Positions 1-37,002 of a stretch of DNA of 37,002 bases are shown here, one piece after another. A program made the translations under genes and the position numbers. The notes below the pieces were generated by a model. It saw only the letters and a program-made list of their open reading frames with translations. It was not told the origin of the DNA and did no database searches. The DNA is from an uncultured Rhodospirillales bacterium (lineage in GTDB: Bacteria; Pseudomonadota; Alphaproteobacteria; Acetobacterales; Acetobacteraceae), in NCBI GenBank assembly GCA_945957135.1, contig CAMFLK010000009.1, positions 1 to 37,002 on the forward strand, written 5' to 3'. Numbering within the stretch: the stretch's first letter is position 1; every line of letters starts with the position of its first letter.

Positions 1-35
1 CGAGGCGATGCCGCATGTACAAACCAAACGAGCAG

Positions 36-68
36 AAGTTTTTTGGTTCTTTTTTTCAAAAAAGAACC
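36..68 (+). repeat. A/T-rich hairpin repeat, copy A1
   Basis: Perfect inverted repeat: GGTTCTTTTTT at 45-55 and AAAAAAGAACC at 58-68, preceded by AAGTTTTTT. The 32 bases from 36 to 67 are identical to the minus strand of copy A3 at 7505-7536. It lies downstream of ftsY with copy A2, so on the minus strand it may act as a terminator or mRNA 3' end. The same element in two intergenic places marks it as a dispersed chromosomal repeat rather than a one-off terminator. Confidence 0.75.
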
Positions 69-130
69 GCTTCCTTCTTGCCTTTCCCCCCTGGCCGACC
101 GGATCAAGCGCCCGGCCGGTTCGGTTCTTT

Positions 131-154
131 GCTTCTTTCCTTCAAGAAAGAAGC
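131..154 (-). terminator. hairpin repeat copy A2, probable ftsY terminator
   Basis: Inverted repeat GCTTCTTTC (131-139) and GAAAGAAGC (146-154), starting 7 bases beyond the ftsY stop codon on the minus strand. It is a shorter, diverged member of the family seen at 36-68, 7505-7538 and 7585-7622. Its position makes a transcription-end role for the dapF-mtaB-ftsY operon plausible. Confidence 0.6.
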
Positions 155-160
155 CTTGCC

Positions 161-1084
161 CTACTCCACCCCCACCAGACCGCGCGCGAACGCCACCGCC
201 TCGAACGGCCGGAGGTCGCCGGCTTGTTCGCCGACGCCGACCGCGTGGACCGGCAGGCCGAATTCTTCGGCGAGGGCGACGACGATGCCGCCGCGGGCGC
301 TGCCGTCGAGTTTGGTGACGATCAGGCCGGTGACGGCGACCATTTCGCGGAACACCTGCACTTGCTGGATGGCGTTCTGGCCGGTGGTGGCGTCGAGCAC
401 CAGCAGCACGGAGTGGGGGGCGGTGGGGTCTTGTTTGCGCAGGACGCGGATGATTTTTTCCAGTTCCTGCATCAGGGCGGATTTGTTGTGCAGGCGGCCG
501 GCGGTGTCGATCAGCAGCACGTCGGCTCCGTCGGCCCGGGCGCGGGTCAGGCTGTCGAAGGCGAGGCCGGCGGCGTCGGCGTTGGGGGGGCCGGCCATGA
601 CGGGGGCGCCGGTGCGTTCGCCCCAGATCTGGAGCTGTTCGACGGCGGCGGCGCGGAAGGTGTCGCCGGCGACGAGCACCGGGCGGAGGCCCTGTTGGGC
701 GTAGGTCTGGGCGAGCTTGCCGATGGTGGTGGTCTTGCCGGTGCCGTTGACGCCGACCACCAGGACGACGTGCGGTTTGAGGGATCGGTCGATGACCAGG
801 GGCTGGGCGACCGGGGCGAGGATGGCGGCGATTTCCTCGGCGAGGGCGGTCTTCACCTCCTCGTCCGTCACCTCGCGGCCGAAGCGGGTGCGGCGGAAGG
901 CGGCGATGACGCGGGCGGCGACGTCGGTGCCGAGATCGGCGGAGATCAGCAGGTCTTCGAGTTCCTCCAGCGCCGCGTCGTCGAGCTTGCGGCGGGTGAA
1001 CACGCCTTCGATGCCGCCGGTGATTTTGGCGGAGCTGCGGGCCAGGCCCTGCTTGAGCCGGGAGAGGAAGCCACCCAGGGCCAT
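161..1084 (-). CDS. ftsY: signal recognition particle receptor FtsY
   Basis: FtsY is the membrane-associated SRP GTPase that docks the SRP-ribosome complex at the Sec translocon during co-translational insertion. The 307-residue protein has a helical N domain (about 1-100) and an NG GTPase domain: G1 GVNGTGKTTT at 111-120, the DTFRAAA element at about 141-147, DTAGR at 193-197, and TKLDGSARGG from 257. The acidic A domain of enterobacterial FtsY is missing, as is common in alphaproteobacteria. It is the third gene of dapF-mtaB-ftsY, starting 15 bases after the mtaB stop. The ATG at 1084 gives the expected MALGGFLSRLKQGL start. Confidence 0.96.
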   Translation of the reverse strand: MALGGFLSRLKQGLARSSAKITGGIEGVFTRRKLDDAALEELEDLLISADLGTDVAARVIAAFRRTRFGREVTDEEVKTALAEEIAAILAPVAQPLVIDRSLKPHVVLVVGVNGTGKTTTIGKLAQTYAQQGLRPVLVAGDTFRAAAVEQLQIWGERTGAPVMAGPPNADAAGLAFDSLTRARADGADVLLIDTAGRLHNKSALMQELEKIIRVLRKQDPTAPHSVLLVLDATTGQNAIQQVQVFREMVAVTGLIVTKLDGSARGGIVVALAEEFGLPVHAVGVGEQAGDLRPFEAVAFARGLVGVE

Positions 1085-1099
1085 GTCAGGCGTCTCCGT

Positions 1100-2323
1100 T
1101 CACAGCGCCGTGGCGACCAGGCCTTGCGCGTCGGCGCCGGTGACGCGGGCGCGGCGGATTTCGCCGGGGGTGGCGGCGAGGCGGACGGCGGCGAAATGTT
1201 CGGTGTGGCCCGCGCTGTCGGTTTCCGCGAGCACGGAGACGTCGTGGCCGAGCAGGCCGGCGTGGAAGCGGGCGGCGGCGCGGCCGCCGGCCTCGCGCAG
1301 CCGGGCGGCGCGCTCGCGGCGGAGGGGGACGGGCACGGCGGGCATGCGGGCGGCCGGCGTGCCGGGCCGTTCGCTGTAGGGAAAGACGTGGACGAAGGGG
1401 ATGTCGGCCTCCTCCACCATGGCCAGCGTGTCGGCGAACAGGTCGTCGGTCTCGGTGGGGAAGCCGGCGATGAGGTCGGCGCCGATCGCCAGGCCCGGCC
1501 GCAGGGTGCGGGCGCGGGCGATGGCGGACAGGGCGCCGGCGCGGGAGTGGCGGCGCTTCATGCGCTTGAGGATGAGGTCGGAGCCGGCCTGGAGGGAGAG
1601 ATGCAGGTGCGGCATCAGCCGCGGTTCCTCAGCCAGCAGCCGCCACAGATCGGCGTCGATCTCCTCGGGGTCGAGCGAGGACAGGCGCAGGCGGGGCAGG
1701 TCGGGCACCAGGGCGAGCAGGCGGCGGACCATCTGGCCGAGGGTGGGCTGGCCGGGCAGGTCGGGGCCGTAGCTGGTGATATCGACGCCGGTCAGCACCA
1801 CCTCGCGATAGCCGGCGGCGACGAGGGCGCGCACCTGGGCCACCACCGCGCCGATCGGCACGGAGCGGCTGGGGCCGCGGCCGTAGGGGATGACGCAGAA
1901 GGTGCAGCGGTGGTCGCAGCCCTGCTGCACCTGCACGAAGGCGCGGGCGCGGCCGGCGAATTCGGTGACCAGATGCGCCGCCGTCTCGCGCGCCTGCATG
2001 ATGTCGGACACGGCGGAGGCGGCGCCGGGCGACCAGGATTCGGGCTTCAGCTTGTCCTCGTTGCCGAGCACCCGGGCGACGCCGGGCAGGGCGGCCCAGC
2101 GCGCCGGATCGATCTGCGCCGCGCAGCCGGTGACGACGATGGTGGCCTCGGGCCGCTCGCGATGGGCGCGGCGGATGGCCTGGCGGGCCTGGCGCTCGGC
2201 CTCGGCGGTGACGGCGCAGGTGTTGACGATGATGGTGTCGGCGAGGGCGGCGGCGTGGCCGCGCATCACCTCGCTCTCATAGGTGTTGAGCCGGCAGCCG
2301 AAGGTGAGGATATCGACGGTCAT
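1100..2323 (-). CDS. mtaB: tRNA (N6-threonylcarbamoyladenosine(37)-C2)-methylthiotransferase MtaB
   Basis: A radical-SAM methylthiotransferase that converts t6A37 to ms2t6A37 in ANN-decoding tRNAs. The 407-residue protein has the three N-terminal cluster cysteines (C10 in FGCRLN, C36 in NTCAVT, C67 in VTGCAAQ) and the radical-SAM CxxxCxxC at C136, C140 and C143, followed by CVIPYGRG. The LNTYESE motif and the lack of MiaB-type features favour MtaB over MiaB or RimO. The reading frame stays open to 2539, but the ATG at 2323 fits the family start ([13 protein letters not shown]) and overlaps the dapF stop by four bases (ATGA), which indicates translational coupling. Confidence 0.93.
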
Positions 2324-3156
2324 GCCGGGTACGCGTCGAGGTCGAGCGTGCCGCGGAAGGCGACCACGGCCGGGCCGGTCATCAGCACATGCCCGTCCTC
2401 GCGCCAGACGATTTCCAGTTCGCCACCATCGGCGACGATGGTCACGGCCCGGCCGCACAGGCCGCGACGGGCGGCGTTGACGGCAGCGGCGCAGGCGCCG
2501 GAGCCGCAGGCGCGGGTGAGGCCGGCGGTGCGTTCCCACACGCGCAGGCGCAGGCGGTCCGGGGCGAGGAGTTGCGCGAAGCCGATATTGGCGCGCTCGG
2601 GAAACAGGGGCGCGTGTTCCAGGCGCGGGCCGATGGTCTCGATGTCGAGCGCCGCGAGGTCGTCCACGAAGAAGGTGGCGTGCGGGTTGCCCATCGACAG
2701 GGCGGCGGGGTCGCGCACCGGCCCTTCGGCGAGATCGAGATGCAGCGTGTCGGCTTCACGGGACAGCGGCACGTCGCGCCAGCCCAGCGCAGGCGGGCCC
2801 ATGTCCACCTGGACCCGGCCATCCTGCAGCAGGTCGGCGACCAGGTTGCCGGCGGCGGTGCGGATCACCTGGTGGGGCCGGCCGTCGCCGGCCGACAGAA
2901 GGGTGGCGACGCAGCGCGTGGCGTTGCCGCAGGCCCCGGCCTCCGCCCCGTCGGGATTGCGGATGCGCATCAGCGCGTCCGCCCCGCTGCCCGGCGGCGC
3001 CGGCTCGATGGTGATGAACTGGTCGCAGCCCACGCCCGAGCGCCGGTCGGCGATGGCGGCGGCGCGGGCTTGGGTCAGGCCGAGCGGGGAAGCGCGTTCG
3101 TCGAAGATGACGAAATCGTTCCCGCAGCCGTGCATCTTGACGAAATCGGCCCTCAT
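2320..3156 (-). CDS. dapF: diaminopimelate epimerase DapF
   Basis: DapF interconverts LL- and meso-diaminopimelate for lysine and peptidoglycan synthesis in the cytoplasm. The 278-residue protein starts [15 protein letters not shown], the usual family start. It carries both catalytic cysteines: C76 in GACGNATRC and C217 in [11 protein letters not shown]. The upstream open frame to 3540 runs into rpmI on the other strand and is not supported. It is first in the minus-strand operon dapF-mtaB-ftsY and is divergent from rpmI-rplT. Confidence 0.95.
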
Positions 3157-3201
3157 GCGCGCGCTTATAGGTGGTGATGCGCCCGGCACAAAGCGCCGGC
3201 C

Positions 3202-3230
3202 TTGCATGGGGGATACGCCGCCGGTATAAG
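3202..3230 (+). promoter_or_regulatory. sigma-70-like promoter for rpmI-rplT
   Basis: A TTGCAT hexamer (3202-3207) and a TATAAG hexamer (3225-3230) are separated by exactly 17 bases. They lie about 90 bases upstream of rpmI in the dapF-rpmI divergent region. infC, which often precedes rpmI, is absent, so this ribosomal protein operon needs its own promoter here. The leader of about 80 bases could hold an L20-type autoregulatory structure, but I did not identify one. Confidence 0.6.
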
Positions 3231-3318
3231 CCCGCCCTCTTGTCTGCGCGCCGGGCCTGTGGGGCATGCCCGGCCGCGACCGCCTGCGTTTCGCGGGCAC
3301 CATCCATAGGAGACCCAA

Positions 3319-3522
3319 ATGCCCAAGATGAAGACGAAGTCTTCTGTGAAGAAGCGCTTCAAGATCACCGCCACCGGCAAGGTGCTGGCGGGCCCCGGCA
3401 ACAAGCGCCACGGCCTGATCAACCGCCCGCAGAAGATGAAGCGGCAGAACCGCGGCAGCCAGACGCTGACCCATGCTGACGGGCTGACCGTCAAGCAGTG
3501 GGCGCCGTACGGTCTGGGTTGA
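3319..3522 (+). CDS. rpmI: 50S ribosomal protein L35
   Basis: A 67-residue basic protein starting [15 protein letters not shown], with the L35 signature [16 protein letters not shown]. Length and sequence are typical of alphaproteobacterial bL35, a structural protein of the large subunit. An AGGAG ribosome binding site lies at 3309-3313. It is followed after 11 bases by rplT in the usual rpmI-rplT order. Confidence 0.97.
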
Positions 3523-3533
3523 GGAGGTAGAGC

Positions 3534-3890
3534 ATGGCACGCGTCAAGCGGGGCACCACCACCCACGCCCGCCACAAGAAGGTTCTCGACCAGTCCAAGG
3601 GCTTCATCGGCCGGTCGTCCACCAATTACCGCATCGCGCTGGAGCGGCTCGAGAAGTCGCTGCAATACGCCTATCGCGACCGCCGGGTGAAGAAGCGCGA
3701 GTTCCGCGGCCTGTGGATCCAGCGCATCAACGCCGCGGTGCGCGAGCACGGGCTGACCTATTCGCGCTTCATCGCCGGGCTGAAGGGTGCCGGCATCGAG
3801 ATGGACCGCAAGGTGCTGGCCGCCATCGCGTTCGACGACCCCGCGAGCTTTGGCGAGATCGTCAAGAAGGTGCAGGCCGCCCTGGCCTGA
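3534..3890 (+). CDS. rplT: 50S ribosomal protein L20
   Basis: A 118-residue basic protein starting [16 protein letters not shown], with the L20 core [12 protein letters not shown] and the conserved [14 protein letters not shown]. bL20 is an early-assembly 23S rRNA binding protein and, in several bacteria, a translational repressor of its own operon. A GAGGAGG-like ribosome binding site precedes the ATG. The gene ends 33 bases before an intrinsic terminator at 3921-3951. Confidence 0.97.
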
Positions 3891-3920
3891 TCCCGCCGCA
3901 CGGCATCCAGGATCAAACGC

Positions 3921-3951
3921 AAAGGGCCGCCCGCACCGGGCGGCCCTTTTT
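3921..3951 (+). terminator. intrinsic terminator or attenuator between rplT and pheS
   Basis: GGGCCGCCCG (3924-3933) pairs with CGGGCGGCCC (3937-3946) across a three-base loop and is followed by five T residues (3947-3951). The hairpin ends only about 6-16 bases before the possible pheS starts. It therefore either ends the ribosomal operon or attenuates read-through into pheST. Confidence 0.85.
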
Positions 3952-3966
3952 CGCGAGATGGACACG

Positions 3967-5028
3967 ATGAGCGACGATCTCCAGACCATCCAGGCCGACA
4001 CCGAAACCGCGCTGGCCGCCGCCTCCGATCTGCGCGCTTGGGACGCGGTGCGCGTCGCCGTGCTGGGCAAGAACGGCACGCTGACCCAGAAGCTGAAGGA
4101 GCTCGCCGCCGTTCCGCCGGAGCAGAAGCGCGAGCGGGGCGCGGCGCTGAACCGGTTGAAGGACTCGCTCGCCGCGGTGATCGAGGCGCGGCGGACGGCG
4201 CTGGAGGAAGCGGCGCTGGACGCAAGGCTTTCCGCCGAGCGCATGGATGTCACCCTGCCGCCGCCGCCGCGCTCCACCGGGCTGATCCACCCGATCAGCC
4301 GCACGGCGGAGGAGATGGCGGCGATCTTCGGCGCCATGGGCTTCGCCATCGCCGAAGGGCCGGACGTCGAGGACGACTGGCGCAATTTCGGCGCGCTGAA
4401 CATCCCCGCCCACCACTCCGCGCGCGAGGACATGGACACGTTCTACCTCGCCGCCGAAGGCCGCCGGCCGGTGCTGCGCACCCACACCTCGCCGGTGCAG
4501 ATCCGCACCATGCTGGGCCAGGAGCCGCCGATCCGCGTCATCGTGCCCGGCCGCACCTATCGCGCCGACCACGACGCCACCCACTCCCCGATGTTCCACC
4601 AGGTGGAGGGGCTGGTGATCGACCGCGACATCACGCTCGGCCACCTCAAGGGCTGCCTGATCGACTTCCTGCGCGCCTTCTTCGGCATCACCACCCTGCC
4701 GGTGCGCTTCCGCGCCAGCTACTTCCCCTTCACCGAACCCTCGATGGAGGTGGATATCGGCTGGAACCGCCGCACCGGCGAGCTGGGCAGCGGCGGCGAC
4801 TGGCTGGAAATCCTGGGCAGCGGCATGGTGCACGCGAAGGTGCTGGCCAATTGCGGCATCGACCCGCGGGTGTGGCAGGGCTTCGCCTTCGGGATGGGGA
4901 TCGAGCGGGTGACCATGCTCAAGCACGGCATCCCCGATCTCCGGCCGTTCTACGACAGCGACCTGCGCTGGCTGCGCCATTACGGCTTCAACCCGCTGGC
5001 TCCGGCCACGCTGCACGAGGGGGTGTGA
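3967..5028 (+). CDS. pheS: phenylalanine--tRNA ligase alpha subunit
   Basis: Catalytic alpha subunit of the (alpha-beta)2 class II phenylalanyl-tRNA synthetase. The 353-residue protein has an N-terminal coiled-coil tRNA-binding arm (about 1-90) and the class II core, with [11 protein letters not shown] as motif 2 region, [16 protein letters not shown], and [11 protein letters not shown] near the C-terminus as motif 3. ATG codons at 3958 and 3967 are both possible. I prefer 3967 (MSDDLQTIQ) because GAG at 3955-3957 is then at a usable distance. pheT follows after 3 bases. Confidence 0.95.
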
Positions 5029-5031
5029 GCG

Positions 5032-7491
5032 ATGAAGTTCACCCTGTCCTGGCTGAAGACGCATCTGCGCACCGAGGCCTCGCTCACCGAGATCACGGAC
5101 ACGCTGACCCGCATCGGGCTGGAGCTGGAGGGGGTGGAGGACCGCGCCGCCGCGCTGGCGCCGTTCCGCATCGCCCATGTGGTCGAGGCGGTGCAGCACC
5201 CCAACGCCGACCGGCTGCGCGCCTGCAAGGTGGATACCGGCGCGGGCATCGTCTCCGTGGTGTGCGGTGCGCCGAACGCGCGGGCGGGCATGAAGGCGGT
5301 GTTCGCGCCGCCGGGCGCCTTCATCCCCGGCACCGGCATCACCCTCGCGGTGGGCAACATCCGCGGCGTGGAGAGCGCGGGCATGCTGCTCTCCGCGCGG
5401 GAGATGGGGCTGGGCAACGACCATGACGGCATCATGGATTTGCCGGCGGACGCGCCGGTGGGCACGCAATATGCCGCCTGGGCCGGGATCGACGATCCCG
5501 TCATCGACATCGCCGTGACCCCCAACCGGGGCGACGCGCTGTCGGTGCGCGGGGTGGCGCGCGACCTCGCCGCCGCCGGGCTGGGCGTGCTGGAACCCTT
5601 CGCCCCCGCGCCGGTGCCGGCCAGCTTCGCGAGCCCGGTGCGCTGGGCGGTGGAATGGCCCGAGGCATGCCCCTGGGTGCTCGGCCGCACCATCCGTGGC
5701 GTGAAGAACGGCCCCAGCCCGCGCTGGCTGCAGGACCGGCTGATCGCCATCGGCCTGCGCCCGATCAACGCGCTGGTCGATATGACCAACTTCTTCACCA
5801 TCGATCTCGGCCGTCCGCTGCACGTGTTCGACGCCGACAAGGTGCAGGGCGGCGTGCTCACCTTCCGCCGTGGCGCCGGCGAGAGCTTCCGCGCGCTGAA
5901 CGGGCGCGACTACACGGCGAGCACCGAGGATTGCGTGATCGCCGATGCCGCCGGCGTGCAGTCGCTGGCCGGCATCATGGGCGGCGAGGCCACCGGCAGC
6001 GACGACGCGACCACCAGCGTGTTCATCGAATGCGCGCTGTTCGACCCGGTGCGCGTGGCGCTGTCCGGCCGCGCCCACCAGATCCATTCCGACGCCCGCG
6101 CCCGCTTCGAACGCGGCATCGACCCCGCCTTGCTGCCGGCCGCCCTGGAAGCCGCCACGCGCATGGTGATCGAACTGTGCGGCGGCGAGGCGAGTGAGGT
6201 GGTCGGCGCCGGCGCCGAACCCGCCTGGCAGCGCACGGCGGCGATGCGCTACGCCCGGCTCGCCAGCTTCGGCGGGCTGGACGTGCCGCCCGACGAGGCG
6301 GTGTCCAGCCTGGAGCGGCTGGGCTTCGCGGTGGTGGAGCGCGGCAATGCCGGGGTGCGCGTCGCCGTTCCCTCCTGGCGCAACGACATTGCCGGCGGCA
6401 CCGCGCTCGATCCCTGGCCCGAATTGCCCGAGGAAAAATCCGCCACCGCCGCCGAGGGCCGCGCCGAGATCGAGCCGGAATCCGACCTGATCGAGGAAGT
6501 GCTGCGCCTGCGCGGGCTGGACAGCGTGCCGCCCGTCTCGCTGCCGGTGAACGGCGCCGTGCCGCTCGCCACGCTGACGCCGCGCCAGACCCGCGCGGCG
6601 CTCGCCCGCCGCACGCTCGCGGAAGCGGGCCTCGCCGAATGCGTCACCTTCAGCTTCACGGACCGGGCCAAGGCCGCGCTGTTCGGCCCGGTGCCGGACT
6701 CGCTGCGCGTGGCCAACCCGATCGCCGCCGATCTCGACCAGATGCGCCCCACCCCGCTGGCCACCCTGGCCCAGGCGGCCCAGCGCAACGCCGCGCGCGG
6801 CTGGCCGGATGGCGGGCTGTTCGAAATCGGCCCCGGCTTCCTGGAAGGCCCGTCCCAGCGCGTGGTCGCCGCCGGGCTGCGCACCGGCCAGACGCCGCGC
6901 CACTGGGCCTCCCCCGCCCGCGCCATGGACGCGATGGACGCCAAGGCCGATATCTGGTCCGTCCTCGCCGCGCTCGGCGTGCCGATGGAGGCGCTGACCG
7001 TCACCGCCGATGCGCCGGGCTTCTACCACCCCGGCCGCTCCGGCACCGTGCGCCAGGGGCCGAAGACCGTGCTCGCCACCTTCGGCGCCCTGCACCCGCG
7101 CGTGCTCGCCGCGCTGGATCTGACCGGCCCGGCCGTCGCCTTCGAAATCTTCCTCGACGAGGTGGCGGACCCCAAGCGCCGCCGCCGCGCCGCGCCGGAC
7201 CTGCCGGCCTTCCAGCCGGTGCGGCGCGACTTCGCCTTCCTGGTGGACGCCGCCACCCCCGCCGAATCCGTGCTGCGCGCCGCCCGTGGCGCCGAGCGCG
7301 CCCTGATCGCCGGCGTCGCGCTGTTCGACGCCTATGCCGGCGACAAGCTGGAACCCGGCCGCAAATCGCTCGGCGTCGAGGTGGTGTTCCAGCCGCGCGA
7401 ACGCACGCTGACCGATGCGGAGATCGAGGCAGCCTGCGCCAAGGTGGTCGCCGCGGTGGCGAAGGCGACGGGGGCGCAGTTGCGGAATTGA
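5032..7491 (+). CDS. pheT: phenylalanine--tRNA ligase beta subunit
   Basis: Beta subunit of phenylalanyl-tRNA synthetase, 819 residues, starting MKFTLSWLKTHL. The order is the usual one: N-terminal B1 domain, EMAP/OB-type tRNA-binding domain (HVVEAVQHPNADRLRACKVD), B3/B4 editing domain (about 200-400), B5 domain, catalytic-like core, and a C-terminal anticodon-binding domain (LPAFQPVRRDFAFLVD through ERTLTDAEI). It is coupled to pheS. A hairpin repeat lies about 15 bases beyond the stop. Confidence 0.96.
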   Translation: MKFTLSWLKTHLRTEASLTEITDTLTRIGLELEGVEDRAAALAPFRIAHVVEAVQHPNADRLRACKVDTGAGIVSVVCGAPNARAGMKAVFAPPGAFIPGTGITLAVGNIRGVESAGMLLSAREMGLGNDHDGIMDLPADAPVGTQYAAWAGIDDPVIDIAVTPNRGDALSVRGVARDLAAAGLGVLEPFAPAPVPASFASPVRWAVEWPEACPWVLGRTIRGVKNGPSPRWLQDRLIAIGLRPINALVDMTNFFTIDLGRPLHVFDADKVQGGVLTFRRGAGESFRALNGRDYTASTEDCVIADAAGVQSLAGIMGGEATGSDDATTSVFIECALFDPVRVALSGRAHQIHSDARARFERGIDPALLPAALEAATRMVIELCGGEASEVVGAGAEPAWQRTAAMRYARLASFGGLDVPPDEAVSSLERLGFAVVERGNAGVRVAVPSWRNDIAGGTALDPWPELPEEKSATAAEGRAEIEPESDLIEEVLRLRGLDSVPPVSLPVNGAVPLATLTPRQTRAALARRTLAEAGLAECVTFSFTDRAKAALFGPVPDSLRVANPIAADLDQMRPTPLATLAQAAQRNAARGWPDGGLFEIGPGFLEGPSQRVVAAGLRTGQTPRHWASPARAMDAMDAKADIWSVLAALGVPMEALTVTADAPGFYHPGRSGTVRQGPKTVLATFGALHPRVLAALDLTGPAVAFEIFLDEVADPKRRRRAAPDLPAFQPVRRDFAFLVDAATPAESVLRAARGAERALIAGVALFDAYAGDKLEPGRKSLGVEVVFQPRERTLTDAEIEAACAKVVAAVAKATGAQLRN

Positions 7492-7504
7492 AGGAAGGAA
7501 GTGC

Positions 7505-7538
7505 GTTCTTTTTTGAAAAAAAGAACCAAAAAACTTTT
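7505..7538 (-). repeat. A/T-rich hairpin repeat, copy A3 (inverted relative to A1)
   Basis: GTTCTTTTTT (7505-7514) and AAAAAAAGAAC (7516-7526) form a hairpin followed by CAAAAAACTTTT. The minus strand is identical to copy A1 (36-67) over 32 bases. It lies 13 bases after the pheT stop and could serve as the pheST terminator. It faces copy A4 head to head about 60 bases away. Confidence 0.75.
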
Positions 7539-7584
7539 ATCTGTTGAAGACGAGCCTCGGCGCTGCCGTACGAAGGATAACGAG

Positions 7585-7622
7585 CAAAAGTCTTTTTGCT
7601 TCTTTTTCTTCAGAAAAAGAAG
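7585..7622 (+). repeat. A/T-rich hairpin repeat, copy A4
   Basis: CTTCTTTTTC (7599-7608) pairs with GAAAAAGAAG (7613-7622), preceded by AAAAGTCTTTTTG. The upstream context (AACGAGCAAAAGT) matches that of copy A1 (AACGAGCAGAAGT), so the repeat unit extends beyond the hairpin. It lies 39 bases upstream of lepA and so would be in the lepA leader if transcription starts earlier. Confidence 0.7.
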
Positions 7623-7661
7623 ATTCTTCCTTTCTCCCCTCAAACCCCCTATCTCCGCCCC

Positions 7662-9467
<1,806 letters not shown>

Positions 9468-9473
9468 CCCGGC

Positions 9474-9501
9474 TTGCGCCGCCCCCTTTCGCTGCTATGT
9501 T
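9474..9501 (+). promoter_or_regulatory. tRNA-Ser promoter
   Basis: TTGCGC (9474-9479) and TATGTT (9496-9501) are 16 bases apart. The mature tRNA 5' end lies 11 bases further on, as expected for a stable RNA promoter. Confidence 0.55.
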
Positions 9502-9512
9502 CCGCCCCTGCC

Positions 9513-9602
9513 GGAGAGATGGCCGAGCGGCTTAAGGCGCACGCTTGGAAAGCGTGTGTACGTGCAAGCGTACCGAGGGTTCGAATCCCTCTCTCTCCGC
9601 CA
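9513..9602 (+). tRNA. tRNA-Ser (anticodon GGA)
   Basis: A 90-base class II tRNA. The acceptor stem is GGAGAGA (9513-9519) with TCTCTCC (9592-9598), discriminator G and encoded CCA (9600-9602). The anticodon stem CACGC/GCGTG encloses TTGGAAA, giving anticodon GGA at 9547-9549 for UCC/UCU codons. A long variable arm follows, then a GGTTCGAATCC T-loop. The last 14 bases recur at 30385-30398, so the 3' end is an integration target and insertion left the tRNA intact. Confidence 0.97.
9589..9602 (+). other. attL core of the genomic island
   Basis: CTCTCTCTCCGCCA at the tRNA-Ser 3' end is repeated exactly at 30385-30398. Both copies are followed by a similar AACCCC run. A tyrosine integrase starts 148 bases downstream. 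Tyrosine recombinases of this class commonly use tRNA 3' ends as attB. Confidence 0.7.
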
Positions 9603-9711
9603 GAACCCCCTTCATATGGCTTCGTATTCCTTCGAAAATCTGCGCCTTATCAAGCGATTGCGTGAAATATCCCTTCGCGTCCCTTCGCCATTGACCGCAT
9701 AAATTCGCAAC

Positions 9712-9737
9712 TTTATTGTGGGCTGAATTGTTGGCTA
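9712..9737 (+). promoter_or_regulatory. arm-type integrase site-like repeats, left
   Basis: Two tandem related words, TATTGTGGGCTG and AATTGTTGGCTA, lie between the tRNA and the integrase. TTGTGGGCTG at 9716-9725 recurs exactly at 30316-30325, just inside the right end. I infer these to be arm-type binding sites of the DUF4102 domain. Confidence 0.45.
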
Positions 9738-9749
9738 GGAAGCCCCACC

Positions 9750-10988
9750 ATGGCCAAATTGACGGCGTTGGAAGTGAAGCGGATGAGCGCCCCCGGCCGC
9801 TATGGTGACGGCGGCGGGCTATGGCTCCAGGTCCGTGATGCTGAGCGGAAGTCGTGGCTCCTCCGCTTCATGCTCAACGGAAAGGCTCGCGAAATGGGCC
9901 TCGGGCCGATCGAGCTGGTCAGCCTCGCCGAGGCCCGTCAGAAGGCCATCGCTGGCCGCAAGCTACTGCTGGACGGCATCGACCCGCTCGACCAGCGCAA
10001 GGCCGAGAAGGCGGCTCGCGTCGCCCAGGCCGGGGCGTTCACCTTCAAGGAGGTCGCGGAGAAATACATCAAGGCCCACAAGGCCGGGTGGAAAAGCGAA
10101 AAGCACGCCGCGCAGTGGGAGGCGACGTTGACCACCTATGCGTATCCGCATTTCGGCGCCCATCTGGTGTCGGCCGTGGATACCGGTGATGTCACCAAGG
10201 CCCTCGAACCTATCTGGGCAACCAAGCCGGAAACCGCATCGCGGGTGCGTGGCCGCATCGAGTCCGTGCTCGACTATGCGAAGTCGCGGGGCTGGCGGCA
10301 GGGCGAGAACCCGGCGCGGTGGAAGGGCCATCTCGACAACCTGCTGCCGAAGCGGTCGAAGGTGGCCCGCGTCGAACATCACGCTGCCCTGCCCTGGCGT
10401 GAGATCGGGGCCTTCATGGCCAAGCTGGGCGAACAAGCCGGCATGGCCGCGCTGGCCCTCCGGTTCGCCATCTTGACCGCTGGCCGGACGGGCGAGGTCA
10501 TCGGGGCCAGGTGGTCGGAAATCGACATCGAGGCGGCGCTGTGGACCGTGCCGGCGGACAGGATGAAGGCCGCGCGTGAGCATCGCGTTCCCCTCTCCTC
10601 TGCCGCCCTGGCGATGCTGGGCGAGCTGCTACCGCTGCGGCCGCAGGATGGCGACGGCTATGTCTTCCCCGGCGGCAAGGCGGGCAAGCCGCTCAGCAAC
10701 ATGGCGCTCCTGATGGCTCTTCGGCGGATGGAGCGCGGCGATCTCACGGCGCACGGTTTCCGCTCTACGTTCCGCGACTGGTGCGCCGAGGCGACAGCCT
10801 ATCCGGCCGAGATGGCGGAGATGGCGCTGGCGCATGCTGTTGGCTCCAAAGTCGAGGCGGCGTATCGGCGAGGCGATCTGTTCGAGAAGCGGCGCGAGAT
10901 GATGAAGGAGTGGGCGGAGTTCTGCGGCGGCCCAGTCGCCCCCTCCGGTGCGGAGAGGGTGCCGATCCGACCGGCCATCCCGGCCTAA
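9750..10988 (+). CDS. tyrosine-type site-specific integrase (P4/DUF4102 family)
   Basis: A 412-residue recombinase that would insert and excise the island at tRNA-Ser. The N-terminal DUF4102 arm-binding domain (about 1-85, GRYGDGGGLWLQV, MGLGPIELVSLAEAR) is followed by a SAM-like core-binding domain (about 100-185) and the catalytic domain. Catalytic residues are visible as R246 (AGRTGEVIGARW), H335 and R338 (HGFRSTFRDW), H362 (ALAHAVG) and the nucleophile Y372 (AAYRRGD). All are present, so it appears intact. It reads away from the tRNA, as is usual for such islands. Confidence 0.95.
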   Translation: MAKLTALEVKRMSAPGRYGDGGGLWLQVRDAERKSWLLRFMLNGKAREMGLGPIELVSLAEARQKAIAGRKLLLDGIDPLDQRKAEKAARVAQAGAFTFKEVAEKYIKAHKAGWKSEKHAAQWEATLTTYAYPHFGAHLVSAVDTGDVTKALEPIWATKPETASRVRGRIESVLDYAKSRGWRQGENPARWKGHLDNLLPKRSKVARVEHHAALPWREIGAFMAKLGEQAGMAALALRFAILTAGRTGEVIGARWSEIDIEAALWTVPADRMKAAREHRVPLSSAALAMLGELLPLRPQDGDGYVFPGGKAGKPLSNMALLMALRRMERGDLTAHGFRSTFRDWCAEATAYPAEMAEMALAHAVGSKVEAAYRRGDLFEKRREMMKEWAEFCGGPVAPSGAERVPIRPAIPA

Positions 10989-11093
10989 TTGCGACCGAGC
11001 ACGAAGGCCTGTGGAGTCCTTTTGCCGGCCCGCCGCCCAGGACGCCGAGCTGATCGGGCTGCCCAGGCGATAGATCATCAAACGTCGGGCAAA

Positions 11094-12016
11094 CTATATC
11101 CCGTAATAGCGCGCGATCATCCCTTTGGCCGACTCCATGGCGCTTTGAACCGCCATTTTCCAAGCGATCGTGGCTGCTTCACTGATCCGGGATGCAAACC
11201 AAGCCTTGGCACCTGCTCCAAGCGGCTTTCCCGGTCCCTCGGGCGTCTCTTTTCGAACGATTTCTGCCAGCAAATTTGCATCAGCAAACGGTATTCCGAT
11301 TTTTTCGAACGCTCCAACCAATGAATTTACGTCGTTCTCAATCACTTCGAACACTATGTTTCCATGGCCGGTATGCGTGACTTGGTTTAGATTTCCATTA
11401 TATATTGTGTTGTTTGTAATATTCGTCACCAATTTACTTTGTTCGATCCCGATCGAAGCGGGTGTTCCGGTGCCGATGGATACTTCTTTCGCCGCGGGAA
11501 CCTGCTGCTCTATCTTAAAAGTTAAATCCAACAATCTGCCTCTAACGGTATTTTCAATTTGAACCAACCTGGATACAGATAAATGACATTCTACACCTAG
11601 AAGACTACCGTGCGAAAAACCTTATCCTGTAGTAATATCACAAGATTAGCTCTATTTATATTTAAATGTCGTGTTTCTCCACAATTGACTATTAAATCAT
11701 TGAGCTCTGCCAGACCTTGCCTGACACCGAATTCGTTAAACTCCTTCCCGATGTGCTCTTCGATCGCCGCGGGTGGAATGCCGACGTTGCGGTAGATGCC
11801 TTGATAACTTTGTAGTGTGCAGAAATATGCGACTTGGAACGTGCGATAGGCTGGAACTGGCACTTCGGGCGGGTAGCCCTCCGTTTCGTGCTGAACCCAC
11901 CCTTCAAGATCGCCGCTTCCCAACCTGCTCGCGAGAAAACGCATCTTGAGTAAGATGCTGGCAAGATTTGTTTTCTCATCAAGTAGCGACATCTGAATAT
12001 CAGCAAGCAAACCCAC
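11094..12016 (-). pseudogene. AbiTii-family abortive infection protein, frameshifted
   Basis: Two minus-strand frames together give one AbiTii-like protein. The N-terminal part (stop at 11597) contains SLLDE, ILLKMRFLASRLGSGDLE, EGYPPEVPVPAYR and RQGLAELN, which match the AbiTii domain. The C-terminal part (11094 to about 11615) continues with VECHLSVSRLVQIENTVRG, RLLDLTFKIE and the family-like C-terminus AKGMIARYYGI. They are joined by a -1 shift near 11596-11620. A GTG at 12016 behind GGGAG fits the N-terminus better than the internal ATG at 11992. Joined length is about 307 residues, near the family size. The region is AT-rich compared with its neighbours. AbiTii proteins are linked to abortive infection, but the mechanism is not known to me. 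This copy is probably inactive unless it is recoded or the sequence contains an error. Confidence 0.75.
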
Positions 12017-12286
12017 GACTCGCTCCCGGCACACTAAAGAACGCCAATCGATACAATCATGCGATCTGCGCGGCCGAGCATGCAACCAGAACTCTCTGCC
12101 GCAGGTGCCCCTCCAGCGCCCAAGCCCGGTCCACCTGTGGCTTTCCACACCGTCATGCTGGGAGGACTTCACCCGATGGCGCGTCTTCCTCAAGCTATTT
12201 GCCGGGTCCGAAGGCGACGCAAGGTGGGTTACGGCCGCCTTGGAGAACCGTGGGCACGCCGGATCGTGCCGGGGTAGCGCGTCCAC

Positions 12287-12437
12287 TCATGCCATGATCT
12301 CGCTCTCGCGCCAGCGCACCACCACACCGAGCCTCAGCGGCGAAGGACGGCGACTCTTTCCGATCATGCGGTAGATCGTGCTCTCCCGGCCCGACCATCT
12401 TCGCGACTTCGGGGAGGCGTAGAAGCCGCTCGGGCAG
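12287..12437 (-). pseudogene. AlpA-like excisionase/regulator remnant
   Basis: The minus-strand translation begins LPERLLRLPEVAKMVGPG, then needs a frame change near 12381-12388 to continue STIYRMIGKSRRPSPLRLG and VVVRWRESEIMA before a TGA. This is the layout of AlpA-type MerR-like HTH proteins: LRLPEV, then STIYRMI, then RWRESEI. One frameshift and a stop where the usual WV(D) ending would be suggest a broken gene. I see no clear start codon. AlpA proteins regulate excision in P4-like islands. Nothing else gene-like is visible in 12017-12564, which otherwise holds a GGCGCC-GCGGT-GGCGCC hairpin-like sequence near 12528-12544. Confidence 0.55.
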
Positions 12438-12564
12438 ACCGTGGGCCTCAGCCTTTACCTCTCCTCCATCAGCCGCAACCAAGCGCGGCTTGCAATCTCG
12501 CCGGCCAGACGGCCGGGTTCGGTGGCGCCACCGCGGCGCCTCACTCGAGGCCGAGGGGGCGGGG

Positions 12565-14334
12565 TCAGTGGATTCCCTGCATGGCGGTTTCGACGCGGGG
12601 CGGGGCGGCGGTGACGGGGCCGGTGCTGGTGACCCGCGCGGTAGTGCCAGCTGGGGCACCGCGGATATCGACCGAGACATTCACCGCCCCTTCAAAGCGC
12701 GACGCGGCCTGTGCACGCTCCATGGCGCGGTCATAGGTGTGCGCCGGAACCTCGAAACCGGCCGTCCAGATGCCCGCGGCCTGCGCTGCGGTCGGCGCTG
12801 CCCGCAAGGCAGTCAGGGCCGCCCGGCGGGTGGGATCGTTCAGCTCGTCCCAGGCGAACTGGTTCTGCTGATCGACTGTGGGATGGTCGCCGTAGCGGGC
12901 GCGCAGGCGGGCGAGGCGTTCGGCGTGGTGCTGATAGAGGCCGTAGCTGGTGCCGTTGTCGCCGACCAGATCGGGGTTGAAATTGCTCTCCGCCGCCGGG
13001 CCGCCCGCGAGGATGCCGGCGATCTGGGGTTCGGTGAACCCCTTGCTGGCCCAGAAATCATGCGTGCGCTGCATCACCGCGAAGGCGGCGGTGCCCGGCG
13101 CCGGCGGGGCGATGCTGGCGCCACGCTGTGACGATGCGGCGCCGCCCAAGAAGGTGGGTGCGTAATTGCGCCACAAGCGACGCAGACCCTGGTATTGCTC
13201 GACGGGCCCCATTCCCTGCGGCACAGGTCCGCCACCCCAATTACCGATCGGTCGGCCGAAATCATCGACCATCGGCACGTTCATCGCGCCGGCCGCCGCG
13301 CCGGCCGCACCGAGCGCTGCGACTGTCGCGGCGGCAGGGTTCATCAGCCCGAGGAATCTCCCGACTTTCGCCAGCAGCCTCGCACCAAATGCCGCGGCAC
13401 CGATTCCGGCAATCACTGTGCCGATCTCACCGTAGGAATCGGCCAATTCCTTGTTTTTTCCGATCCATTCAGCGGTGGTATTCATTGCGGACGTTGCCGC
13501 GGGCGCTAGCCTGTCAGCGGTACGATTTGCGACGCCTTCGATGGCAATTTCGAGACTTGAGTAGCTTGAAGCCAGAGCGTCGGCCCGCCGCGCTGCCTCG
13601 GGTGGAATGACGCCACCGAGTCCCGCAACCTTGGCCTGAAGGTCGGCTATGCCCTGCTTGCCTTTGAGGAGCATGGGGAACAACGCTTCCAAGCCGAGAT
13701 TCTGCGCCGCCCGAAGGGCTGCGCCCCTGCCCGCCTCGCCGCTGTCGTAGAGTTTCTTGATCCCCTCGGCCACATCGCCCAGCGCGTCCGCCGCGTTGCG
13801 CGCCCCGCCGGTGGCGATGTTGCGGAAACCCACCCCGAGCTGGTTGAAGGTCTGGATGGCGCCGGCATCGCCGCGGAACACCGCGCCGCGCAAGCGCTCA
13901 TCCAGATTGGCGAGGCCGCCGTCCAAATCCTCGGCACTCGCGCCGGCCAGGCGAGCGGCACCGCGCAGGGCGGTCAGGCGGTCGGTGGGCAGGCCGAGGC
14001 GTTGGCCCGTCTGCTGGGCCTGCTGGCCGAGTTGGGACCAGCGTTGCACCAGCAACGTCATGCCGGCGATGCTGGCGGCCCCGGTGATGGCGCCCATGGC
14101 AGGGGCGATGCGGTCGATGGAGCGGTACGCGTCGCCCGCGGTGGATGCGAGGGAGGTGAACCCCTTCTCCACGCGCTGGAACGGGTTCTCCTTCGCCACC
14201 CTGGCCACCGCCTGGCCGGTCTTTTCCGCCTGCGCGCCGACGCGGGTGAGGCGCTTGCCGACGGAATCGAAGGCCGGGCCGGTCTGATCCTTGCCGGTGA
14301 TGGCAATGTCGAGAGCGGGGACAGTTCCGGACAT
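12565..14334 (-). CDS. phage tail tape-measure protein with C-terminal tail lysozyme domain
   Basis: A 589-residue protein. Residues 1-300 are helix-rich (PALDIAITGKDQTGPAFDSV, with GLPTDRLTALRGAARLAGAS typical of tape-measure proteins). A hydrophobic, Ala/Gly-rich segment lies at about 305-355. Residues about 425-540 resemble the phage tail lysozyme domain: FWASKGFTEPQIAGILAG, AAESNFNP with Glu449 the probable catalytic acid, and SYGLYQHHAERLARL. In tailed phages such proteins set tail length and help cross the cell wall. It follows the S49 protease gene after two bases. No tail tube, tail sheath or chaperone genes surround it, so it is a single retained tail gene. Confidence 0.85.
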   Translation of the reverse strand: MSGTVPALDIAITGKDQTGPAFDSVGKRLTRVGAQAEKTGQAVARVAKENPFQRVEKGFTSLASTAGDAYRSIDRIAPAMGAITGAASIAGMTLLVQRWSQLGQQAQQTGQRLGLPTDRLTALRGAARLAGASAEDLDGGLANLDERLRGAVFRGDAGAIQTFNQLGVGFRNIATGGARNAADALGDVAEGIKKLYDSGEAGRGAALRAAQNLGLEALFPMLLKGKQGIADLQAKVAGLGGVIPPEAARRADALASSYSSLEIAIEGVANRTADRLAPAATSAMNTTAEWIGKNKELADSYGEIGTVIAGIGAAAFGARLLAKVGRFLGLMNPAAATVAALGAAGAAAGAMNVPMVDDFGRPIGNWGGGPVPQGMGPVEQYQGLRRLWRNYAPTFLGGAASSQRGASIAPPAPGTAAFAVMQRTHDFWASKGFTEPQIAGILAGGPAAESNFNPDLVGDNGTSYGLYQHHAERLARLRARYGDHPTVDQQNQFAWDELNDPTRRAALTALRAAPTAAQAAGIWTAGFEVPAHTYDRAMERAQAASRFEGAVNVSVDIRGAPAGTTARVTSTGPVTAAPPRVETAMQGIH

Positions 14335-14336
14335 GG

Positions 14337-15266
14337 CTATCTCTTCGATGCTTGAATGGTTCTGCGGGGCGGGCGGATACGAACCGCCCGCTCCGGCGGC
14401 CCGAGCTGCGCGAGCAAGCTGCGGAAGGCCTCGTCCGGCGCCATCACGGCGTCGGCGAAGCCGATCTCGACGCCGGCGGCGCCGAGAAAGGTGGTGGCCT
14501 GGGTGCCGCGCACGCGGGCGCTGGACAGGCCGCGGTTACGGGCGACGGTGGAGACGAAGATCTCGCCCATGGCATCCACATCGGCCTGGAAGCGCGCCAA
14601 GGCGGCGTCCGCCAGCGGCTGGTACTCGTTGCCGTCCGACTTCCTGTCGCCGAACTGGATCAGCGTGATGGCGATGCCGGCCTGGGCAAGGGCCTTGCTG
14701 AAATCGACATGCATGCAGATCACGCCGACCGAGCCGGTGCCGCCGGTGCGGGGCACGGTGATGCGGTCGCAGGCCGAGGCGATGGCGTAGGCGGCGGAAT
14801 ATGCGGAATCGTTCAGCACCGCCCATATGGGCTTGATGCCCCGCGCGTCGTGGATGGTGTCCGCGAGGTCGAAACAGCCGGACACCTCGCCGCCGGGGCT
14901 GTCGATATCCAGCAGCACGGCGCGGACCTCGGCATCCGCCAGCGCCTGCATCAGGTTGTGGCGGATGCCGTCATAGCCGGTCATGCCGCTATAGGGGCGC
15001 AGGCTGCCCAGGCGGTTGACCAGCGTGCCCTGCACGGGGATGACGGCCACGCCGAGCACCACGTCGTAGGCGCGCTGTTCGGCCGGGCCGGCATCGCCCT
15101 CGTCCCAGGCGCCGGCATCGAGGGCGACCATCTGGCCGCCGATGCGGGCGAAGCTGGCGATGCCCAGGCGCTGGGCCAGGGCGGCGGTGACGATCTCCGC
15201 CTTGCGCGGCGTGATGGCAAGCGGCGTGTTGAACAGCCGCTGGGAGAGGTGGGGAAACGGATTCAT
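14337..15266 (-). CDS. S49 family (SppA-like) head maturation peptidase
   Basis: A 309-residue ClpP/crotonase-fold serine peptidase of family S49, the type that processes capsid scaffolds in lambda-like phages. Visible motifs are VIPVQGTLV (about 75-83), LLDIDSPGGEVSG (118-130), the nucleophile Ser157 in DSAYSAAYAIASA, and the general base Lys209 in GDRKSDGNEYQPL. The open frame extends to 15743, but the ATG at 15266 overlaps the upstream stop as ATGA. No capsid or portal gene accompanies it, so its natural substrate is missing from this element or supplied in trans. Confidence 0.9.
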   Translation of the reverse strand: MNPFPHLSQRLFNTPLAITPRKAEIVTAALAQRLGIASFARIGGQMVALDAGAWDEGDAGPAEQRAYDVVLGVAVIPVQGTLVNRLGSLRPYSGMTGYDGIRHNLMQALADAEVRAVLLDIDSPGGEVSGCFDLADTIHDARGIKPIWAVLNDSAYSAAYAIASACDRITVPRTGGTGSVGVICMHVDFSKALAQAGIAITLIQFGDRKSDGNEYQPLADAALARFQADVDAMGEIFVSTVARNRGLSSARVRGTQATTFLGAAGVEIGFADAVMAPDEAFRSLLAQLGPPERAVRIRPPRRTIQASKR

Positions 15267-15643
15267 CGTGCGTTCGGCCTGGCCGAGACAGGGGACGGCG
15301 CTGTGGCGGTTGGCGCGTCGTTGGTCGGCACCAGCTGCGGCACAAACGCCGTACGCTGAGGGAAGGCGCTGGCAGCCGGCGGAGAATCCCGTAGGCAGGC
15401 AACGACCGTCTCGGCTGAGATGCCGGTGGTCGCGAGCAGCTGGCGCGCCAGGGGCGGGTTGCGCAGGAAGGCACGATTCGCCAACACAGTGGCCCACCGC
15501 TCCCGTTCCGCCAGCTCGCCGCGGCGATAGGCCGCTTCGGCCTCGTTGCCCTGCCCAGCTTCGACCTGCGGTGCTGGGTCGAGGAGCGCTGCAGCTTCCG
15601 CCTCGCCGAAGCCGGGAGCGGTATCTGTCTCCGTGACGGACAC
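15263..15643 (-). CDS. unknown phage-block protein, 126 aa
   Basis: I do not recognise this protein. It is acidic at the N-terminus (ETDTAPGFGEAEAAALL), with a central helical stretch (AYRRGELAERERWATVLANR) and a Pro/Thr/Ala-rich C-terminus. The start is GTG at 15643, three bases after the preceding stop. The stop overlaps the S49 peptidase start by four bases, so the two are probably translationally coupled. Its position before a head protease suggests a structural or scaffold-like protein, which is inference only. Confidence 0.7.
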   Translation of the reverse strand: MSVTETDTAPGFGEAEAAALLDPAPQVEAGQGNEAEAAYRRGELAERERWATVLANRAFLRNPPLARQLLATTGISAETVVACLRDSPPAASAFPQRTAFVPQLVPTNDAPTATAPSPVSARPNAR

Positions 15644-15646
15644 GCG

Positions 15647-15808
15647 TCAGGCTTTCCTTGCTGAGATGGTGCGCATTTGACCCTCGGCGGTTCGCCGCGG
15701 AGAGGGCGGTTTCCCCGTGGCGCGCGCGAATGCCAAATCCCACGAGCGTGCAATCTCGGCGGAGGTAAGCTTCCTTGAAGATGAAGAGGAGATCGGGGCT
15801 TTACGCAT
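15647..15808 (-). CDS. small unknown protein, 53 aa
   Basis: A short basic protein (MRKAPISSSSSRKLTSAEI, then ARSWDLAFARATGKPPSPRR). The ATG at 15808 overlaps the end of the upstream gene by eight bases, and the stop is three bases before the next start. This fits the compact operon and is the main reason to believe it. Function unknown. Confidence 0.5.
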   Translation of the reverse strand: MRKAPISSSSSRKLTSAEIARSWDLAFARATGKPPSPRRTAEGQMRTISARKA

Positions 15809-16730
15809 TCTGAGTATTCCTCGGCGGGGAGTAGGTGCTCCTGTATTCCGAGAAACGCGGGGGTGGCGGCAGGGCGGCGCGCCGCGCATCTTCTGCGGCA
15901 CGGCGCTCGGCCGCCTCGCGGTTTCGTTCGGCCTGAAGCATCTCGGGCGGCATGCGGTGATCCACCGGCGGGGGCGGGGCGATCGGCCGATGAGCCGCGG
16001 CTTCCCGGCGCAGAGTGGCGATGGGAGCGAGGTATTCGGCCAGTGCCTCAGCCCCGGGAATGGTCGGCCAGGCTGTCTGCACGTCGAGGCGCTCGCCGCC
16101 AGGCAATTTCGCGTGGCGCGAGTCGAGGATGGTTGCCCGCTTCTCAGGAACCCAACTCGGCGACGGGATGCGAAGCTCCTCCAGTACCGAATTGGTCCAG
16201 CTGATCAATCCGACGCTGAGGAGCGCGTGTGTCTTGGCGAGCGGAACGAGGAGGGCCTGGGCCGCCCGCTGCAATTCGTCGTGAAGAGAATCGAGGATAT
16301 GACCCGCGAAATCACTGACCTCGCGGTCGAAGGACGTCTTGGCCATGCCGATTTCCGCATCCGCGGTCGCCGCCTTCGCGACGAGCGCGCCCTTCATGCG
16401 GGCGGCGCGAGAGGCCGCTACCACGGCAAAGCTCATCCGTTCCGTCGCAGCGGCAAGGTCATCTTCCAGCTGCGCAACAGCGAGCGTGTCGGTCTCGATC
16501 GCCAGTTTCACCTCGATTTCCGCGACTGCGGCAGCGGCCGCTTCTTCCTGCTGCTTGGTTCCTCCGATCGCTTGAGCGTTGGCAGCGATCGCCGCGTCGA
16601 TATCGACGCGGACCTGTAGCGTTTCCTTCAACTTGCTCATCGCGGTGAGGAGCGCCGGGGTCATTTCGTACCCCGCGGTCGCAGCAGCTTTGGCGGTCGA
16701 ACTCGCTTTAAAGCCTGGAATCTTGAGCAT
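15801..16730 (-). CDS. coiled-coil protein of the phage block, 309 aa
   Basis: Not recognised. From the ATG at 16730 (MLKIPGFKASSTAKAAATAG), preceded by AGGA at good spacing, the protein has a long Ala/Glu-rich helical region (about 50-160, with KQQEEAAAAAVAEIEVKLAI) predicted by eye to be coiled coil. A more globular middle follows (HILDSLHDELQRAAQALLVP) and a Pro/Arg-rich tail (AERRAAEDARRAALPPPPRF). The frame is open to 16967, but that part overlaps the preceding small gene. A scaffold role is possible given the nearby S49 protease, but this is speculative. Confidence 0.65.
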   Translation of the reverse strand: MLKIPGFKASSTAKAAATAGYEMTPALLTAMSKLKETLQVRVDIDAAIAANAQAIGGTKQQEEAAAAAVAEIEVKLAIETDTLAVAQLEDDLAAATERMSFAVVAASRAARMKGALVAKAATADAEIGMAKTSFDREVSDFAGHILDSLHDELQRAAQALLVPLAKTHALLSVGLISWTNSVLEELRIPSPSWVPEKRATILDSRHAKLPGGERLDVQTAWPTIPGAEALAEYLAPIATLRREAAAHRPIAPPPPVDHRMPPEMLQAERNREAAERRAAEDARRAALPPPPRFSEYRSTYSPPRNTQNA

Positions 16731-16866
16731 CCCGATGTCCTGTGTGGTTTTCAAAGAAGTTGCTGCCTGCCGACCTTTCCCGGAGATGCGCACCCCCGCA
16801 CCGAGGTCGGCTTCGCTCCCCGCCGGGCAGCAAGGCGACGTGAACATCCGCGAGGGCGCGTCTTGC

Positions 16867-17079
16867 TCAGCACCGAACCTGAGGTTTGTGTGCGGGCCGA
16901 GATTTCTTCGAGACTCGAGCTGCCGGACCCGCCACCTCTTCGCGGATGGTCTGGCGGGCCGTGGCACGGAGCAGCGTTTCGACCAGGCGGTATCCCTGGG
17001 AGGGCCGCAGTTGCACGGTCTGGTTACCCACGCCGATACGCAGGTCGTCCGAGATCGTCACGCCGCCGATTCTCAGCAT
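16867..17079 (-). CDS. small unknown protein, 70 aa
   Basis: Starts MLRIGGVTISDDLRIGVGNQ at an ATG with GGAG seven bases upstream, a good ribosome binding site. The central part (QGYRLVETLLRATARQTIRE) could be a helix-turn-helix or winged-helix fragment, and the C-terminus is basic. It is a member of the minus-strand phage block between the 157-residue protein and the coiled-coil protein. Function unknown. Confidence 0.65.
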   Translation of the reverse strand: MLRIGGVTISDDLRIGVGNQTVQLRPSQGYRLVETLLRATARQTIREEVAGPAARVSKKSRPAHKPQVRC

Positions 17080-17128
17080 CGTTCAACTCCATCGTTTGGA
17101 TAGAGAATCGGGCACCGGCCGCGGAAAT

Positions 17129-17602
17129 TCATGCGCCGAATTTAATTGGGGCATATGATTTCCGCGCCCGCGCGATGATTGTCTGAAGGCGCTTGTTTCC
17201 GGGCAACGGGCGGCCGGTGCGAGGAATGGCTTCGAGCATGCGCAATGCCTCGGTCTCCGCGGCCCGGCCCGCCCGAAAAAATGACCGGGCCATGTCCTCC
17301 AGCGCTTGCGCAGCGGTGGGGACGGGCAACGTCCCGAAAAGCTCGCGATCGATCGCGGCGATGAGCCGGTCTCGCTCGGCCTGCCCTTGCCGGGTCCACC
17401 ATCCCTTCTCGCCGCGCGCTGGTGCGAGCTGCAACGCGGCATCCAATGAGCGCCGCGGGGCGGTCTCGAGATAGGTGCGCAGGCCCGACAGGAGAAACAT
17501 GCGCTCGGGACCATCAAGGTCGGCCCCATGCTCAAGCTGCCTGACGATCCGCCGCAGCCGTGCCACGGCCTCATCAGCGCGGGCTTCACCGGCGGTGAGC
17601 AT
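17129..17602 (-). CDS. unknown phage-block protein, 157 aa
   Basis: A mostly helical soluble protein (EARADEAVARLRRIVRQLEH; ERDRLIAAIDRELFG; AAQALEDMARSFFRAG) with a basic C-terminal end. It starts at the ATG at 17602 behind a G-rich ribosome binding site and overlaps the end of the small terminase gene by 17 bases. In a normal phage the large terminase would stand here. This protein shows no Walker A or nuclease motif, so it is not a large terminase. Confidence 0.75.
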   Translation of the reverse strand: MLTAGEARADEAVARLRRIVRQLEHGADLDGPERMFLLSGLRTYLETAPRRSLDAALQLAPARGEKGWWTRQGQAERDRLIAAIDRELFGTLPVPTAAQALEDMARSFFRAGRAAETEALRMLEAIPRTGRPLPGNKRLQTIIARARKSYAPIKFGA

Positions 17603-18113
17603 TGGGCCCCCCCTGCTCAGCCCGCGGACTGCCGCCAGCGCCACTCAGGGCAGGAAGGGACGAGACGACCTCGGTGCAGGCCATCTCGCCGAGAATGCCG
17701 AACGCCACACGGGTGAGTTCCGCCTGCACCGCCGCAGCGGTGGTGAGGGTTATGACGACCGGCGCCGCCCGAGCCGGGAGGCTTTGCAGCCCAACGCAGA
17801 TGCGGTCCAGCATCGCGGTGACGACAATCTCGACATCCTGCACCGAAACCGCCTCAGCGCTCAGGCTCGCGGCTCGCAGCTCCGCTGCTTCAGCCTGGGC
17901 GATGGTGAGCCGCCTACGCGCTTCGTCCACAGTCTGCCCATCTTCGTCCGGGTTGCCCGCGACTGCCCGCAAGCGAGCGCAGTAGGCGAGACAACAAGCC
18001 GACAAATCGTACGGCTCGTGTGGCGCTCCGGGGAGCACGCCCTCGGCCCGCAGTTCTTTTACGCGTCGCCCGCTGATGCCCAGCAAGCCGGCGACTTCCG
18101 CGACAGTTGCCAT
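17586..18113 (-). CDS. Nu1-like terminase small subunit
   Basis: A 175-residue protein with an N-terminal winged HTH (MATVAEVAGLLGISGRRVKE, LRAEGVLPG) followed by a helical region (DEARRRLTIAQAEAAELRAA), the organisation of lambda gpNu1-like packaging recognition subunits. Such proteins bind cos or pac DNA and recruit the large terminase. Here no large subunit is encoded nearby. The ATG at 18113 fits the family. Satellite elements are known to use their own small terminase to redirect a helper phage's packaging, which is one reading of its isolated retention. Confidence 0.75.
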   Translation of the reverse strand: MATVAEVAGLLGISGRRVKELRAEGVLPGAPHEPYDLSACCLAYCARLRAVAGNPDEDGQTVDEARRRLTIAQAEAAELRAASLSAEAVSVQDVEIVVTAMLDRICVGLQSLPARAAPVVITLTTAAAVQAELTRVAFGILGEMACTEVVSSLPALSGAGGSPRAEQGGPNAHRR

Positions 18114-18299
18114 GGGAGGAGGAACCCCTAACAAAAATTGGTGCCTAGAAAACCAAAGGGCCGCGAATGCCTCGCGATTGGGGTGGGGGCCGGGAGGGAC
18201 CCATGCCGGGGTTTGCGGCAGGACGGGACCGGTTGGCAGGGGCGCGCGTGCGAAGCGCGCTCTGCCTGCTGGCCGTCCTTTGGGAAATGGGGTCCGGGG

Positions 18300-18323
18300 T
18301 TTTCCGGGGTTTCGCTCGGGTTT
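18300..18323. repeat. 24-base direct repeat, copy 1
   Basis: Begins TTTTCCGGGGTTTCGCTCGG and continues GTTT. It is identical to 18403-18426. Further CCGGGGTTTT-like partial words lie just upstream at 18294-18303. Confidence 0.85.
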
Positions 18324-18402
18324 GGGTTTTCGCCAATTCCGCCCCGGTATTTTTTTTGGCGTAAGGACAAAAAAAACCGGGGCGGCTCTTTCTGGCTTCC
18401 AA

Positions 18403-18426
18403 TTTTCCGGGGTTTCGCTCGGGTTT
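18403..18426. repeat. 24-base direct repeat, copy 2
   Basis: An exact second copy, ending three bases before the stop codon of the RepA-like gene. The inverted repeat at 18339-18385 lies between the two copies. Confidence 0.85.
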
Positions 18427-18428
18427 TG

Positions 18429-19691
18429 TCATGCCGCCTCCCCGCCTTCCGATGCCTCAGAAGCCGATATCCAGGGTGCCGGAGGCAGCCCGTCGGGTGA
18501 CCTGTATCCCTGCGCAACCCGACGCCTGGCATCATGGAACGACGCCACGATGAAACCGGCATGTTGGAGTTGGTTCAGCGCTACTTGCTGCGCTGCCTTC
18601 GTCACAAGCCCATGGTCGAGGAGAAGATGCTGTATCGATCGCGGCTCGGATCGGGACATGCGCGGCGACCATGGGCCGATGCTCGATCCCTTGGCCACGG
18701 ACCGCTCGATGGCAAGCATCGTCTCCGGGACGATGGCACTGACCGGCGGGTCCCAGGGTCGCGGCACGGCGATCCAATCGCCATTATCGAGCTGAATGCT
18801 GTGTCGCTCGAACCACTCGCAATCAGTCAAGGCAGAATAGTTCGCTTTTGCACCGTCAACCCTGAAGTAACCGCGATGAGCGCCTGCCGGGAGGCCGAAC
18901 GAGTTGGCTTCGTCGGCGGTCATCGCTGTGACGGTCAGGGCGATACGCACGGCGCCGATGATGGAGGATGCGCCTCGGGCAACATCAGGATCACCGGCGG
19001 CCGTCGCGCCTTTGCGGGTGTGATGCACGATCAGGATGGCGAGGTTCTTGGCCACCGCCAGGGAGCGGAGCTTGGCCATCACGCCACGCATGGGGATGTT
19101 CGAGTTCTCGTCCTCGCTGTGGATCTCCGCAAAGGGATCGAGCACCAGCGCGTCCGGCTTGTGATGATCGATGGCCTTCATCAGCTCGTGCCACGCCGAG
19201 GTCTCGACGATCCGTCCCGTCTCGGGATGGCGATCGAACAGAAGCGCCGTTTGCACCGGAGTGGCCAATATGATGCGGCCGGCAATTTCGGCCGGTGCGC
19301 GACCCATGAGCCGGAGGGTGCCGGAAAGACGACGCTGTTGCTCATGGTGATCGTCCTCGGCGTTCATCAGGAGCACTTTGACGGGTGCCGTGGGCTTCAT
19401 GCCGTTGCAGTCTTCCCCGAACGACAGCGCAGAGGCGTAGGCGAGCGCGAGGGCCGATTTCGACACGCCGGGTTGGCCGATGAGGGCGGTGATGGCGCCG
19501 CGCAGCAGATAGCGCTGGGCGATCCATTTCCGAGGCGGCAGGTCGGCCTCATTCCATCCCGCAGTGGTGATCGCCAGTGCGCTTTCGCCATCCGCGCCGG
19601 GGGCTTCGGCGTGATCGTCGGCATGGGGGTCGTGATGCTCTTGCCGCCCGTGCCGGCGCAGGTAATCCTCGGGTGAGTTCATGTTGTCCAT
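18429..19691 (-). CDS. RepA-like AAA ATPase / replicative helicase
   Basis: A 420-residue RecA-fold ATPase of the RepA/AAA_25 type. Walker A is GQPGVSKS at 72-79 (SKS in place of the usual GKS) and Walker B is ALVLDPF at 181-187. The LAILIVHHTRKG segment is typical of hexameric RepA-like helicases of plasmids and prophages. A C-terminal winged-helix-like region follows (QHLLLDHGLVTKAAQQVAL). The open frame extends to 19919, but the ATG at 19691 overlaps the primase stop by one base, so the two are coupled. It probably unwinds or loads at the island origin. Confidence 0.85.
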   Translation of the reverse strand: MDNMNSPEDYLRRHGRQEHHDPHADDHAEAPGADGESALAITTAGWNEADLPPRKWIAQRYLLRGAITALIGQPGVSKSALALAYASALSFGEDCNGMKPTAPVKVLLMNAEDDHHEQQRRLSGTLRLMGRAPAEIAGRIILATPVQTALLFDRHPETGRIVETSAWHELMKAIDHHKPDALVLDPFAEIHSEDENSNIPMRGVMAKLRSLAVAKNLAILIVHHTRKGATAAGDPDVARGASSIIGAVRIALTVTAMTADEANSFGLPAGAHRGYFRVDGAKANYSALTDCEWFERHSIQLDNGDWIAVPRPWDPPVSAIVPETMLAIERSVAKGSSIGPWSPRMSRSEPRSIQHLLLDHGLVTKAAQQVALNQLQHAGFIVASFHDARRRVAQGYRSPDGLPPAPWISASEASEGGEAA

Positions 19692-20629
19692 CAGGCCGCC
19701 ACCGCTTGGGTGACGTCGAGCCAGTCTTGGCCGGGCGGCGGGATATACAGGGTTGTTTCCCGCCCGGCTTCCGCCCAGCGTGTCGCGCAGGTACGGGCTG
19801 CATCGACGCCGGCGCCGGAATCGTCGGCGTCCGCAAAGATGGTCAACGCCTCGATGCCGGCCAGAACTGGAAACGTCCTGATCGCGCCAGCGGACCCGCA
19901 GGCCCAGACCGGCCGCCAACCGGCGCTCTGCATCACGCCCAACGCGGTCTCGATGCCCTCAGCGAGCCCGAGGCCGCCCGTAACCTGTTCGTCTGGGCAG
20001 AGGCGGATGATCCCGGAATTGCCGAGCATCAACTTCGTCTTCTCCACCTCGGCCTTACCCGAACCGTCAGGACGCAGCAGCGTGCGGTGGATGCCTTGGG
20101 GTTTAGCGGTGGCCGGGTCCGTCATCAGCGCGACCATGCCGGGGTGGCCATGGGCGCAGGACGGATGAAACCGAAGCGGCGCATCGGCTGGGAGCGTCAA
20201 TCCGCGCGAGTTGAGGTACGCCTCCACTGGCGTTCCGCCGGGGGGGACCGCTTCTGTCCAGAGGCGACGCGCGACCTCGACCGTCTCCTTCTCCGGCTTG
20301 CTGACCGGTTCTGCTGAAATGCGGATCGGGGCGGACCGGGGCGTCGTCTCGAACTGGCCACCAAGGTGATGCACCGCTTCGTGCAGCGACATCTGTCGGG
20401 TGCGCATCAACCAGTCAAAGACATCTCCATGGGCACCGCAGCCGAAGCAGTGGAAGAAGCGCTTGTCGTCCTTCACGGTGAACGAAGGGCTCCGCTCGGC
20501 ATGAAACGGGCAGCACGCGACGAACTCCTGGCCATTGCGGCGGAGCGGCAGGGTCTGCGAGACGACAGCGGCGATGGAGACGCTGGCCTTCAGCGCATCG
20601 ATGGTCTGCGGCGGGAGGGTCGAGTTCAA
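19691..20629 (-). CDS. DnaG-type primase with CHC2 zinc finger and Toprim domain
   Basis: A 312-residue primase. The N-terminal CHC2 zinc-binding motif has CPFH (C40, H43) and CFGC (C61, C64). The C-terminal Toprim domain shows GLGLAEGIETALGVMQ and LTIFADADDSGAG with the metal-binding acidic residues. It lacks the C-terminal DnaB-interaction domain of chromosomal DnaG, which fits a phage or plasmid primase working with the adjacent RepA-like ATPase. The start overlaps the upstream 112-residue gene by four bases. Confidence 0.92.
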   Translation of the reverse strand: MNSTLPPQTIDALKASVSIAAVVSQTLPLRRNGQEFVACCPFHAERSPSFTVKDDKRFFHCFGCGAHGDVFDWLMRTRQMSLHEAVHHLGGQFETTPRSAPIRISAEPVSKPEKETVEVARRLWTEAVPPGGTPVEAYLNSRGLTLPADAPLRFHPSCAHGHPGMVALMTDPATAKPQGIHRTLLRPDGSGKAEVEKTKLMLGNSGIIRLCPDEQVTGGLGLAEGIETALGVMQSAGWRPVWACGSAGAIRTFPVLAGIEALTIFADADDSGAGVDAARTCATRWAEAGRETTLYIPPPGQDWLDVTQAVAA

Positions 20630-20964
20630 TTCGCGCCCTCCCGCTGCTTCCGCCGTGCATCTCGCTCGGCCTGGCGCTCGTCGAAGCGGCGCCGCTCATA
20701 CTCGGAGATGGCGGCCCAACGTGTTGCGGCCTCCTGGGCGACGAGGACGCGCAGCTGTGCCGAAATTTCGAGCCGCAGCCTTTCGTCTCGCAGGTCCGCC
20801 GGCAGTGACACCGCGCCGTCGTTGAGCAAATAGGCGACGAAGCGAAACGGCCCGACGTTCACCATGCCCTCGGCGATGGTGCGCTCGCCGAAATGGCCGG
20901 TGTTACGCAAGCCGAGGGCGACCTGTTTGATCTCGAACGCGGGCGGGGTATCGGCTGCGCTCAT
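20626..20964 (-). CDS. unknown replication-operon protein, 112 aa
   Basis: Not recognised. The N-terminal half is globular (FEIKQVALGLRNTGHFGERT; GPFRFVAYLLNDGAVSLP). The C-terminal half is a charged helix (EYERRRFDERQAERDARRKQ). It overlaps both neighbours by four bases (ATGA type), so it belongs to one translationally coupled minus-strand operon with the primase and ATPase. Function unknown. Confidence 0.75.
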   Translation of the reverse strand: MSAADTPPAFEIKQVALGLRNTGHFGERTIAEGMVNVGPFRFVAYLLNDGAVSLPADLRDERLRLEISAQLRVLVAQEAATRWAAISEYERRRFDERQAERDARRKQREGAN

Positions 20965-21155
20965 CGTGCAAGTTTCGCCAACCGCAGCGCCTCGGCGTCA
21001 CGGGACAGGCGCTCAGCGGCGAGGTGATGACCATGCTGAAGTTCGGCGGCGGCGAAGGTTTCCAGCAGGCGGGCGCGGTCGTCACGATCGCTTGGCAGGG
21101 TGAGAACGGCGGCCTGGAAACGGCCTCGACTGAGAGAAGTCGCAAGGTAGCGCAT
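20961..21155 (-). CDS. small unknown protein, 64 aa
   Basis: An Ala/Arg/Leu-rich helical protein (MRYLATSLSRGRFQAAVLTL; LLETFAAAELQHGHHLAAER). It is first in the coupled operon and overlaps the next gene by four bases. Its start codon lies inside a short inverted repeat (21154-21167, ATCGG/CCGAT arms on the minus strand around AATC), which resembles the hairpin family at 25316, 28809 and 29015. Function unknown. Confidence 0.65.
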   Translation of the reverse strand: MRYLATSLSRGRFQAAVLTLPSDRDDRARLLETFAAAELQHGHHLAAERLSRDAEALRLAKLAR

Positions 21156-21286
21156 CGGGATTCCGATCGGGAATGCCGACGAAGAGCTTGCAGGGGTCAG
21201 GTGCGTTCGCTATATCGCTGGGTGTCCTGCCAGCGTTTCGACGAACAGACCGGTCCCTCGGCGCACCCATCGCCGGGGGATTTCTG

Positions 21287-21472
21287 TTAGGCGGCGGATT
21301 TCTGAACGTATTCTTCGATCGAGGCGTAGACTGGCAATCTGCGGCCAGCGACCTCGGCGGTCTGGATTTTGCCCGACTTGACCAGCTTCCAGTACGTGGT
21401 CTGGCCGATACCGAGCAGCCTGCGCGCTTCGGCGGTGGTAACCAGTAGGGGCTTCAACTCAGGGTTTTTCAT
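21287..21472 (-). CDS. excisionase/AlpA-type helix-turn-helix protein
   Basis: A 61-residue DNA-binding protein: LLVTTAEARRLLGIGQTTYW, KLVKSGKIQTAEV, GRRLPVYASIEEYVQK. This is the MerR-like excisionase HTH (HTH_17) layout. ATG at 21472 has AGGA upstream. It probably controls excision or switches on the replication operon downstream. It may replace the broken AlpA-like gene at 12287-12437. Confidence 0.85.
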   Translation of the reverse strand: MKNPELKPLLVTTAEARRLLGIGQTTYWKLVKSGKIQTAEVAGRRLPVYASIEEYVQKSAA

Positions 21473-21691
21473 TTGATGTCGTCCTAGTGTGGAAGTGACC
21501 CAACTAGGATGGTGCTTTTGAAGCTGCCGTCTAATCATGCCGAGAAAAAAGCGGCAGGATTCGCAACGCGTTGAAATACATAAACTTTCGGGCAATCCCG
21601 CCATTCTGCCAACCCGCCGCGAGAAGCGGCATGATTTCGGAAGGAGATTTGGCTCGCTCCGGTCGTGGGGTTTCTCACTCCCGCGATGCGC

Positions 21692-22312
21692 CTAAGGTTT
21701 TGGGCGGGGGCCGGGTTTTCGCCATTCAGGCGGCGTGATTTGCTTCCGCGCAGAGCGAAGCAGCTTGCGGCTGATTCCGGGAAATGCTTCGCGCGCCGCA
21801 GCGAAGTCCTTGTCCCCGGAAGGGAACGGCTGCGAATCGGGCCATCCGTCCACTCGTTTCTTAAACCAAGCTTCAATGGCGGCTTTTGCTGGCTGCCTTC
21901 TCTTTGATACTGCGCTTTTCGGCGCAGGAGTGTCGGCGGTCCGCTGTCTTGCCTGCCACTCTTCCGCGGAGAATATCCTCACGCCGGTGCAGGTAAGGCC
22001 CGGTCGCGAAACGGTGTTGTTCTCGTAATCGGGGGTCGAGTCTCTGAAAAATGCGGGATCGATGACTGTGGGTTTCGGTTCACCCGGCAGAAACCCGTGT
22101 CCAACGAGCTCGCCTTTCCGCAAGAACACGCAGACGAAGTGCCAAGCCAGCGACAAAGACGGCATCGCCTGGAGCCTGCGCCAACGCTCTTGGATCGACC
22201 GGATGCTTGAGTACGATTCCCACCGGCCCTCGTCGTCCACACAGCAGATTGCCTCACGCAGGGAGCGCCCAAGCTCCGTATAGTGCTCCCGCCATATGTC
22301 TTCCGTACCCAT
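21692..22312 (-). CDS. unknown island protein, 206 aa
   Basis: Not recognised as a named family. The N-terminal half includes REHYTELGRSLREAICCVDD and WHFVCVFLRKGELVGHGFLP. The C-terminal half is basic (KAAIEAWFKKRVDGWPDSQP; AAREAFPGISRKLLRSARKQ), resembling C-terminal segments I associate with hypothetical proteins of alphaproteobacterial prophages. It could bind DNA, but I see no clear HTH. Confidence 0.75.
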   Translation of the reverse strand: MGTEDIWREHYTELGRSLREAICCVDDEGRWESYSSIRSIQERWRRLQAMPSLSLAWHFVCVFLRKGELVGHGFLPGEPKPTVIDPAFFRDSTPDYENNTVSRPGLTCTGVRIFSAEEWQARQRTADTPAPKSAVSKRRQPAKAAIEAWFKKRVDGWPDSQPFPSGDKDFAAAREAFPGISRKLLRSARKQITPPEWRKPGPRPKP

Positions 22313-22540
22313 TCCGTGTCATGTCCATTTCGTCGCGAGTAACGCCACCCATGATCAGTCCGGAGGTCGAGAGGGTCTGCCCTAAGACCATCTCGACTCC
22401 GTTTCAGATAGGCTCGGGCAACTTTAGGATTCGTGCAATCGGGCCAGTTGGGTGTGTCGCGCTCGCGACGATGTGCTGATGGGGCGGGCTGCTATTCGCT
22501 GAGCGGGGCCTGCTGTTGCCATCGCTCATGAAGGCGTCTC

Positions 22541-22813
22541 CTAGCCTTGGCACCGCTGGACGCTGGAGGCGAAGTAGAGGTCCGGCTCCGCTTTGAAGGC
22601 GCGCAGGTCGTCGTACATGTCGGCCACCTGAGCGGCCAGATCGCGCTCCACGCTGCGCAACGCACCGCCCTCGACGCAGTGGTCAACGTCAAGGACCACG
22701 CATGCCGCCTCCACCACGAGGCGGAGGGCGCACAACGACTCGTCGAGGTGGGCCGCCATGCGCTCCACAAACTCAATGGCGAGCGGCAGGTCTGGGGTGT
22801 CTGGGGCGCTCAT
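22541..22813 (-). CDS. unknown protein, 90 aa
   Basis: Starts MSAPDTPDLPLAIEFVERMA at the ATG at 22813, which overlaps the stop of the Tat-signal gene by four bases. It is an acidic helical protein (HLDESLCALRLVVEAACVVL; RDLAAQVADMYDDLRAFKAE) without signal peptide. It is the last gene of a minus-strand run with the two Tat-exported paralogues. The 227 bases beyond it (22313-22540) show nothing I can name. Confidence 0.65.
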   Translation of the reverse strand: MSAPDTPDLPLAIEFVERMAAHLDESLCALRLVVEAACVVLDVDHCVEGGALRSVERDLAAQVADMYDDLRAFKAEPDLYFASSVQRCQG

Positions 22814-23226
22814 GACTGCGCCTCCCCGCCGTAGAGCCGCAGCAGGTCGCCGACGATATCCCATGCCCAGTCCTCGGCTGGGCAGTTCGCGGGATGCTCC
22901 GATTCCTCGTCGCCATCAAACGCTCGGGCCTCGACCTTGGCGGCCCGGCACTTCGCCAGGATACCGGCCATTGTCATCGGCTGGGCCTCGCCGATGCCGT
23001 CGCGCGTCTCCGAGTAGGCGTTCCAGAACGGATTATCGTCGATATTGTCGTATTCAAGCGGCGACGTGTTGTAACCCTCGATGTTCAGCGGATGCCGGCG
23101 GCACATCTCGATCAGCGCCGCGTCAGGGTGCGGCGCCGGCGGGGTGGCACAAGCCCGCCCAGGCACCCCAGGAACGCCCAGGACGGCGGCGCTGGCGCCT
23201 AGCAGGGTGCGACGAGAGACGGTCAT
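22810..23226 (-). CDS. Tat-signal exported protein, paralogue 2
   Basis: 138 residues. The N-terminus MTVSRRTLLGASAAVLGVPG is a twin-arginine signal with SRRTLLG followed by a hydrophobic stretch and an Ala-rich cleavage region. The mature part shares HPDAALIE, MAGILAKCRAAKVE and DWAWDIVGDLLRLYG with the neighbouring gene, so the two arose by tandem duplication. It overlaps both neighbours by four bases. The function is unknown to me. Export via Tat would place it in the periplasm. Confidence 0.8.
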   Translation of the reverse strand: MTVSRRTLLGASAAVLGVPGVPGRACATPPAPHPDAALIEMCRRHPLNIEGYNTSPLEYDNIDDNPFWNAYSETRDGIGEAQPMTMAGILAKCRAAKVEARAFDGDEESEHPANCPAEDWAWDIVGDLLRLYGGEAQS

Positions 23227-23621
23227 GGCGCGACCTCCCCAAACAGGCGCAGGAGATCGTTGATGATATCGAGCGCCCAGTCAGCGGCTGGGGTGCCACC
23301 CACATCATGCGAGCCGTCCGGATGGGTGCCCTCGACCTTCGTGGCCCGCGCTTTTGCCACGATCCCGGCCAGTGTCACAGGGCGCAGCTCGCCGACAGCA
23401 TCCAGCGATTCGTCATAGAGTTGGCCCAATGCCTCGTGCGCATCCTCATCGTCGCCCTCGTCATAGTTGAAGGCGAAGAAGTTCTTGATGTGGCGTTCGC
23501 AGGCTTCGATCAACGCGGCGTCGGGGTGGGGTGCGGGCGAGGATGGGCCCGGCGGCGCTGTGACGGCCAGGGCAGCGGCGCTGCCCAGCAACAGACGGCG
23601 CGTGAAGGGCGGGATGGGCAT
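23223..23621 (-). CDS. Tat-signal exported protein, paralogue 1
   Basis: 132 residues starting MPIPPFTRRLLLGSAAALAV, a twin-arginine-type signal (TRRLLLG). The mature part has HPDAALIEACERHIKNFFAF, LAGIVAKARATKVEG and DWALDIINDLLRLFG, parallel to the next gene. I chose the ATG at 23621 because GGAG stands nine bases upstream. An in-frame ATG at 23636 has no ribosome binding site. It is coupled to paralogue 2 by an ATGA overlap. Confidence 0.8.
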   Translation of the reverse strand: MPIPPFTRRLLLGSAAALAVTAPPGPSSPAPHPDAALIEACERHIKNFFAFNYDEGDDEDAHEALGQLYDESLDAVGELRPVTLAGIVAKARATKVEGTHPDGSHDVGGTPAADWALDIINDLLRLFGEVAP

Positions 23622-23688
23622 GGTGGTGGTCTCCATCTTGGAGGGTGCCGGCGCGCGGCCGGCGCAATTCAGGCGGGGGGAGTGACGC

Positions 23689-23838
23689 TCAGCGGCCCTT
23701 GGTCGGGCGCGGCGGCGGCGGCTCATAGGTCGGCGGCGGTAGCACCGGGACGGGGGCGCCGCGCACGGTCTCGGGCGGTGGCCAGCGGTGCCGGGCAGCC
23801 CTCACAGGCAGAGTTGTGGTATGGGCGTGTTTAGCCAT
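23689..23838 (-). CDS. small proline-rich protein, 49 aa
   Basis: Starts MAKHAHTTTLPVRAARHRWP at 23838, with AGG close upstream, and ends in a Pro-rich tail (VPVLPPPTYEPPPPRPTKGR). It precedes the two Tat genes on the same strand and may share their promoter. Coding status is uncertain because low-complexity Pro/Arg sequence is easily produced by GC-rich DNA. Confidence 0.4.
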   Translation of the reverse strand: MAKHAHTTTLPVRAARHRWPPPETVRGAPVPVLPPPTYEPPPPRPTKGR

Positions 23839-23951
23839 GACCTGCTTTCCCCTTTTGAAAGCGGTTGCGGTGAGGCCGGGCGGGGAGCTGATACCTCCTT
23901 GCTCGGCCGAAGTCGCTTTTGCGACGGCATGTTTTGTGCCATCATGCGGGC

Positions 23952-24215
23952 ATGGACGCAAGCGAAAACGGCACATCATATGCCATTCATGCCGCGCAGG
24001 TGCGCGCAGCCCGCGCACTCATCGGGTGGACGCGCGAACAGCTCGCAGCTTCAAGCCGCGTCCCAATGCGCACCCTGGCCAGGCTAGAGCTAGGCGAAGG
24101 CGAGCCTCAGCGCCGGACCCTCGCCGCCATCCGTGCCGCTCTGGAAGCCGCTGGGGTGGAGTTCATCGCGGAGAATGGCGGTGGGGCGGGGGTGAGGTTA
24201 CGCGATCGTGCGTAA
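23952..24215 (+). CDS. XRE-family transcriptional regulator
   Basis: An 87-residue helix-turn-helix protein: QVRAARALIGWTREQLAASS, RVPMRTLARLELGE, TLAAIRAALEAAGVEFI, ending ENGGGAGVRLR. This is a common small prophage or island regulator type. It is divergent from the Tat-gene operon with a 113-base shared upstream region. The ATG at 23952 is preferred over an upstream ATG at 23919 because the HTH domain begins soon after it. Confidence 0.88.
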   Translation: MDASENGTSYAIHAAQVRAARALIGWTREQLAASSRVPMRTLARLELGEGEPQRRTLAAIRAALEAAGVEFIAENGGGAGVRLRDRA

Positions 24216-24290
24216 TAAGGCGGGGCTGGATTGCCCCTGATTTTGATTTAGGAATAGAGTTTAACCCGTAACGTAATGATGGGTTGAGCG

Positions 24291-24845
24291 ATGGTATCCG
24301 ACGCCAGGGAGAACTTCCGGAAGGAAGTTGACTTTTACGTTAAGCCCGTCTTTGACCGAGCGGCGATTGCCGAAAAAGGGGCAATCGATTTTGCGCTTTC
24401 GTCTGTAAAAATCTCTTGTCTGCTCAATGGCGGCGCTCTGATCGCAATGCAAACAGTGATTCAGATGTTTGAAATCAATTCACATGCATTTCGTTCAGAG
24501 TTAATTTTGATTGGTACGGTATTTTCCGGTGGATTTCTTCTTTCTGTCATTGCGATGCTTTTGGGATTTCACGCCTTGGCGGCCAGTTCAGATTTCCAAT
24601 TTGTCGAGGCAAATATATTTAGAGACAAATTCAATATAAATTTCAACCCGTTAAACCCGGAAGTCGTAAATATCAAAGAAAGGGTGACAAAAAATGAAAA
24701 ATATGCAGCCAAAAAAGTGAAGGCGTTCAGGTGTTTTAGGCTCTGGGCGATATTATTGATGTGGACTGGTATATTTTTATTTTTCGTCGGCGCCGAGCTC
24801 GGCGGATTGGTTATATTCGATGTTCATATTAGGAATGTGCTTTAA
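24291..24845 (+). CDS. AT-rich membrane protein, 184 aa
   Basis: Not recognised. Hydrophobic segments are visible at about 40-60 (KISCLLNGGALIAMQTVIQM), 70-95 (ELILIGTVFSGGFLLSVIAM) and 150-178 (WAILLMWTGIFLFFVGAELG), with a soluble middle region (KFNINFNPLNPEVVNIKERV). Codon use is AT-rich and clearly unlike the high-GC neighbours, so it was probably acquired from a different donor. Small multi-pass membrane proteins in islands are often phage-exclusion or effector candidates, but nothing here shows that. Confidence 0.8.
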   Translation: MVSDARENFRKEVDFYVKPVFDRAAIAEKGAIDFALSSVKISCLLNGGALIAMQTVIQMFEINSHAFRSELILIGTVFSGGFLLSVIAMLLGFHALAASSDFQFVEANIFRDKFNINFNPLNPEVVNIKERVTKNEKYAAKKVKAFRCFRLWAILLMWTGIFLFFVGAELGGLVIFDVHIRNVL

Positions 24846-24905
24846 CGCTCATCTGTTCACCGCGAAGCCTCACGGCGCCGTGAGGTTTGGAAAGGGCGGG
24901 CAATA

Positions 24906-25163
24906 ATGACCAACCATCGGATGCCGGTTGCACGCTGCACCGACTGCTACCGGCGCATCTATGACGGGAGCTTCATCGGCGAGAGATGTTTAGCTCGGCT
25001 AGATGGAAAGAAGCGCTGCGACGGCCACCTTGGTTCAACGATGGCCCCTGGCGACTGGAAGACCTGTTCAGCATGCGAAGGAACAGGGCGGTCCCCCTAT
25101 CACGATGGGCGATGCGACGCCTGCGACGGCGATGGCTGGGAATTCAGCCGACGCGGGGCCTGA
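24906..25163 (+). CDS. small cysteine-rich zinc-binding protein, 85 aa
   Basis: MTNHRMPVARCTDCYRRIYD is followed by a DnaJ-like CxxCxGxG pattern (TCSACEGTGRSPYHDGRCDA, CDGDGWEFSRRGA). The spacing of the CxxC pairs suggests one or two zinc ribbons. A G/A-rich ribosome binding site precedes the ATG. It lacks the J domain, so it is not DnaJ. Function unknown. Confidence 0.7.
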   Translation: MTNHRMPVARCTDCYRRIYDGSFIGERCLARLDGKKRCDGHLGSTMAPGDWKTCSACEGTGRSPYHDGRCDACDGDGWEFSRRGA

Positions 25164-25190
25164 AACCTCCCGGCGCCGGGCGGCCCCCGA
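25160..25190. repeat. 31-base direct repeat, copy 1
   Basis: Begins CTGAAACCTCCCGGCGCCGG and continues to CCCCCGA. It is identical to 25288-25318 and contains the palindrome CCCGGCGCCGGG. Its first bases overlap the end of the preceding gene. The 233 bases between this gene and the next contain this pair, a G-rich run (25230-25237) and hairpin R1. Confidence 0.85.
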
Positions 25191-25287
25191 CGAAATTGGG
25201 CCGCGAGGGTTGTATTGTCGCGGCGCCGGGGGGGGGGTTGGGGGCCCCACCGATGGTGGCACGGGCCAGCGGCGCGGCCCCCCCCAG

Positions 25288-25318
25288 CTGAAACCTCCCG
25301 GCGCCGGGCGGCCCCCGA
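25288..25318. repeat. 31-base direct repeat, copy 2
   Basis: An exact copy of 25160-25190, 128 bases downstream. It runs directly into hairpin R1 at 25316. Confidence 0.85.
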
Positions 25319-25337
25319 TATCGGAATCCCGATATCG
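25316..25337. repeat. island hairpin R1
   Basis: CGATATCGG (25316-25324), spacer AATC, CCGATATCG (25329-25337). It has the same nine-base arms and spacer pattern as R2 (28809-28830), and close similarity to R3 (29015-29036). Confidence 0.8.
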
Positions 25338-25396
25338 CCCCTCAGCCGAATTGAGGGTGTCGGTCACCCTCCATCCGATATCTCAACCTTTACCGC

Positions 25397-26221
25397 CTAC
25401 CTCCCTCGCTCACGGAAAATATTGCCTGCCCAGGTGTCGCATCCGGTGAGCGCGACGAATTCTGGTGTAAACTCCATGATCAACCTGCTCGGGCGAACGG
25501 GACAGTCGATATATCCGTCCGTCTCCGGGCCAGTTCGAGTGCTGATACCCCTTCTGCCAAGATAAGCGGCCACAAGCCTCTCGCTGACGGTCATAAACGT
25601 CTCTATGCGCGGGATCGGCACCGCAGCCTCGACAATAGCTGCAAAGCCAATCCGCCTCAGAGCAGAGAATATCTCAAGATTGTAATGATGACTTCCGTAG
25701 GTTGCCTCGCCTCCCCAAAGCCCCAGCGGAAAGCCGACTCCACTTTCGTCACGCAGCAAAGCGCGTGTGAAACAAAACCAGATTCTTCCTGCCCGGCGGT
25801 CATTCGTAGCGTCTCCCTCCCGTATCAGTCTGTCGGCCTGCTGGTCGTTCAAGTCACCAGCACTCACCCGTGCACGGATGCGATTACTGATCAGTTCGGG
25901 TGTGAGGGGCTGCAGGCCATCGTCCAGGAGTAACGCAGCTTCGTCGTGGGCAATGCGTGTGCAGTGATAGCCGAGAAGGTCTCGATGAAAGATGGCGTCC
26001 TGTATGTCCGAAATGATTTGGTCGCGCTCCACGCGAAACGGGTTGGCGTCTTGCCCGAGAAGCAACCGCTCAAATGTGTCCAATTCGTCCAGAGAAATGC
26101 GCCGTCGTTCGTACTGTTCAAGAGCCGCGAATCCATCGGCAAGCATCTTTAGAACCACGAAGGGCCACGTAGCCTCATCGTCAAGGCACAGCGGTGGTAT
26201 TTGCCCGAATTGGTTGCCCAT
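25397..26221 (-). CDS. unknown protein with YHCTR...GL motif, 274 aa
   Basis: Not assigned to a family. The visible landmarks are LLGYHCTRIAHDEAALLLDD with GLQPLTPE, then GRIWFCFTRALLRDESGVGF and LGLWGGEATYGSHH, then IVEAAVPIPRIETF. The order His-x-Thr/Arg, a later GL turn, and a conserved WGGE segment loosely recalls ADP-ribosyltransferase-fold proteins. This is a weak resemblance, not an assignment. No signal or membrane segment is present. It is a single gene flanked by hairpin repeats on both sides (R1 and the CCAATTGG palindromes). Confidence 0.7.
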   Translation of the reverse strand: MGNQFGQIPPLCLDDEATWPFVVLKMLADGFAALEQYERRRISLDELDTFERLLLGQDANPFRVERDQIISDIQDAIFHRDLLGYHCTRIAHDEAALLLDDGLQPLTPELISNRIRARVSAGDLNDQQADRLIREGDATNDRRAGRIWFCFTRALLRDESGVGFPLGLWGGEATYGSHHYNLEIFSALRRIGFAAIVEAAVPIPRIETFMTVSERLVAAYLGRRGISTRTGPETDGYIDCPVRPSRLIMEFTPEFVALTGCDTWAGNIFRERGR

Positions 26222-26251
26222 TCACGACGCCCATTCTGCTGACGAGGCGGG

Positions 26252-26277
26252 GAGGGTCTGCCAATTGGCGGACCCTC
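26252..26277. repeat. 26-base CCAATTGG palindrome P2
   Basis: GAGGGTCTGCCAA (26252-26264) pairs with TTGGCGGACCCTC (26265-26277), with one G:T-type mismatch. The core TCTGCCAATTGG is shared with P1 16 bases downstream. Confidence 0.75.
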
Positions 26278-26292
26278 GTCCATGCCTGAAAC

Positions 26293-26308
26293 TCTGCCAA
26301 TTGGCAGA
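26293..26308. repeat. 16-base CCAATTGG palindrome P1
   Basis: TCTGCCAATTGGCAGA is a perfect palindrome, 16 bases after P2. The two may form a tandem operator or alternative hairpins between the 274-residue gene (minus) and the plus-strand genes from 26436. Confidence 0.75.
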
Positions 26309-26322
26309 ATGTTCGGAGCGCC

Positions 26323-26391
26323 TCAACCGCCGTCCGCCCCCTTCATCACCGCCAGCACGTCCTGCCAGCGCCGGCTTTGTCGCACCCGCAT
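26323..26391 (-). other. possible 22-residue micro-ORF or gene-end remnant
   Basis: ATG at 26391 opens MRVRQSRRWQDVLAVMKGAD GG and ends at TGA 26323. The RRWQDVLAVMKG part resembles HRWEDALAVMMG in the minus strand at 29041-29088, and the DNA matches 25 of 28 bases (26343-26370 versus 29061-29088). Both lie next to a palindrome. It may be a shared 3' fragment of a lost gene rather than a functional peptide. Confidence 0.3.
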
Positions 26392-26435
26392 TTCAGGACT
26401 CGACTCGCGGCCCATAGTTCTGGCTATGTTCGTGC

Positions 26436-26636
26436 ATGACCACGCTATTCCCGATGTCGGAACCCCGCGAATTGACCGATGCCGAGCTGGCGGCGGTGCT
26501 GCGCGACGCCATCATGGCCGGCGGCAAGGGGCTGAACCGGGCGGCAGACACGTTGCTCGCCACCATCAGCGCGGACTACCTGGCTGGCCAGCTCCGAGCG
26601 GCGGGCGTGGTGTGCAGCGTTGCCGACGGGGGGTGA
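26436..26636 (+). CDS. small unknown protein, 66 aa
   Basis: MTTLFPMSEPRELTDAELAA is followed by VLRDAIMAGGKGLNRAADTL and a C-terminal QLRAAGVVCSVADGG, a helical soluble protein. A TATGTT hexamer at 26424-26429 lies six bases before the ATG, so the mRNA could be leaderless. An in-frame ATG at 26454 is the alternative start. The next gene begins three bases after the stop codon. Confidence 0.6.
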   Translation: MTTLFPMSEPRELTDAELAAVLRDAIMAGGKGLNRAADTLLATISADYLAGQLRAAGVVCSVADGG

Positions 26637-26639
26637 TGC

Positions 26640-26978
26640 ATGCCCGAACCGCGCGAAGGCGGCTTGCCGACCCCCGTCACGCCCATCCGGTATCTGGATG
26701 ACTGGCGGTTCGAGATCGTTTGCGAGGCGTGCCAGCGCCGGAGCTACGTGCGGGCTGTAGAGGTGATCCGGCGGGTTCCGCAGGATGCGCCGCTCTATCG
26801 GGTGCTTGGCCGATTCCGCTGCCATGGCGGCGTGCCCGAATATCCCTGCCGCGGCCGCCCGAGCAGGATCGTGCTGGCGAAGGTCAGCGGGTCGGGGCCA
26901 ACGGCCCAGTTGCGCCAGGACATCGAGCTGAGACCGCGGCGGCAGGGCAACGCAATTGAGTGGGAGCGGAGCCGCTGA
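26640..26978 (+). CDS. small putative zinc-binding protein, 112 aa
   Basis: Contains FEIVCEACQRRSYVRAVEVI and later RFRCHGGVPEYPCRGRP, so CxxC and CxxxxxxxC groups could bind one zinc ion. The C-terminal part is basic (QDIELRPRRQGNAIEWERSR). It follows the 66-residue gene by three bases and probably shares its transcript. No named family recognised. Confidence 0.7.
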   Translation: MPEPREGGLPTPVTPIRYLDDWRFEIVCEACQRRSYVRAVEVIRRVPQDAPLYRVLGRFRCHGGVPEYPCRGRPSRIVLAKVSGSGPTAQLRQDIELRPRRQGNAIEWERSR

Positions 26979-27164
26979 GGCGCCGTTTGCCGACTGTCAC
27001 CTATTCTATTGCCGCCACCCCAAAGTCGGCCGGCCGGCCATACAGCGTCAGATGAACGCCTGGAGGTCATCGGCGTTTGGGTTACGCCATGCAGGGCTTC
27101 GGTTGCGGTCACCCCGCAAATCGAGGATTCCCCTGGCGACGTGGCCATGGCACCTTGTTTCGTG

Positions 27165-27896
27165 ATGGAGGACACCGTGGGGGCGATCCCAGCCGCGCTT
27201 GGCATTTACAGCGTCCAAGACGCTGCCCGTCTTACAGGCGTGGCGCCGCGGCAAATTCGTGGCTGGCTGCAAGGGTACGGCCAGAGAGAAGGGAAAGCCC
27301 AAGCGGCGCCTGTGCTGCACCGCCAACACGAGCTGCGAGACGGTGAACTAGCGCTTGGCTTCCTCGACCTTCTCGAGGTCGCGTTTCTCGGCGGCCTCGT
27401 CCGCGCCGCAGAGGCGCAGGGGCGCACGCCCAGCTGGAAAGCGATCCGCCGGGCGGCCGAGACAGCCCGTCGCCTCATGAACACAGACCACCCATTCGCT
27501 ATGCGTCGCATCCACACTGACGGAAAGTACATTTTCGCGGAGGCCCACAAAGCCACAGGCGACCGCGCGCTCTACGACCTGGTGGAAGACAATTTTGCGA
27601 TCTACGACGTGGTGGTCGACAGCTTCATCGCCAGCGTCGATTATCAGGATGACGCGCCGCAACGCTGGATGCCGGATAGCCGCTTCGATCGCATCGTTGT
27701 AGATCCGCGCCGTGCGTTCGGCAGGCCCATCGAAATCGTCAGTGGCGCACCGGTCGAAGCTCTGTTCGACGCATGGCGCTCAGAGCGGGGCAATGCGGCG
27801 CGCGTCGCAGCATTCTACGGGACGGATACGATCGGCGTCGATCAGGCAGTACGGTTCACCTTGGGCGTGAGCGCGCCGCTCCCGCTCGCCGCGTGA
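27165..27896 (+). CDS. antitoxin: HTH plus DUF433-like domain
   Basis: 243 residues. The N-terminal HTH (IYSVQDAARLTGVAPRQIRG, WLQGYG) is followed by a middle helical region (FLDLLEVAFLGGLVRAAEAQ) and a C-terminal DUF433-like domain (VDPRRAFGRPIEIVSGAPVE to VDQAVRF). DUF433 proteins often act as antitoxins for PIN-fold toxins encoded next door. The stop overlaps the toxin GTG by four bases. ATG at 27165 is chosen. ATG at 27147 is possible, and neither has a strong ribosome binding site. It should neutralise the toxin and repress the pair. Confidence 0.8.
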   Translation: MEDTVGAIPAALGIYSVQDAARLTGVAPRQIRGWLQGYGQREGKAQAAPVLHRQHELRDGELALGFLDLLEVAFLGGLVRAAEAQGRTPSWKAIRRAAETARRLMNTDHPFAMRRIHTDGKYIFAEAHKATGDRALYDLVEDNFAIYDVVVDSFIASVDYQDDAPQRWMPDSRFDRIVVDPRRAFGRPIEIVSGAPVEALFDAWRSERGNAARVAAFYGTDTIGVDQAVRFTLGVSAPLPLAA

Positions 27897-28318
27897 GGAT
27901 CGTCTTCGACGAGAATACGCCGCGCGTTGTCGCCCACGCCGTGAAGTTGATTGCCGAAGCCGAAATGGCGGGGATGCCGGACTCGCTTGAAGTGTTCCAT
28001 GCTCTCGACTTCGCACCGCGGGGGACGAAGGACGTACCGCTTATCCAGCGGGTCGCGGATGGCACGCACGCCAAGTCCACACTGATCACCTCTGACAAGA
28101 CCATGCGCACGCGGCGCCACGAGCGTGCGGCCTTCTCGGAGACAGGGTGTATCGGCATCATGTTGTGTGGGCATTGGAACCACGCTTCGATGTGGGACAG
28201 GGCGCGACTTTCCCTGGTCTGGTGGGAAACCTGGATGGAAACGGTCACGTCGTCAGATCCCGGCCGCCTGTGGCAATGCCCCTGGTCGGCAAAGCCCAGA
28301 GCGCTTAAGCAGTTTTGA
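27893..28318 (+). CDS. PIN-like (VapC45/DUF5615-type) toxin
   Basis: 141 residues starting at GTG 27893 inside the antitoxin stop (GTGA). The N-terminus VRIVFDENTPRVVAHAVKLI has the acidic FDEN motif of PIN-like nucleases. LITSDKTMRTRRHERAAF carries the second conserved Asp and the downstream Arg/His/Glu region. PIN toxins cleave RNA with metal ions. The coupled gene order antitoxin-toxin supports the call. An unusually Trp-rich C-terminus (LVWWETWME) follows. Confidence 0.78.
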   Translation: MRIVFDENTPRVVAHAVKLIAEAEMAGMPDSLEVFHALDFAPRGTKDVPLIQRVADGTHAKSTLITSDKTMRTRRHERAAFSETGCIGIMLCGHWNHASMWDRARLSLVWWETWMETVTSSDPGRLWQCPWSAKPRALKQF

Positions 28319-28559
28319 GTTTCCTGAGCCGCCTCGCCACCGTTGCGCCATATTCAGGTCGCGGGCATGACGCTCGATCAGCGCGGCTCATCAGCGGTGA
28401 GCGATCGGTCTGGAAGGCGCCCCAAAGCAATCACGATGTCACCGCACAGGGCGGAGAAGGCGGCCAGGAGTTGCGGACATCGTTCGGCCGCATGTTGGGC
28501 GGGAACTCTCCAGTCACATCCTCGAAGTAGCAGCGCGGGCTTTTCCCGTTCGGCTTCGC

Positions 28560-28760
28560 CTAGGCCGAGAGATTGCCGCATTGCCGGCCTGTCCGCGTCA
28601 AATTGTAAGGGCAGGCGCAGGGATGGCCCGTGGCGAGATAGTCGTGGATGTCGCGTTGAATGATGGCGCACATCTGGGCATCGGAGAGGGTGGCCGCTGG
28701 GGCGCGCTGCGCTACCAGGGCAATCACCACGGCCAGAAATGCCAACCACCCGTTCCGCAT
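28560..28760 (-). CDS. small secreted Cys-rich protein, interrupted by an amber codon
   Basis: MRNGWLAFLAVVIALVAQRA with PAATL is a clear Sec signal peptide. The mature part reads DIHDYLATGHPCACPYNLTR then TGRQCGNLSA, ending at TAG. Past the TAG the same frame continues AKPNGKSPRCYFEDVTGEFP to TGA at 28431. The extra Cys-containing segment looks like the natural continuation of this type of protein, so the TAG may replace a TGG (Trp) codon. As it stands the protein is 66 residues and may be truncated. The role is unknown, and the location would be periplasmic. Confidence 0.65.
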   Translation of the reverse strand: MRNGWLAFLAVVIALVAQRAPAATLSDAQMCAIIQRDIHDYLATGHPCACPYNLTRTGRQCGNLSA

Positions 28761-28808
28761 CCGGAATCGGTATCATGGGTGGTGGAGATGGACCAGCGGT
28801 TCGATGAC

Positions 28809-28830
28809 CGATACGGGAATCCCCGTATCG
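28809..28830. repeat. island hairpin R2
   Basis: Nine-base arms CGATACGGG and CCCGTATCG with spacer AATC, the same layout as R1. It differs from R1 at two paired positions (T-A to C-G and C-G to G-C), so base pairing is conserved while the sequence changes. Confidence 0.8.
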
Positions 28831-29014
28831 CCTGTTCGGGAGGAGGACGGACAGTCCCGAACACCTTGCGGCCGGACGGCTGGCTCCCCGTCCAGGGCGA
28901 TCACCATGCTGGCCCAAGAAGTCGATAACCGGTCTCGGGCGGCTTTCGTCGGGCGGCCGTATGCTCTCCGTCCGCAGCATGGCGGCAGCGATGTAGCATG
29001 GCCGTCTCATCGAC

Positions 29015-29036
29015 CGATATCGGAATTCCGATATCA
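29015..29036. repeat. island hairpin R3
   Basis: CGATATCGG, AATT, CCGATATCA. The inner 20 bases form a perfect palindrome. It is the third member of the R1/R2 family. On the minus strand all three read GATAYSGGRATTCCSRTATC followed by GG. Confidence 0.8.
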
Positions 29037-29104
29037 CCTCTCACCCAGCCTCGACTCCCATCATCACAGCCAGCGCGTCCTCCCAGCGGTGGGAAAGGAC
29101 AGCT

Positions 29105-29674
29105 TTATCCGATCCTCCCAGGCAACCGTCGCCGCCTCCCGAGCAAGGCCAGGAGCCCAATTCCGAGTAGCGCCAAAGACGACGGTTCCGGCACCGTCCA
29201 ATACCCCGTGAACGTGCAGAAATATCCTGGCGCACAACCATCACTCCAATTGGATGTCCACCGGCCACCCCAATTCCGCCCTGTTCCAGACAGCTCAAAG
29301 GATTGACCGTATTCGGCAAAGAAGTGCATCCCGCCGGTATAGCCGCCGAGCGTGTCCTTCTCGAGCGCGACATCCATCCAAAAGTTGCCGTCGTTTGTGC
29401 CGCCCGGGATGAATCCCTCGATACCTGTGCCGATAGGACCTCCCATTGAATCCGAAATCTGGATGGGAAGCTGGCCGACGTAAAAGAAAATGGGATAAAT
29501 CACGTCCGGCGTGAAAGCATACGTATAGTCGCCGCCCTGTGGCGTAAATTCGCCCTGCCAGACAAGTCCCGAAGCCGACGTTACGTGAAATTGTGCCAAT
29601 GCCGCTTGTACTTTGACCGGAAGCAGCAAAGCCCCAGCTACAGCAACGAGACCCAATATTTTGATTTTTAACAC
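29105..29674 (-). CDS. PEP-CTERM sorting domain protein, 189 aa
   Basis: The N-terminus MLKIKILGLVAVAGALLLPV with KVQAA is a signal peptide. The mature domain is beta-rich with many Gly and aromatic residues (YTYAFTPDVIYPIFFYVGQL). The C-terminus VPEPSSLALLGIGLLALLGR with RRR is a classic PEP-CTERM tripartite sorting signal, recognised by an exosortase (EpsH/XrtA type). The start is GTG at 29674 behind GGGGAG at seven bases. An ATG three codons away in another frame is a decoy. No exosortase is in the window, so processing would depend on one elsewhere in the genome. Function unknown; such proteins are typically surface or EPS associated. Confidence 0.88.
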   Translation of the reverse strand: MLKIKILGLVAVAGALLLPVKVQAALAQFHVTSASGLVWQGEFTPQGGDYTYAFTPDVIYPIFFYVGQLPIQISDSMGGPIGTGIEGFIPGGTNDGNFWMDVALEKDTLGGYTGGMHFFAEYGQSFELSGTGRNWGGRWTSNWSDGCAPGYFCTFTGYWTVPEPSSLALLGIGLLALLGRRRRLPGRIG

Positions 29675-29886
29675 GCATAATCTCCCCGTTTAATTATTAA
29701 CTGGCCCCGACAATTGGACCGACCACTTCCCCGTCGCCCTGATTAGAGCGGCATCGAAATGATGCCACGAAGGGCGGGCGTGGCAAGGAGATTTTGGTGT
29801 TACCCCGCTAAGGGAGATATGGACATCGCGGTCCCTGAGCTATCGTTCGACCCGGAACCGCACCTCAACCGCCTCGTTACGCCGCC

Positions 29887-30285
29887 ATGCCCGCACCGAA
29901 CACAAGCACCGCATTCTGGGAACTGATTGACGGCTGGGGCCTGCCCGATGACATCGCGCTCAAGCTTATCGGCCAGGCCGCCAGCGATTCAGGCAAACGC
30001 CCGCGGTTCGCCCTGACCACGGAACAGATCGACCGCCTCGCGCTGCTGCGGCAAATCCAAGAGGCAGGCTCAGCGGTGCATCAGGACGTCGGCGCCTGGT
30101 TGCTGCGGCCGAACCGATCGACGGTGTTCGGTGGCAAGGCACCGATCCGGCTTGCTGCCAGCCAGGGTATGCCGGGGCTTGAGGCGCTGTTGGCCCATTT
30201 GCAATTTCTTACCTTCAAAGGATCGGCTGCGGCGAGCCGCCCGGACCCCGATCGCGGTCAGCCCAAGCGCGCACGATCGCGATGA
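29887..30285 (+). CDS. ParS/MbcA (DUF2384)-like orphan antitoxin
   Basis: 132 residues. The N-terminal helical region (TAFWELIDGWGLPDDIALKL) and TTEQIDRLALLRQIQEAGSA lead to a C-terminal segment AWLLRPNRSTVFGGKAPIRL with GLEALLAHLQFL. This matches the LxxPNxxFGGxxPxxLL pattern of Xre/MbcA/ParS antitoxins. Those normally pair with a RES-domain toxin, but none is adjacent. It is the last island gene, about 100 bases from attR. It could be an antitoxin-derived addiction-breaking or regulatory protein. Confidence 0.6.
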   Translation: MPAPNTSTAFWELIDGWGLPDDIALKLIGQAASDSGKRPRFALTTEQIDRLALLRQIQEAGSAVHQDVGAWLLRPNRSTVFGGKAPIRLAASQGMPGLEALLAHLQFLTFKGSAAASRPDPDRGQPKRARSR

Positions 30286-30311
30286 AGCCCAGTCTGAACG
30301 GGGATGTGGGT

Positions 30312-30326
30312 TAATTTGTGGGCTGG
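30312..30326 (+). promoter_or_regulatory. arm-type integrase site-like word, right
   Basis: TTGTGGGCTG (30316-30325), preceded by AAT, repeats the left-end word at 9716-9725 in the same orientation, about 60 bases inside the attR core. Confidence 0.4.
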
Positions 30327-30384
30327 AAACCAAAGCTCAGAATTTCGTTTGTGATATCAATTCTGTAAGGGAAATATTGGCGGA

Positions 30385-30398
30385 CTCTCTCTCCGCCA
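30385..30398 (+). other. attR core of the genomic island
   Basis: CTCTCTCTCCGCCA, identical to the tRNA-Ser 3' end at 9589-9602, followed by AACCCC as in attL. It also sits in a small inverted repeat (GGCGGA 30379-30384, TCCGCC 30392-30397). The CT repeat lowers the weight of the match somewhat. Confidence 0.65.
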
Positions 30399-30432
30399 AA
30401 CCCCGCCGATTTTACGCTGTCGTACGACGTCT

Positions 30433-31653
30433 TCATTGAAACCTGACCGCTTGCCGATCCCGTAGCAGGAACACGATCAGGCCAGCCCCAACCGCAAGCC
30501 CAGTCGAGATCATCCAGACCCAATCATAACGCATGGTCAGGTCGAAGATGTAACCGCCCGACCACGCTCCGAGCGCTGCGCCAAGCGAATGGCCCGCCGA
30601 GATCATCCCCATGGCAAGCCCCATGACGCGCAGGCCGATATGGCTGGCGACGAGGCTCGCCGTGACGGGAACCGTCGCGTAGTCCACCGTGCCAAACAGG
30701 GCGGCGAAAGCGACCAGCATTTCATAGCTGGCCCCGACATTCATCAGGATCAGGAAGGTCAGCCCGCGCAAGAGGTAGATCGCGCCGAGCAGCACGACCC
30801 TGTTCATGCGGTCGGTCAGCCAACCCGCCCCGATCATGCCGAACATGTTGACGGCCGACAGCACACCATAGGCGGCGGCGCTCGGAACCGGGCCGAAACC
30901 ACAGAACGAGGCATAGGGCAGGAAATGTGTCTCGATCACGCCCGCCGTCGTGTAGCCGCAGAGGAAGAAGCTCCAGAACAGCGCGTGGAACGCCGGCTTT
31001 CGGGCGATCGCGCCGAGATCGGATTTCAGCGACGATGCCTGTTGATCCGGGGCGGCTTGTTCTCGGCTCTTCTCCGTTGCCGCCAGCGTCCGCCACAGAA
31101 GGGGGACTAGGGCAAGGCAACCGGCGCCGATGGCAAGGAAGCTCCACCGCCAACTGAACACGGTCAGAACCGTCGCGATCAGCGGCACGATGAGGAATTG
31201 CCCGCCGGTCGCACCTGACGTGGCGATGCCTGTGGCAAGCCCCCGATTCCGGTCGAATAGCCGCGCCATCGCCGTCGAAACGACATGCGTCGCCACGATG
31301 CCGAAGCCGAGCGCCGACAGGCCACTGAAGGCGAAGAGGAACATATATGCGCTGCTGGTCATCGAGACGATCAGGCACCCGATCCCGACGAGCGACAGAC
31401 CCAGTACCAGCGTCGTCCGAACGCCATTCCGATCGACCAGGCGACCGGCGAGCGGGGCGACCGCCGCCATGACCAGCAAGGCGGTTGCGGCCGAGCCGGA
31501 AACGAAGCTGCGCGACCAGCCGAGCTCCTGCGACCAGATCGGCATGACCAAGCCAAGCGTGGCGCGGGCCGAGAAGGCCAATGCCAGCGCCAGAAAGCCG
31601 AAGGCGACGACCGTCCATTGCAGAATTGGCGTTGGCGATCGTTTCGTACTCAC
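30433..31653 (-). CDS. MFS transporter
   Basis: A 406-residue major facilitator superfamily permease with about twelve hydrophobic segments, for example ILQWTVVAFGFLALALAFSA near the N-terminus, and an internal hydrophilic loop (EKSREQAAPDQQASSLKSDL) midway as in 6+6 MFS proteins. Motif A-like GRLVDRNGVR and GWLTDRMNR are visible. The open frame extends to 31707, but GTG at 31653 with GGGGA upstream is the better start. It is divergent from a LysR regulator and is probably controlled by it. The substrate is not evident. Confidence 0.9.
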   Translation of the reverse strand: MSTKRSPTPILQWTVVAFGFLALALAFSARATLGLVMPIWSQELGWSRSFVSGSAATALLVMAAVAPLAGRLVDRNGVRTTLVLGLSLVGIGCLIVSMTSSAYMFLFAFSGLSALGFGIVATHVVSTAMARLFDRNRGLATGIATSGATGGQFLIVPLIATVLTVFSWRWSFLAIGAGCLALVPLLWRTLAATEKSREQAAPDQQASSLKSDLGAIARKPAFHALFWSFFLCGYTTAGVIETHFLPYASFCGFGPVPSAAAYGVLSAVNMFGMIGAGWLTDRMNRVVLLGAIYLLRGLTFLILMNVGASYEMLVAFAALFGTVDYATVPVTASLVASHIGLRVMGLAMGMISAGHSLGAALGAWSGGYIFDLTMRYDWVWMISTGLAVGAGLIVFLLRDRQAVRFQ

Positions 31654-31723
31654 GGTATCCCCCGAATGGTTCGGAGGACCATCCCGCGAGCGATCGGCAC
31701 CCGGCAAACGATGGTTTTACCTT

Positions 31724-31748
31724 CCGTGTTTAGCCGGGCTAAACACGG
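31724..31748. promoter_or_regulatory. operator-like palindrome between MFS and lysR genes
   Basis: CCGTGTTTAGCC (31724-31735), one central base, then GGCTAAACACGG (31737-31748): perfect 12-base arms. It ends two bases before the LysR ATG and contains the T-N11-A type core common to LysR sites. It probably mediates autoregulation and control of the divergent MFS gene. Confidence 0.7.
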
Positions 31749-31750
31749 TC

Positions 31751-32653
31751 ATGGCCATATCGCTGCCCTTGCTGGAAACCTTCGTCGCCGTCGCCCGATC
31801 TGGACGGATGCGGGAGGCGGCGCTCACGCTGTCGCTGACACCCGGTGCGATCAGCCAGCGTGTGCGCGAACTGGAAGAGTTGGCGGGTCGCCGGCTGTTT
31901 TCCCGAACATCGGCGGGTGTGACGCTGAGTGAGGCGGGGCAATCGCTCTTCGCCACGCTGGACGAGCCGTTCCGGCACATCGAAGAGGCACGGCGTGCGC
32001 TGGAAAAGCCATCGACCCGCCGCGTCAGGGTGAGCACGATGGCCTCCTTCGCCGCCAACTGGCTGGTGCCGCACCTGCCGCGGTTCTCTGCGCTTCATCC
32101 TCATATCGACATTGAACTGGAAACCGACAACCGCCTTGTCGATCTGAAGCGTGAGCCGGTCGATATGGCGATCCGGCACGGGCTTGGCGACTATCCCGGC
32201 CTTGTCGCCGTACCCCTTCTCGCACCGGAACTGATCGTCGTTGCAAGCCCCTCATTGCTCCAGGGGCGTGCCATGATCGAAACCCCGGCCGATTGCCTCA
32301 CATTTCCCTTGCTGCACGACATGGATCGAGCCGATTGGCTTCTGTGGTTCGAGGCGCATGGCGTGCAGGTCCCCGCGCAGCTTTCCGGTCCATCTTTCTC
32401 CGACGATCATCTCGTGGTGAAAGCGGCCGCCATGGGACAAGGGCTTGCGCTCGTGCGGGACACCTATGCGGATGATGATTTGCGCACCGGCCGTCTCGTG
32501 CGGGCGATCTCCATTCAGTGGCCGACGAAGTTCGCCTACTACGCGGTCAGCACGTCGGACGCCTTGCAGAGGCCGGCGGTCGCCCGCTTTCGGGATTGGC
32601 TGGTGTCTGAAGCCACCGCGGATTCGCAACGGTCTTCCGAGAACCGGTCGTGA
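31751..32653 (+). CDS. LysR-family transcriptional regulator
   Basis: 300 residues. The N-terminal winged HTH is MAISLPLLETFVAVARSGRM, then REAALTLSLTPGAISQRVRE and LEELAGRRLFSRTSAGVTLS. The C-terminal effector domain starts at about 90 (RRVRVSTMASFAANWLVPHL) in the GcvA-like style. The frame is open far upstream, but ATG 31751 gives the standard start. It is divergent from the MFS transporter across a 97-base gap with a 25-base palindrome. The inducer is unknown. Confidence 0.93.
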   Translation: MAISLPLLETFVAVARSGRMREAALTLSLTPGAISQRVRELEELAGRRLFSRTSAGVTLSEAGQSLFATLDEPFRHIEEARRALEKPSTRRVRVSTMASFAANWLVPHLPRFSALHPHIDIELETDNRLVDLKREPVDMAIRHGLGDYPGLVAVPLLAPELIVVASPSLLQGRAMIETPADCLTFPLLHDMDRADWLLWFEAHGVQVPAQLSGPSFSDDHLVVKAAAMGQGLALVRDTYADDDLRTGRLVRAISIQWPTKFAYYAVSTSDALQRPAVARFRDWLVSEATADSQRSSENRS

Positions 32654-32692
32654 GTGACCGAACGACCAATAAAGGGCGCAGCTCCCCCGATG

Positions 32693-33634
32693 CTACGGCA
32701 GCGTCGCCAGCCTTTGCAGCATGCGCGCATACATCGTGGCGGCGTCGCAGCCGGTGATCCACAGGCAGTTGCGCGGGCGCGGGGTGCGGCCGAACCAGTC
32801 CACCACGGTGGAGCCGAGGCTGAGTTCGGAGGCGGTCTCGATTTCCACGTTGCACAGCCGGCCGGTGAACAGCTCGGGCCATAGCAGGTAGGCCATGGCC
32901 ACGGCGTCGTGCAGCGGGCGGGTGGTGGTGCCGTGCATGCGGTTGCCGCTCTCCTGGAAGAACCGCATCATCCCGGCACAGGCGCGCCCGGTCTCGCTGC
33001 CGAGGGCGAGGAGGTCGGGGATCCAGGATTCGGGGGTCAACGCCAGGTTGGTGCAGTCGATCGGCACGGCCACCAGTTCGATCCCCGCGCCAAACACGAT
33101 GGCGGCGGCTTCGGGGTCCACCAGGATGTTGAATTCGGCGGCCGGGGCGTAGTTGCCGCCCTGGAAATAGGCGCCGCCCATGGCGACGATGCGGCGCAGC
33201 TTGCGCCGGGCGAGGTCCGGGGCGCGGCGTAGCAGCAGGCCGAGATTGGTCTGCGGCCCCAGCGGCACCAGCGACACGCTGTGATCGGCGGCGGCTTCCA
33301 GCGCCTCCACCATCCAGTCCAGCGCGTGGCGGCCCTCGGGCGGGTGGCGGGGCGGCGGCCAGTCATGGCCGTTGATGCCCATGTCGCCATGCACGTCGTG
33401 CGCGTGCATCGCCGGGCGCAGCAGCGGCCGGTCGGCGCCGGGGAAGACCGGGATGTCCGGCCGCCCGGCCAGCTCCACGATGCGGCGCGCATTGGCCGAG
33501 ACGGTGGCGAGCGGCACGTTGCCGGCAACGGTGGTCAGGCCCAGCACCTCCAGCTCCGGCGAGGCGAGGGCGAGCAGGATCGCGAAGGCGTCGTCATGGC
33601 CGGGATCGGTGTCGATGATGATGGTCTCGGTCAT
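32693..33634 (-). CDS. nucleoside hydrolase
   Basis: A 313-residue enzyme of the inosine-uridine preferring nucleoside hydrolase family, which releases ribose and a base. The calcium/ribose site motif DTDPGHDDA is at 8-16, followed by VLGLTTVAGNV. AEFNILVDPEAAAIVFGAGI and the late HDAVAMAY are also conserved. Start ATG at 33634 overlaps the stop of the upstream PLP enzyme by four bases (ATGA). The ATG at 33646 is less likely. The pairing with a dehydratase suggests scavenging or catabolic use, but no clear pathway. Confidence 0.92.
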   Translation of the reverse strand: MTETIIIDTDPGHDDAFAILLALASPELEVLGLTTVAGNVPLATVSANARRIVELAGRPDIPVFPGADRPLLRPAMHAHDVHGDMGINGHDWPPPRHPPEGRHALDWMVEALEAAADHSVSLVPLGPQTNLGLLLRRAPDLARRKLRRIVAMGGAYFQGGNYAPAAEFNILVDPEAAAIVFGAGIELVAVPIDCTNLALTPESWIPDLLALGSETGRACAGMMRFFQESGNRMHGTTTRPLHDAVAMAYLLWPELFTGRLCNVEIETASELSLGSTVVDWFGRTPRPRNCLWITGCDAATMYARMLQRLATLP

Positions 33635-34584
33635 GCCATCGCCCATTCCCGGAACAGCGCGAGATCGATATTGCCGCCGCTGAGCACCACGCCGCAGGTT
33701 CGGCCGGGGCGGCCGGGGGCTTCCTGCAACAGGGCGGCCAAGGGAGCGGCGCCGGCGCCTTCGGCGAGGTTGTGCGTGTCGGTCCAGTAGGCGCGCATGG
33801 CCGCGGCGATCGCGTCGTCGGTCACCGTCACGATGCGGGCGGCGCCGGCGCGGATGATGGCCAGCGCCTCGGCGTCCGGCTCGCGGGTGGCCACGCCGTC
33901 GGCCCTGGTGTCCGCCCGGTCGATGGTGATGGGGTGGCCGGCGGCGAAGGACAGGGCGTAATGCGGCGCGCCGGCGGCCTGCACGCCGACGATCTCGGTG
34001 GGCAGGCCCAGCAGGTCGCGCACGCGGATGGCGGCGCAGACGCCGGAGCCCAGGCCGACGGGCACGTAGAGCGCATCGAGCGTCGGGGCGGCCTGGAACA
34101 GCTCCAGCGCCCAGGTGGCGACGCCGACCACCAGGTCGGCATGGAAGGAGGGGGCGAACTCCAGCCCTTCCGCGGCCGCGAGCGTACGGGCATGGGCGCG
34201 CGCCGCGTCGAAATCTTCGCCATGCTCGATCAGCCGGGCGCCCAGGGCGCGCATGGCCGCGTTCTTTTCGGTGGAATTGCCGTGCGGCACGACGATGGTG
34301 ACGGCGACGCCGCAGCGGGCGCCGGCATAGGCGAGGGATTGGCCGTGATTGCCGCGCGTGGCGGAGATCACCCCCTTCACCTCCGGGCGGGTGCGCCGCA
34401 GCCGGTCCATGAAGGTGAGGCCGCCGCGAATCTTGAAGGCGCCGACCGGGGTGTGGTTCTCGTGCTTCACCCAGACCGGACCGCCAGCCCGGGCCGCGAG
34501 CAGCGGCCAGGCATAGGCCGGCGTCGGCGGGAAGGCCGCATGCACCAGGGCGGCGGCCGCGTTCAGTTCGTCAAGCGTGAACAT
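33631..34584 (-). CDS. threonine/serine dehydratase-like PLP enzyme
   Basis: A 317-residue fold-type II PLP enzyme. HENHTPVGAFKIRGG holds the PLP lysine K51. SATRGNHGQSLAYAGA is the substrate loop, VGLGSGVCAA (about 176) is the phosphate-binding turn, and LSGGNIDL is near the C-terminus. It lacks the regulatory ACT domain of biosynthetic IlvA, so it resembles catabolic threonine dehydratase or hydroxyaspartate dehydratase-like enzymes; the exact substrate cannot be told. A hairpin (34593-34616) stands just before the start. Confidence 0.9.
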   Translation of the reverse strand: MFTLDELNAAAALVHAAFPPTPAYAWPLLAARAGGPVWVKHENHTPVGAFKIRGGLTFMDRLRRTRPEVKGVISATRGNHGQSLAYAGARCGVAVTIVVPHGNSTEKNAAMRALGARLIEHGEDFDAARAHARTLAAAEGLEFAPSFHADLVVGVATWALELFQAAPTLDALYVPVGLGSGVCAAIRVRDLLGLPTEIVGVQAAGAPHYALSFAAGHPITIDRADTRADGVATREPDAEALAIIRAGAARIVTVTDDAIAAAMRAYWTDTHNLAEGAGAAPLAALLQEAPGRPGRTCGVVLSGGNIDLALFREWAMA

Positions 34585-34592
34585 CGCGAAGT

Positions 34593-34616
34593 CCCCGCCG
34601 GGCGAACCCGGCGGGG
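34593..34616 (-). terminator. GC hairpin between csp and the dehydratase gene
   Basis: CCCCGCCGGG (34593-34602) pairs with CCCGGCGGGG (34607-34616) around a CGAA-type loop. On the minus strand it lies between the csp stop and the dehydratase start (nine bases upstream of the ATG) and has no T tract. It may slow or terminate transcription after csp, or mask the dehydratase ribosome binding site. Confidence 0.55.
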
Positions 34617-34629
34617 TTGATCGATGGGC

Positions 34630-34833
34630 TCAGGCCAGCTTCAGATTGGTGGCGGCGGCCTTGCCGCGCTCCATCGCCACGTCGTAGCTCACCTTCTGGC
34701 CGTCGTTCAGGCCCTTCAGGCCGGCGGCCTGCACGGCGGTGATGTGGACGAACACGTCCTTGCCGCCGTCCTGCGGCATGATGAAGCCGAAGCCCTTGGT
34801 GGCGTTGAACCACTTCACGGTGCCAATGGCCAT
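34630..34833 (-). CDS. cold-shock protein (CspA family), copy 1
   Basis: A 67-residue single cold-shock domain, [20 protein letters not shown], with RNP1 KGFGFI and RNP2 VFVHIT. It is an RNA chaperone that melts mRNA structure. It differs from copy 2 by only a few residues (A/T, K/A, D/E and similar). A GGAGA ribosome binding site precedes the ATG. It is followed by a GC hairpin. Confidence 0.95.
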
Positions 34834-34892
34834 GGCGAAGTCTCCTTTGATCAGGCCGGAACCGCGATGGCGGCCGGCATCGGTGGGTACGC

Positions 34893-34928
34893 GAAAACCC
34901 GCACGGAAGCGCGCGCTTCCGTGCGGGG
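34893..34928 (-). terminator. intrinsic terminator after cold-shock gene copy 2
   Basis: CCCGCACGGAAGCG (34898-34911) pairs with CGCTTCCGTGCGGG (34914-34927). On the minus strand it is followed by TTTT at 34894-34897. It separates the two tandem cold-shock genes, so each is probably its own unit. Confidence 0.88.
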
Positions 34929-35015
34929 AGAAACCTGCATCAGGGGAATCCCGAGGCGCCGATCATGAAAGCGCGGAACGGTCCGACCCGGCTGCAACAG
35001 CTTCAGCCAGACGCC

Positions 35016-35219
35016 TCAAGCCAGCTTGAGGTTGGTGGCGGCGGCCTTGCCACGCTCCATGGCGATCTCGTAGCTGACCGCCTGGCCGTCGTTCAGGCCC
35101 TTCAGCCCGGCCGCCTGCACGGCGGTGATGTGCACGAACACATCCTTGCCGCCGTCCTGCGGCATGATGAAGCCGAATCCCTTGGTGGTGTTGAACCACT
35201 TAACAGTGCCGATAGGCAT
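35016..35219 (-). CDS. cold-shock protein (CspA family), copy 2
   Basis: 67 residues, [20 protein letters not shown], with the same RNP1 and RNP2 motifs and C-terminus (AATNLKLA) as copy 1, about 180 bases away. Tandem duplication is clear. Its own terminator downstream and a separate upstream region suggest independent regulation, as is common for paralogous csp genes. Confidence 0.95.
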
Positions 35220-35534
35220 AACTCAGTCACTCTCCGTCTCGTCACCGCGCAACAGCGCGCGGCATTTCAGACAACCGGGTTTTTGGTCGTCTTGACGGCA
35301 CCCGAGAAGACGGAAGCGCAGCAAGCCTAGCCCAAATACGATTGCGGGGCGGATTGGGCGCAGAAACCAGGCGGCGAGTCAACGAAAAGCAATCTGCGAA
35401 TCCGCCCTTCGCCATGTTTATGTCGCATTTTCGTCGGCGCAACGTCCGGCCATGGGCGGCGCCGCGCGCAAGCAGGCACGAAAAGGGGCGGACCTTGCGG
35501 CCCGCCCCCCTTCTCGTCGCGTCGGGTGACCGGA
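35220..35534. other. intergenic region upstream of csp copy 2
   Basis: 315 bases without a convincing gene. It holds the leader and promoter region of csp copy 2 (AT-richer near 35390-35440, no hexamers I trust) and the groEL terminator at 35481-35512. A long cold-shock leader is plausible but not demonstrated. Confidence 0.4.
35481..35512 (-). terminator. groEL intrinsic terminator
   Basis: On the minus strand a G/C-rich stem (GGGGCGG at 35485-35491 with CCGCCCC at 35502-35508) is followed by TTTT (35481-35484). It begins about 23 bases after the groEL stop. Confidence 0.75.

Positions 35535-37002
<1,468 letters not shown>

Follow-up and report, generated by a model that had tools for sequence, protein, structure and literature searches.

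The window analyzed here, that is the whole stretch of 37,002 nucleotides from contig CAMFLK010000009.1 of an uncultured Rhodospirillales bacterium (Acetobacteraceae), contains an element of ~20.8 kb (positions 9589-30398) integrated at a tRNA-Ser(GGA) gene downstream of lepA. The host genus is represented by this genome only among the genomes searched. The target gene (9513..9602, plus strand) was identified with ARAGORN and Rfam, and a repeat search showed that its 3′ end forms attL (core CTCTCTCTCCGCCA, 9589-9602, plus strand), whereas attR, an exact 14-bp copy, lies just before a chromosomal MFS gene (30385..30398, plus strand). The borders of the element are thus given by a direct repeat whose core is only 14 bp long and CT-rich. 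A tyrosine integrase of 412 amino acids (9750..10988, plus strand; PF22022/PF13356/PF00589, phrog_1) shows 56% identity to the integrase of the related element L116, which occupies the same lepA/tRNA-Ser site. The minus strand encodes an AlpA-like regulator, a primase, a RepA-like ATPase, a small terminase subunit (TerS), four small proteins, an S49 protease, and a tape measure protein, and the element therefore combines att borders with an integrase and replication genes.

The AlpA-like helix-turn-helix protein, an excisionase or regulator, is encoded at 21287..21604 (minus strand, start uncertain; phrog_66, E 7e-4; PF12728, E 3.8e-5). The primase gene (19691..20629, minus strand), with a CHC2 zinc ribbon, DUF7146, and Toprim_3 according to Pfam, is overlapped by p112 (20626..20964, minus strand), an ORF call with no assigned function, and overlaps via TGATG with the gene of the AAA_25/RepA-like replicative ATPase (18429..19691, minus strand; PF13481, E 3.3e-31; phrog_25693, E 1.6e-83). 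Integrase, AlpA-like protein, primase, and ATPase, which a sequence-only reading of this DNA had listed among the genes expected of phage satellites, were all recovered in profile searches. An AbiTii-like protein (11597..12286, minus strand, ORF start uncertain; PF18864, E 5.6e-24; PADLOC AbiTii, E 2e-22) is probably phage-defense cargo. The DNA of the genes for p107 and for p138, which carries a TAT signal (22541..23226, minus strand), is 83-88% homologous to a second element of the same genome on contig C4.

The late genes, all on the minus strand, begin with terS (17586..18113; HTH_17 and Nu1-like, phrog_57, E 3.5e-22), which overlaps by 17 bp with the ORF of the small protein p157 (17129..17602), for which profile searches gave no family match. 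It is followed by the small ORF p70 (16867..17079), which has an upstream GGAG motif, and by p309 (15801..16730), an orphan for which family searches gave no match and whose single-sequence AlphaFold model, of low confidence (pLDDT 58), consists mostly of long helices. By eye, p70 looks like a winged-helix domain. The scaffold-like protein p126 (15263..15643; phrog_6382, E 4.3e-5) is related only weakly to the scaffold-like family as such (E about 1e-5), belongs to the same family as the gene at 7501-8226 of prophage L074 (E 3.7e-22), and within residues 52-110 shows 42% identity to the gene located between S49 and capsid in L220. In full phages, this family is the gene between protease and capsid. 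The S49 head-maturation protease of 309 amino acids (14337..15266; phrog_53, E 2.7e-118; PF01343, E 4.9e-28) has retained the catalytic residues Ser157 and Lys209 and carries a C-terminal extension of 21 residues compared to its prophage homologues, which could be a deletion or fusion scar. The last gene of the block encodes a tape measure protein of 589 amino acids with a C-terminal Phage_lysozyme2 domain (12565..14334; phrog_9570, E 4.5e-39; PF18013, E 6.8e-19).

TerS, S49, and the tape measure with its tail lysozyme, which had been proposed from the letters alone, thus correspond to intact ORFs with profile matches. The tight packing described in the same reading holds for the end of the block, where p126 and S49 overlap via ATGA and S49 and the tape measure are separated by 2 bp, but not for its middle, where the two central ORFs are set apart by gaps of about 50, 136, and 157 bp. 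The reported absence of large terminase, portal, and capsid was confirmed: a six-frame HMM search of the contig with PF05876 and PF03237 detected no large terminase, and no portal, capsid, sheath, or tube genes were found among the ORFs searched. The element therefore has neither the three components expected of a complete prophage (large terminase, portal, and major capsid protein) nor a complete set of virion genes. Upstream of terS (18134..18428), codon-position GC is not coding-like, and two identical 24-bp repeats (18300-18323 and 18403-18426) together with a 17-bp inverted repeat make this region a candidate cos or pac site. An ORF at 18145-18432 was discarded as a gene because of its codon composition.

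We compared this arrangement with that of full phages carrying the same gene families. In 80 IMG/VR loci with related S49 proteins, the portal gene is located ~1.5 kb upstream, the capsid gene ~2.3 kb downstream, and the tape measure gene ~7 kb downstream in all cases in which the contig reaches that far; wherever a comparable S49 locus, viral or prophage, is long enough, the portal gene precedes S49 and the genes for capsid, sheath, and tape measure follow it. As full loci keep S49 and tape measure ~7 kb apart, their direct adjacency in the element is exceptional. The source family of S49, scaffold-like gene, and tape measure comprises contractile-tailed prophages with GpA terminase, S49, and sheath from Acetobacteraceae and IMG/VR (L074, L145, and others), which, unlike the element, possess the full head and tail set. 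Close relatives of the tape measure were absent from the genome-contig collection searched, and those of TerS, ATPase, and tape measure from the viral-contig collection searched; prophage DNA elsewhere in the host genome is limited to fragments of other prophages, located on contigs C11 and C172.

These data bear on the possibility that the block is the remainder of a full contractile-tailed prophage of the S49 type that lost its head genes and most tail genes by deletion and happened to retain TerS, S49, and tape measure. Such an origin would agree with the affiliation of TerS, scaffold-like gene, S49, and tape measure to this one phage type and with the C-terminal extension of S49 as a fusion scar. 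The sequence-only reading had regarded full-phage relatives of the block as evidence for decay, and this expectation held in part: S49 has its nearest relatives (up to 73% identity) exclusively in full phages, but in these phages the scaffold-like gene is found on the other flank of S49, and no remnants of capsid or portal genes were detected between the genes of the block. Moreover, every ORF of the block is intact and overlapping ORFs are present, and neither the primase nor the RepA-like ATPase has a match within up to 10 kb upstream of S49 in the full phages. The different divergence of S49 and tape measure fits both mosaic assembly and descent from one phage type, as tape measures diverge fast between full phages, too.

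Further information came from relatives in the same family. Eight further capsid-poor Acetobacteraceae elements contain a tape measure gene but neither large terminase nor portal, and four of the eight are bounded by their own tRNA att repeats, with sizes of ~10-18 kb. A complete element bounded by att repeats and encoding integrase and tape measure is present in each of the genomes G068 (element of 17.9 kb) and G120 (12.5 kb), and G018 harbors two such elements of 15.1 and 10.4 kb, the smaller of which contains a capsid fusion gene; the remaining tape measure elements are located in G004, G108, G110, and the genome of the window itself. A protease gene paired with a tape measure gene is seen again in L076, where the protease is S49, and in L078 and L116, where it is an S78 protease unrelated to S49; L076 also contains a 107-amino-acid tail protein gene (phrog_166) with the position and size of a tail assembly chaperone. 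The elements have polyphyletic tape measures (seven changes, at least four of them forced), so capture occurred at least four times. Those that could be tested are under purifying selection, with a dN/dS of about 0.07 for L109 versus L103 and of at most 0.2 for L116 versus L117, two capsid-less elements (about 0.18, with dS saturated). They are not uniformly shorter than those of prophages (509-943 versus mostly 618-756 amino acids), and the helical proteins encoded upstream of protease or tape measure share no sequence similarity across elements. Of 13 loci taken from alphaproteobacteria of other families, none proved to be a capsid-less tape measure element; the three that lack terminase, portal, and capsid matches and have no other explanation are P2-like tail clusters.

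Because the same gene logic recurs in other capsid-poor elements with independently captured tape measures, and because those tape measures that could be tested are under purifying selection, we consider random decay unlikely. The presence of capsid-less relatives in several species is what had been anticipated for a satellite. A tape measure had been thought unusual for such an element, a view that must be revised, as it is a recurrent and selected component with a published precedent (PMC12987554).

Judged from its gene content, the block is probably the late module of a phage satellite that has integrated into tRNA-Ser, measures ~20.8 kb, and would partly rebuild the virions of a helper: the element has genes for integration, replication, and packaging choice together with a protease and a tape measure, but no capsid, and therefore probably travels in helper virions. 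The helper would most likely be a contractile-tailed phage of the GpA-terminase/S49/sheath type, in which the head and tail genes of the element have their closest relatives, and would provide large terminase, portal, capsid, tube, sheath, baseplate, and lysis functions. TerS of the satellite would steer the helper large terminase to satellite DNA, with the repeats upstream of terS perhaps as its site. The scaffold-like protein and the protease would assemble and mature the helper capsid protein, possibly into satellite-sized heads, and the tape measure would replace that of the helper in chimeric tails, as in Vibrio PLEs. In this model, the components determining size and specificity come from the element, and the bulk of the virion is borrowed.

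In SaPIs, P4, and PLEs, scaffold-type proteins of the satellite change the head size of the helper; the likeness to p126 would be one of role rather than sequence, and in the element the candidate is a scaffold-like gene of phage type accompanied by a protease of its own. We found no experimental precedent in the literature for a satellite with its own protease but without a capsid. In gene content, the element resembles the PLEs of Vibrio cholerae, which combine a tape measure with replication and integration genes and use a phage-supplied capsid. PLE tape measures are incorporated in chimeric tails and needed for efficient transduction, and, according to a description from 2026, no satellites before PLEs were known to manipulate tail assembly (PMC12987554). 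In contrast to PLEs, the element has TerS, a head-maturation protease, and a scaffold-like gene, resides in an alphaproteobacterium, and uses a tRNA integration site. PLEs additionally encode a tail assembly chaperone, to which PLE11 adds a baseplate hub protein; neither was recognized in the element, and the ORFs neighboring its tape measure contain no member of a tail assembly chaperone family. As chimeric tails have already been shown for PLEs, the novelty is best seen in a probable satellite of this kind in Alphaproteobacteria. With Gram-negative PICIs, the element shares int, an AlpA-type regulator, a primase/replication module, the optional terS, and att borders, but PICIs are described as devoid of phage structural and lytic genes (PMC6092414), whereas the element encodes S49 and the tape measure/lysozyme. 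PICIs typically have a size of around 15 kb; the element comprises 20.8 kb between its att repeats, and its relatives about 10-18 kb. Like cf-PICIs, it carries head-morphogenesis genes, but cf-PICIs encode their own capsid, while no capsid, portal, or large terminase was found here; the relative L114, with a prohead protease-capsid fusion and a tape measure, is nearer to that type. Putative tmp genes were reported in some cf-PICIs (PMC12987554, Extended Data Fig. 10).

The same genes might alternatively form an unpackaged defense island that poisons assembly, with TerS, protease, and tape measure acting as dominant-negative decoys against invading phages. The AbiTii cargo would suit such a function, and interference with tail assembly is established for satellites and prophages (PMC11364771; PLE Rta). 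We nevertheless regard it as quite unlikely, because integrase, AlpA-like regulator, primase, and TerS with its upstream repeats are mobilization functions, the known tail assembly inhibitors Tai and Rta are not described as tape measure homologues, and the catalytic features of protease and lysozyme, needless for a decoy, are kept. A defense role and a satellite lifestyle are compatible with each other. A non-phage integrative element with an IME-type backbone, whose captured phage genes are not used for packaging (the tape measure/lysozyme serving, for example, another envelope function), is very improbable: the RepA-like ATPase does resemble those of mobilizable plasmids and islands, but outside virion assembly it is hard to see a role for TerS and a head-maturation protease, and no relaxase was recognized among the proteins searched.

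Extending the satellite reading to its relatives, we tentatively propose, at somewhat less than even confidence, that Acetobacteraceae harbor a loose guild of satellites sharing one principle, which use determinants of size and specificity (TerS, a scaffold-like protein, a head protease, and a tape measure with an exchanged cell-wall hydrolase) to form hybrid heads and tails with the bulk proteins of helpers, and which repeatedly captured tape measures from different phage lineages. If this holds true, tail remodeling would be a general satellite strategy, as tape measures recur in capsid-poor elements of several Acetobacteraceae genera, with at least four captures and with purifying selection, and the pairing of head protease and tape measure without a capsid points to head remodeling as well. 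Other satellites, too, have been noted to contain putative tape measure genes, and what a satellite gains from tail remodeling was left open (PMC12987554). A direct test of this benefit is offered by G108, where the element on C5 and the resident full prophage on C10 carry tape measures with 82.5% identity over residues 1-389 and 79% over the last 52 residues, but differ in the middle, including the hydrolase domain. Within the proposed guild, the source of this tape measure would be one closely related to that of the resident prophage and with a different hydrolase domain.

The draft genome G000 (4.4 Mb), the sole genome of its genus in the collection, includes the window as its contig C9. 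It probably belongs to the Acetobacteraceae, judging by the related genomes and by the Komagataeibacter origin of the nearest phage tape measure. There, lepA (7596-9467) is followed by tRNA-Ser(GGA) (9513-9602) and by a gene for a tyrosine integrase (9750-10988). As the 14-base 3' end of the tRNA gene, CTCTCTCTCCGCCA, recurs exactly at 30385-30398, immediately ahead of a chromosomal MFS gene, the element was assigned a length of ~20.8 kb. Its phage-like block lies on the minus strand and comprises, in this order, an AlpA-like HTH protein (21604-21287), p112, a primase with CHC2, DUF7146 and Toprim_3 domains (20629-19691), an AAA_25/RepA-like ATPase (19691-18429), the terS-upstream region, the terminase small subunit TerS (18113-17586; phrog_57), the ORFs p157, p70, p309 and p126, an S49 head-maturation protease (15266-14337; phrog_53, E 2.7e-118), and a tape measure with a Phage_lysozyme2 domain (14334-12565). 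All of these ORFs are open and several overlap or abut, with three mid-block gaps of ~50-160 bp. Ser157 and Lys209 of the protease, which we take to be an SppA-type catalytic pair, are invariant across phage homologues, and the serine aligned with the SppA active-site stretch of PDB 3rst. A six-frame HMM search of G000 for large terminase gave matches on contigs C11 and C172 only, and no portal, capsid, sheath or tube families were found among the element ORFs searched, in line with the sequence-only reading, which had described a phage-like block devoid of large terminase, portal and capsid and had likened its gene set to that of satellites.

In the full prophages that encode the closest S49 proteins, both in same-family genomes and in IMG/VR, large terminase (phrog_15) comes first, then portal (phrog_21), S49 protease, the scaffold-like gene of phrog_6382, and after it capsid (phrog_29), sheath (phrog_165) and tape measure, the last ~7 kb after S49. 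The portal was the next gene upstream of the related S49 gene in 80 of 80 IMG/VR loci, and capsid and tape measure lay downstream wherever the contig reached; in the window, unlike these loci, S49 is joined directly to the tape measure. The ORF p126 matches the family of the scaffold-like gene (phrog_6382, E 4.3e-5, weak evidence of membership), and its residues 52-110 are 42% identical to the corresponding gene of locus L220. It lies upstream of S49, whereas its full-phage counterpart, whose "scaffold" role is inferred from its position, lies between protease and capsid.

The block might instead be what is left of a decayed prophage. The nearest S49 proteins do sit in full prophages (≤65% identity in same-family genomes, ≤73% in IMG/VR), and the 21-residue C-terminal extension of the window protein might be a scar. 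We consider this origin unlikely. The window tape measure has no close relative (the closest phage tape measure is a Komagataeibacter phage protein), and the selection figures for tape measures therefore come from other elements: dN 0.12 and dS 1.69 over 389 codons for L109 and its nearest prophage homologue, L103, which lies in the same genome, and dN 0.43 and dS ~2.4 (saturated) over 841 codons for the capsid-less L116 and L117. Tape measures that were unselected remnants would not give such values. For the window S49 against that of locus L145, dN is 0.24 and dS 1.84.

To find relatives of the element, 150 genomes of the order were searched for tape measures, and every match fell within the same family. 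In the 20-kb neighbourhoods of the matches, references for large terminase, portal, sheath, capsid and others identified more than 20 loci as full prophages and nine, the window included, as lacking both large terminase and portal. Genes in the relatives' loci were called by uncurated ORF and codon-position heuristics; portal, sheath and capsid were scored as absent by tblastn, the references being taken from other loci, and large terminase by HMM searches of G000, G068, G004, G108, G110, G018 and G120. L069 (G068; 17.9 kb, 50-bp att repeat, tRNA-Arg) encodes an integrase, AlpA, a 52% identical primase, an ATPase, TerS and a tape measure with an SLT domain. L116 (G120; 12.5 kb, 19-bp att repeat) occupies the same lepA/tRNA-Ser site as the window element and encodes a 56% identical integrase, HNH, an S78 prohead protease and a tape measure. 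L113 (G018; 15.1 kb, 52-bp repeat, tRNA-Thr) has an integrase, an AlpA-like protein, a DUF3987 protein and a tape measure. Integrase, tape measure and primase genes are found in L109 (G108), L117 (G110) and L076 (G004), the last also with S49 and a tail-protein gene (phrog_166). L078, on contig C4 of G000, encodes an ATPase, an S78 protease and a tape measure with lysozyme. As its p107/p138 region (10169-11023) is 83-88% identical in DNA to that of the window (22541-23226), the two elements exchanged or share DNA; the ATPases of the two, and likewise their tape measures, share only 22-29% identity. L114 (G018:C7, L114:4316-14752; 10.4 kb, 19-bp repeat, tRNA-Ala) encodes a D5-type primase, a TerS-like protein, a tape measure, an S78-capsid fusion and an integrase; it lacks large terminase and portal yet has a capsid, a capsid-forming variant in which a tape measure is also present. 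The related islands L071 and L072 have TerS and gave no tape-measure match. In G351, the P2-like clusters L225 and L226 consist of tail genes only (for sheath, tape measure and baseplate-type proteins), head genes not being recognisable, and are possibly tailocins; L226 lies beside a window-like integrase at tRNA-Ser, and L225 has a fragment of an integrase and tRNA-Pro nearby.

In a tree of tape-measure N-termini the capsid-poor elements were scattered among prophages (seven changes, at least four forced by starred branches), from which we conclude that tape-measure capture recurred. Genome G108 holds a pair: the tape measures of a capsid-less element (L109:8852-10750, C5) and of a full prophage (L103:11735-13591, C10) match at residues 1-389 and the last 52. 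These ends are ~80% identical; the middle, including the cell-wall hydrolase, is unrelated, with Phage_lysozyme2 in L103 and transglycosylase/endolysin-type matches (phrog_873, phrog_7182) in L109.

Satellite TerS proteins redirect packaging in other systems, and satellite scaffolds change head size. If the window element works as a satellite, by analogy its TerS would recruit the large terminase of a helper, perhaps at two 24-bp direct repeats upstream of terS (within 18300-18426), which are candidate packaging sites; p126 and S49 might act on helper capsid assembly, and a chimeric tail might take in the tape measure/lysozyme. Contractile-tailed phages of the S49/sheath type are the predicted helpers. 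In L072, three direct-repeat copies around AACCCGCAACCCG upstream of terS (11146-11244) are likewise candidate packaging sites. Fragments of other prophages in G000 (L130 on C11, L131 on C172), with large terminase and capsid- and portal-like ORFs, possibly represent a helper or are unrelated. In chimeric tails, tape measures of the Vibrio cholerae satellites (PLEs) take the place of the helper's, and when they are lost transduction falls by 96-99.9%; putative satellite tape measures are also published for cf-PICIs (PMC12987554). As far as our searches of published, mostly open-access papers show, satellite tape measures in Alphaproteobacteria, a head-maturation protease with a tape measure but no capsid in two unrelated protease families, repeated tape-measure capture and the G108 pair are new. 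PICIs are defined by the absence of structural and lytic genes and cf-PICIs by the presence of a capsid; the window element falls outside both definitions and is therefore placed in neither.

At the end of the block, where the DNA is richer in AT, lies an AbiTii-like gene (11597-12286), likely defence cargo. Such cargo is compatible with the block being a defence decoy, which we regard as quite unlikely, and decoy and satellite functions could coexist. The stretch 22810-23726 encodes small paralogues in tandem that bear a TAT-like signal (RRxLLG...); they have relatives in L078, L072 and, weakly, L069, and none among the prophage loci compared. At 27009-28318, the gene for an HTH protein precedes an ORF whose start is PIN-like (RIVFDENTP), a possible toxin-antitoxin pair within the element, and a PEP-CTERM protein gene (PF07589; 29105-29674) lies within it close to attR.
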